In this document: in pieces, positions 1-64,000 of the stretch
Layout: every line of letters begins with the position of its first letter
Numbering within the stretch: position 1 is the stretch's first letter
Made by a program: the position numbers and the translations under genes
Notes under the pieces: generated by a model
Database searches by the model: none
What the model was told of the DNA's origin: nothing
The model's input: the letters and a program-made list of their open reading frames with translations, nothing else
Assembly: GCA_001692895.1 (NCBI GenBank)
Contig: KV748176.1
Span: forward strand, 3,625,092-3,689,091
DNA length: 64,000 bases
Reading direction: 5' to 3'
DNA from: Cenococcum geophilum 1.58
Lineage: Eukaryota; Ascomycota; Dothideomycetes; Gloniales; Gloniaceae

Positions 1-2274
1 TAATACTTACTAAAAACCTAATAAATCTAACTAGCTAATAATTAATAAGTATCTAAAGAAGAGGTCGCTTAATAGAGCTTATAACTTTAAGAGGTTTAAG
101 CAGTTACTTATTTAGTGGATTATTTACTGCTATATTACCTTCTTCTAATTTAAAAACGTCTACTTCTATAAGCTACTATATTTTATCTACCCTGGGCTTA
201 AAAAGTTCCTACTAAAGGCAGTAAATATAATACAATTGTAGGTTATAAACAAATGGGAGTAACGGAAGGAGTTGCTAAGGAAAGAGCTAAAGGCCGCTTA
301 TAGCGCTATATTAATATCCTTTAACCTATAAACCTTACCAAACGGCTATATAATTCTTAGTATTATTGCCTATTTTATAAATAAGGACGGTAAGCGTCGC
401 TATATAGTATTAGGCCTTCGTAAAGTCGTTAGTAAATATACTAGTAAGAATATAGCAGCTGTTCTGGTTGCTCTATTTAGGGACTATAAAATTACAGGCA
501 ATATTAGGTTCTTTATAGCCGATAACGCTAAGTTAAATAACACCTACATTAATGTAGTTCTTTAAGCCCTATATTTAAAAATGTTAGTAAAGAAATAAAA
601 AGTATATTAACTTCGCTGCTTCGGCTATATAATAAACCTCTATATATAGGCTTTTATTATTAGAATAGACGCTAATAAAATCTATAAAGAAATAGCAGCT
701 ATATACCGCGATCAGAATTATAGTAAGATTTAAGAGCTTTAGAAGAAGCAGGGACCGGTTAGTTTACTTTAAAATCTCGTCTAGTATATTCGTATAACCC
801 CCTAGCGTTATAGTTTCTTTAAAAGGATTTAAATAGGAGGTCCTTTATTAGAATTTAATAGCCTAGAGATATATAATAGAGCTATAGTATTAAGATTTAC
901 TATTTAGCAGAACGTTAGGTAAGTCTCTAATTAGCTATAGTATCGGATTTTATATCTACCGCCCTTAACGGTTGCAATCTAAGCCTTACGGTTATAATAT
1001 TTAAACTTATAATACTACTTATAAAAGCGATACTAATAATTTACTAGCTTATTTAAAATAACTAAACGCGATAGAACTTACTTTTCTTAGCTATTTTACG
1101 ATTTTTAAACTATAGAGAACGAATTACTATATTCTATAAGACTTATAAACCTAGCGATAAAGCTAGAGCGCTTACTAGAGATAACTTCCTCTAGCTAAAG
1201 CACTGGCTCTAGCTTAAACACCTTTATAACTACCTTAAGACATTTTATAAGGCTATAATTATAGTAGAGGGCAATTAAACAAGTTTTACTAACCACTTTT
1301 AAATACTAAATTGGCTTTTTAAGGAGCTCTTATTAACTAAGTATAAGTTTCTTAAGCTTTTTACTTAATTACTTTAAAAACGGAAGAAGACTAATGCTTA
1401 AGCTTATTAATACTTAGTAGACTATCTAGAAGCAGCATAGGAGAAGGGAAATAAGTACTATAATAAGGCTAATAATATAGCAGCGTACTATGTAGCAATC
1501 GTTCTTAATCCAACGCTTAAGATGTAGTGGTTTAAGGACTATTAGAGGCTATATCCTATTAAGAAGGATTAAATTAATAGCGTTAAGCAGAAGATTAAGG
1601 AGCTCTGGCTTAATTATAAAGGCTAGTATTTATCTATCTAATTATCCTTACCAGATTTAGCACTAGTTTAGTAACCTTAATAAGTAAAGATCTATACCTC
1701 TACTCGAAATTATAAGCGCCTAAAAACGGTTCATCGAAATAATAAGGCTGCTGCGCCTTTTCTAATTAATTGCTTTAATAAGTATCTATATATAAACAAG
1801 CTTAAGCTTAAAGAGTATAAACACTTTAACCTTATATAGTACTGGCAGGACCGCTATATAAGCTAGCCTAATCTTGCTTACTTCGCCCTTAATATCCTTA
1901 CAGTGCCTTTTATAAGCAACGAATGTAAATAACTATTTAGTAGCTGCAAGATCCTCCTTAAGGCTCGACGCTCTTAGCTATAGATAGATATAATTAAGGT
2001 AAATAAGGGTCTTTGGCATGGATATAGACCTCTACTAAAGGACATATTTAATAATAAGGATATTAGCGAAGTAGAGGGAGAGCCGCGGCCACTAAAGCTC
2101 TTACTTAAAGAGGAGGCTAAGGCTTAGCTTGCTACCGCGGTTGCTACGGAGGCTGCTACTTAGGTAGATGATAAGGATAAGGAAGCTTTAGCCAAAGAAC
2201 TCGCTAAGGAGGCTGCTTTAGAGGGCGACAATGAGGCTAATAATGAGGAGGGCCTTTCTGCTGCTGATATAATG
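1..2274 (+). pseudogene. hAT-1 transposase, decayed
   Basis: Remains of a hAT transposase, the enzyme that cuts and pastes the element. Recognisable blocks on the plus strand are a core region at about 70-600, with short tracts such as GLRKVVSKYTSKNIAAVL near 415-465 that match hAT proteins in hAT-2 and hAT-3, and the dimerisation domain at about 1900-2020. An acidic, alanine-rich tail follows (about 2080-2270). The frame is broken by many TAA and TAG codons where CAA, CAG or TGG are expected, which is the pattern left by RIP. No working protein can come from this copy. The N-terminal zinc finger expected for the family lies outside the window. Confidence 0.8.
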
Positions 2275-2472
2275 TAATATAGGTGATTTTTAGTAAGTTC
2301 GGCTACCCTATTAATAACCTAGAAGTATACTAAGACTTACTATTTATAGTATATACTGCTTATATAACTATATTAGATTTATCTTAGAGCTCTAGGAGCC
2401 AAACCCTATCTTTTATAGAGTGGAGTGGATTTAAATCAAAATCCAGTCCAGTCTAGTCTAATAAGATCACTA
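1..2472 (+). mobile_element. hAT-1, hAT-superfamily DNA transposon, 5' end outside window
   Basis: Decayed hAT transposon entered from the left edge of the window. Conceptual translation on the plus strand gives hAT transposase blocks in order, ending with the C-terminal dimerisation region near 1900-2020, where the short tracts VPFISNEC and LFSSCKILL match the usual pattern of this domain. The right terminal inverted repeat lies at about 2438-2472; on the minus strand it reads TAGTGATC and then a run of ACTGG units. This resembles the ends of hAT-2 and hAT-3 in this window, so the three form one family. The eight bases after it (CATCGTTC, 2473-2480) are the expected target duplication, but the partner copy is outside the window. 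The next sequence is Gypsy coding sequence, so hAT-1 probably landed in Gypsy-1. Confidence 0.85.
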
Positions 2473-5296
2473 CATCGTTCCCGAAAGGGAGGCACTAGCG
2501 GCGTCCAAAAGAATTAAGCAAATGAGAATTCGTAGAGAGGAACTTAAAAAGTACTTACTAGACGCCCAGGCCGTGTAAAAAAGGTACTATAACAAAAAAC
2601 ATATGCCGAAAGAATTCGAGATAGGAGACGAAGTCTTACTATTTATAAAAAATATCCGAATAAAACGCATTAAGAAGAAGCTGGATTACCGGTAGCTTGG
2701 ACCCTTTAAGATAGTTAGAAAAACTAAAGGAAACCAAGCCTATAAATTAGAATTACCGAAATCTTATCTAATATATCCCATATTTTATATTTCCTTACTA
2801 GAGCTATACTGGAGAAGAGATAGTACGGAACCGCCCCTACCTAGCAAAATTAATAGGGAACTAGAATAGAATGTAGAAGATATTCTAGACTAAAGATAGC
2901 GCTAGAAGAAGCGCGAATTTTTAATTTATTAGGAAGGATATTTTTAGGCGTATAACAGTTAGAAACCTAAGGAGTACCTTTAGCCGGAATATAACACCGT
3001 AATTAAAACCTTCCTAAGAACTAAAGGTAAAGATTTAGTAACGGTTCCGGATATACCATAGACAAGATAATAGGGAAGACCCTATAAATTAAAACTATAA
3101 GGTTAAGCACAGGTATTAAGAACGAAAACGTTTCGCCATTATAATAGGGATCCTAGAACCCTGTAAGGGGAAGCCTATAGGACCTATAGGAGAACTACTA
3201 GGGATACTATCTAAAGAAGACGCTATTTAAGAATAAGTAGTAGTAATATAAGAAGAGGCCTTAAGGATTTAAAAGGACCCCTTAGGGATAAAAGGAGAGT
3301 ATCTGGTCTGGCACCGGAGATATATAGTAGAGTTAATAATATAAAGAGGAGCAAAAGGACAGCCTATAAAAAATTATAAATTTTAAAAAATTATAAAGCA
3401 CCTATAGGAATACTACCCGTTTATTATATATAGGGATTATAGTAGTATACTACCTTTATAAGAATTGTCACCGAAGCTTAAAATAAAGGCATCCCTAAAG
3501 TATAAAGTTAATTCCCAATAATAGGGCATTCTAGAGGCACCCAAGAAGCACTATATAAAGCTATTTTATAAGAAAAAGGAAAGAGCTAGGTAATAACTTA
3601 AATACCAGCAGCAGTAATAGGAGCCTCCTCTTCTATCTTAACGTTATTATTAACGGTATTATCGGCTCCTCCATCCCTAGAATTATTAGTACTTTCACTA
3701 ATATTCTTCTTAGAACAATAGGTACTAAAAAAACTAGCATAGGCAGAAAACTAGCGAGGAGAACGTTTATCTTAACGTTTATTACTATCCTTAGTATTTT
3801 TAGGTTCTAAATTGGCGTCTAAGCAGGGATTAGAGAGATATTAGCTAAAGGAGTTAGTATAGTTCCTAAGTAAGTTACTAGAGAAACTTACCTAGCTAAA
3901 GTAGCCCGCGTAAGAATATAAATATTATTATTAATAAGGACAAGCTGTTCGTATATATGCTTTTAGACACTATATATCCGAGAACGTTGCGTCTCTATAG
4001 CAGTAGAAACCCTTATTAAATTAAAAAGTCTGCGAGTAAGGGAAGACACCTTTTGTCCCCGCCTATTACTATTAGGATACTAGCGGAAATCTTAGATAGC
4101 GTATTAGAGCCTGCGAGTCTTATACGTATAGACAGTGGGGATTTAGTATAATTAGCGAAATCTAGAATAAGACGGGATAGGAAATACTAGGACGTAGGTC
4201 TTTCTCCTACTACAGCAATAGAAGCACTTAGATTTGTTTTTGCTAAAGTAAGGCATCTTATAGACGTGGAAAGGATTCTACATAAGAGTATAAACGCAGC
4301 AATAATAGCATTTTAGGGAAACTGCCGTAGGAGTAATAGATGCTGTCTAGGGCGTTATTAAAAGAGAAATAACACTACCGCCGGTCTAGGGACGCGTAGA
4401 AGAACCACGAGCTATTATAAGAGAATACTCTAAGAAGTTAGCATCGTTATAAGAGATAAGGTAAGGATTCTATTACTTATAAACGTATTATAAAAAGAGA
4501 ATAAAGTAGCTATAAAAGAATAGCTAGAGACACGGAAGCTAAAAGCGGAGATATAGAGGAAATAGTCTACTAAGAGATAAGACAAATGGTGTTATTAATA
4601 AAAAGACGTATAAGAGGCGACAGCTTATAAACTGGAAGAAAATTAAAATTAAGACGTCATTATCAGAACCTATTTTAGGTAAATAGGGATAGTAGCTTAT
4701 AGACGCGTTATATAGGACAACCTCCAGATTAATTTATAACAAACTCTTATAATAAGAAGGGTAAATCCTATCCAATTTTTATTATTATTATTTTAGTTCC
4801 ATTACAAAGGCATTATAAGGAACTATAGTAAGAAAAAGCAGAGGAACTAAGGACAAAGTAAGGTTCTATACTAGTAAAAAACTAGCTATAAGCCGCATTA
4901 TAGAGTACCTTTCCACTAAGAATTTCCCTAGTAGTTTTAGCTAGAACTCTATAAAAGCTTAGTAAAGGCGAAGTCTTAGAGGACTAAGACCCTTAAAGGG
5001 GAGGCAATTATAACGGAATTCCCTAAAAGGTACATATTAGATAAGACAAAAGGAGATCTTATCTATATTCCATCTACGTCCTAGAAAATACAGTTAAATA
5101 GATAAAAAGTAAAGGGTTTTACTAGCGTTTTAGAAGGATTATATAAGGAGCTAGTTCTCCTCTAGAGAAAAACTAGCAATTAGTCTCTAAATAGAAGTAG
5201 TTAGAAGTATTTGTCCTTTAATATATAAAACTTATTCTACCTTTAACTTACCTTTAACTTACCTTCTACTTACCTTTAACTTACCTTCTACTTACC
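2473..5296 (+). mobile_element. Gypsy-1, 3' fragment of an LTR retrotransposon (fossil)
   Basis: Plus-strand fragment of a Gypsy-type element. About 2500-2830 reads as the C-terminal part of an integrase, followed at about 2860-3040 by a chromodomain-like stretch, so it is probably a chromovirus. From about 3060 to 5230 the same strand stays coding-like, with stops mainly of the RIP kind, but I do not recognise the product; it has no RT or integrase motifs. No LTR pair could be found. The left edge is the end of hAT-1 and the right edge is an 11-bp tandem array and then the truncated Gypsy-2 copy. The element is broken many times. Confidence 0.6.
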
Positions 5297-5297
5297 G
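5236..5297. repeat. 11-bp tandem repeat
   Basis: About five tandem copies of an 11-bp unit (CTTACCTTTAA, alternating with CTTACCTTCTA). It sits exactly where the plus-strand Gypsy-1 fragment meets the truncated minus-strand Gypsy-2 copy, so it may be part of a terminal region of one of them or mark the junction. Confidence 0.75.
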
Positions 5298-8200
5298 GTG
5301 ACACTATTGATTAGATAATTATACGTTTTAGTTAGGCTAGCCTCTTATAGTTCCTTTATTATTAGAAATCCTATTAGGTTCCTATAATCCGTTTTAACTA
5401 TAAATAGTTTCTCTATACCTTATAAGAATGCTCTCTATTTTTTAAATGCTGTAACTATACCTAATAACTCCTTATTATAGATGTTATAGTTTAACTCTAA
5501 TAGTGTTATCTTCCTACTATAATATGCTACTAGGTGCTATCCATCTTAATATTTCTATATAAAGTATGCCCCTAGTATAAAGTCTAATATATCCGTTTCT
5601 ATAACCATCTTTAGTCCTAGTTAATAGATCTTAAGAACTGGCTCTTAGGTAAATAACCTTTTAACTTCTTTAAACAATTTCCACTATTCCTCTTCCTATG
5701 CCTATAGCTCTTCTTTCTTTATTAACCGTATAAATAGTTTAATATTCTTTAACTATTATGCTATAAACCTTCTACAGTAATTACAAAACCTTAGAAATGA
5801 TCTTAACTATATAACGTTCTCTAGTTCTTACCAATTTACTATAGCCTCGATCTTCTTTAAATCTATATTAAGTTGGCCTAGTTTAATAATAAATTTAATA
5901 AAATTAGTTTTCCTTATAAAGAACTTGTATTTCTTAATTACTACTAGCATCTATTCCTTCTATAGTCTCTTTAAAACCCATTTAACGTATTCCCCGTATT
6001 CTTCCTTAGTTATTAAGTAGATAATAATATTATTAAGGTATACTATAACGAATTTATCTAAGTGTTCTCCTAATATATTATTAATACACTTCTAAAACGT
6101 TACTAGTGCGTTTATAAGCCTAAATTATATAACTAATAGCTTATATAGTCCTTCCTTTAATCTAAAGGCTGCCTTTTATTTGTCGCCTTCCTTAATTCTA
6201 ATCTAATGGTACGCCTATCTTAGATCTATCTTTGTAAAGATTTACGCGTTGCCTATCCGGTCTTAGATTTCGCTAATTAAGGGTAAAGGATACCTATCCT
6301 TTCTAGTAATACTATTTAACTGTCTATAGTCGATACATAACCTTAGTTTGTTATTTTTCTTTAATATAAACAGTACTGGATATCCCGCTAATAACTATAA
6401 TGGTTTAATATATCCCTTTTATAAGTTTTCCTAGATAAACTCTTTTAGTACTCTACCTTTTTCTTTAGTAAGCTTATAGATTGGAAAGAACCTTAGACTT
6501 ATTTCTAGTTCTAATTCTATCTTATAGTCCTATACTGCGTACTCTAACACCTTCTTACTTTTTAGTAATTATAGTTTCTTACCATACTTATAGTATCTCT
6601 TTGGTATATAACTTAAGCCTTACTTAGTCTCTTTATATATTACTCCCACTTAGTACTATACCAACTTAGTTTACTATTATATTTTGCGGCGTTAAGTATC
6701 TTTAATATCGACCTAACCTGTAATCTAGTTAATCTTTAGATTATATTCCTGTAACTAAGGCATTCCTAATACTGCCTTATCCTGTCCTAATAGTAGGATA
6801 TTAAAAGACATTTTAATTTGTCTCCCTTTAATAGTTATCTAAATAGGTCCTATTTTAAGGTTAATAATCCCTCCTCCGTAGGCTATTAAATCTCCTAAAA
6901 TTATAACTAATAGGTAAGGTTACTCCTTTTATCTGTAAGGTAATCCCATTCTCTTAACTACTGCTAGTAAGATATAGTTTTACGTTGCTCCACTATCTAT
7001 TAGCGCTTTAAACTACTAATCTTGCCATTTAACTTATAAATTTAGGTATCGTCCTTAAATTCCTTTAAGGGTTTAAGGCTCTACTACTGGCTCCCTTTAG
7101 TTCTGTGGGCCTCTACTTTTCCTAACTATTAGCTGCTTAATTCTTGTACACTTAGCTTACTCTTTAGCCAATACCTAGTTTACTTTTTATCTTCTATATA
7201 CCATAAACACGTATTCTTTAGGTATTCCCACTACTATTATCCATCTAAGCATTCTTCTATAAGAAATCTTCCTGGTTAAAGTATTAAATCTTCTAATTTC
7301 TAAACTTTTGCTAGATGCTAGCCGTGTATATACTTAGCATTCCTATACTATTGCTTATCTAGCGCCTAATATATTCTTATAGGGTATTTCCAATTCTTTT
7401 TCTTTAAATTTTTATGCATTTTACACATGTCGTCTATATATGCGATCTACGATAGCGTATAGTATACTAGGTGCTTTGGGTTAACTCTTAACTTATCTTT
7501 ATCTTTAAGTTTAAACCTTTACTATGCTAATCTAAACGTTATAACTTTATTCGCAGGTACTAAGATACGCCTTTCGCTTCTCTAGTCCTCTAATCATTCC
7601 TTTAGATCCTTTAACGTTATAATTAAGGCTCCTTTAATATAAGTTATAGCCTTCTCTATAATTAGGTAGTTTTAGATAACTTATTCGTCTAACTATATAT
7701 AGGAATCTTCCCACTTATTATTGTATCGCTGTCTATACCACTTTTAGTATAGCTGTTAGAGTATATACGGCTTGTCCGTAAGGAAGTATCTTCTTATTAC
7801 TACATTATAATAGCCCTTTATATATTATTCTTTAAATCTAATAGGGATTCCTAGATCCTCTTTATTTTCCAGTTTAGTAAGCTATTTAGCTCTTAGTGTG
7901 CCTGCCCTAGGCCTATTAGTAATTCTTTGTACTAGTACTCTATCTCTTATACGTCCTAATATACTAAATCTCTTATCTAGTTTCTATTCTTGCTATGCGA
8001 TAATTTTTCGCCTAAATTCTTTTATAGTTTCTTTTAGTTTGCGTTTTATAACTAGATCCTTAAAGTTTTCTTACTTCTTAATCTTAGTATTAACATTTCA
8101 ATCTTTAGACTGAACGCTCTATTCTCCTAGTAAATCTTCTAGGTCTATATACCTATCTCCTAGTCTAATTACTATTTATATTACAGATTCTCTAATCTAT

Positions 8201-10543
8201 AAAGAAGCCTCTTACCTTTTACTTATGGGTGTCCTTATTCGTACCCCAAATTCTTAACCCCTTAGATTTTTTAATCCTAAGCTTGCTTCTGTTCTAAGCT
8301 TAGCTCCTACCTTAGTCTAACTAGGCGTCTATAGTGTTTTTATCTCGTCTTAAGAGTCTTAAATCTTACTTATCTTATCTTAAAAGTCTTATACCTTTAG
8401 GAAACTTCGTTCTAAGCTTATTTATATATTACTAAACTAAGCCACTGCTCTGCTTTATCGGTTATTGTCCGTTATAGGTCCTTAAGCTTGTCTTATCTCG
8501 TCTTAAGAATCTTAGTTGTCTCTTATCTTGTCTTAAGAATCTTAAGCCTATAGCCTTTTACCTTTATTAAGTACTAAAGTAGTTCGCTATCCTACTTCTC
8601 TTATATCTCGCGAAGCGATAGACATCGTATCTAGTGGGGTCTTAATCCCTACTAATGTTCCCTATTCTATAGTAGAATTATCTTTTACCTCTAGTATAAC
8701 ATCTCTAATAGCTACGTATTCCCAGTAAACCGCTTATATTACCTTATTATTATAGAATATTTCGCCTATATTAAATTTATTGTCCTTAATATCCGATCTA
8801 CGAACTAGTTCATTAGTTCCTTAATATTTTAATAAACTTGGCTCCTATAGCTAATAGCTTACGCCATACTTAGCGTCCTTATAAATTTGGTATACGTTAT
8901 TATAACAAAATATAAAACTTTTAATTAAACATTCCTTTGTTCCTTATAGCATATTATTATCCCTTTATACGTATATATTATCTACTAGTCTTATCCCTTT
9001 TACTATATAGTAACTCTACCTACTTCTATAGTCTTTAATATAATAACCCTATTTTCCGCAATTTATATAAGCTCCTTCTTTAAACCATCTTTCTTGCTAT
9101 AAAGTCCGCCTAAACGTCTTCTGCTGTTAAGATCCCTAATTCGGCCTTTGCTCCTTAGACCTTTAATTACTTAATCCTTATCCTCTAGGTTTCTATAGTT
9201 ATTTACTCTATCTCTTATAGGCTTCTTTAGTACCGCTTAGGTCTATTAGCTCTGCGCCATACTATAGTTTCTAACTTAGCTTTAGTTATTGCGTACTCTG
9301 CGCCTTATATAACTATAAAACTCTATCCTAACCTCTCTTAGCCTATTCCCTTTAGTAGATCTAATTATTAATCTTAATCGCTTAATCTATTAACTCCCGT
9401 AGGGTATCCGTATCTTCTATTAGAATAATTACGTCCTAAACTTTAGCCTTAAGTCCTTACTTATACTGTGCTATAAGCGCCCTATTATTCCACTTTACTT
9501 ATATTGCTAACGTCTAGAACTATATTATATACTTAATTACTAAGGTTTATTACGTAATATCTTAAAGCTTTCTTTTCGCTGTGGTTACTGCCTCTGGGTC
9601 TCTAAATATTTATATAAGTCGCTTTATAAACCCTTCCTAGCTTATAAATATAAACCGTATATCTTAATTGGTGGTTATTATTCCATTTGCTTATATCTCT
9701 ATAAGGTAAGGCTTAAACCACTTAAGTGCTCTTCCTAATAGGAATAGTCCCGCATACGCTATTCGATCCATAGGTGTTAGCAGCTTAGCTCCTTCTTACG
9801 TAACCTTAAAGTGCATTTACATAAGGAATCCTTTAAGTTTTAATCTTTCTCCTAAGTACCTCTTAATTAATAGTAGCTTAATCTTTGCTGCTCTTATCCC
9901 GTTAATCCTATTTTTTAATATTATATTATTTTCTATTAGCTAGTTAACTATCTCTTATAATTGTCCAACCGTTATAGGTTACTATAAGTTAGTGTCTACT
10001 ATACTAGTGTCGTTACCTAACCTTAAAGTAGTTACCGCCGTTAATAGCGTTATAGTGGCTGCTTTTAGTGGCATATTATTTGACTTTCTATATTTAATAC
10101 CGTAACTAGGTAGTAATTATATAACGGAACCTTATAGTAAGTACTACAATAGGCTCATTAATGGGCTAGGTATATAGGTGATGCAAATTAAAGTTAATAA
10201 CGTAATAATAACTAGTGGAGTGGTTGCCTAATAGATTAACTCTAATTGTATTCTAAAAATTACTACAAGAAAGGAATTATTTAGGTAGGGACTAAGGGTC
10301 CTTAAATACACAACTATACTCCTATAAAATCCTTCTTGTATATAATAAACGTGTGCTCTATCTACTTTATTATAAATCTTATAGATTACATAAATTATAT
10401 AGATTACATTATATAACCTCGGCTACTATTTCTCGTCACATAGTTCTATTAGCTCCATCCTAAACCGTGCCTAAATTAACTAACTAGCTTCTTCCGACTC
10501 TTCTCTAAGTAGTTATAACATCGTACTTAAAGCGTCCGTAACA
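5297..10543 (-). mobile_element. Gypsy-2a, truncated LTR retrotransposon copy (fossil)
   Basis: Minus-strand Gypsy element of the same family as the complete copy at 40922-48871: its 424-bp LTR and internal region match that copy by eye. Reading from right to left it has one LTR (10120-10543), gag sequence (about 8600-10080), a protease region (about 6750-7000), reverse transcriptase (about 5900-6650, the catalytic YLDD-type box near 6040) and the start of RNase H (about 5300-5500). The rest, including integrase and the second LTR, is missing. The element is broken many times and heavily altered by RIP. Confidence 0.85.
10120..10543 (-). repeat. 5' LTR of Gypsy-2a
   Basis: A 424-bp LTR in reverse orientation, matching both 425-bp LTRs of Gypsy-2b at 40922-41346 and 48447-48871. 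On the element's own strand it begins TGTTACGGACGC and ends CCGTTATA, the latter a RIP form of CCGTTACA. The five bases just outside it are CTTTA, but the partner duplication is lost with the other end. Confidence 0.85.
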
Positions 10544-10565
10544 CTTTAGCAAAACGCTACTAGTA

Positions 10566-11036
10566 AGTCCTTAGCTTTACAAAAAGGCGAGCTTAAAGCG
10601 ATAACAAACTATTGCATTAGGACTTACTATAGTATCCAGCGAAAGTAGTATATATATTAGTGCGTAATAGGGGTGCTTTAGCTATATAACAAAATATTTA
10701 AAATAGGTAGTATAGAGAAGAAATATAAGCGATTGGCATATTAAGTAGTATACTTTGCTTACGTTCTAGAATTTATATTATATCTATAGTATCTACTTAG
10801 GTATTTATTTAAACAAGCCCCGTATTGGGTATTAATATATAACTACTTTTGCCGGATACCATAGTACTATATACTTTCTGCTCGTATATTCTTTGGCAAA
10901 ACGCTAGCAGGGGTAGGCTAAGAGCCGATTCGCCAGAACAGAACCGTTCTAATTAGCGTTCGGGACGACCCTCGCGAGATCACCGTCGGTCGATTCGTCA
11001 TCGCTTCAAGCTCGCCTCTTTGCAAAGCCGAGGACT
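10566..11036. mobile_element. Short inverted-repeat element, MITE-like, copy 1
   Basis: About 470 bp bounded by an inverted repeat of about 39 bp: 10566-10604 is the reverse complement, with a few transitions, of 10997-11036. The inside (about 10615-11018) is repeated in the same orientation at 33537-33937. Near the right end, a 33-bp unit (CTCGCGAGATCACCGTCGG and onward, 10973-11005) recurs once just outside the element at 11035-11067. There is no coding capacity. The left half is AT-rich and altered, while the right half, next to the intact gene, is nearly unaltered. Whether it is a MITE, a solo relic or part of a larger element is open. Confidence 0.6.
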
Positions 11037-11186
11037 CGCAAGATCACAGTCGGTCGATTTGTCATCGCAGAATTTCCTCGATGGACATGCCAAGACAAAG
11101 AAGTAATAAAGAATCGAATTGAGCATTAATAGGCGGCACGGGATCCCCAGGGAAAGCATCGTCTTTGACATCTTTTCAATTCCTCA

Positions 11187-12028
11187 ATGTCGCTCAAGGC
11201 CGCCACGGAGACGGTTCTAGTCGTCGGAGCAACTGGAAATATCGGCGTATCAGCCGTCACGGCTGCGTTGCGCTCCAAGCGCAACGTCTTGGCCATCGTC
11301 CGCAACCAAAATTCAGCCGACAAACTCGTCAAGTACATTGGGTCATCCGAGGGGATCACTTTCGCTGAAGCCAACGTTCTCTCGGACTCGGGGGTAAAAG
11401 GTGTTGTTGATCAAGTCCGAGCGGGCAAGCTCCCATCTTTCCAGCATGTGTATTCCAGCAGTTGGTTACCCATTATACTCACGAGTCAACGTTCGCTACT
11501 GACATTTCAATCAAGTTGGCGGCGAGTACACTACAACTCCCCTCCAGGAGATCACCACCAGCCAGCTACGCTCCAACTTTAACATCTCCTTCGAAGCCAA
11601 CTTCTGTAGGCCCTTCCAATCCTTAAGCGGACCCGACACCTTCTAACAAAAGACCCGCAGTCGCCTATCGGGATAGCATCGGCTATCTGCTCGAGCAGAA
11701 CAATCCTGCGAGCACATGGACTATTTGTACCGGGTCGCAGGGCGACTTAGCAACTCACCCGGTGCCAGCCATGACGCAAGGTGCCTTGTTCCCCATGGCC
11801 ACGGCCGCCGCCCGTGAGAACGAGTCTACGAACGTCCGCTTCAACGAAATCTACCTCGGGTACCGAGTCGAGGTGGATGAAGTCGCTGCCCAGCATGGGA
11901 CAACGAAGGCATCGGACTTTGGGAAAGTGTACGAGTTAATTCTGGCCAATCCCGAAGTTCGCAGTTCACGCGTTCGGGTCGACGATCTTGAAGATCTCAA
12001 GAAGTTGAAGTACCAGAAAAAGTTCTAG
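11187..12028 (+). CDS. NmrA/SDR-like NAD(P)-binding Rossmann-fold protein, 3 exons, intact
   Basis: Exons 11187-11460, 11516-11605 and 11661-12028 give a 243-residue protein with no internal stop. It opens with a classic dinucleotide-binding fold: TVLVVGATGNIGVSAV carries the G-x-x-G-x-x-G pattern at residues 14-20. Its size and layout fit the atypical short-chain dehydrogenase / NmrA-like family, which binds NAD(P) and acts either as an oxidoreductase or as a redox sensor in the cytosol. The substrate cannot be told. Two 55-bp introns are needed: each begins GT, ends AG and has a branch site (CTGAC, CTAAC) 10-20 bp before the end, and splicing restores the motifs GGEYTTTPLQ and NFFAYRDSIGYLLEQ. 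The gene starts only about 150 bp after the short element and has normal base composition, unlike the decayed repeats on either side. RNA evidence is lacking. Confidence 0.85.
11461..11515 (+). other. Intron 1 of the NAD(P)-binding protein gene
   Basis: 55 bp, GTTGGT at the donor, TACTGAC branch site at about 11496-11502 and AATCAAG at the acceptor. It is a phase 1 intron; without it the frame runs into unrelated sequence, and with it the conserved GGEY block follows directly. Confidence 0.8.
11606..11660 (+). other. Intron 2 of the NAD(P)-binding protein gene
   Basis: 55 bp, GTAGGC at the donor, TTCTAAC branch site at 11641-11647 and CCGCAG at the acceptor. It is a phase 1 intron that removes an in-frame TAA and joins NF to FAYRDS. 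Confidence 0.85.
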
Positions 12029-12550
12029 TAGCATGTCATGCCGAGCGGTCTCAGTAATGAATAGATTGATATTTTGACCAAATACCAATCATTATCATTA
12101 AAGGGAGCCAAAATATCGGGATATGAATGAATATTCGCGATATGGCTTATATAAGCTGCATCACTAGTCTTAGCATGGTGTTGTAGTTATTTGTCAAGGT
12201 CAACAGCTTCCTAGAGGCCCTCACCCCCCCCTTATTCCTCACCAGCCGTTCTCTCCTCCAACGTACGATTGATACTGCGTATATACCTTAGCATCCTTTT
12301 ACTACACCACAAGGCTTCAACTTTCTTATATATTCATAAGCTTATGGATATTCATTCATAAGGATCTCAAAAAATCCAATCGTTATCATTGCTTATGAAT
12401 GAATATATCGTTAAGAAGCAATGGATATAAATATCATGGAGACCCCTGGTTGTGCCACTTGCATGGTCAAAAAAGCAATAATACTACATCTCACCGTCGA
12501 CGTTTACTTGAGTACAAACAAAATCAACAGCCGGGACTCCTCTGCTCCTC
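12029..12550. other. Intergenic stretch downstream of the NAD(P)-binding gene
   Basis: About 520 bp without a supported gene. It holds a repeated motif: CCAATCATTATCATT with TATGAATGAATAT (12086-12134) recurs in the same orientation at about 12377-12406 and in part inverted at about 12349-12360. These copies may be footprints of a small lost element or parts of the 3' untranslated region. Confidence 0.5.
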
Positions 12551-12730
12551 TCCGGACGCCCCACTTTCCACCAAAAATCACAAAAATCATAATATAATAT
12601 CTTAACAACCACTGAATAAAAACTTCTAAAAATTTATTTAACTTTATATAACGTAGATGATAGGGTTATGACGGCGATAGGGTTATGACGGTCGGCTACT
12701 ACCGCCTTCCTAATCAGGCTCACGCCAAAA
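12551..12730. repeat. Left terminal inverted repeat of the pogo element
   Basis: Reverse complement of sequence in 29850-30160. Shared blocks are TCCGGACGC with CCACTTTC (12551-12568), AATCATAATATAATATC (12585-12602) and a subterminal pair of GATAGGGTTATGACGG units (12659-12690) followed by GGTCGGCTACTACCGCC. The left copy is about 130 bp shorter than the right because its middle AT-rich part is missing. Confidence 0.85.
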
Positions 12731-13229
12731 TACTGCCAAATGCCCAATTACAGGTAAAATACTAGTAAAAAGCATCGCTCAATATCACACTGTTACTGAA
12801 GTTTTATGAAGTCTTATTTTTATATAATAGAGGCTCTATATTAATATTTTTTAGTATTTTTAGTACTAACTGCTACCCAATTAATACTATAACGTCGCCT
12901 ATATTAATATACTCCATCTTTATCCGACACCTTATCCTCATCGTCTACTTCCTCGTCATCCATTTCCTTATCGTCTATTTCCTCATCGTCCACTTCCTTA
13001 TCGTCCACTTCCTTATCTACCTGTATAGACTGCTAAGAGGCCTCCTTTGCCTTTTTTATAGCGTCCTTTAAAACCTTAGAGCGAGCTATAGTATCTATAG
13101 CTGCTGCGAAGGATTCCTCCCATTGCTCCTACAGTATTGCTAAGGCTTCTATCTTAAGCTTCGCCTCCTCTACTGCTTAAGCAGCTGCCATATAAGCCTC
13201 CGCAGTCTTCTTTCTTTTTGCTATATTAC

Positions 13230-13491
13230 TGTCGACCTGAATCAAAGTTCCTTACTACCATTGTAATACTGTCTGACGACCTAGATCGTCTATACGAACT
13301 ATGTCTTAGTTGTCTCGTATCTTGAGCTCGTATGTCTTATCGAACGTCTAATTACCTGTTTCTCTTAACTATGACCTACTACATAACGACGTCGTTGTTA
13401 TTGTATTTGGGACCTACCTGATGTATATAAGAGAGCTTCTAGAGCCCTCTTTAATAAACTAGAGTTCTTATTCTGAATTACTAGTTTAATA
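13230..13491 (+). repeat. 5' LTR of Copia-1
   Basis: 262 bp, starting TGTCGACCTGAATC and ending TTTAATA. It holds a TATATAA box at 13424-13430 followed by AGAGAGCTTC, the likely promoter of the element. It differs from the 3' LTR by transitions only, as far as I can see. Confidence 0.9.
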
Positions 13492-15847
13492 GTTATGAGC
13501 CCGGGCTGTTTACTGTATTATCTTTAATTCTAAAGCCTTTATTCCCATTGATTTTAATTATTATCTTAATTATAGATAACTACCCACAATGACTTCTTAA
13601 TAAGAAACCCCTCCCGTTATTGTATTATCCGTTATCCTTATAAGCCTAAACAATTGGGACGAATGGATTAAGGTTATTAAGTTAAAAGCGAATAATAATC
13701 GTCTTTGGAAGTATATTGACCTATTAACACCTAAGACCGATCTGCTATAGCTTAAAGAACCTGTTTGTGCCTTACCCAAGGATGCTAATAGCTGGGGAAA
13801 GACGAAGCTCGCGGACCTAGATGAGGAGGAGAAGGAGAAGCTCTGTACGCTTAAAGCCGACTATAGGGATAATATAAAGCTATATAGAAAACAGCTGTTA
13901 GCTCTTAATACGTTGCGCAGCCACATTCTAAGCTTTATCTCACGTACTTACCTTATCTACACGTTTAAATGCACCACTACCTATGACGTCTTGGTATCTC
14001 TTAAGAAGAGAATTGCTCCGACTAACCACGCCTAAAAGCTTTAAATAGCCACTTAATATGCAAGGCTTAAGAAGGCGCCTCGGAACCAGAACTTTAAGGT
14101 TTAGTTATAAGAGTAGGAGAAGGTATATACTAAGTGTAAGGAGCAAGCTCTACCTAAGGTAGATAGTAATCGTTTAGTAAAAGATTTCGCATACGCAGTT
14201 AAATTAATTATACTAAGCTGGTTAGAATATTAGAAAAACGAGCTTGATAAGCGTGAGTGGGAGAAGAAGACGCTTCCTACCTTCTTTAAACTGGTTGAAA
14301 TATACCGAAACTACCGTTATATGGACCTCGCCTAGAAGGGCAAAACCCTACAAGGATCCTTTAGAGTTACCTTTAAAGACGAGTTACCGAATTTAAAGCC
14401 TGAATTAAAGCCTTAATTATTAGTAGATAAGTAGAAGAAGGAAAGGCAACTGCTGCTAGAGTGCCTATACGGAAAACGTTACTACTTTAACAAGTGCTAG
14501 TACATCGTAGAGTCGATTTCTCGCCTATTGTGGTTTAAACCAAGTAATAAAATTCAGAAGAAGGTGGATAAGAAGATTGCCAATACGACGCCCGAAATTA
14601 AGGCTTATATTAAGTAAATTAAAAAGGACGATCAAGCTAATAAGAAGCCAAAGGATAGTAATAAGTAGAGCTCTTAAGAGCCTAGTAGAGGAGCCTTTGC
14701 TATTTATTAAGCAGGAGCCTATAATATAACCTCCAATTATAAGCTTTATAATAGCTTTATCCTTAACTTAGGAACCACTATATACGTCGTTAACGATTAA
14801 GCCAGATTTATTAGCGACATCAAGCCTACGTTAGATTGGCTCTATATAGGATTAAATATAGAAGAGATCGTAGGCTATGGCACAGCTATAGTTATAATTA
14901 ACCACCTAATAGGCAAGACACAGATGCAGCTCTTACGAGCAGCCTATATACTAAGCTTTTATACTAACCTAGTATGCCTCTAAAAGCTTAATAATAAAGG
15001 AGTCTATTAGAATAATAAAGAGAATACTATCTTCTCTGGTGACAACGAGACGTACTTCCGCTGTAGCTACTACTATAGTTAGAAAATGGTTAAATATAAT
15101 AAGCTAAAGGACTTATAAGAGGCTTTATTTATGACTTAATTAAAGCTAGTAAAGCATTTATTAAAGCCTCTACTAAATTAGGCGGAAGGCTATATATGGC
15201 ATTAGTGATTAGGCCATGCAGGAAAAGAAGCGATAGAGTAACTACCTTAGTTAGTAATGGGGGCGGTTCTAAAAAGCCCCTTAATAGTAGAATGCGAGTT
15301 ATACGGAGTAAGTAAAGCTTATAAGGTAGTATTAAGAAGGAAACTAACCTAGTTGGCGGTTCTTTTCTACAGGATATACCTAGATTTAATATCCGGAATT
15401 ATTATATATAATGGCCATAAGTACACGGTATACTTCCTTAACGATATAATATAGATGAATGAGGTAGAAACGATGGCTAAGAAGTTATCCCTAACTAAAA
15501 TAGTTATTAAATATTGCAATGTCATTAAAAGACAATACGGCTTTAAGGTAGCTATAATCTATATAGATAAAAAGACGTCTCTTATAGGCGAATTTAAGGA
15601 ATAGGTAGCTAAATAAGGAATTACTCTTAAAAGATTAGTACCTAATACCTAGTCTTAGAACGGTCCAGCTAAACGTTTTAGGGGGGTGATAATATAGAAG
15701 GGTTAATGCGTAAGGGTTGCAGCCTATCTACTAGAAGAACTGTAGCCTAAAGTTTTTAAGGCAGCTACCTATCTACTTAATTAGACGCCTAGTAAAGGGC
15801 TTAAGTAGAAGACACTGTTTAAGAATATTTAGTTAGTAATGGGTATA

Positions 15848-16293
15848 TGTAAGAGTATATATATTAGGTCCCGCCGCGCTTACGATAAGTTTATAAGCAC
15901 TCTCAGTCTTTTTAGCCGTATAGCAACGTGGAGGCGGGCCACGTTATAATTATACTTGCGAACTTACTGGGGCCAGGTGTTGTGGGTTTAATCCCCATCG
16001 GTCACTTCGCTCTAGTATAGTCTAACGCGCATCCGTGCGATAAGGCGTTGGTGGAGATTCTAATCGCTTATATTACTAGGGACTAACTAATATAGTAATA
16101 CTCTTGGCGTTTAATCCCTGTGGAGGCCTAAATGGGCGTATAGAGGAATCCCTGCGAGCGCTTGGGGACGAGCGCGCAGAGGAGAGGGCAATTGTAAGAG
16201 TATATATATTAGGTCCCGCCGCGCTTACAACAAGTTCGCAAGCACTCTTAGTCTTTTTAGCCGTATGGCAACGTGGAGGCGGGCCACGTTACA
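15848..16293 (+). mobile_element. TRIM/SMART-like miniature LTR element inside Copia-1 (fossil)
   Basis: A 446-bp insertion in the integrase region of Copia-1. It has two direct terminal repeats of 101 bp each (15848-15948 and 16193-16293) that start TGTAAGAG and end in ACGTTACA or its altered form ACGTTATA, and a perfect 5-bp target duplication GTATA (15843-15847 and 16294-16298). The 244-bp inside has no reading frame of note. It ends in a purine-rich GCAGAGGAGAGGGCA (about 16177-16191), like a polypurine tract. These are the hallmarks of a terminal-repeat retrotransposon in miniature, a non-autonomous element that would depend on proteins from a larger relative. It is richer in GC and CpG than its surroundings and looks whole. 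Confidence 0.85.
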
Positions 16294-18763
16294 GTATATT
16301 ACCACTAAAACTAAATATAGGTTACCTACAAGTCTATAGCTATAGGGCCTATCCTCTTAAGTATAATATTCCACGCCTAAATAAGCTCGTGCTAAGGGCC
16401 TATATAGGATATCTAGTAGGGTATAATTTAACGAATATCTTTTAAATCTATATTCCTAGTTAGAAGAAGGTTATTAGAATAAGAGATATACGATTTAATA
16501 AGTAATTACTCTATAATAACTTACAGCTAGATTTGGCAAATATACTCTAAGTAAGGACTGACTAAATATTAGAAATAATTAATGTCCGTTAAATACAGAA
16601 CCTCCAAGACGAATTAGAATTGTTATTTAATAAAAGTAATAAAAGCGATAAAACTCTAAACGAGATTTAAGTTAATACTAAAGGAAGATAATAGGTGAAT
16701 TCTAGTGGAAATTAGGAAGAGCCTAATATTAAAAGTAGTAAGCAACCAGATTTAAGCTCTAAAGATGACTTAACTCTAGGGCTTTTTACCCTAGATAAAA
16801 TACTAGAACCTAACTTACTGGAGCCTCTACCGTCCTTAAATACCTTAGTAAAGAAGAAGCTATACTATATTATAGTTCTAACTAACGAAGCTAAGCTAAA
16901 GAAGAATATTATCGGCAATATAGGAGAGTAAAACGTTGTTAAAGGGAAGAGACTTAAAGAACGTCTAAAGGCCTACGTAGGTTTCCTAACTGATGTTACT
17001 AAGGACAAGAGCCTTCCGGCTTAAAGAGCAGCCTTTAATATAGGGCTTACCTTTTACTAAAAGCTATATCGCAACTAGCTCCTACCGCCGCCTAAGAACT
17101 AGAAGGAGCTTTAAAGACATTAATATAAGGAAGAATTTATGGCTACTACTTAGAAGGAGTTTACTAACCTTTAAAATAAAGAAACGTTTAAGGTTGTTAA
17201 GGAGACAATTAATATTAAACCCGTGCCTGTTATCTAGACGTTTACCTATAAAACTAATACCAATAGCTATCTAACGAAATTTAAAGCCCGCCTTTGCGTA
17301 CGAGGTAATCTACAAGAGTTAGTACATAAGAACACCTATGCCGCAATACTAATAGTAAGATCGTTTAGAGCGCTAATGGCTATTATCGCAATATTTAACC
17401 TAGACTGCTAGCAGGGTAACGCCGTTAACGCATTCGCAAACAGCCTAATTAACGAGGTCGTTTATATTAAGAGCCTAGATAGATTTGCGATTAAGGGCAA
17501 GTGCCTACTGCTTTATAGAGCGCTCTATAGATTACAACAATCACCTCTACTATGGTACAGTAACTTAATAATAATACTTAAAAAGGAAGGCTTAAAGCTA
17601 GTGGCGGAGGAGCCTTGCCTATATCACAACAATTGGCTAATAGTCTTCTTCTATATTAATAATATTACAGCCGCCTACTAAAAGAGAGACATCCTTAAGC
17701 TTAAGACCTTTAAGGAGCACCTTATAAAAAGGTACGAGATAAAGGACCTAGGTAAACTCACCTGGTTTCTAGAAATTTAAATAATCCGCAATAGAGAGAA
17801 TAGGAAGCTTTGGCTTAGCTAGGACGCTTATATTAATAAGATCGCGATAAGCTTTAATATAAAGGACTATCGTAAAGTCTATACACTAATAGGCAATAAG
17901 GAACTTAAGCTTAATCTAGAATAAGCCTTAAAGTAGGACATCTATACCTATTAAAGGAAGGTCGGATCTACGCTCTATATAGCCTATATTACCTATCTAA
18001 ACGCGGCGAGATTAATAAGCAAGCTATTAGAATTCTCTTAAAACCCATCACTAATTCATGACGCAGCTACTATAAGGGTAATTGCCTACCTTTATTAAAC
18101 TAGGACTTTTGTAATTAAGTACTTAAAGAAGAATATAATAAATTAAATCTTTATAAGGGCCAGTAATATATTATTTAGCGATAACCTAGTGAGCAGAAAG
18201 AGCACAGAAGGTTATCTATTCACCTTATTTAGAGGGCCAATTAACTAGCAATCTATAAAGCAGAAGTTAGTAACAAAATTAAGCACAGAAGTAGAGCTCT
18301 TAGCCCTATCGCATACAGCCACTGAGTCGATTTGGTGGCAGCAATTCTTTAAAGAAATCGGATTTAACCCTAATAAGAAGCAAACGATATATTATAATAA
18401 CCTATAGACTATTTAACTACTAACTAAAAGTAACGCGGAGCTTAACACTAAGCTTTAATATATTAATATTTATCACCACTAGCTCCGCTAGGAAGTTTAT
18501 AAAGAAAGCATTAATATTAAATAGGTGCCTACTGCGGATATAATAGTAGACGGCCTAACAAAGGCTCTGCCTTGTTAAAAGCATAAGACGTTTATTTAGT
18601 AATTAAACCTTGTTGATATTAAGGATCTAATTTAATTTAATTTAAATAATATTTAGGTAAGGTAAATATAGGGAGGATTTCCTTTAACTTAACACCAAAT
18701 TGCTATTGTGACTTTTTAGTATTTCTACAGCAGCCTAGAAGGCTCTATGCAGCTAGGGGGGTA

Positions 18764-19025
18764 TATTAACTTAAATTAAAGTTCCTTACTACCATCGTAA
18801 TACTATTTAACGACCTAGATTGTCTATACGAACTATATCTCAGTTGTCTTATATCTTAAGCTTATATATTTTATCAAACGTCTAATTACCTATTTCTCTT
18901 AACTATAACCTACTATATAACGACGTCGTCGTCATTATATTTAGGACTTACCTAATGTATATAAGAGAGCTTCTAGAGCCCTCTTTAATAAACCAGAGTT
19001 CTTATTCTAAATTACCAGTTTAACA
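18764..19025 (+). repeat. 3' LTR of Copia-1
   Basis: 262 bp, equal in length to the 5' LTR, ending GTTTAACA. It is preceded by a purine run (GCAGCTAGGGGGG, about 18750-18761), the expected polypurine tract. Confidence 0.9.
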
Positions 19026-20464
19026 ATTACCTATAGTTACTAATACCTTCTACGCTCTTTTTACTGCCTAATTTGCCTCTCCTAAGTCCCTTTTATGTTA
19101 ATCTGCAACCTTTTTAGCTTTTATAGCAGTAGCCTAAGCCTCCTTCCTTTCTTAAACTTATGCCTTAGCAGTTATAGCTATCCTTTTTCTCTCCTTTCTA
19201 AGCCGCTCTCTAGTATTCTTAATCTTCCGTTTAGCCTCCTCTATAGCCTCCCTCGCGTTAATAAGTGCTTTAGCTAATTTAGTAGTAAGGACTGATTTAG
19301 TTAAAAGCACTACCTATTAATTTTTCTTCTTGGCTCTCCTGTCTGTAGCACCATTATAAAGCTCCGTATTTTCTAGCCGAAGTATTTCTATACCTTTATC
19401 TATTAAATCTATATAGCTTATAAGCTTCCTAATAATAATATTAATTGCTTTAGAAGCAGTGTCTAAATAACGGATTATATAGCTATACTAAGCTTAATTA
19501 GAGTGGCTTTTTAGAGTCTTTAGATACAGAGGTAAGGATAAAAGCGTTGGTTCGTTTATAGGCTAAGGTATATATAATCGCGCAGAGGAAGGTTGCCCTA
19601 TAAGGCGTTAGAGGACTTAATTAGGGTTAAAAGAAAGAAGGCCTATAGCTTTAAATGCACTATTAATTAGTTTAGGTATATATACTTAAGGCCTAATCTC
19701 GCCTAGGATCTACAGAAAGTAGTTTTTATTAATACTAGTAACACCGCGAGCTACGTATTTGTCGACCTTGGCTAAATATAGGCGCTTAACTACTAAAAAA
19801 ATAATAAGATTTAGAGGCTGTAGGAAGTGGGTTAAGTAAGGTAGAAGATATATAGGAATAATCTTATACTTCTAGCAGAACTCTATAAACTTAATATTAG
19901 TATAAGAGTTATGCCTATCTATAATAAGTAATCGGTAGCCATAGTGTTTAATATTTAGGGTATTAATTTTAGAGGCTTCCTATGCCTCTGCTCGCCGAGT
20001 ATAACGCTTAAAATATTAAAGCCACTTAAGGCCTATTTCTTTATTTAACTAGCTATTCTCCGTTATTCTAATTAAGTACTCGCCTACAGCTTCCTCTGCT
20101 GTTTCCTATAGTAAATCTATATACTACTTCCCTTTAAAAATAATAAATAGTGGAATTATCTACCCATACATACCAATTAAGTCGATTTAGGTAACCTACT
20201 CCCTATTACCGTTAACCGTCTTAAAGTTAATAATTCTGCCTCTTAATATAACTACTTTTGTAGCAAAAGCTAGTCCCATTACATAGCCTATTTTATCCAT
20301 ATTCTACCTATCAAATTCGCTAATATTATATTAAGTAATGGCGTCAGTATAGTTGGTAAAGAATCTCTAAATAAGGCTAGGGTTGTTATTTATAAGAGCT
20401 CGTTCTTAATTAATTAAATATATATAGCAGTAACGAAGCTTATCCTGCCGTTTTAGAAAGTTAT

Positions 20465-20679
20465 TGTAAGGGATATTATTACGGACACCTCGGGTTGCCC
20501 TCAGGACAACCCCCAGACGCCCCTCGGATGGTCGCCGGTCACGTGCTAAAGGCATATACCCGTAGTATATAGTCTCTACGATCCTAGAGGCCTTACCTCC
20601 TTAAGGATTTATCTCTCTTACTAATCTATCCTATTCCAATTGTGTCCTTATAGCCCCCTGTCTATAAGATCCCCTTATA
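20465..20679 (+). repeat. 5' LTR of Gypsy-3
   Basis: 215 bp, TGTAAGGGATATTATT to CCCCTTATA. Same length as the 3' LTR; about 19 differences by eye, all transitions. Confidence 0.92.
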
Positions 20680-23600
20680 TTTAAATCCTTCCTACTCTTT
20701 TTTAGAAGGGTAGTCGGCTTTAAGGACCAGATTATTTGTTTATATCTTTTGTTAATAACTACCATTCTCCCTTAAAATCTTGTGATAACCTAAACGGAAA
20801 CTCTATAGATACCTTATAAAAGCCGTCGCGTAAAGGCAGGAAGGTCCCTCCGATAGTGAGAGATTATAACAATATAACCCTCTAGGCAAGACGGCTGAAT
20901 AAGCCCTAATACCTAGATGCTCTAGGAGCTCGAAGACTCTTATATACCTATAGTTACCGCTAAGGAAAACGCAGATACCCTCTATAATGGTTATAACGCT
21001 GCCGGAAAGTAACCGGAACCCCTTTAATCCCACCTAGGCCAATTAGAAGATTAAGCGCTAGAGGCAACTTTAAGATCTTCCCCTAAGCTAGAAATGCTAG
21101 AGGAATATACTAATGTGTCTAACTAGGAAACCAACCGGAACCCTCCCGGAAGACCACCGGCCTATAATTAGTATAGTGGTGGTGCACAGACTGCTTACAA
21201 GCCAAGTAGGCCTACCCCTTTAGGTAATCTAAGCTAATTATTAACTTAGGACCTAAGCCTTGTTGGGAAGCCTATACTAGCTACTGGTACTAACACTACC
21301 TCTATAGTAGAAGCCTCCCTAGGCCCGAGTTTAGAAGGTTAAGAGCCCTATACTGATCTCCTTTAAGATAGATATTGGGAAGCTGTTATAAGGCTCTCGG
21401 AAGCTATGCGAGAGGAAGCTACTAATAAATATATTAGAACCCTCTAAGGGCAAATCTAGATCTGGTAGGGTCTAATCTAAGCTAGGTAAATTCTTTTATA
21501 ACCTAATTAAGGCTAAGGGCTTTTTAGGAGCTACTTAGTACCTACTTAAGGAGGTATAGAAGACTTAGAGAGTTATTTACGCTATAAACGGAAAAAGGAT
21601 ATAGACTGACTAGCTAAGGCCTCTGGTAGTCTAGAACTTTGCTATAGACCCAACGCCTAATAGTTGGACGATTGGGTTCGTGAGGTAGATAACTTCTTTA
21701 AGATGCTAATAATACGAGATAATACTAAAGAGCGTATACGTTAGATTATTAGTAAGATTAAAGACCGATTACTAAACTAGATTGCACTTAATTAGCTTAA
21801 TAAAGAGCAAATTACTATATAGCCACAGCTGTAAACCTTCTTAAAGAAATGGACTTAAGATCTGTATGTTGTATAATACGATAATACAGAGCTATTCTAA
21901 AATGGGATATAGCTGGACCGCTATAACTTCTGCCAGTTTATAAACTTTGTGGAAACTTATGCTTAATAGATGGATTTAGAGCTTTTTAAAAATAAGGACG
22001 GTAGCATCTATAAGAAAGAGAAGATTAGGTTTATCTAGGCTAGAATTAAGCTAGTAATTTATGACGAAATAAAGCGCGTGGGAGCCCTATTGCGGATTAC
22101 TATATATATAGATTTTGAATGAGCAGTTCTAAATGCTAAAGACGCGGTAAGGAACTAGACCTCTTCTAGTAGGAAGCTAAGGGGTCACTAGAAGCGCGGG
22201 CACTTTAGTAGTAATATAGGGTAGACCTAACCTTTAAAGAAGCCGTTCTTAAAGAGAACTTTAAAAGGGTTAAAGTTAAGAACCTTAAATAACGGGAAAG
22301 ACTCCTAGGGCTAACCTAATACCTATCTAGCACCTTTATAGGAACACTCTAAGAAGTTAAGAGAAAACTCTAGAGGTAGATCTTATTAGAAAAACAAGTA
22401 GGGCGATAACCGCACTAACGATCTAAAAAAAGAAAAGCCCTAGTTGTGGACCTCTTCTAGCTGTAACTAGGGCAAGATATAGAAGGAGAGACTCTCCGTA
22501 TTACTGTTAAGCTGGAAATAATACTCCCTATAGGTGAGGTACGATAGTTCTAAGCACTATATAACAGCGGCGCTAAAATTAATCTTATACGATATAATTT
22601 GGTAAAAGAGTATAAACTCATCCTATTGCAAAGGTGGCGGAAACCTATTATAGGCTTCCTAGATAAGTATTGGATTAAGCTACATAGTGCCTATAAGCTT
22701 ATAGTGTTAATAGCCGATATACATAACCGCACTAAGGCGGTTAGCCCGCAACCCTTCTAGGCGGCTAACTTCGTAGGTTATGACCTTATCCTCAGATACT
22801 CTTGGCTTATAAAAGTAGATCCTAAGATACGCTTTAAAATAGGAGCCTTTAAATAGTAGAATAATGAAGATTTAGAAGGGCGTATATTATTAATAAGCCT
22901 AAAGGACATCCTAGAGAATGTAGCCCTAGGTAAAATAGTATACGCTCTATACCTAAAGGAGTATCGGATCTAACCCCTATTTAATAGCAAGATAGGTATA
23001 GAGCTTAGTATAGGTAATAACCCCTCTATAATGGAGACCCTATAGGGAACTACTAGATAGGTCGCGGAGATATTATAGGGAGGCGGCGATCTTAAGGATT
23101 TTATAAGATACTTTAACTGTTACGGGTTACTCTAGCTTAAGCAATATGCGGAGAGTATACTATAGCACCTCGAACGCTGCGTCAAGGAGTTTTCTACCCT
23201 TTATTGGCTACTATATAAAACGGTTTAATATACGGTGGCAACCATATATAAGTAACCACTATAGCGTATAACGCTGCCCGCGAGTATCTTAAGGGAGCTT
23301 CGGGACCTACCTAATAATAATGTAGAGGACAAACGCGACCCTAATTTGTTAAATATTCTAGCAGGCCTAAGGGACTTACTAAGGGTATTTTTGGGTAGGA
23401 GAGCTAAAGTCCTACCGCAGAACTTGGAGTATAATTATGTAATTAATCTAGAAGAAGGTAAATAACCGCTAAACCTTCCTATCTATAACCTCTCGCGTAA
23501 AGAGCTTAAGATCCTATAGGAGTACCTCAATGGCTTACTAAAAAAGGAATAGATCCGGCCTAATAAGTCGCCGTTAGGCGCGCCGATCTTCTTTATCCCA

Positions 23601-26600
23601 AAACTAGATAGAACTATAAGGCTATATATAGACTATCGCGGTCTTAACAAAATTATAATTAAAAACTGTTACCTACTACTACTAATTAGTAAAATACTGG
23701 ATTAACTATTTAGGGCGAAGATCTTTATAAAGTTAGATCTATAAGACGCCTATTATACGCTCTGTATTAAAAAAGGGGATAAGTAGAAGACCGCTTTTAA
23801 GACCTAATACAGCTACTTTAAGTATTTAGTAATGCCTTTTAGGCTAGCTAATACGCCTATAATATTCCAATCGTATATTTACAGAGCCTTAGGGGGACTA
23901 GTTGACCGCATATATATTATCTATTTAGATAATATCTTAATCTACTTAGAAGACGAGGATTAACATAAGTAATACGTCCGCAAAGTGCTAGAACGTTTAG
24001 ATGATTGGGGCCTCTACGCCAAAGCGTTAAAGTATATCTTTAACACCAAGTAGGTTAAGTTCCTGGGTTATATTGTAACGCCTATAAGTGTAGTTATGGA
24101 CCTAGTACGGGTGTAGATGATTTAGGAGTGGCCGGAGCTAAAGAGCTACTAAGATATTTAAGTGTTCCTAGGCTTTACCAATTTCTATAGGCGCTTTATC
24201 TATAATTACTCGGATATTGCCCGATACCTATTTAACTATATTACGGAAGCTTCCTAAGACCTAACCTAAGGAGTAAAAAGCTTAAAGGCGGCAAGGAAGA
24301 AAACTAAGAAGGGACTAACTAAATAGTATAAGCTATAGTTATAGCCCGGAAAGGTTTAGGAGGCCTTTTAGGAACTTCGCGTAAAGTTTATAAAAGCTCT
24401 ATTGCTACGGTATTTTAACCTAGATTAGCCATTAATAATAATTACTAATGTATTAAATTTTGCCCTTGCTAGTATCCTACTATAACCTAATAGGCATCTA
24501 GACGCTACCTAGCTCCATTAAAGACTAGTAGTATTTTATAGTAGAAAATTCCAGGGACCTAAAGTTAGGTATTATACCCACGATAAGGAACTGCTGGCTA
24601 TAGTTAACTACTTTAAATAGTAGCAATATTACCTTGAGCACGCGAGCTATACCACTTATATACTCTTAGATTACTATAATTTATGCTACTTTATAACTAT
24701 AAAGGAGCTTATACCTTAATAAGCTAGATAGGTAGAGGAGCTTACGTAATTTAATTTTAAGATTAAATATAAGCTAGGGGAAAATAACCCTGCTAATAGA
24801 CCGTTATAACGGCCAGACTATGCTAAAGGCTTTAAAACAGGAGAAGGAAAATAGATAATAGATATCTTACTCCCTATATTATAGAACAAGCTCTGGGTAT
24901 AGGATGCTTAAGTACCTATAGCTCTATGTATTAAGTCTTAGGCGGTATAAGCCCTATCGGTTTCTACTAATGTTTTAGCTAGTACCCGGTCCGTTACTAA
25001 TAAGGGTTTAAATATACCTGGACAGGACGTCCCTAATACATTCTTGGAACCTGGTAATATACTATCTCTAATTACTAAGCTATCCCCTTAAACTAATAGT
25101 GAAGCTATAGAGTAATTGGAACTTGGAGCCCTGTAATAACTAAAGGACTTTAACTTCGTAGCGGCCTTCCTAACATACGCGTATTAAAGAGTTACAAGAT
25201 TTATGGTACCATCTAGTCTTATACTTAGAGTAGTATAGGATAAAACAGCTTTTACCCGGGAACTATCTAAAGGGTTAATGGATCTTATCCGTGAGGTGTA
25301 ACGGAGGGACGCTTCCTATACTATTCTTAATGCAAAAGTAGACTGGAAATGTAATGGAAAGGAAGCTGTTAGGCGCTACTATTGGGAACTAGACCCGATG
25401 GGCCTACTGTGTAGAGGTGGCAAGGTTTAGGTGCCATAAGAAGTAAATCTATAACAGAAGATTCTTATAAAGAATTACGATGATCCTTTAGGCGGCCACT
25501 ATAGTTAAGTAAAGATAGTGGAATTACTTTAGCGTAAATACTATTGGCTAAGGCTTAATTAGGAAGTAAAGGAGTATATCAGCTATTGTGAGAAGTGTTA
25601 AGTATATAAGATCCGTAGGTATAAGCCATAGGGTCTACTTAAATTAGTTCCCCCCGCTAGTAAGCTATAGTAATATTACGCTATAGACTTTATTACGGAT
25701 CTCCCGCTATCTAAAGATGGCTAAAGACGAACATATAATTTGGTCCTTATACTTATTAATAAGTTTTTAAAGTATATCTAATACCTTCCCATTAATAAGA
25801 TGATTAACGTATAAGAGCTCGCCAACCTAATTAAAGAGAAATGCTTTCTTAAAGTAGATTAGCCGCACTCTATTATTACTAATAGGGGCAGTGTCTTTAT
25901 AAGCTAGTACTAGTCGGATTTATGCTTCTATTTAAAAATAGACTACTATTATAGTACAGCTTTCTACCTGTAGATAGATAGGCAAACGGAACGCTAGAAC
26001 TAGGAACTAAAGTCTTACCTACAGATGTATTTAAACTACTAATAAGATAACTAGTGCGAGCTACTTCCGTATATGGAGTATGCTTATAATTTAAAGTAAT
26101 ATATATTGTATAAGTATGCACTAATCCAGATTGCCTATAGCGTCTAACTATTTAGGTTTAATGGTATACCCAACAATTACTAGCTAAGGCCGCATAATTA
26201 GTTATAGGATCCTATTGGGAAGTTTAAGGACATCTACCAGAGAGTATAAGGATACCTTTAGGAATGGGAGGAGTAATAAAAGTATGTGAAGTAGAGCCTA
26301 TAAGATGCCTAAGAGTAGTAGAGACTTTGGTATAACCGCAAGCACTAGGATAAGCATTTTGGAGTAGGCAATAAGGTTCTATTACGTGTAATAAATATTA
26401 AGACCCGTTAACTATTAAAGAAGCTCGATATAAGATACCTAGGTCCCTTCTAAGTTAAGAAATAAATTGGTAAGCTAGCCTATTGTCTCCAGCTACCCCT
26501 ATTTATAGCCTATATATATTTAGTATTTTATATAAACCTACTAAAGCTATGGCATAGACTACCGCCGGAAAAGAACTTCCGTCTAGGCCTAATTAAACAC

Positions 26601-26799
26601 CCTAAGGTAGTGGGCGAGTGGTATAAGGTTAAAGCTATACTATGCTATAAGTCTATTAAGAACAAGCTTTAATTTAAAGTTAAATGGCTAGGCTAGCCCG
26701 CTAAGGACTCTATATAGGAACTAAAGGATTACCTTAATTATTATAAAGATATTCTAAAAGAATATTAGGACCAAGGTCCATAATTTATAAATCGCAGAA

Positions 26800-29168
26800 A
26801 GCGCTCTAATACTACGGTGTTATTGCGACCTATGAAAAAAGCTCGCGAAAAGAGTAAATAGGTTAAATCGGATATGGAACAGACAAGCTCCGGAAACCAT
26901 AAGGATTAGGGCTATATAGCCTAAGGCAGGACGGGTCCTTAGCCTTTTCACGTACATAGCATAGAGTTAATAGGGCATTTTACTAGAATTGCATTCCTAT
27001 TTATTAATCTATACTAAAAATATTGTTCCTAGGGCTCCTAAGCCCTTCCTAAAAGCCTTTTAAGGCCTTCCCGAGCACCTAATTGAGGTCTTTAATTACT
27101 ACTATATATAAGAACGAATCCTAAAAGTCTAAACTACAAATGCCTAATCTAAAAAGCCACTACGCCCTATTATTATCAGGAGTAGGATTAGTATCCATTA
27201 GGCCACTAAGTAATAGCTAACAAGAATAGGATCTAGATGCCTTAGTAGGTGTATAAGTAGGCATAAAAACAGGGGCAGGATAATAAGGTGTAGCTGGAGC
27301 AGAGACTCTTAAACGCTTAACACTAATATTAGGTCTAAACCAATACTAATAAAGCTCTTACGGCGTAAGCTTATAGTTAATAAAAATACGCTTAAGCCCA
27401 GAATAAATAGAGACGTTAGCTAGCTGGCATAGTCCAGAACTACTAAGACCTTACTACGGTAACCGTTAGTTACCTATCCGCTAGGTACCTAAAGGGTAAC
27501 CTACCTAATACCGTATTATATTATACTCTTTCGAAACTTAACGCGTATACGCGAACTCCTTTTTATAGTAGACGGCAACCTTTTTCTTATTACCCCTATT
27601 CCTTACCCTATCTTTAATATACTAACCTTACTCTCGTATTAGGCGTTGCTAGCTAGCTTACTAGGAATTATAGGTAGTATAAATAGCCGTGGCATAGTCT
27701 TAAATTCGGCTAAGTTGTTTAGTATTTATGTTGGAATAAGAAAGAGCCTGGGCAATATAGTAGTTAAGGATATTAAAGGAACGTCGCCACTTAGGCCTAG
27801 GCTATTATTGAAGCTTAAAGTTAGCAATGGAAATCTATTAAGGATAGAAAAACTCACCTTAACGTAACTGCCGCTCTTAGTACGTATGCATTAATTATAA
27901 GAACTAAAGGTATTAGATCTAACGCAGTGTATCTTATTATAAGCCTCCAGAATCCTATTATTAGATTTCTGGTCTTTTAAAGACGTATAGGCAAAATCAT
28001 TTAGGTAGGACTAGCACTAGTTATAGGTTAGCGGGGGTTAGGGTTCTATATGCAAAGGCAGGGCTAGGATACACTGTGGAATTTACTTAGAAGAGTAGTT
28101 AGTAGGAGAATAAAGAGGCATATTAAATTATTAATAAAAAAAAAGAAAATCTTAATAATATATTAAAGATACGTCCAAAATTGGATGACGGTTAATGGCG
28201 AGAAGTGAGGTGTTTAAGAAAAGGAGTAGCTTAATAAGTAAGATGTCTTTATACTTTACCTTCTAATACCCTTCCGGTAAATAACCGTAACCTTACTAAT
28301 ATAACTCCGTTATAATAGCGCTATTTAGAAGGAAGGAAACACGTGTATAAGTTATTTAACTATTACTTCCTTATAAAAACTAACTACGCGGCCGGGGGAA
28401 GGTAATTAAGACGTTAAATTAAAGACATATATAGGTTAAATTAGACCTAAAACAATACTATAGTATTAAAGAATAACGTTATAAACGTTCTTAACAATTA
28501 CATAATAGCTATAATTACTATCGCGAAATGTCCCTATTTGCTAGGTAGTAGAGCTACGCCAAATATACGGTATAAGACCACTAGATTTAAAACCATATAC
28601 ACTAAATCTTAAGAGATAAGTCTCTTTAACTAACTAATTAATACCTTAACCGTATCTAATAACCTAAGGGCAAATGCGGAAGTAATGCGTTAGTAATATA
28701 GGGGATTATAAGAAAAGGATTATAAGAAAAGATTATAGACCACATCTTAGCAGTTAAAGACAATGGCAAGCTAAGGCTCCGTACGTTAAATCCTATACTA
28801 AAGGTTCTACGGAACTATACTAGAACACTAAATTGCCTATAATACTTATAATTAATTACAGACTGGCATAAAGGCTTAAAAGTAGAGTTGCATAAAAATC
28901 CCTATATTAGCTTAGGTAGTTACCAGTATACTTTTAATAGGCTTTTAATAGGTCTTCTAGCAATCCTCGCGTCTTTTCTCTAGTTATGTTTTTTCCTTAT
29001 TAAGGTTTTTTAGGAGTTTAAAGTAGGGGTTAAATAGATAGATAATATACAGCGGTATACTAATACCTCTCTAATATCTCTCCGAACCTCTTCCGGGACG
29101 AGCCCTTATAATCTCCCTACCGTAAGGTAATGGCGATTGGGGGCCGACCGTAAGAAGGGGGGGGGTAA
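26800..29168. other. Long 3' region of Gypsy-3 with a coding-like antisense stretch
   Basis: About 2.4 kb between the chromodomain and the 3' LTR with no RT, integrase or gag motif on the plus strand. On the minus strand, about 27640-27150, the translation stays open apart from a few RIP-type stops and has a varied, protein-like composition with a proline- and tyrosine-rich part. I do not recognise it. Antisense frames downstream of pol are known from some large plant Gypsy elements, but no link is shown here. From about 28100 to 29100 I see nothing coding. Confidence 0.45.
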
Positions 29169-29383
29169 TGTAAGGGATATTATTGCGGACACCTTGGGTT
29201 GCCCTTAGGACAACCCCCGGACGCCCCTCGGATGGTCGCCGGTCACGTACTAAAGGCACGTGCCCGTAGTATATAGTCTCCACAATCCCAGAGGCCTTAC
29301 CTCCTCAAGGATTCGTCTCTCTTACCAATCTATCCTGTTCCAATCGTGTCCTTATAGCCCCCTGTCTACAAGATCCCCTTACA
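29169..29383 (+). repeat. 3' LTR of Gypsy-3
   Basis: 215 bp ending CCCCTTACA, preceded by a purine tract (AGAAGGGGGGGGGTAA, about 29153-29168). It keeps more C and G than the 5' LTR. Confidence 0.92.
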
Positions 29384-29849
29384 GTTATACACCCATTTTA
29401 TACCAAGAGGGTCGACATGGACGTATTAAGGAAGGTTGGCGTATTCCCAGCGGAGGACTACTATGGCAATTAATTAAACGGTATGCTGCCGATATAGAAA
29501 TCCAGCGTTTACAAGATATATAAGGTGTTAAACAATTACATCTTCGCTAGCAACGGTAATACGGTTCTAGTTGGTATAGGCGACTTTATAGGGTTATTGC
29601 TTTCCATTAAGGCGGCATTACAATGTCTATAGATCCACCCTATAAGCCTTTACGCAAGTTTCCCGGTCTTTATAAAGCCTAGAATTCCAAGCAATAATAG
29701 CGCTTTATATTTTCTCTTCCCTACTAGGTTGTAGGGGCCAGCAGGGCATTATGGTGTTGGTAAAAGATTTTTTAATTTAGTTGCAAGCATTCAAAATAAA
29801 ATAAAGTTGGTACTATTTTGATTTTAGAACGGCAATATACTACATTAGG

Positions 29850-30160
29850 AAGGCAGTAAACCCAATTAGGAAGGCGGTAGTAGCCGACCGTCATAACCCT
29901 ATCGCCGTCATAACCCTATTATCTACGTTATATACTCTATTTCTTTTCTTTTAGTTTTAAAGTATATAAAGATTAAAATAGAATTTAGGGGCGAAAACTA
30001 TATATCTCTATAACCACTTCATAGATTTATTTAAAATTAAAATAAAAAAAGTAGAGTATATATAAGCCTAAATATAAAAATTAAAAAGTTTTTATAAAGT
30101 GGTTGTTAAGATATTATATTATGATTTTCGAGATTTTTGGTAGAAAGTGGCGCGTCCGGA
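29850..30160. repeat. Right terminal inverted repeat of the pogo element
   Basis: Partner of 12551-12730. It carries the two CCGTCATAACCCTATC units (29889-29921) and ends in GCGTCCGGA. A further GTCCGGAT copy lies just outside at about 30171-30178, so the true end could be slightly further out. Its inner 29930-30090 part is AT-rich and absent from the left copy. Confidence 0.8.
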
Positions 30161-30585
30161 TAACTGGGGTGTCCGGATGAGTGGTGGTACACGTTATTAA
30201 GTGGGGTCTGCAATTGTTAACATTACCTATATTACAATACACAACCTTAAGCATCTCTACGGAGGCGGTTGTTAGAGCTGAGGTGCTTTCTAAGATAAGG
30301 GAATAACTTTGCGCTAATAAATGGCATAAGAAGCCAAAAGGAGGGCGTGCATCCAGCAGGAGGGTGTACACCCAAGCAGTTTAATGCCTTCACCTATTAA
30401 TTGACAAAGAGGCCAAGCCCTAGTCATATTTTGTAAGGCTACTTTTTCGCCCTCAACCGCCGCCTCACCTAACCATAGCCCGTTGGCTGCTACACAGCCC
30501 AACATGAGTCACAAAATAAAACTAGTATTCTCCATAGCACTTTGAGGCAACAGTTCTCTTAAGCCTTCTTAGTTTTAACACAAAG
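30161..30585. other. Upstream region of the HET gene
   Basis: 425 bp of normal composition between the pogo end and the HET start codon, probably holding its promoter and 5' untranslated region. Short open frames on the minus strand here have no support. A direct repeat of GTGTAC / GCGTGCATCC with CAGCAGGAGGGTGTACACCC lies near 30347-30373. Confidence 0.5.
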
Positions 30586-32383
30586 ATGCCGCCAATCTTA
30601 TACAGCCCACTTCGGCGGTGTGAGTCCCGACTTATTCACCTTCATCCAGGGCAGTGGCCTGATCCTGTCTCATTCACTCTTTATACTTTTTCGCTGCAGC
30701 CACCAGAATTACCATTCTTTGAAGCAGTGTCTTACACATGGGGCGACCAAATAATGGCGCCCGTCATATGTTCAGGAATGACAACCCAGGTCACGAAGAG
30801 CGTTGAAACCTTGCTGCGGCGGTTTCGCCTTATAGCTGACACACGGTATGGAGAATTTTCCTGACCAAAACATTTAGAAGCCTTGAAGTTGCTAACACGC
30901 ACCACAAGGTTATTGTGGGTCGATGCACTGTGCATCAATCAAGATGACATCCAAGAGAGGACGGATCAGGTCCAAGCAATGGACTTAATCTATCAGCGAG
31001 CAAGTCGTGTCTTGATCTACCTCGGCGAGGCGGATGACTACAGCGACAGTGCCATGGATGCCATTGCCGAACGCAAAACTTCTACTGGCTCGATACAGAA
31101 AAAGGTACTCGATTTCTTTGAACACCGGTCATGGTTCAGTCGTGTCTGGGTATTGCAGGAAGTGGCCTTGGCAGACTGCGCTTTAGCGATATGTGGGTCG
31201 AAATGCGTTCCCTGGGCCAATTTTCCAGCTTGGTGGGCTCAGAATGCTGCGTACCTCCAAGACAGAATCCCCCCTTCAATACTAGCCTACAATCCTGCCA
31301 TGAAAAAATCCTTCCTACAACAACTTCACGACACAAGGGTGAGTCGTGCCACCGACCCTCGAGACAAAGTTTACGCACTCGCCGGAATATTGTCGCCGGA
31401 GGATAGGTTCGTTCTTGCACCAGACTATAGAAAATCTGTCGCTGAGATATATGCTGAGGTAGCAGCCAAAATTATTAAACACCAATCATCCCTCCGGATA
31501 CTCTCCGCCACGCAGCCGTTCCCTGGGGAGCAATGTCCCAAATTTGACGGAACCTCTGGCTCTTGGGTTCCAAACTGGAGTAAAGAATCTCTTTTAACGT
31601 CCCTGGGTCTTTCAAATCTGTATCTTGAGCCATACGATGCAGGTGGTAGCATTGCCCTCACGAAGTTCGAAACTAGGGAGGAAATGGATTTCCTACATAT
31701 TAAATGCTATGGGATCACACTGGATGTGATTCAGGAGACTGGCAGTGTGTGCCCCATTGAAGCACCCGGAGAATCAATCGCTAAAGTCTTGAATGAGTGG
31801 AATGACCTGGTAAGCTGTAGATCGCTGACCATAACACATGTGAGCTTCCAGATAGCCTAGCTAACTCCTTTTGCTCCAGATTTCTTTGCCAGAAGACGAA
31901 TGCTTCAAACTTACGTCGAGACTTGGAAAGGGGATATTCTTTGTCGGCGAACAATTCTTCCTCGTGGACCCCGCCTCGGACGTTCTATGGCCCACCATAC
32001 GTGCACAGCCATCTACAACACTGGAGCTAACACCTGATGAACTCGCAAAACGAGAGGCCTGTCCCGTAACGATCGACGGCCTGAAGTTTTGCCTTGGCCG
32101 CAGATTTCTAATGACCAAAAGCGGTCTTCCCGGTCTTGCTCCGCCACTGGCGATCCCTGGAGATATCATAGCCATTCTTCTTGGTGCGCCAGTTCCTCAC
32201 GTACTCCGAAAAAAAGACAGCTATTACACACTTGTCGGTGAATGCTACGTTAATGGCGTTATGAACGGTGAGGCGCTGGCTCATTTAAGCAAAGAAATAG
32301 CACTGCAAGTGCCTGGGCATCGAGTCAGGCCTTTTCAGAAGAGCAAGTCGACTGCGCCATTAGAATGGTTCTTGATAGAATAA
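30586..32383 (+). CDS. HET-domain protein (heterokaryon incompatibility type), 3 exons, intact
   Basis: Exons 30586-30845, 30909-31809 and 31880-32383 give a 554-residue protein. The HET domain fills the N-terminal half with its signature blocks: FEAVSYTWGD (residues 45-54), LLWVDALCINQDD (88-100), SWFSRVWVLQEVALA (about 161-175) and ATDPRDKVYALAGI (about 234-247). The C-terminal part has the usual HET-gene ending with RRFLMTKSGLPGLAPP, PGDIIAILLG and YYTLVGECYVNGVMNGEA. HET proteins trigger cell death when unlike fungal strains fuse; which partner this one senses cannot be told. An apparent in-frame TGA at 30862 is removed by intron 1, so the gene reads as whole. It lies in a RIP-free island between the pogo element and a WD40 remnant. 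Confidence 0.92.
30846..30908 (+). other. Intron 1 of the HET gene
   Basis: 63 bp, donor GTATGG, branch site TTGCTAAC at about 30889-30896 and acceptor CACAAG. It is a phase 2 intron. It removes a TGA and shortens the loop before LLWVDALCINQ to the length usual in HET domains. Confidence 0.85.
31810..31879 (+). other. Intron 2 of the HET gene
   Basis: 70 bp, donor GTAAGC, branch site TAGCTAAC at about 31858-31864, a pyrimidine tract and acceptor CTCCAG. It is a phase 0 intron joining NEWNDL to ISLPEDECF. Confidence 0.9.
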
Positions 32384-32682
32384 AGGAGGATTGACTTGCA
32401 TCGGTGGACTTGGGTAGGTTGCATTCAGTCCTAAGCCTTACTACTTGTGTTCAATCACTGCGACGGTCGTGATGTCCGTGGTGGTCGCAGGTGACTTCGG
32501 AGGGAGTTAAGAATACATCACATGCCTTAGCCCTTGTAACGACATCAAACCGATATAAGCATAGTGGTTGCTGATGCCAAAAGAGGCTGGATTTCTAATT
32601 AATAGCATTTATAAGCTAGTGCCACTTACGCCACACTTAAGTATAAAAAGCCGCAATCCGCAATGGAGGCGAGTGGGGAGGT
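32384..32682. other. Spacer between HET gene and WD40 remnant
   Basis: About 300 bp between two convergent genes. It is of normal base composition. I see no gene, repeat or clear terminator in it. Confidence 0.5.
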
Positions 32683-33197
32683 CTAGGAAAATTGAAAAGC
32701 GAATTCGAAAATTAACAAGCGGCCAGAGGACAAGCCAAGAGCAATGGTATTCCTAAAAACGGCAATACAAATTTCTCAATACTCAGAGGGAACCTAAAGC
32801 ATACCTTCTATACCCTAACGAATCTACTACTCCTTCACAAATATACCGTGTGAAGGACTCGATTGGCAGGGAGATGTGGTATGTAAAACTCCCCTATTCG
32901 TTTGGGTAAACGCCCCATCCTCAGAGAACGAAAGGATTTCAACAACGGTGTCACCCTCGAGCGTCTGCAGCGCCGCCCCTGTCCCGACATCCCACAGCTT
33001 GACCGCCTTGTCGCGCAAGGCCGACGCCAGCATCTTGCCGTCCGGCGGGAAGGCTACCACACTGACTCAGCTTGAATGGAACTCCAGAATCTACAGCGCC
33101 GCCCCCGTCCCGGCATCCCACAGCTTGGCCGTCTTGTCGTCCGAGGCCGACGCCAGTACCTTGCCGTCCGGCGAGAAGGCTACCGCGCGGACAAGGT
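32683..33197 (-). pseudogene. C-terminal WD40 remnant of an NLR-type (NACHT/NB-WD40) gene
   Basis: Minus-strand fragment of about 171 codons. It holds two WD40 repeats, [19 protein letters not shown] with [14 protein letters not shown] and [17 protein letters not shown] with [19 protein letters not shown], then the ending [22 protein letters not shown] and IAVFRNTIALGLSSGRLLIFEF that is common at the C termini of fungal NB-WD40 proteins. About seven in-frame stops interrupt it, each one base change (C to T or G to A) from the expected Q, W or R codon, as RIP would leave. The 5' side is cut abruptly at about 33197, where a G-rich run begins, so the effector and nucleotide-binding parts are gone. 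It faces the HET gene tail to tail and cannot be part of it. Confidence 0.88.
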
Positions 33198-33536
33198 GTG
33201 GGAAATAGGAAAGAGAAGGGGGGAGGGGGGTGGCAATAGAAACAAGGGGTAGGTCACCGAGTCAAGACGGGGTAGGTGGCTGGGTCAATGACTGAGTCAA
33301 TGGGTAGGTAGCTGAGTCGGGGTGGCAAGACAACCTGATTCAGGTCGACACAGTGAAAAGAAATTAGAGGAACCAGCATTTGGGATACCCCAGAATTGTC
33401 TTCTGCTATCCAGAAACCCATAAACCAGGCGAACGGATTACCCCCTTTTTTGCAATTTTCAAATACGGCCTGCGCTGCCAACTCGAGACCTGCGACCTCT
33501 GAAGAAGGCTTCGAAGAAACTATGAACCCCGACGTA
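33198..33536. other. G-rich degenerate repeat and unassigned sequence
   Basis: About 33205-33330 is G-rich with imperfect repeats of a GGTAGGT-GCTG-GTCA type unit. The rest (33340-33536) has normal composition and one open minus-strand frame of 75 codons (33254-33481) without recognisable features; I do not call it a gene. Confidence 0.5.
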
Positions 33537-33937
33537 CATAGGCCTTGCTATGGTATCCGGCGAAAGCAGTGTACATGTCAGTGCGCGACAGGGGTGCTTC
33601 AGCCATATAACAAAATATTTGAAACAGGTGGCGTAGAGAAGAAACGCAAGCGATTGGTATATTAAGTAGTATACTTCGCTCGCGTTCTAGATTTTATATC
33701 ATATTTATAGTATCTGCTTAGGTATTTGTTTAAACAAGCCCCGTATCGGGCATTAATATATAACTACTTTCGCCGGATACTATAGTACCGTATACTTTCT
33801 ACTCGTATATTCTTTAGCAAAACGCAAGCAGGGGTAGGCTAAGAGCCGATTCGCCAGAACAGAACCGTTCTAATTAGCGTTTGGGACGACCCTCGCGAGA
33901 TCACCGTCGGTCGATTCGTCATCGCTTTAAGCTCGCC
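33537..33937. mobile_element. Short inverted-repeat element, copy 2 (partial)
   Basis: Same orientation as copy 1 at about 10615-11018 and nearly co-linear with it: shared blocks are CATATAACAAAATATTTGA, GCCCCGTAT near 33740, and GAGCCGATTCGCCAGAACAG near 33842. The left inverted-repeat arm is missing, and the right arm is cut by the start of a Copia-1-type LTR. It is less altered than copy 1 in its left half. Confidence 0.75.
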
Positions 33938-33974
33938 TGTCGACCTGAATCGGATTTCCCTACCACCATCGTAC
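33938..33974 (+). repeat. First 37 bp of a Copia-1-type LTR (fossil fragment)
   Basis: TGTCGACCTGAATCGGATTT and onward matches the start of the Copia-1 LTR at 13230. It lies inside the short element and is cut at 33975 by the left end of hAT-2, whose expected duplication CATCGTAC (33967-33974) is LTR sequence. The rest of the LTR should follow the other end of hAT-2, outside the window. Confidence 0.8.
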
Positions 33975-34545
33975 CAGTGGTCTACTTGGACTGGACTGGA
34001 CTGGATCTAGGCTCAAATCCAGTCTACACCAGTTCTATTGCGATTTGGCTCCAGGAGCGCCATACAATCCATATACTATTTATAGTAAGTCTTAGCATCC
34101 TTTGGTGTTGCAGTAGGAAGTTATGCGGAGTACCAAATTCGGCCCAAATTGTTTATATTGCTCCTTATATATTACTCCTTAAAGGCCTCAATCATCTCAA
34201 ATGCGTCCTCATCGTTACCTTCATCCTCATTGTCGCCAGTGATGTCAATGGACTGGATTGATTTTGGATTGGATTGGATTTCTTAGACTTAAAGTAGATC
34301 CGGTTAAGGACTTTAATTAGCTTATATTTAGATTGGATTTAAAGCCTTCTTATAACTGGATATCCAATAGATCCAGATCTATATATAGGTGGTAAGACGT
34401 CTAATATAAGCGAGCGCCGCTTAAGAATTCTAGGCCTATCGCCATACAATTAAGGCTCAATCTATTATAGCAACTAATTTAATTTAATAGAAATGATTAA
34501 GCTAAGGTTGTTAATTTAATGTAGATTAAGTAGAGGAAGTTAATC

Positions 34546-34608
34546 CTCATCGTGTCGCCCTCATCGCGTCGCCCCCATCGCGTCGCCCCCATCGCGTCGT
34601 CGCCCTTA
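34546..34608. repeat. 15-bp tandem repeat in hAT-3 5' region
   Basis: Four tandem units of the type TCATCGCGTCGCCCC. It is a GC- and CpG-rich island inside AT-rich sequence and lies before the transposase coding region, so it may be a subterminal transposase-binding array. Confidence 0.8.
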
Positions 34609-36521
34609 TTACAGCCCTTATCACATCACGTCTCCTTCCTGCTTAATTTTTTTAATCCGTCTACTTCTTCTATATAGAGGGCTTTGTTACTACTATAGGT
34701 CGAGTAACGCGCGAAGGGGGTAGCAATTATATATTAAGCAGCCGTGCTGCAGGCAAAGCTTCTGCTGTTCCTTAAAAGCAAGTTAGTAAGACCTCTAGCA
34801 GTAGAAAAAGGAAGCGCCTAAAGATAACTATAGATCCGATTAAGCCAAAGCCTCTTACCTATCATAAATCTAACCCTAACTCTAACTTTAAGCCAGAGCT
34901 TATATAAACGCTAGCGGCAAAGCTAAGTCGAATTAAGCTTTATGGAGAGTAGTACTATAAAGCTAGCAATATCGCTAGCTAAAGGCGCGGTAAGAAGAGG
35001 TTCTTGCATATATAGGGTAACAAGAAAGGATTCGCGATTATATATAAGATATTAGCAGTTAAATACTACTACTACTACTAGTGCCTAGATAAGAAAAAGG
35101 ATCCTATATATAAGCCGCTTAGTAAAAGACTCTACTAACTCTACTACCTATTTACTAATTAGTAATTAGAACTTAATGGCAACTCTTTTATTCTAAGTTA
35201 CTAGAAAAGGACTTACCAAATTAACTAAAATAGCAGTAAGATTAAATCTAAAGGGCTAATTAAGCAGTATATTGTACAGTAGGATTATATTTAGAACGCC
35301 TAGTTTAATCGCTTTAAGATCTTACTAATCTACTAGCTAGTATACTGTTATATCACGTTTTACTAGATTAAAAATATCTACTTCCTGAAATTAATTTAGC
35401 ATCTATATAGAAGTCTTATTAAGTATATTCCTACTTATAATATAATCCGCCGCTAGGTTATAGATAAGTTTTAAAAATAGAAGCGTTAACTATAAAAGAA
35501 CTTATAAGAAGCTTAATTAAATATCTACCTATCCTTTAACCTCTAAACATCACCAAACTGCTATACTATTATCGCAATTATCGCCTACTATATTAATAAG
35601 AGCGGAGCTTAATAAATAAAGCTTCTTACTTTATAGCGGCTTAAAGGCAAACATACTAGTATAAACCAAGCCTAGATTATCCTTAATATAATTAGCGAGT
35701 ATAAGATTAGCGGTAGAATTAGGTACTTTATGCTTAATAACGCGTTAAGCAACAATATAGCTATTAACTTAATTCTTAAAACTCTGTATCTAAGGATATT
35801 AGAAAAGTAGTAAAAGCGACGTTAATTATAGTGCCTAGGCTATATAGTTAACCTCTATATATAGGCGTTCCTTCTAGGTAAGAAGGTAGATACTATACTA
35901 GAGGAGCTTAAGCTGGCTTATAGTAGGCATGACTTTAAATTAATCGTGAAGATCTAGAGGTAGTAGGGAGCTCTTAATCGTCTATATAATATTATTAGAT
36001 ATATTAGGATATCGCCCTAGCGCTATAAGGAGTTCTAAAAGGTTATAGTCAGTGGCAATTAGTCGTTATTTAATAAGCTTAAGGTAAGTAATGAGATCTT
36101 AGTATTAAGATTTAGTAATATTTACTACTTAATAACGTTAAAAGCCAGGGGTTTAATTAGTGGGCTTATATTTAGGCCCGGATTTTATAAATATCTGGGC
36201 TATAGTCGCAATATTAAACTTTTTAAATTCTTTAGCTAATATCTCTGCTAGCTTATTTAAAGCAATATAACGTAATAGAACTTATATTTTAGCTCTATTA
36301 TACGCGCTATTAATTATAAGTAATATATATAGTAATTCTGTAAGACCTATAGGCCTAAGCGTAGCGATAGTATTAAGAACAACCGTCTTATATCCCACTA
36401 CTAGTTTCTTCTTAAAAAGCTTTTATCTATCCTACAGCTATTTTATAAGGCGACTATATATAGCTAGGGCCATAAACATACTCTTTACCGCTAGTTTACT
36501 ATTATAAATTAGCTTCTTAAC

Positions 36522-36707
36522 TGTCGGGAATAAGGCAAGTTGCCGTCGCATAAAGCATATTGCCGTTACGTGTTAACGTAGCCCTAGCGTGGTAAGGAAC
36601 CTTAAGTTCCTCACCCCTTTCCTTATTCCTATCAATAAGAATTAACTAATATCACTGTAACCCTACTCAAGTAGTCGTTATTAGTAAGTCACCCTATGTT
36701 TCTAATA
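36522..36707 (+). repeat. 5' LTR of Copia-2
   Basis: 186 bp, TGTCGGGAATAAGGC to GTTTCTAATA, an altered form of the CCAACA end seen in the 3' copy. Confidence 0.9.
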
Positions 36708-39700
36708 CTAATTAGTGGTTGAATACACAGTTAACCATAAAGCAGCTAGGTTTTTAAATAGAAGAGATAGTCTCGTATAGGGGTGCTATATGCGCTTATA
36801 TAGAATGGATCCCGGCGATACTATGCTACCTTAGACTTACGGAAAACTAGTAATAGAAGTGTTACTAAGTACTAGGAGATACCAAGTTGTGTCCATTATA
36901 TAGAACAACCACGTTTACGAAGATTTGGTTAAGTACTTTAGGTTAGAAGTGTTACTAAACCTATAGTCCTAAAATTAACGTCTAAAACGCGTTAAATAAC
37001 TACGCATATAAAGATTTGGTTGAGTACTTTAGGTTAAAAGTATTACTAAACCTACGGTCCTAAAGTTAATATCTAAAACGCGTCAACAACATCTTAATTG
37101 CCTACCTTTTGACAGTAAACCTACGAGATTCTATAAAGCCAAAAACCCTACCTACCTTTAACGTACGACACCCCGTCGATTCTATACCTACTATAGCATT
37201 AATTTACCTAAAGAAGTATAAGAAAAGTATTAACCCAGAGATATAGGACATAGATATTAACCCTGTAAACGCTAAGGAATAGGACCTAAACGGATTCTTA
37301 GTATACTATATAGTATACTATATAGATAGCGAATATAATAATACTAAGCTATGGTGTTATATAAAGGAGGACTTTATTAAATAGATAAAGGAAATATAGG
37401 CTCTTACAAAGAAGGACATTATATAAGACTTCTGTAACTTCCTTTAGGAGAATAGAGTATTTATCCCTATAGATAGGGGTGCTATTAGAGACAATATCTA
37501 AGAGCAAGTTATTAACGTAAAAGAAGAGCACAAATGGACTCTATAAGAGGTTAAGCACTAACTACGCACTAAAAGAAAGCTTAACTTATAATAAAATCCA
37601 AATAATACGCCAACAGAGACGCGTTCTAATTCTATTACTCCAGGCACAAGTTCTTACGTTCCGCATTTATTGCTTCTACCTCTATCTCTAGCTCCCTAGG
37701 ATCTACTAATTTAACTAGTAATATTAACTACTACCCCTTAAGAGCAAGCGCAAGATCCCCTTGCTTCGCGATTTAATAACCTTTAAACTCTACTATAGGA
37801 AGATTAGATACTACGCCATATTCCACCAAGCCCTATATCTCTACTGCAGCCTATAAAGTAATCCCCACCTTAATCTCTAATGCAATTTTAATGTGGTTTA
37901 ATACTACTTAGAGGTACCTTAAAAATACTTATAGAGCTTATAAAGCTCTATACGGACCAGAAGAAGAAGTTTAGTAGGGAACTATATAACATCCTTAATT
38001 CGAAGCTACGTATCTTCTATAACTATTACTAGAAGGTTAGACTAGAACCTAACTAATATTATAACGCCTATTCCGTTATACTTAAGGGCCACGCTAGTAC
38101 CTTCTATTATAATTATTTGGCAGAAAAAGGATACGATTTTAACTAAATAATATATAAGATAAGATGCTACTTTAAAATAGAAGAGAATAAGTAGTAATAT
38201 ATGTTAAAGTAAAGAGAGACTACCTTCTTAAGAATTATTGCTACGAACCCAGGTGTCTCTTGGCTTAATTATCTTTAAAAGCTCTTTAATTAACTTTAGA
38301 TAATTTAGCGTGGTTTATCTAAATTATATTAAGAGGACCTTAGCCTATATAATTAAGTCATTAGCGTATACTAAGGTATCAAAGAATGTAATCTTACTCT
38401 CTTTAACCCTATAAGTACTTATAAAGGAGTATATACTTAATTAAGATCCTCTATTAACACTGCTCTACGCTCTTAAGAAGTATAGCAATTTAACGCCTAA
38501 CTTTAACCTACCTTAATCGACCCGGCTAACTAATATAATTATAACTGGACTAATTAAACATATAGTAGACGTGGTAGGGGATATAGTAAAGGGTATAATT
38601 AACGTTAATTATAAGGTAATTATAAAGGTCCTTATAGAGGTTTACTTCGGAGTAATTATTAGAAGAAGTACTACGTTTATAAGAAGCCAAATTACTAGTT
38701 AACTAGACACCCTCTTAATAGACGAAAGGAGGTATATAATAGGTTTCGCCAGAGCGCACAAAACGTTAGAAACTAAGAGGTTACTATAGCCTATTTCCAA
38801 AACTTCTTAGTTTAATATAAAGGCGAAGAAGATCTTAAGGGTAAGGTTAATAAGGCTAAACAGCTCCTTATAGATATAGAAATTAAGGACTACTCTCCTA
38901 ACCAATACTTTATTAAGTATAGTAAGGTAAATGGTATATAAACCGTTGCTATCCTTAATAACTAATTTACGCTCCATTCTATTATAAAGTTAGATATCTT
39001 TAATAAGCTAAAGAAAAGTTCCGCGTTCTCCTTTAATAATAAATACTTAGCAAACGTCTTTTATAGCATTATGCTAGATACTAAAGCCGCAGGAGTATCT
39101 ATAGTAGGAGAGCCTTAAGTTCAAGCTCTTTAGTAGCTTAATAGCTCTATTTAAATTAACTAATTAACAGCAGGCTAATATATAATTCGCTTTAGTAAGG
39201 GTACTGCAATCTCTCTTAGTACAATTAAGGTCCAAACCCTGTTAGGATATATTACTTTCCACATTATCCCTATAAACACCCCATTCCTATTCTATATCCA
39301 AAATATAAATAAATTAGGTATTAAGCTTAACAACCTTAAGAATATACTTGTCTAGGGAGATAATCGGGTGCCCGTTATACGCAAGTAGGGTTACCCTTAG
39401 TTGCTCCTTTAACAGCTAGAAAGGAGCATTACTTAGAGCTACCTAACCAAGTTAGAGTTACATTAACTACACCGTCGTTTTAGCCACCTATCTGTTTACT
39501 AATTACTTAGGGTCCTTTAGCGAGTAGGTTATAAAGTTAAGGTTAAGGTGATTAAACATCTTATAAAGTACTGCTATTACTGCTAAATAAACCAGAAGTC
39601 CCCTAGCCGATTTAAGTTTACTTTTAAAAATAACTATAACTTTAACTTCTATATTATTATAGATGTTATATATCTTAGCGGTAAGCCAGTACTCTAAGTT

Positions 39701-39930
39701 ATTAACTTCTTAACCTTTTTCTAAGCTGTACGCTTTTTAAAAGATATATTAGCTAGGAATATATAGGATACTCTTTAATTATACTAGATTAATATCTACC
39801 TAGGACCCCCTAATTAAATCGTTTATAATATAGGAAAGAACTTCTTATCTATAGAGTTTTAATAATAGGCAAAGGCAATAATAATTAAGGTTAAGGAAGT
39901 CCCCGTTAAGGTATATAATAGTATTAGAAA

Positions 39931-39983
39931 NGTAGAACGATANTATANNCNATTACGCCGCGTATATAAGATNATTTCTTTAN
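39931..39983. other. Cluster of undetermined bases
   Basis: Scattered single N calls inside the Copia-2 integrase-to-RT region. They are not a gap run, so they are probably consensus ambiguities. Similar clusters lie at 49063-49142 and 60393-60604, with one N at 43122. Confidence 0.9.
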
Positions 39984-40921
39984 AACTAGAGGGTGCTAGC
40001 GAAGAGCTTATCCTATAGATGGCTGTTAAGGCTGTTAATAATACCGCTGGCCTAGATGGGCTCGTACCTATATTACTAGTCTTTAGCGCCTACCCTTAAA
40101 TAACTAACGATTCTTTACTATCTCCCTTTATTACGTAATAAGCTAAGGCTATTTATAAGGCAACAAAGGAGGTATAACGTCTCTACGTTATGCGCCAGGT
40201 TAATAACGTACTAGGAATAAGAAATGGCCTAAATACCTTAACTACGCTTAATCTACCACTCTAATCGGAGGTACGTGTATGGCGTAAAAAGGGAGAATAG
40301 TTAGGCCCACATAAACTTATTATAATTAATAGTTAAACTTATACTCTTTAAATACCCTATAAACCCACTTAATTCCACTTAACCGTTATTAAGCCCTACT
40401 ATAGGGATAATAGCTCCGAGCCTTTATAGGATACCCCAGAAGATACCCTAGGAGATGCCCTAGAGGAGAACCACGATCAACGTGCCCTAGAAGGTAACTA
40501 CGACCCCGATATAACTATAGTAGATACGCCGCAACCACGACGCGGTAGAGGTCGCCCGAAAGGATCACGAAACTGCTAACACCTTATTAATTTTGAAGAG
40601 CAACTTGTTGCTGCCATTGAGAATAGAGTCGAGCTATTAATGGCCTTTATAACAGCTAAAGAGAAGGCTAACTTTAAGCTCGCAAAACAGCTCTAAAAGA
40701 AAGGCCGTATTATAACTCCAGGAGCTTCTTTCTAAGCATCTGATAAGTAGGAGATTGACGGTCTTATTATAAGAGGAGTCTTTAAGTTTAAGAAGTATAA
40801 CCCTGCTAAGTTCGATGGGGTTCGCATATTTAGGTTAAGAATAGTTAATAAGATTAAAGGTAAAGCTACTAATACCTCATTTAAGAAGTTAAGGCTGGTT
40901 ATTTAAGGTTATAACAACGAC

Positions 40922-41346
40922 TGTTACGGACGCTTTAAGTACGATGTTATGACTACTTAGAGAAGAGACGGAAGAAGCTAGTTAGTTAATTTAGGCACGG
41001 TCTAGGATGGAGCCGATAGAACTATGTGACGAGGAATAGTAACTAAGGTCACATAATATGCTACGTATTAAATAAGAGGAACGAGAGGAACTTACGTACC
41101 TTACGTATAAGACGTATATTACGTACAAGAAGGATTTTATAGAAGTACAGTTGTGTATTTAAGGACCCTCAGTCCCTACCTAGATAGTTCCTTCCTTATA
41201 GTAATTCTTAGAATATAATTGGAGTTAATCTGTTAGGCAACTACTCCACTAGTTATTATTACGTTGTTAACTTTTATACTTGCATTTCCTACACACCTAG
41301 CCCAATAATGAGCCTATTGTAGTTCTTACTATAAGGTTCCGTTATA
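40922..41346 (+). repeat. 5' LTR of Gypsy-2b
   Basis: 425 bp, TGTTACGGACGC to GGTTCCGTTATA. It holds CCTTACGTATAAGACG and a GTATTTAAGG box (about 41155-41164) that could be its TATA region. Confidence 0.9.
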
Positions 41347-44300
41347 TAATTACTACCTAGTTATAGTATTAATATAAGAAGTCGAATAATATGCTACCAA
41401 AAGCAGCCACTATAACGCCATCTACGGCAGCAACTACTTTAAGGACAAGAGGTAATACCAGTATGGCAGATACTAACTTATAGCAACCTGTGACGGTCGG
41501 ACAGCTATAGGAAATAGTTAACTAGCTAATAGCTAATAATATAGTGTTGGAAGAAAGACTTAATGGGATAGGAGTAGTAAAGATCAAGCTATTATTAATT
41601 AAGAGATTTATAGGAGAGAGGTTAAAGCTTAAAGAATTCCTTATATAGATGCACTTTAAGGTCTTATAGGAGGGAGTAAAGTTACCTATACCCGTGGATC
41701 GGATAGCCTATATAGGACTATTTTTATTAGGAAAAGTATTTAAGTAGTTTAAACCTTACCTTATAGAGATATAGGTAAATGGAATGATAACCACTAACTA
41801 AGACGTGCGATTTATGTTCTTAAGTTAGGAAGAATTTATAAAACAACTTATATAGATATTTGGAGATCCAAAAGAAATAACTATAGTGGAAAGAAAACTC
41901 TAGAACCTCGTGTAACGAACTTTAGCAATTAAGTATATAATATAGTTCTAGACACTAGTAATATAAGTAGAGTGGAATAATAGGGCGCTTATAGTATAGT
42001 ATAAACAGGGACTTAAGGCTAAAGTCTAGGACGTAATTATCCTAATGGAAGATACGGAAACCCTAAGGGAACTAATAGATTAGGTAATTAAAATTAACAA
42101 TTGGATCTACTAAAGGGAATAGGCTAAGAAGGGCTAGGATAGAGTTTTATAGTTATATAAGGCGTAAAGTACGCAACGATAAAAGCTAAGTTAGAACTAT
42201 AGTATGGCGCAGAGCTAATGGACCTAAGTGATACTAAAGAAGCCTATAAGAGATAGAGTAAACTATAGAAACCTAAAGGACAAGGATTAAGTAATTAAAG
42301 GTCTAAGGAGTAAAGGCCGGATTAGGGATCTTAATAGTAGAAGATATTTAAGCGGACTCTATAGTAAAAAAAATAGTTTAAAGAAGGAGCTTATATAAAT
42401 TACGGAAAATAGGGTTATTACGTTAGAGACTATAGAAGTAGGTAGAGTTACTATATAGTAAAGGGTATAAGACTAGTAGACGATATATATATATAAAGGG
42501 ATAATAATATACTGCAAGGAACAAAAGAATGTTTAATTAAAAGTTTTACGTTTTATTATAATAATGTATACCAAATTTATAAAGACGCTAAGTATGGCGT
42601 AAGCTATTAGCTATAAGAGCTAGCACCTATAGGATATAGAGGAACTAATAAACTAGTTCATAGATCGGATATTAAGGATGATAAATTTAATATAGGCGAA
42701 ATATTTTGTAATAATAAGGTAATAAGGGCCACTTACTAGGAGCGAGCAGACCTTGGAGATGTTATACTAGAGGTAAAGGATGATTCCACTATAAAATAGG
42801 GAATATTAGTAGGGATCGAAACCCTACTAGATACGATGTCTATCGCTTTATAAAATATAAGAGAAGTAGGATAATGAACTACTTCGGCACTTAATAAAGG
42901 TAAAAGGCCAAAGGCTTAAGATTTTTATAGCGAGATAAGAGATAACTAAGATTCTTAAAACGAGATAAGGCAAGCTTAAGGACCTATAATGGACAATAAC
43001 CAATAGAGCAGAGCAGTAGCTTAGTTTAAAAGCATACGAATAAGCTCGGGATAGAAGTTCCCATAGGCATAAAATTCTTAAGACGAGATAAGTGAGATTT
43101 AAGACTCTTAAGATAAGATAANAACACTAAGTAAGCCTAGTTAAACTAAGGCTAGAGCTAAGCTTAAGTTAGAAGTAAGCTTGGGATTAAAGAACCTAAG
43201 GGGTTAAGAATTTGGAGTATAAATTAGGATACCTATAGATAAGAAGCAAGCAGCTTCTTTACAGATTAGAGAATCTGCGGTATAAATAATAATTAGATTA
43301 GGAGACGAATATATAGACCTAGAGGATTTATTAGTTAAATGAAGTGTTCGGACTAAAGATTAAAAAGTTAATACTAGGATTAAGAAGTAAGACGACTTTA
43401 AGGATTAGAGCGTAAGGCGTAAACTAAAAGAAACTATGGAAGAGTTTAGGTAAAGAATTATCGCATAGCAAGAATAGAAACTAGATAAGAGATCTAGTAC
43501 GTTGGGACGTATAAAGAATAGAGCACTAGTACGAAGAATTACTAATAGGCTGAGAGTAGGTACACTAAGAGCTAAGTGGCTTACTAAACTGGAAGATAAA
43601 GAGGATCTAGGGATTCTAACTAGATTCGAAGAATAATATATAAAGGGCTATTACGATATAGTAATAAGAAGATACTTCCTTACGGATAGACTGTATATAC
43701 TCCAGTAGCTATACTAAAAGTGGTATAGGCAAAGGCATAATAATAAGTAGGAAGATTTTTATATGTGGTTAAATAAAAAAGTTATCTAGGATTACCTAAT
43801 TACGGAGAAGGCTATAATACATATTAAAGGAGCCTTAATTATAACGTTAAAGGATCTAGAGGAACGTTTAGAGGACTAGAGAAGTAAGAGACGTATCTTA
43901 GTACCTATAAATAAAGTTATAACGTTTAGATCGGCATAATAAAGGTTTAAACTTAGGGATAAAGACGAGCTAAGAGTTAACCTAAAGCACCTAGCATACT
44001 ATATATTATTATGGATTGCGTATATAGACAATATATACAAAATGCATAAGAATCCAAAGGAAAAGAATTGGAAATACCCTATAAGAATGTACTAGATAAT
44101 GGATAAATAATAGTATAGGAATGCTAAATATATATATAGATGGCATCCAGCAGAGGTCCAAAAGGAAGAAAGTTTAGTACTTTAACTAAGAAGATTCCTT
44201 ATGGAAGAATGCTTAGATGGATAACAGTAGTAGGAATACCTAGAAAATACGTGTTTATGGTATATTAAAGATAAAAAGTAAACTAGGTATTAGCTAAAGA

Positions 44301-47300
44301 GTAAGCCAAGTATACTAGGATTAAGTAGCTAATAGTTAGGAAAAGTAGAGGCCTATAGGATTAGAGGGAGCCAGTAGTAGAGCCTTAGACCCTTAAAGGA
44401 ATTTAAGGACAATATCTAAATTTACGAGTTAATTAGTAAGATTAGTAGTTCGAAGCGCTAATAAATAGTGGAGTAACGCGAAACCACATCTTACTAGCAG
44501 CAGTTAAGAGAATAGGATTACCTTATAGATAAAAGGAGCAACCTTACCTATTAGTTATAATTTTAGGAGATCTAATAACCTATAGAGGAGGGATTATTAA
44601 CCTTAAAATAGGACCTATTTAGATAACTATTAAAGGAAGATAAATTAAGATATCTTTTAATATTCTATTATTAGGACGGGATAAGGCAGTATTAGGTATG
44701 CCTTAGTTATAGGAATACAATCTAAGGATTAATTGGATTATAGGTTAGGTTAATATTAGAGATACTTAACGCCGTAAGATGCGATAATAAGCTAAGTTAG
44801 TATGGTACTAAGTAGGAGTAACCTATAAAGAAACAGAAAAAGGACTAAGTTATATACTAAAGAAATACCATAAGTATGGTAAGAAACTATAGTTACTGGA
44901 AAGTGAGAAGCTGTTAGAATATATAGTATAGGATTATAAAATAGAGTTAGAACTAGGAATAAGTCTAAAGTTCTTTCTAATCTATAAGCTTACCGAAGAA
45001 GAAGGTAAAGCGTTAAAAGAGTTTGTCTAGGAAAATCTATAAAAGGGATACATTAAACCATCGCAGTTATTAGCGGGTTATCCAGTACTATTTATACTAA
45101 AGAAAAATGGTAAACTAAGGCTGTGTATTAACTATAGGTAGTTAAACAGCATTACTAGGAAGGATAGGTATTCTTTACCCTTAATTAGTGAAATCTAAGA
45201 TAGGATAGGTAATACGCAAATCTTTACGAAGATAGATCTAAGATGGGCGTACTATTAGATTAGAATTAAGGAAGGCGATGAATAAAAGGCAGCCTTTAGG
45301 TTAAAGGAAGGACTATATAAACCATTAGTTATGCAATTTAGGCTTATAAACGCACTAGTAATATTCTAGAAGTATATTAATAATGTGTTAGGAGAGCACT
45401 TAGATAAATTTATTATGGCATATCTTAATAATATTATTATCTACTTAATAACTAAGGAAGAATACAGGGAACACGTTAAATAGGTCTTAAAGAGACTATA
45501 AGAAGAATAGATGCTAGTAGCAATTAAGAAATGCGAGTTCTTTACTAGGAAGACTGATTTTATTAGATTTATTATTAAATTAGGCCAATTTAGCATAGAT
45601 CTAAAAAAGATTAAGGCTATAGTAAATTAGTAGGAACTAGAGAACGTTATATAGTTAAAATTGTTTTTAGGGTTTTGCAATTACTGCAGAAGGTTTATAG
45701 CGCAGTAGTTAAAGGATATTAAGCCACTTACGCAGTTAATAAAGAAAGAAGAACTATAGGTATAGGGAGAGGAGTAAAGAGAACTCTTTAAGAAAGTTAA
45801 AAAGTTGTTTACCTAGGAGCCAGTTCTTAAGATCTATTAACTAGGATTAGAGACGGTTGTAGAGATAAATATATTAGACTATATACTAGGGGCATACTTT
45901 ATATAAAAACATTAAGATAGATGGCACCTAGTAGCATATTATAGTCGAAAGATAATATTACTAGAGTTAAACTATAACATTTACAATAAGGAGTTATTAG
46001 GTATAGTTATAGTATTAAAGGAATAGAGAGTATTCTTGTAAGGTATAGAGAAACTATTTATAGTTAAGATGGATTATAAGAACCTAATAGGATTCCTAAT
46101 GATAAAGAAACTTAACTAAAGATAGGTTAGATAGGCAGAGATGCTTACAGAATACCATTTTAAGATTTAGCATACTAAGGGTATAGATAATATGTGGGTA
46201 GATGCTCTAAGCCGTAAAGCTAAACTATAAAATGAGGAGAAGCCGTTAGGGGCTTTATTGCGAAAAGATATAGACGGATTAATTAGGTATAATTATCCAA
46301 AAATTATAGTAACTTAAGAAGACGACAAACTAAAGAAAGTCTATAAGATACCAGAAAGCTTTTAGGCATAAAGAATTCTAAAAGTATAGCTAGAAGATCT
46401 ATAGACGGATATATATAAAAATTAAGAAGTAAAGTATATCCTAAGAAGTATAGCAGAGTAGTTTGTGGAGGACTTTTATAAGGGACTAACTTAAGAATAT
46501 AATGGAGCTATAGGCTTAGTGTTAAGACTCTAGGAGGAGTATATTATTAACGGAATCTAGAGAATAGCTAGGAAGGTTATAAAGAAATATTTAGATTACT
46601 AAAGGAATAAACTGATGAGGTATAAGCTATATAAAGGGCTATAACCTATTAAAATACTAGAGAGACTATAGGAGGTTATATTATAGGACTTTATTATTAA
46701 GTTGCTAAAATTAAAAGATCCTATTACTGGATAAAATTATAACGCGATCTTAGTAATAATAGACAAGCTTATAAAGTAGGGATACTTTATAGTATATACA
46801 GAAGAAATCTTAGCAGAAGATATCGCTAAAATCTATATTAAAGAAGTATTTATAAGATATAGAGCACTAAGTAAGATTATATCGGATAGAGATTTAAGAT
46901 TTGTAGTAGTATTCTAGGAAGTGTTCTTAGCGGAGCAAGGAGTTTAAGCAGTAACTTCTACTATATACTATCCGCAGATAGACGGTTAAATAGAAAGATT
47001 AAATTAGACGCTAGAGTAGTATCTAAGGCATTATATTAATTATATATAGAATAATTAGGTATTACTGTTACTAGTTATATAGTTTGTATATAATGTAACA
47101 CCTTAAGAAGGAATAGGCATATTACTATTTAAGGTAAATTATGGATATAAGCTAAGAATATCGTTGTTACTACGGTAAGTAAAGAAAATAAGTAGTATAG
47201 CTAAAGAGAGAATAAAGATATTAATGAATCTTTATATAGACCTTATGGAATTAGTAAAAAAGGTATAAGAGAGAATAAAAAGGTACTATAATGCTAAGAA

Positions 47301-48446
47301 ATCTAAGGGACTAGATCTTAAGGAGGGAGATAAAGTATGGCTACTATACAAAAATTTTAAGAGTTAACGACTAAGTAAGAAGTTAGACTATATTAAATTA
47401 GGACCTTTTAAAATTATATAGAGGATTTTACTAGTTATATTTAAGTTAAACCTACCAGCTAAAATAAAGATCTACCCTATATAGTATATCGCAATGCTAG
47501 AGCTAGTATATAGGAATATTAAGCCACCGGTCTATAAAGTAGACATATATAAAGGATAAGAAGAAGACAAATAGTAAGTATTAAAGATCGTTAATTATAA
47601 GGACATTAATAATAAAATATAGTATAAGGTTAAGTGGATAGGCTATACTAAAACTACTTAGAAGCTACTAGAGAATTTAAAAAACGCTATAGGAAAGGTA
47701 CAGGAGTATTAGAAGAGATTAGGTTAGGTAGTATTAATAAAGAAGGATTGCTAAAGAATAAGTTACCTAAGGGGGACCTAAGAAGAGTAGTTGCTGAACT
47801 ACTTGGATCTGTTTTCTTCTCTGTTAGAGGAGAATCCGTTCTTTTATTACCTAGTTCCTATAAACCTTATTTTATAAGTTTCCACTCCTTAAAACAAACC
47901 TTCTTATAAACCTTCTTAAGATAAAGTAGATAAGTAGATGCCGTAATTTAAATATCTAGGGCCTTCTGTTCCGCGTCACGGGAACGTTTTAACTTAGTAA
48001 GGGCTTGCGATAGTTTACTATCTAGCCGCGTAGCAGTAGATTAAATATAAGACCCTAAGATAAATTAATTAGGAAACTAGACGACTATTAAGAGTAATAG
48101 GTCGCGTATATTTAGTATTAGAAGTAGAGCAAACGTTATAGGACAAACGAATATTTACTTTAGTATACTTTAAGCAAGAGGACGGTTATTATAAAGATAG
48201 GTTCGCCAACATAATATAAACTAACCCCTCTTTTAAACAACAAGAACACGGAGACGGTATAATCTTACTAAGAGATAATATTGCAGCAATAGTGCGAGCA
48301 CGACGTTGGGCATGTAAAGAAGAAATTACTTTAGGTATAATAAGCAATAATGTTAACTAAATTAATTAGACGGATATTATACCTCTAGTAAACAACCTAG
48401 AGATGCTAGGTATCTTTAAGGACGAAGATAAAGAGGAGGGAGATAG

Positions 48447-48871
48447 TGTTATGGACGCTTTAAGTATAATATTATAACTACTTAGAGAAGAAACGGAAGA
48501 AGCTAGTTAGTTAATTTAGGCACGGTCTAAGATAGAGCCGATAGAACCATATAACGAGGAATAGTAACTAAGGTTATATAATATGCTATATATTAAATAA
48601 GAGGAATAAGAGGAACTTATATACCTTACGTATAAGACGTATATTATATATAAGAAGGATTTTATAGGAGTACGGTTGTGTATTTAAGGACCCTTAGTCC
48701 CTACCTAGATAGTTCCTTCCTTGTAGTAATTCTTAGAATATAATTAGAGTTAATCTATTAGGCAACCACTCCACCAGTTATTATTACGTTATTAACTTTT
48801 ATACTTGCATTTCCTACACACCTAGCCCAATAACGAGCCTATCGTAGTTCTTGCTATAAGGTTCCGTTACA
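48447..48871 (+). repeat. 3' LTR of Gypsy-2b
   Basis: 425 bp, same length as the 5' LTR, ending GGTTCCGTTACA. Confidence 0.9.
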
Positions 48872-49062
48872 ACGACGGTAAGGAAGTAATTCTTATATAA
48901 TCTCTTATAATTTAACAAGCTAGTTAGCAAGTTATTATTACGCTAGCTCCCTCCTTAATAAAGAATGGAATGGCGGTTTATTTGCAAGATATTACTTAGG
49001 CCTATACCTAATTAGAGACGCACCTTTAGCGCTTAATATTAGCATACCTTTTAGAGTAAATT

Positions 49063-49142
49063 NGCTACNANTANNCNAAAGATANNATTATAGTTGTGNT
49101 TAAGCCATTGTATNGAATNNTAGAGGTAGGAANTTACTAGTN
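49063..49142. other. Cluster of undetermined bases
   Basis: Scattered single N calls inside the second part of the Copia-2 reverse transcriptase. Confidence 0.9.
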
Positions 49143-50563
49143 GGCTACCTATAGCAAGCACTATAAAGAGAAGCTTTTAATAACTACTTTTATATTTAAT
49201 CTATGCTTCCTTATTATAACTATAGGAACTCTATTTGGAATTATCGGCATATAAACTAATAATATAATTATCTTAGGAGATAACCAATTCTTAGCTCTTA
49301 AAGAAGACGAGCTAGTAAAGGCAAATCTTATAGCAAAGCCAAAGGAAAAGCTTAATTTAATAACACTATTACTCTTTAATGGATATATCCTCTCCCTAAA
49401 TAAGGGCTCTATTGCTCTACGCCAGAAGGGTTAAGGCAAGAAGATTAACGTTATTAACGTTAATTCTCTAAAGCAAGGATACGTAAAGCAACGCGCTTGT
49501 GGAGCTTATATGGCTTCTATCTATTAACCTAAGGCTTCCTTTAATCTCTTTATTGCCGCTTAACACCAGGAACCAACTAAGGATAACGTTCTTGCCCTAA
49601 ATAAGCGTTTTTTTTAGCAAATAAACTATCTTAATAGGGGACTACTCTATATACCTATTAACCTTCCTACCGCTAAGCTCTTTATATTTGTTAATAGATT
49701 GTTTATAAATAATAAAGATTTTAGCTCCTAGCTAGGATATAAGATTATTATCGCGAACGAATCTACTAGAGAGAATAACTTTATAATCTACGGCAACCTT
49801 ATCTATTAGAGCTTAACTAAGAGTAAGCGCGTTACTTAAAGCGTTCTAGCATTAGAGATATATAGAATAGTCGGCGGAGTTAATATGGCAATTGTAATTG
49901 GAACTACCCTTAAGATAATTATAGACCGGCTTAAACTTCCCGCTATCTCTACAATCGTATACACCAACTTATATTCCCTCTATAAGTATTTAGTTAAGCT
50001 TAGTACTATAAAGGAGAAGCGTCTTATAATCGATATTATAGCACTTTAGCAGTCCTATAAGTATTAAGAACTCTTTAAAATCTGATAGATTAATAGCTAA
50101 GATAACCTAGTAGATATAATAATGAAGGCAAACCTAAATAAGGCACTAGAGACGTTTATTAACATAAATACTCTATATATACGAGTTAAAGGTTGGGTTA
50201 AGAGGGAAATTTAGAGAAGTTAAGATCTTATAGAACTTTAACCGCCGGTTAAAGTTATTTAATTAGTTAGATCCTTACTAAGAGCGCCGCGCCTAATTAA
50301 TTTAGGTGGCGGTATAGACTTCTACTAACTAATTAGGATTTTCCATACCCGGTATAGAAAATCGCCATTAGCTCGCTTACTACTAGCGTCTTAGCGGCCT
50401 ACCCGTCTTCGCGTTATCCACTAAATTCTACTAACTGCTGCATTATCGTATATCGTCTGGTTTTATTATATATTGTCTAGTTTTGTTATATATTATCTAG
50501 TATTATTATATACTATCTATTTATATATATATATATAGCAACCACAAAAAGAAGAGTTGCTAG

Positions 50564-50749
50564 TGTCGGGAATAAGGCAAGTTGCTATTGCATAAAGCAT
50601 ATTGCCGTCACGTGTTAACATGGCCCTAGCGTGGTAAGGAACCTTAAGTTCCTCACCCCTTTCCTTATTTCTATTAATAAGAATTAACCAACATTACTGT
50701 AACCCTACTTAAGTAGTTATTATTGGTAAGTCACCCTATGTTTCCAACA
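50564..50749 (+). repeat. 3' LTR of Copia-2
   Basis: 186 bp, same length as the 5' LTR, ending GTTTCCAACA. Confidence 0.9.
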
Positions 50750-51564
50750 TTAACTATACCTAGGACGCCTAGATAGATTTTAAAGAATATTATATATAGT
50801 ATAGGGACCACAATAAATACGCTTACCTTGAGGCTGCTGCCTACGCGTTATAGGAGAAGTGTAAGGAGTACTATAAGCTAGCCGACGATAGCGCTGCTTA
50901 CTACGCTGCTTAAGTCCTTCTACTAGATAAGAAGTAGTAGTAGTTTTATTAAAGATTTAATAATAATAAGGACAAGAAGCACTGGTTTACTAGTAACCCT
51001 AAGGATTAAAAAGATTATAGTATTTAGGGCCTAGTAGAAGACCTCTAGCTAGAGAAGTATAAGGGTAAGTATACTACTCCTATATCTAACCAGCCTTCGT
51101 TACTAATTATATTTATATTAGGTAAGACTTTTAGTAGGCTTAAGAATTATAAATAGCTTAAATCTATACCTTTTAGCAGATTTAACGCCTACTAGACCTA
51201 TATTAAAAGCGACCCTAAATAGATTAATAACTATTTAGCTTATTAAAATAGCCTCTACCTCTTATAGCCTAACCTAACTTAGTTCGCCCTTAATATATTA
51301 GCTATACCCCTTATAAGCGCTAAATATAAACGCGTATTTAGTTTAGCTAAGTACCTACTTATAAACCCCTATAATTGTCTTAAAGCTGACATTATTAAAG
51401 CTAACAAGTGCCTTAAGTTCTGGTTTGGGTAACCTTAGGCTAAGGCTTTTATGTAAGGCGTTAATCCTAACGTTAACAAGCAGTATAAGGAGGAAGCTGC
51501 TACTAAGGCCGCCGCTAAAGATAAAGATAAGGCTGCGGATAAGGTTGGTATATAAGCTGGTGGG

Positions 51565-51652
51565 TAGGAAGATAAGTAGGAAGATAAGTAGGTAGATGAG
51601 CAGGAAGATAAGTAGGTAGATAAGCAGGAAGATAAGTAAGAAGATGAGTAGG
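51565..51652. repeat. 12-bp tandem repeat in hAT-3 transposase tail
   Basis: About seven units of AGGAAGATAAGT / AGGTAGATAAGC. On the plus strand they encode an aspartate/lysine/glutamate repeat at the C terminus of the transposase. They also keep a long shadow frame open on the minus strand. Confidence 0.8.
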
Positions 51653-51755
51653 ATGGGGTGGGCGTAGTTAAATATATAATCCACGATGACTGATTTGGTC
51701 CTTAACACTATGCCAAGATTCGCGATGTAGCTAAATATATATTGGATTATCTGGT

Positions 51756-51779
51756 TTAACCGGTTACGTAACCGGTTAA
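51756..51779. repeat. Perfect 24-bp palindrome near the right end of hAT-3
   Basis: TTAACCGGTTAC is followed at once by its exact reverse complement. It lies about 70 bp inside the right end of hAT-3, beyond the coding region, and could be a site bound by a dimeric protein or simply a hairpin. Confidence 0.85.
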
Positions 51780-54700
51780 GAAGCCTAATTTGATTTTTGG
51801 ATTGGATTTAAAGCGATTTTTGTATCCAATCCAGTCCATTGACATCACTGATTGTCGCCCCCACCCTTACCGCTAGCATGCTCTATCATCGCCAGAACCT
51901 CATCATCCTCCTCCATATCCTCTTCCTCCACCTAGGCAGCGGCGGCAGCGGCCACATCCGCAGCTTGGCGCTCCTTAATATACTCCCTAAGCTGCTCCGG
52001 TGTAGGGTTATATAGAGGTGACGGCTGAGGCTCTCCTTCCACTAATCTAACGCCCCTATTATTAAATGTATTGCTTCTTAGGGGCCCGTAGCTATAGCAA
52101 AGCCACTTATTTACCTCAATTATATCCATCTTTAGGCGCGAGCGTTAGTCCTTAAAAAGTATCTTATAACTGCTAAACAGGCGTTCGCATTTGTTGCTTA
52201 TAGGTGGAGGAGTAAGTACGTTAAGGGCGAAGCGGGTGAGGTCGGGTTGATTATAATAGAGCCTTTGCCAATAGTTAATTACATTAAAGTCTTTATTATT
52301 AGCGACTTTAAAAGGGCCCTCTTTTAGATACTTATCTAAAGCACTATCCTTCTTTACTGCGGAGGTTTAGTAGGTGCGTTTAATACGCTTATAATTATAA
52401 GCAGAGATATAGTCCTTTTCCTTTTATAGCTTCTTAATAGGGTAAATTAATAGATCTTAAGGTTGTAATCCAAAGCTCTTACCTTTATAGTCTTTAAATA
52501 TATCTTAAACCTTCTTTTTAACCTTATTAATTTAGGCCTTCTTATTCTTATCTAACCCCCATTTCTAGTAAAACCATTCCATTTTAAGTGTCGGATTTAT
52601 TATAATGGCGGCGTAGTAGGCAGGTATCTCATTAGCCTTCTTAAAGTACTTCTTGCACTTCTCCTATGCAGCGCTCGCGTAGCCAGATAGTAGCTTATAG
52701 TTTTAATTATTAGGTTAATATATAGCCGTAAGCTTAAGGAACTAATCTTTAGTAGTATAGAGTTTATTAATAAGCCAATCTAGCGTCTAGAAATAATTAG
52801 TAAGGCCTATATAATTACCCTCTACTATAATAGTCGCCTTATAAAAAGATTCTAGGTGCGTATAAAGGTGTTTAAGCTCTTTTTATTAGTGGGGCTTAAG
52901 GTGGTCCTCCTTAGTAAGAGGCTTTAAGTTAGTAGATAAAACGTAGTTATTATAGAACCAAGTTATACGTTTGTAGCAATTTAAAAACCAAGTAATTGCT
53001 ATAAAGAGCAAGTTTTAGCGAGTTTGATTATTTTAAATAAGCTAGTAAATTATTAGTGTTACTTTTAGTAGAGTATAAGAAAATAAAAGATTATAACTAT
53101 AGGTAAATCTTATAACCGTAAAGGCGGCTAGATATAGTAGAACTAAATCCTAATAATCTAATTAGTCCGGTAACGGGCTAGGTGGCGAATATTACTACTT
53201 TTAAAAATATTACTTACCTCTAAGCAGTTATATTTTGCCAGATCTCCTCTAATTTTAATACTCTTAAAGAACCTACGCCTTTAGGGAGTTATTTAAATGT
53301 ACCGGATAAGATTATAAAGTAATTTAATAGACCCCCGCTTCTTCTAGAGCTTCTAAACCCTTTTAAAGTCCATCTTATGGTATATAGAGGCCATTTTCTT
53401 ATAAATCTTCTTAGCGTTCTTTTTAATTATAAAGGCTTACGTGTAGAGGTTAATAATATAGCTAAAGCAGCGTAGCTGACGAGCTTTTTATTTCTTTGCT
53501 AATATCTTTAGGTATAGAACTTAAAGTACCGTATTAACGCACGTATTATTTAACTCTATATTATTGCCTATAAAATAGCTAACATTGTCTTTAAATCTAT
53601 ATTCCTTAATTAGCTTTAGTAGAATAGCCGCTATATTCTTACTGGAGTGTTTACTAATAACCTTATAAAGCCCTAGAACTATATGCCGTTGCCTTTTATA
53701 TTAGTTAATAAAATAACTAATAATACTAAGAATTGCGTGGGAGTTTGGCGATATTTATAAATTAAAGGATACGGATATAGAGCTATAAGCAGAGGCCAGC
53801 TCCTTCTTTAGGTTATCCTTCTTTTGCTTAAACTCTACTATAACCTAGCCCCGGATTATCTTTTTAGCTTTTAGTAAGAATTTTAGAAGGGCCGGATAGA
53901 GGTAATAGAGAAGGCTTTAGAAGTACTTATTTTTAAACTAGAAGAAGGCAATATAATAGCAGACAATCCACCTAATTAACAGCTGCTTAAACGCCTTAAA
54001 ATTTAACCTCTACTTAAGCACCTACTGCTTAGGATAGTCCTTAATTATTAGCTAGTTGGAGTTGCTTGGTTTAGGAGGCTTAAGGAAGCTAGTATATTAG
54101 TTTATCTAGTAATCGTTAATAAGGTAATCTAAAGCAGTAGTATATCTTAATGAGATTATTATAAGCTCCTGCTAACGCCTCACTCTCTTATAGATGTAGT
54201 AGTAGTAGTATACCTTCTTCCTATCGCCAACCTCGCCTAGTGCTCTTATTAATATCGAATATTGATTACAAATATTGAATATTAAATATTAAACGTTTAA
54301 TATTAATATTAATATGATATGTTTAATACTAAAAGATATTAAATATTAAAGATTTTTAGAGTTAAGGTGGTAAAAATAGGTAGATGTATTAGTAAATGAC
54401 TTTTGGGCCTCCTTACAATACGTACACATTTTAAATTTGTTAGGTAAACCTATAGAAAGTAAAAATTACCAAATATCAAATTAGGTCTTACAAGTCATCG
54501 CGCGCAATATCGTGACAATTTTAACACACCCCTAGAGCTTAACCCCCCGTATACTCTACCTTTAATTAACGCTATGCCTCCCTCATCTACTAACGTAATT
54601 AAGGACGATAATATATCCTCCTCTACTATTTCTAAGCTTGATTCTAATCGATTTACCTACTTTAGCGGCGACGATGACGCGTCAAGCGACTCTACACCAA

Positions 54701-57700
54701 CTACCCTAAAGTCGCCTCATAAAAGGCGCCAGTTAGCTACTTCTACGTAGAAGCTTACCCGCAATCCTCTCCCTTATAAAGCTATTCGCGACGGTAAGAA
54801 TTAAATATAGTACTATTTAATGTGCGAATAGAACTCTACCTTATTAATATCTATTCGCGCCCACCTAGCCAAAAAGCACAGTATAGAGATTTAAGGTGGA
54901 GAGGTTCGAGTAAAGCGATTGCGAGAGGAGCGCCTCTCTAATATACTGAGCGGCTTATAAGCCTTAAGACAGGTTAATCGCGAAGCTTAAGAAGAGCGAA
55001 TACTTTGAGCTGCTATTAATCGCGACGCCTTTAATAAAGCTCTCGTATAGCTTATTACTCTACAAAATCTACTATACAATACAGCTACCTGGCTAGAGCT
55101 ACACGTATTACTTATAACAGTCAATTATACTGCTAAGGAAGTTATAATTAATGCGACGGCAACTATACTAAAGTTAATTAAGCAATCGTATACAGTATAT
55201 TATGAGATTCTAAAAGCAAAGCTTTAAAGCTCTTTTTTAAAAATCCACTTTTTAATTAATATGTGGACGTAGGGGTCTTAATAATTGATATAATTATAAT
55301 CGACACCTAGATTTCAATTATCTGATAATTAAGGCCTTCGATTTCGATTATATTATATAGATTATAACCATTATATAAATATTACCTAATATACTAGGGG
55401 GGGTTAGTAGAAGCGCTTAAGTATAGGATAAAAGCCTACGGAAGTCTCTACTTACTGCTAATTACTACCGCGCCTACCAGACTTCTAAAAGAGGAAGTTA
55501 GTAATAGACTTCTGGTATTAGTTATACTCCTATTTATCCTCTAGTAACTTAATTAGGTTTTTAGCTATATTGCCTTTTACCTTATTTAGTCCTTTAATAC
55601 CTAATACCTTAGTGGCTATGTTGGTTGTTATAAAGCCACCTACCTTTATAACTTAACAGATCTAGCTCTTTAAGCACTCTATTTATTCCACTACCCCCAC
55701 TCTAAGCCTTAAGCGTTACTATAATATTATTTAATATATACTAGAAAAAACCCGTTTAGATTTAGCCGATATAATAGGTATAAAGAGGATATTAATAGTT
55801 ATATGTAAAAGCCTTAGCTAGAGTTTTTATTGCGAAGGCTTAAGCCACTAGCTAAGGGAGGAGTTAGTAATTAAAGCTAGAGGAGTTGCCTACTAAAAGC
55901 TAGTAATATTAGCTATCGCGAATAGTAGGAAGGTATTGCAAAAGGGAGGTCTAACTTACTATAATAAAGCGCTTAAATTTATTATTAGTAGAGGCTTGCT
56001 CTAGCTGCTTTTTATACTTCTATCTCTTATATACGTTCTTAATAAGATCTGGATTAGTTTGCTAAACTTACTTACCGTTAACTAGCTTATATTTATACTT
56101 TTTCTTCTAAAGGCTCTGTGCTGCCTTAATTGCTTACTTAATTATACCTAGATCTCGCTCCTTTAACACCTACTAGTGATTATCTAGATATTTCTTTTAA
56201 AGTGTTAGATTAAGAAGAAGCGCAGAGGCGTAGGTAGGAGTCTTATTAGTTAGCTTATAATACTTATTAAAAGCAAACTATATAGTTAAAAGCGACGCTA
56301 AGAGGTTTGTGTTAGCAGTGTATTCCTTCTGCTTACTTTTAACGTATTTAATAAGGAAATCTATGCTCTATAAAACCTTATTTAGAGTTATTAAGTCGCC
56401 TTCTAAGGACTTCGTTATATCCTTAAAAGGCCCTAAGATGGCAATAGTCTTATAGACAGTGTCCTATTTATCGCGACTAAGGTTATTCTTCTATATAGAG
56501 TCCTAGTTTTTATTAATAAAGATATAAATACCGTTTTTAAGCTTAATGGCCGACTTAAGCATAGTAAGCCATGAGTTCCACCTTATATTATTATTATAAG
56601 AAAGTATCTTCTTAGTAAGCGCCAGGAAGGCTTAATATCGCTCTATTAAACGCCTTAGCTATATAGTAATGTTATAGATTTTGCTAAGGGCTCCCATTTC
56701 TCGCCATTTAGCTTATATAGCCTTGTTTTAATTATACTTATTTTCCGATCGGATATTTACTAGTTGCTCTTTGTATTAAAGTTATTTAGCTACCTAAACT
56801 ATAATCTTAACGGCTTCTTTATCTTTATAGAAAAGGAAGGCTTAAATAATAAGGTTAATTATATGGCCTATATATTAAATTTAGTGTTAAGTAGCTAACT
56901 ATGAGGGGAAGTGCTTTTAGATTAAACGGTAGAGCTTATTATTACTGCCGTAATTATTACCTATTTACTGCTAAATAGGTAAGCATTTAATAGAGTTAGA
57001 TAGAGATTTAGGCTAACTAATAAAACGTACCTATTATATAGCTAATCTGGCTTTCCTTAATATTAAATTTATTTAATACCTTAATTAGTACCTTTACCTG
57101 CTCCTTACTACCGTAAGACTCCTTATACTTTTATAGAGTAAGCGTTACCTTTAAAAGGTGGCCAGCTTTATTAATAAAGTAAGTAGTTATTACCTAGAAA
57201 GCTGACTTATTTAGAGCCGTCTAATAGTTAGTTATAAAATAGACTTTTAATATTACCTTCTTAAGTCTTTTTTTAACTAAATCCTTATAAATTATAAATG
57301 TTTTACTAATAAGTAATAGCACTAAGTTGGCAGATTTGTAGAGGAGGTTATTAACTATATAATTATAAATATAAAGAAAGGCTCTAAACTCTAGCCACTT
57401 AATAATTGTATAATTAGACAAGAGGAGCTCTTGCTGTACCCGGCCCAAAAAGACCAAAAACAACTACAAGAACCCTAAAAAACACCTAGAGAATCCCCCT
57501 AAGATATATGCATCGCAGGGAAGGCACACGTTAAACGACGGTAGTTTGCACTCGCGCGCGCCTACCAGAACCACGCCTAGTAATGGCCCTCTATAATAAG
57601 AACGGGCGAATACTATACTATAAAGCGGAAAGACCTCTATTAAGAAGGCATCTAACAAAATATAAAGCCTATTAGACGCGTCTAGTATCTATAGTTATAG

Positions 57701-57949
57701 GGGAGTAACTGTTAGCTATAACGAACTAATATAGCTAGTAGAATGGCTCCGCCAATCTAGCGTACCTTAGGCGCCCCTTTAGTAAACCCTTAACTAAATC
57801 CTCTAACGGCTAAGTAAAATTAAAAATAAATAAACCCCTTTTTTACCGGCGAACCGCACCTAGGCCGCCGTAGCTGCGCCTCTATAGTATAGGGAGCCTA
57901 CCCCCCTAAAGATAATATCTAGATATATAATTATAATATAACTAAATAT

Positions 57950-59270
57950 AGAGAAAGCAGAGGGGCTTAGGGGATAATTAAAAACAAAAGTCCTTACAGA
58001 AATTTATAAGGAGGTCTATAACGTTGTTATAGTCTAATACCTTAGGAGCGGAGATATTAGAGTTACCTTAAGGGACTAATAGATAAAGGAACGAGCTATA
58101 AGGGTAGGGGATAGGCTAGGAGAATGTATTGGCATAAAAGTGCTCTGTAAAGATTACCCAGTTAAAGTCCTAGCGGTTCCCCTAAGCCTTAGGGTAGAAA
58201 AGGGACGCTAGGCGGATAATACGGCAACTATATATAAGATAGTAAAATAAACGGAATACCTTATACTAGGACTTAAGATTACCTAAATCTAATAGCTTTA
58301 ATAGGAAAATATAAACTAAGTATATAATAAGAACAATAAAAGAATATAAGGGTCGCTAGAAACTTATTAGGGAGACGCTAGTTAAACATATAGCTCTCTT
58401 ATTATTAGTACATATATACTAGGAATGCAAAAACTCCTTATCTAAAAAGGTATTATTATAAATGGCCTTATATACGACGCAAGGCTTTATAACTATAAAC
58501 TCCGCCTAGAATAATGCTACTACTATATATAATAGGGACACACCTAATCTATATGCGCAGTATAGGTATGCTATGGCCACTATATAGGCCCCTATAATAT
58601 AAGAAACTGCTTAAATTAAGACTAAATAAAATGCGTAAACTGCTACTAAAGTATATATAAGGCATAGGAGAAAGGAAACTGCATTAAATATAGGAGACGG
58701 AAGGTAAGGGCTTAACAGCTGCGGGAATAACTACACGCTAGGTTATATAAATGGAAACAATAGGTAATAAGCTAAGGGGGCGTAGGTACCTTTCTAGCAT
58801 TTCCTACCTTTAATACTAGGGGGCTAGGCCAGCTATCCTAAGCCTTAATAGGCCAGAAGCGTCGCCGCGTGATATTACTAGACCGTATAGGGATATAAGG
58901 GTCACAGGGGACATAAGGGAGAGGACGCCCTATAGAAAGACTATTATAGATAGCTATAGTAAGCTTAAGACTAAGATAATTAAGAATTAGACTTAACGCG
59001 GTAAATATAATATTTATAGCCGACTTTTAAAGGGTATATAGCTAACTAGTAAAAATAGGGGAGGAACTAGAGATAATAATAGATTTAGATATAAAAGCGC
59101 TACTAGGAATATAAAACACGGGAATAAAAAGCTCTATATAAAATAAGTAGTAACTAGGATATAGATATAAAAGATAGAAGCTCTAAATATTGTAGAGAAA
59201 GTAAAAATAGAGGAAGCGAGGAATAAAGGAAAGGCGAAGGACCCCCGCTAGGGGTTCGCCACCTATCTAT
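57950..59270 (+). pseudogene. LINE ORF1 (gag-like, CCHC zinc knuckles), decayed
   Basis: Nucleic-acid-binding protein of the LINE. The clearest part is a run of CCHC-type knuckles at about 58510-58680, with GHTQSICAVQ, YNIRNCLN and KCVNC recognisable and some cysteines replaced (C to Y), as a G-to-A change would do. The upstream part (57950-58500) is coding-like but has no motif I can name. The exact start is not clear. Confidence 0.7.
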
Positions 59271-59289
59271 TATATAATATAACTGCGGT

Positions 59290-62200
59290 AATACAAACCA
59301 CCGTCTTGTAAGGCCCTTGCTAGACAGCTTAGACCTAGAGAAATACTACATCCTTACTATACAAGAGCCGTATTATAATGCCTATATATAATTAATATAC
59401 TACCCCTAAGGATTCTAGCTCCTATATAAACTAAAAGCAGCCATACGCGTATGCTTTATAATTAGTAAGGCTATCAGCCTATCCTTATAGTTATAGCAAG
59501 TAGTTAACCTAGATATTATAGTTATAATAATCTAGATATATAGGGGACTGGTTTAGATTATTAATATATATAACCCTAGGGTTAAAGGGGTTCTATAAAC
59601 AGAGAATATTATATTAGTAATAAGCTTACTAAAAACTAAAGATATAGAGTCTATCCTATTAGGAGATATAAACCTCTACTACCCGCGGTAGGGGGGTATC
59701 TATATTGCTGCTAAATAATAGGCAGAGTGCTTACTAAAAGCTATAAACACCTAGGGCCTTAAGCTAGCCACCCCCCTAGGAGCAATTATATAGTAATAAG
59801 GCACCGCTAAAAGCATAATTAACCTTATATTTATAGACGAAGGCCTATACTAGAGACTTAAAAGGTATAACCCTAAAGAAAAATAGGCACTCGCTTTAGA
59901 CTATATCCCTATTTAGATATAGCTAGATCTAGATATTAAGGTATAATTAAATAGTAAAAGATATGTAATAAGAAAGCTTAAGATAGATAGCTTCCTTAAT
60001 ATAGTTAAACAATAACTTTAAGACCTAGAAGAAATCCACCCGATACTAAATAAGCGGGGCTTAGTAGCTACCCCTAAGGAAATCGACTAAAGACTAGAAA
60101 GGATTTAGGTAGTAATTAAAAATGGGTTAGAAGAGCACTGCCTAGTCTTAAAAGCAGGCCCCTACGCGCGATATATATGGTCCGCACAATACGCGGTTCT
60201 TATCGCCAGCTAATAACGAGTAAGAAGAAAATATATAAGTAGCTACGATTTTAAAGATAAGAGATATTATAAAGACATAAGAAACCAGCTAAAGAATACC
60301 CTAAAAAAAGAAGTAAGGAATAGCTGGAGACGGTTTATAAATAAGCATACTACTAACCTAAGCCTCCCCTATAATAAAGGTCTTTAGAGGATNGCNAAAT
60401 AGGTAAANANAAAGGNAGGANNTNNAGTAGAAGACCNACACCTNCCGCCCCTGCGAAGACTAGGTAAATTACTAGCTATAAGTAATAATAAGGAGAAGGC
60501 AAAAATCCTTATAGAAAGATTTTTCCCCTAACTAGCTTTAGTAGACCTNAGTAATATTANAGGTAAAGCACNNGTNACTNNCCTAAGGGTTAACAGTAAT
60601 ATAANAACCNAAGAAATGGCNAGAACTATTAGCCGCCTTTTAAATAATATAGTACTAGGACTAGATAGGATCCTAAATAAAGCCCTAAAGACCTACGGAC
60701 CACTAATAGCACCTTAGCTTACGGATATAGCTAGAGCATACTTTATAATAGGCTACTACCCAAGACTTAGAAGAGCTATAACAACGTTTATCTTACGTAA
60801 AAAAGGTAAAGCAGACTACTTATTTCTAGAGAGCTACCGCCCTATTACCTTAGAGAATACCCTTAGTAAGATCTTAGAAAGGGTAATAGCGGACTATATA
60901 GCAGACATAGTAAAGGAACACGCCCTACTACTATAAAGCTAAATAGGGGCAAGAAAGAACCGCTTAACACTATTAGCACTTACGCTACTCGCTACCACCA
61001 TTAAATTAGCATAGGCGATACGAAGGGACTTCGTAGTATTAATGCTCAGCCTAAATATTAGTGGCGCCTACAACAATATACCCTATAAGCGTCTCCTATA
61101 TATCCTTAGAGTAAAAGGCTTCCTAAAATAGATTATATAATTTATTTAAGGGTTTACAGGCTAAAAAGAAATATTGCTAGTCTTTAGCGGATACTAAAGC
61201 CCCCCTATTACAGTTGCAACAGGAATACTATAAGGATTACCCCTCTCGCCTATACTTTTCCTTTTCTTTATAAGCAACCTACTTAACTCCTTTAAGGAAG
61301 GGGCGACCTAGGGGATAGGCTTTATTAACGATATAAACCTAATTATATATAGGCTAATAGCCGTAGAGAATTGCAGAACGCTAGAGAAAGCTTATAATAC
61401 CTATATAGAATAGGCAAGACGATATAGAGTCCAATTCTTACTAGAGAAGTACCAGCTAATCCACTTTATAAGAAAACGCAACTAATCTGCAGATCTCTAG
61501 CATATAATTCGTATTTAAGGCTTTAGAGGTTAGCTAGTTTAGGGCCTAAGAGTATTAAAAGTATGGGTAGATAGTAAGCTCTAGTAGAGCGTATATGCGG
61601 CCTAAGCGGCCCATAAGGGCTAAGTATAGTATATCGCATTATTTAGGATCGTTAATTCTATATAGGGCCTATACTTCTAGAGGTTACGCCTACTATATAT
61701 AGCAGTTATCCGGCCAACCATAACGTATAGGTCTAGTATTTAGGCTATTAGAGAATCTAAGAAAGGCCCCCCTAAATCGCTCCTTAAACCACTCTAAAAG
61801 GTCTAAATAGCCTACCTCTAGAGTATAATAGGCGGATATAAGCAAACGGCCACAGCACTGCTTAAGAAGGAAGCTAATATTCCCCCCCTATAACTATATT
61901 AAAGCCGCTATAATATAAAGGGCGCAAAAGGAACGCAACTTTAATATTATAAAGTATATTAAGACACGCCTAAATAAACTATAGAGGGACCTTAGGGCGC
62001 CTTATAGGAGAATAAACCAATAACCCTAAAGTAGGGAAGATATATTAGAGAAACAGGTAAAGAAAGCAAAAAAAAAAATAGTACTGCTTTAGGGCCCAGG
62101 CCTATATAGAGAAGGAAGGGAGACGCGTAAGAGGCCAGTAAGGACAATAGTAAGAGAGAGAAAAGAGCCAAAGTAAAGTATAAAAGAACGCTGGGAAACC

Positions 62201-62640
62201 AACTACTATAATATAATACTGGCTGGACTAACGCTAGAGAGGCGTATAGAAGTTAAAGGTATAGAAGTTAACTAAGGTAAGAAGAACCTAAGCCGTAGCA
62301 TAGTTAACGCCATAGGGGGTAAACACTTTAGGGCTCTAAGAAGGCCTAATAAAGGCAGAAAATATAATGGCAACACTCTTAAGAATAGGAGTAATAGGAC
62401 TAAAAGACTAGCTCTACTAGGTGGGTGTCCTAGTAGGTAGCCCAAGATATAAATATGGCTAGCTAAGATAGACACTAAAGCACGTAATACTGCTATGCCC
62501 CTTACGTACTAACTAAGAAGTAATACTTTTAGTAGCTGGCACAGAGAACTATAAGACACTGCTCTTAATATAAAAAGGCCTTAAGGCGGTTACCTAGTAG
62601 CTTATTAGCCAAAATATACTAAACCAGTTTTGGGTTGTAA
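59290..62640 (+). pseudogene. LINE ORF2 (endonuclease and reverse transcriptase), decayed
   Basis: N-terminal AP-endonuclease domain at about 59330-59880: ILTIQEPYYN near 59350 and SILLGDINLYYPR near 59650 carry the metal-binding E and D-N motifs. Reverse transcriptase at about 60740-61480: SYRPITLENTLSKILERVIA (60830-60890), GLPLSPILFLFFISNLL (61235-61285) and GFINDINLII (61319-61348), where the catalytic FxDD box reads F-I-N-D, one G-to-A change from D-D. A connecting and C-terminal region follows to about 62640. Many TAG/TAA codons break it. Undetermined bases cluster at 60393-60604. Confidence 0.85.
60393..60604. other. Cluster of undetermined bases
   Basis: Scattered single and double N calls inside LINE ORF2, between the endonuclease and reverse transcriptase domains. 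Confidence 0.9.
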
Positions 62641-64000
62641 AGGAAATGGTAATAAAAGGTAGGGGGGTGAGTAACGGGTGCCCCCTAATGACTCTATAGT
62701 AGTAGAGTAAAGTTTACGATACTAGCGCGTCCGTAGGCTTATTATAGCAGTAGTGGTTCCTAAGGAGGTCAAAAAGTAAGGTAGTAGGAGCACCATAGGT
62801 GACTCGTAGGCGCCTCGCAGGCGTTCTGTAGGCGAGTCCTAAAAGGCAAGGAGATAGATTACGGGGTTTTCTTAAATAGAGTTTTCTCCCTATATGTATA
62901 TAAGGAGTAGTCCGCGTGGGCCTAATAGGGATCCGAATCGGACGTTAAGCAATAAATTATTATAATAATTGTATAAGGAAGATTGCGCGTAACTATAAGG
63001 TAATAAAGGGCGTTTATAAAGTCGGCCTTATTTACCAAATCTTATAGGATTTTATTAACTTTAGAGTCTATTTTACTAGCAGTTATCTCCTTCTATTTAT
63101 TAAATAAGGCCCTAATAGTAGACTTTATTACTTTATTAACTTTAAATGTCTTAAGGGGGATTTTTATACCGTGTTTATTCTTTAAGTAGGCGCGAGTAAA
63201 TATAAGGCTTAAATACTATTTTTGGCAGCGCTTATAGTAGAAAAGCTTTTAGTTTAAATTACTACGTTCTAGTTAGCCTTTTAGAGGTTTATTAAGGGCG
63301 TATAATTAGAGAACTTTATCCTTACGTTCTCTCTTCTATTTTAGTTAAGGAATTTTAATTTAGTAATAAGGGTCCTTATAGGTAGCCGTTACGTTATTAA
63401 ACTCGCGTAAATTGTACTTATTAAGGGCGGAAACTTTATCTACTTCTTCTTCTTCTTTTTATTATTTTTTTTAGCTATAGGTGCGGGGGGATAGTGGGGG
63501 AGTTATAGCTAGTGTTAATATTAATAATAGAAGCTTAGTGTTAACTAAAAGGAAGTAATATAACTAGACGTTGCGATAGGAGTATTACGCGCTATAACTG
63601 AGTATTACGTGTTAGGTAGATTTTATTAGGGGCTATAGCAAAATTTTGGCCTCTTGGCGCTTGCACGGATATAGCTACTAATAACTGTTAATCGTCACTA
63701 AGGCTATATTATAACTTCCTCCTCCGCCTACTCCCTTATATATATTTATATAATCTATATAATCTATATAACTAATTAAGGCCTTTAATTTCGATTTTAA
63801 TTATTAGATAATCTAAATAATCGTAATTTAGATAACTAACTTAATAATTATTAAGACCTCTGTGTAGACGTCGCCGAACCACCGTTCCTTTTAAGCAATC
63901 ATTGCCTATTTTATTGAAGCGGAAACAAGGCAGTTACGGAAGGCTCTACTTACTTTACCAGAGCTCCCCTTACACGGTAGTGAGGACCAAGCCATCGCCT

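Follow-up and report, generated by a model that had tools for sequence, protein, structure and literature searches.

The Nested Insertions

Analysis of the window, the whole stretch of 64,000 nucleotides, and of the adjoining DNA showed that the nested insertions at this locus were real and had a clean pattern of a well-known kind. The nest was branching, with two stacks in hAT-2: hAT-3, Copia-2 and Gypsy-2b formed one, each cut by the next, and hAT-4, hAT-3b and Gypsy-3 formed the other (Table 1). Positions beyond 64000 are given on the window scale; for example, C1:3703265-3703272 corresponds to 78174-78181.

Element boundaries were set by terminal repeats or by homology to other copies; therefore, the target duplications (TSDs) were not chosen to fit. 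All seven TSDs with both sides readable (hAT-2, hAT-3, Copia-2, Gypsy-2b, hAT-4, hAT-3b, and Gypsy-3) were perfect. The seven matches, each of 5 or 8 bp and each at a fixed place, add up to 47 bp, a chance of 4^-47. Transposase domains were recognised in hAT-2 and hAT-3, and RT and RNase H domains in Gypsy-2b and Gypsy-3.

An earlier note had described a single stack of five insertions, each with a readable target duplication. All five were present, and four had a duplication readable on both sides, the outermost LTR having one readable side. The note had missed the other stack, whose three elements lie in the right-hand arm of hAT-2.

Table 1. Coordinates of the elements, domains and target duplications of the nest (window scale)
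Feature	Position	Strand	Description
400-bp local duplicate	33539-33938	+	89.5% (about 90%) identical to other copy at 10618-11017; target of Copia-type LTR
Copia-type LTR, first 37 nt	33938-33974	+	TGTCGACC...; cut by hAT-2; continues at 78182-78258
hAT-2	33975-78173 (whole span, runs past window)	-	Own sequence 33975-34236, 51859-54237, 77585-78173
hAT-2 TSD	33967-33974 and 78174-78181 (C1:3703265-3703272)		CATCGTAC; 8 bp, perfect; inside Copia-type LTR
hAT-3	34237-51850	+	Own length 3381 bp; TIR CAGTGATGTCAATGGACTGGATT; hAT dimerisation domain 51265-51426
hAT-3 TSD	34229-34236 and 51851-51858		ATTGTCGC; 8 bp, perfect; in hAT-2
Copia-2, putative GalEa-like LTR element	36522-50749	+	Own length 6273 bp; LTRs 36522-36707 and 50564-50749
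Copia-2 TSD	36517-36521 and 50750-50754		TTAAC; perfect; in hAT-3
Gypsy-2b	40922-48871	+	LTRs about 40922-41349 and 48445-48871
Gypsy-2b domains (Pfam)	RT about 45094-45561; RNase H about 45769-46155; Tf2-1-like SH3 about 47326-47502	+	
Gypsy-2b TSD	40917-40921 and 48872-48876		ACGAC; perfect; in Copia-2
hAT-4 (hAT-like)	54238-77576 (past window)	+	Ends TAGTGCTCTTAT...ATAAGAGCACTG; in hAT-2
hAT-4 TSD	54230-54237 and 77577-77584		ACCTCGCC; 8 bp, perfect
hAT-3b	65163-77089 (outside window)		Second copy of hAT-3 family; TSD ACGACTCT, perfect; in hAT-4
Gypsy-3	67416-75760 (outside window)	- (domains)	TSD GCTTC, perfect; in hAT-3b

The Outermost Layer

The Copia-type LTR had been placed in a short repeat element. 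It did sit in a repeat, which is more exactly a 400-bp stretch with a single further copy; of 43 matches, this copy, also in the window, was the sole one to cover that part (33539-33938). The possibility that 33539-33938 was the Copia LTR itself was rejected, as it had only this further copy among those matches, was without TG...CA ends, and the LTR started at 33938.

The target duplication of the LTR, TCGCC (33933-33937), was readable on the left side alone. Matches to the LTR ran across the hAT-2 cut in 33 of 41 cases and, as the earlier note had predicted, more of the LTR was found past the right end of hAT-2, directly after its right TSD. There the LTR was broken a second time, after its nucleotide 114 (coordinate 78258), and a search as far as coordinate 84338 did not find the rest of it. 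Solo LTR relatives were 284 bp long with TSDs CTAAT and AATTC, and one of 237 bp had GTAAG. The LTR at 33938 had no interior of its own; a solo relative resembled the LTR of the Copia element at 13230-19035 at about 74% over 263 nt, and the interior of that element matched RVT_2 (E 8.2e-25).

The hAT Elements

hAT-2 had the 8-bp TSD and the transposase of hAT elements. The transposase was on the minus strand, with a dimerisation domain at 52118-52339 (Dimer_Tnp_hAT, E 7.6e-9) and a hAT-like_RNase-H match (E 0.0022) below its cut-off. hAT-2 was interrupted at 54238 by hAT-4 and picked up again 23.3 kb downstream. An end of hAT-2 at 54240 was rejected, as the seam there was the entry of hAT-4 and the last 0.6 kb of hAT-2 lay at C1:3702668-3703261. 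Once the two stacks were subtracted, with a single copy of each TSD, its own length was 3230 bp, which was the length of two intact copies. Eight other copies of hAT-2 were read; six had a perfect 8-bp TSD, the one at C103 had two C/T differences in its TSD, and the one at C46 had no matching TSD.

hAT-3 likewise had the 8-bp TSD, short TIRs (23 bp, read by eye) and transposase of hAT elements (Dimer_Tnp_hAT, E 1.1e-5). hAT-4 had the 8-bp TSD and TIRs of hAT transposons; no hAT domain was found in the plus frames of 54238-64000, and its first 1026 nt matched itself alone in the comparison made with it. Further repeats were seen within hAT-4 at 55264-64000, with an RVT_1 match (E 1.8e-12) near 60.8-61.5 kb.

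The LTR Elements

Gypsy-2b had the LTRs, 5-bp TSD, RVT_1 and RNase H of Gypsy elements, with E-values of 4.1e-18 (RVT_1), 1e-16 (RT_RNaseH_2), 1.3e-16 (RT_RNaseH), and 7.1e-8 (SH3_Tf2-1); an integrase core was not detected in the domain search. Gypsy-3 had the LTRs, 5-bp TSD, RT, RNase H and chromodomain of chromodomain-type Gypsy elements. The domain scan of its plus frames gave no useful match, and the domains came from the minus frames, where RVT_1 was matched in two frames (1e-7 and 3.9e-9), RNase H at 2.6e-16, and Chromo at 3.5e-8.

Structure, rather than a clear domain match, suggests that Copia-2 is a Copia element. Fungal GalEa Copia elements are described with LTRs of 138-311 bp and lengths of 5428-7018 bp (PMC5445492). 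Copia-2 resembled them in its TGT...CA ends, its 5-bp TSD, and its 186-bp LTRs and own length of 6273 bp, both sizes within the published ranges; moreover, CTAATTAGT, which in that description (PMC5445492) is one of two sequences usual for CHSeq1, adjoined the 5' LTR immediately on its 3' side (36708-36716). Copia-2 differed from the GalEa elements described there (PMC5445492) in that the second half of the conserved hairpin (CHSeq2) was not recognised and RT was not found by Pfam. The hairpin fold had a z-score of -0.86 and was no better than shuffles, 33 of 200 folding equally well.

With E limits of 0.01 and 10, Pfam analysis of the Copia-2 frames gave no RT and one sub-threshold DUF1290 match; the same analysis of three Copia-2 paralogues gave no RVT_2. 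By tblastn at 1e-2, Copia-2 had no match to six RVT_2 proteins of this genome, all of which were matched by the 13230 Copia element. A profile built from these proteins had no match in Copia-2; two of the three paralogues gave weak ones, with E of 0.0011 and 0.0018. The 150 matches listed in a PF07727 genome search shared no place with the 40 listed for Copia-2, and a tblastn search with a frame of the 13230 Copia element was unproductive.

Empty Sites in Paralogues

The earlier note had proposed a check for empty sites in related strains. This check was run on paralogous loci elsewhere in the same genome, which are not alleles of related strains, and the copies ran straight through each named seam. 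The Gypsy-2b/Copia-2 seam was ungapped in all 20 paralogues read (of 40 listed), and the Copia-2/hAT-3 seam in 27 of 28, the remaining match stopping short. At the hAT-3/hAT-2 seam, none of the eight loci read had a gap, and one had a 1-nt deletion 6 nt off. The hAT-2/LTR seam (4/4 read, of 33 spanning matches) and the hAT-4/hAT-2 seam (2/2) were also ungapped. The possibility that the inner LTR pairs came from different elements was rejected, as their flanks joined to uninterrupted copies.

Mutation Spectrum and Target Duplications

Differences within the three LTR pairs were transitions in 34/35, 17/17, and 23/24 cases. The sites that differed were 27 of 51 CpA, 20 of 52 CpG, 2 of 60 CpC, and 2 of 82 CpT. 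These transitions at CpA and CpG look like RIP in the sequences compared, and RIP was probably the mutator. The claim that LTR dating fails here held for the RIP-like transitions but not for RIP-insensitive changes: transversions still bound the ages of the LTRs. Gypsy-2b had one in 425 aligned bp, Gypsy-3 one in 308, and Copia-2 none in 186.

The three inner TSDs were perfect amid heavily mutated elements, as had been noticed, and this was only mildly surprising (P about 0.05 at LTR-pair mutation rates). At the same rates, the probability of all seven TSD pairs staying perfect was 0.001. With hAT-2 left out, it was 0.006; the LTR that hosts hAT-2 may not be long enough for RIP. In both copies of the hAT-3 TSD, T stood at a position that is C in two of eight paralogues, and the other RIP-prone sites of this TSD were intact in both; if the change goes only from C to T, it would have preceded the insertion. 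The sites under the TSDs were RIP-variable among paralogues, ACGAC being kept in 4/20 and ATTGTCGC in 0/8.

A tentative and rather doubtful reading is that the TSDs are time-stamped RIP snapshots, in which an element would be mutated in a burst soon after arrival and then mostly spared, and the next insertion would meet already mutated DNA. If this were true, such nests could order RIP episodes as well as insertions, and their TSDs could tell a single post-arrival RIP of an element from repeated RIP. It would also bear on repeated RIP in a fungus for which we know of no sexual stage.

Origin of the Nest

The best explanation, with a probability of about 0.95, is that of successive independent transpositions, each into a previously landed element, followed mainly by RIP-like decay. 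The Copia-type LTR would have entered the 400-bp local duplicate, and hAT-2 would then have entered the LTR by hAT transposition with its 8-bp duplication. hAT-3 and hAT-4 would have inserted at two places of hAT-2. In one branch, the GalEa-like Copia-2 would have landed in hAT-3 and Gypsy-2b then in Copia-2, with 5-bp duplications as from LTR integrases; in the other, hAT-3b would have landed in hAT-4 and Gypsy-3 in hAT-3b. The decay that followed would have been mostly C-to-T change of a RIP-like kind at CpA and CpG.

High-copy element reads misjoined in the assembly could also give false nests. Scattered N were present in high-copy elements, and in paralogue L091 they lay exactly at the C/T or G/A differences between copies, which points to a merging of reads from several copies at these places. 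However, N were absent within 180 bp of any seam. Misjoined reads would not leave paired duplications of 5 or 8 bp exactly at the element ends in seven cases, and would not bring hAT-2 to the exact length of an intact copy on subtraction, which makes such an artefact extremely improbable. It is also very unlikely that a ready-made compound was brought here by rearrangement or duplication, so that the cut order would be right and the events would have happened elsewhere. As regards the inner part, a hAT that holds other elements could take its load to a new site, and the two ends of the C27 copy of hAT-2 are about 29 kb apart; however, the inner element was carried by none of the copies read at each seam, hAT-2 has its own TSD here, and a 44-kb hAT-2 is unlikely to move as a unit.

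Under successive transposition, we infer that the order of the cuts is their order in time. The earlier note had read from it a fixed order of arrival for four families. The insertion order is fixed for these copies and not for the families; in this nest the hAT-3 family occurs twice, as hAT-3 and, within hAT-4, as hAT-3b. Nesting orders events without a mutation clock, which RIP spoils. The locus is a base-exact worked example, closed on all sides except the outermost, of a RIP-prone fungal genome, probably that of Cenococcum geophilum, growing via insertion into older insertions.

Comparison With Known Systems

Transitions at CpA between repeated copies are shared with the RIP of Neurospora and Podospora as described in PMC10787394; unlike there, CpG was strongly affected here too (20/52 sites).

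Nested clusters of transposable elements with readable duplications have already been described in fungi, including 78 clusters of 7.5-63 kb in Mycosphaerella graminicola (PMC4522978). Verified TSDs (there for some base elements) and RIP-like CpA bias are common to the clusters described there and this nest. That description (PMC4522978) gives its table of TSDs for LTR base elements, whereas here those of seven insertions were read in one branching nest. Compared with the M. graminicola clusters as described (PMC4522978), this nest is further distinguished by three of its seven insertions being hAT in hAT, and by paralogous empty sites at five seams.

Structure of the nested insertions

The window corresponds to C1:3625092-3689091. 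Two intact copies of hAT-2, on contigs C46 and C24, were 3230 bp each. The window part of hAT-2 broke off at 54237, nucleotide 2641 of 3230, and the remainder was located at C1:3702668-3703261. The two parts overlapped by 8 bp (ACCTCGCC), and therefore a 23.3-kb insert lies between them; it starts with TAGTGCTCTTAT and finishes with ATAAGAGCACTG, and was named hAT-4 for these termini. Without the two stacks and one target site duplication (TSD) copy for each, hAT-2 measured 3230 bp, equal to the intact length to the base. The 8 bp preceding its left end recurred after its right end, and the LTR continuation predicted there by an earlier note on this DNA was found directly after them.

Elements of the nest (window numbering; positions above 64000 continue along contig C1 as contig position minus 3625091)
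Element	Position	Host	TSD	Remarks
Outermost LTR	from 33938	400-bp stretch		Copia-type
hAT-2	33975-78173	outermost LTR	CATCGTAC	
hAT-3	34237-51850	hAT-2	ATTGTCGC	from terminal repeats and flanks
Copia-2	36522-50749	hAT-3	TTAAC	from terminal repeats and flanks
Gypsy-2b	40922-48871	Copia-2	ACGAC	from terminal repeats and flanks
hAT-4	54238-77576	hAT-2	ACCTCGCC	
hAT-3b	65163-77089	hAT-4	ACGACTCT	inverted second copy of hAT-3 family
Gypsy-3	67416-75760	hAT-3b	GCTTC	RT, RNase H and chromodomain on - strand

The LTR size, ends, TSD and length of Copia-2, and CTAATTAGT after its 5' LTR, matched published GalEa features. RT searches gave no or weak matches, so its superfamily assignment rests on structure. 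An AT-rich palindrome was present at 54271-54347, near the left end of hAT-4.

The outermost LTR resembled 284-bp solo LTRs on C46 (TSD CTAAT) and C73 (TSD AATTC) and a 237-bp solo LTR at C1:289 kb (TSD GTAAG). A full element from 13230 to about 19035 (TSD ATTAC, read by eye) had LTRs related to it and an RVT_2 domain (8.2e-25); the earlier label of Copia-type was therefore fair, on the strength of this relationship. The outermost LTR was broken again after its nucleotide 114; no remainder of it was detected as far as 84338, and one TSD side was readable. One other copy of the 400-bp stretch around it was found, at 10618-11017.

Several features were observed around the nest and its relatives. 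At C48:849160-849608, two Copia-type LTR copies stood back to back in inverted orientation. A gene-like 194-bp stretch (33352-33544) had a 93% copy about 49 kb off, past the far side of the nest (C1:3707736-3707929), which suggests a local duplication older than the nest. Outward-facing termini, right-end-like at 33321-33350 and left-end-like at 33938-33967 (80% complementary), flanked 33351-33938; the left arm there was part of a short repeat with many genome matches. The left end of the window (1-10545) was a further patchwork of the same families: an inverted hAT-2-like stretch (14-2090; 67% to 52023-54072), Gypsy-3 pieces (2474-5350) and a second Gypsy-2 copy (5349-10545; reverse, 85%).

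Empty sites in paralogues

For every insert, the two flanks were concatenated and the resulting join was searched for across the genome (177.19 Mb in 162 contigs). For hAT-3 in hAT-2, the 43 matches comprised the 2 window halves, 33 short partial matches (32 of them terminal) and 8 seam-crossing loci, all 8 with a single target copy and one with a 1-nt deletion nearby. For Copia-2 in hAT-3 (40 loci scored), 27 of the 28 non-self loci read had no indel within 8 nt; the remaining match ended short. The Gypsy-2b seam in Copia-2 was spanned by 40/40 among the matches listed, and none of 20 loci read had an indel within 8 nt; this search gave 1452 first-look candidates of the very abundant GalEa-like element. 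The hAT-2 seam in the LTR was crossed by 33 of 41 matches, with one CATCGTAC in each of the four read. Both intact hAT-2 copies had an empty hAT-4 site.

Another hAT-2 copy (C27:674949-704303) had ends about 29 kb apart and a perfect TSD (CTTACGGG), which probably makes it another large nest like this one. Scattered single Ns occurred within high-copy elements, including window 36522-50749. In one Copia-2 paralogue (L091) they fell at sites of C/T or G/A difference among copies, as if reads from several copies had been merged.

Mutation spectrum and target site duplications

Transitions accounted for 34/35 differences between the LTRs of Gypsy-2b (425 bp), 17/17 for Copia-2 (186 bp), 23/24 for Gypsy-3 (308 bp) and 36/39 for the element at 13230 (272 bp; alignment extending slightly beyond the LTR ends). 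In the Gypsy-2b and Copia-2 pairs together, differing sites were CpA 27/51, CpG 20/52, CpC 2/60 and CpT 2/82. All element segments but the left 254 bp of hAT-2 (10 of 11) had elevated RIP indices; the two gene-like controls did not. The elements had been described as heavily mutated; this mutation is RIP-like change, and transversions were very few (2, against 180 transitions, in 2371 bp between hAT-2 and its C46 copy).

At the context-specific rates seen in the LTR pairs, a TSD pair would stay identical with a probability of 0.98 (TTAAC), 0.93 (GCTTC), 0.36 (ACGACTCT), 0.34 (ACCTCGCC), 0.30 (ACGAC), 0.17 (CATCGTAC) or 0.17 (ATTGTCGC). Multiplied together, these values give 0.001 for the seven and about 0.05 for the three inner duplications first noted as perfect. 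The same sites varied in paralogues: ACGAC was kept in 4/20 (N in one of 20), TTAAC in 12/27 and ATTGTCGC in 0/8. Since the pairs were perfect against an expectation of 0.001 and their sites vary among paralogues, these 47 bp give a mild sign that flanks were spared after an insertion. The TSDs of other hAT-2 copies were perfect in 6/8, had two C/T differences in 1/8 and were absent in 1/8.

Order of insertion and comparison with known systems

The order of insertion is hAT-2 into the Copia LTR, followed by two branches, hAT-3, Copia-2 and Gypsy-2b in one and hAT-4, hAT-3b and Gypsy-3 in the other, each ordered within itself only. The earlier note had read a fixed arrival order of four families; the order stands for these copies, but nothing here dates the families. 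No description of this locus was found among the titles and abstract openings listed in literature searches.

PMC5023957 gives C. geophilum 178 Mb with 81% repeats; PMC5445492 gives 177.57 Mb, 1246-2368 GalEa copies and RIP graded 'probably', features that the GalEa-like abundance and RIP-like decay here fit. Nested insertions are mentioned for Pseudocercospora (PMC13041039). Nested clusters with TSDs were already known from Mycosphaerella graminicola, for which PMC4522978 reports 78 clusters of 7.5-63 kb.
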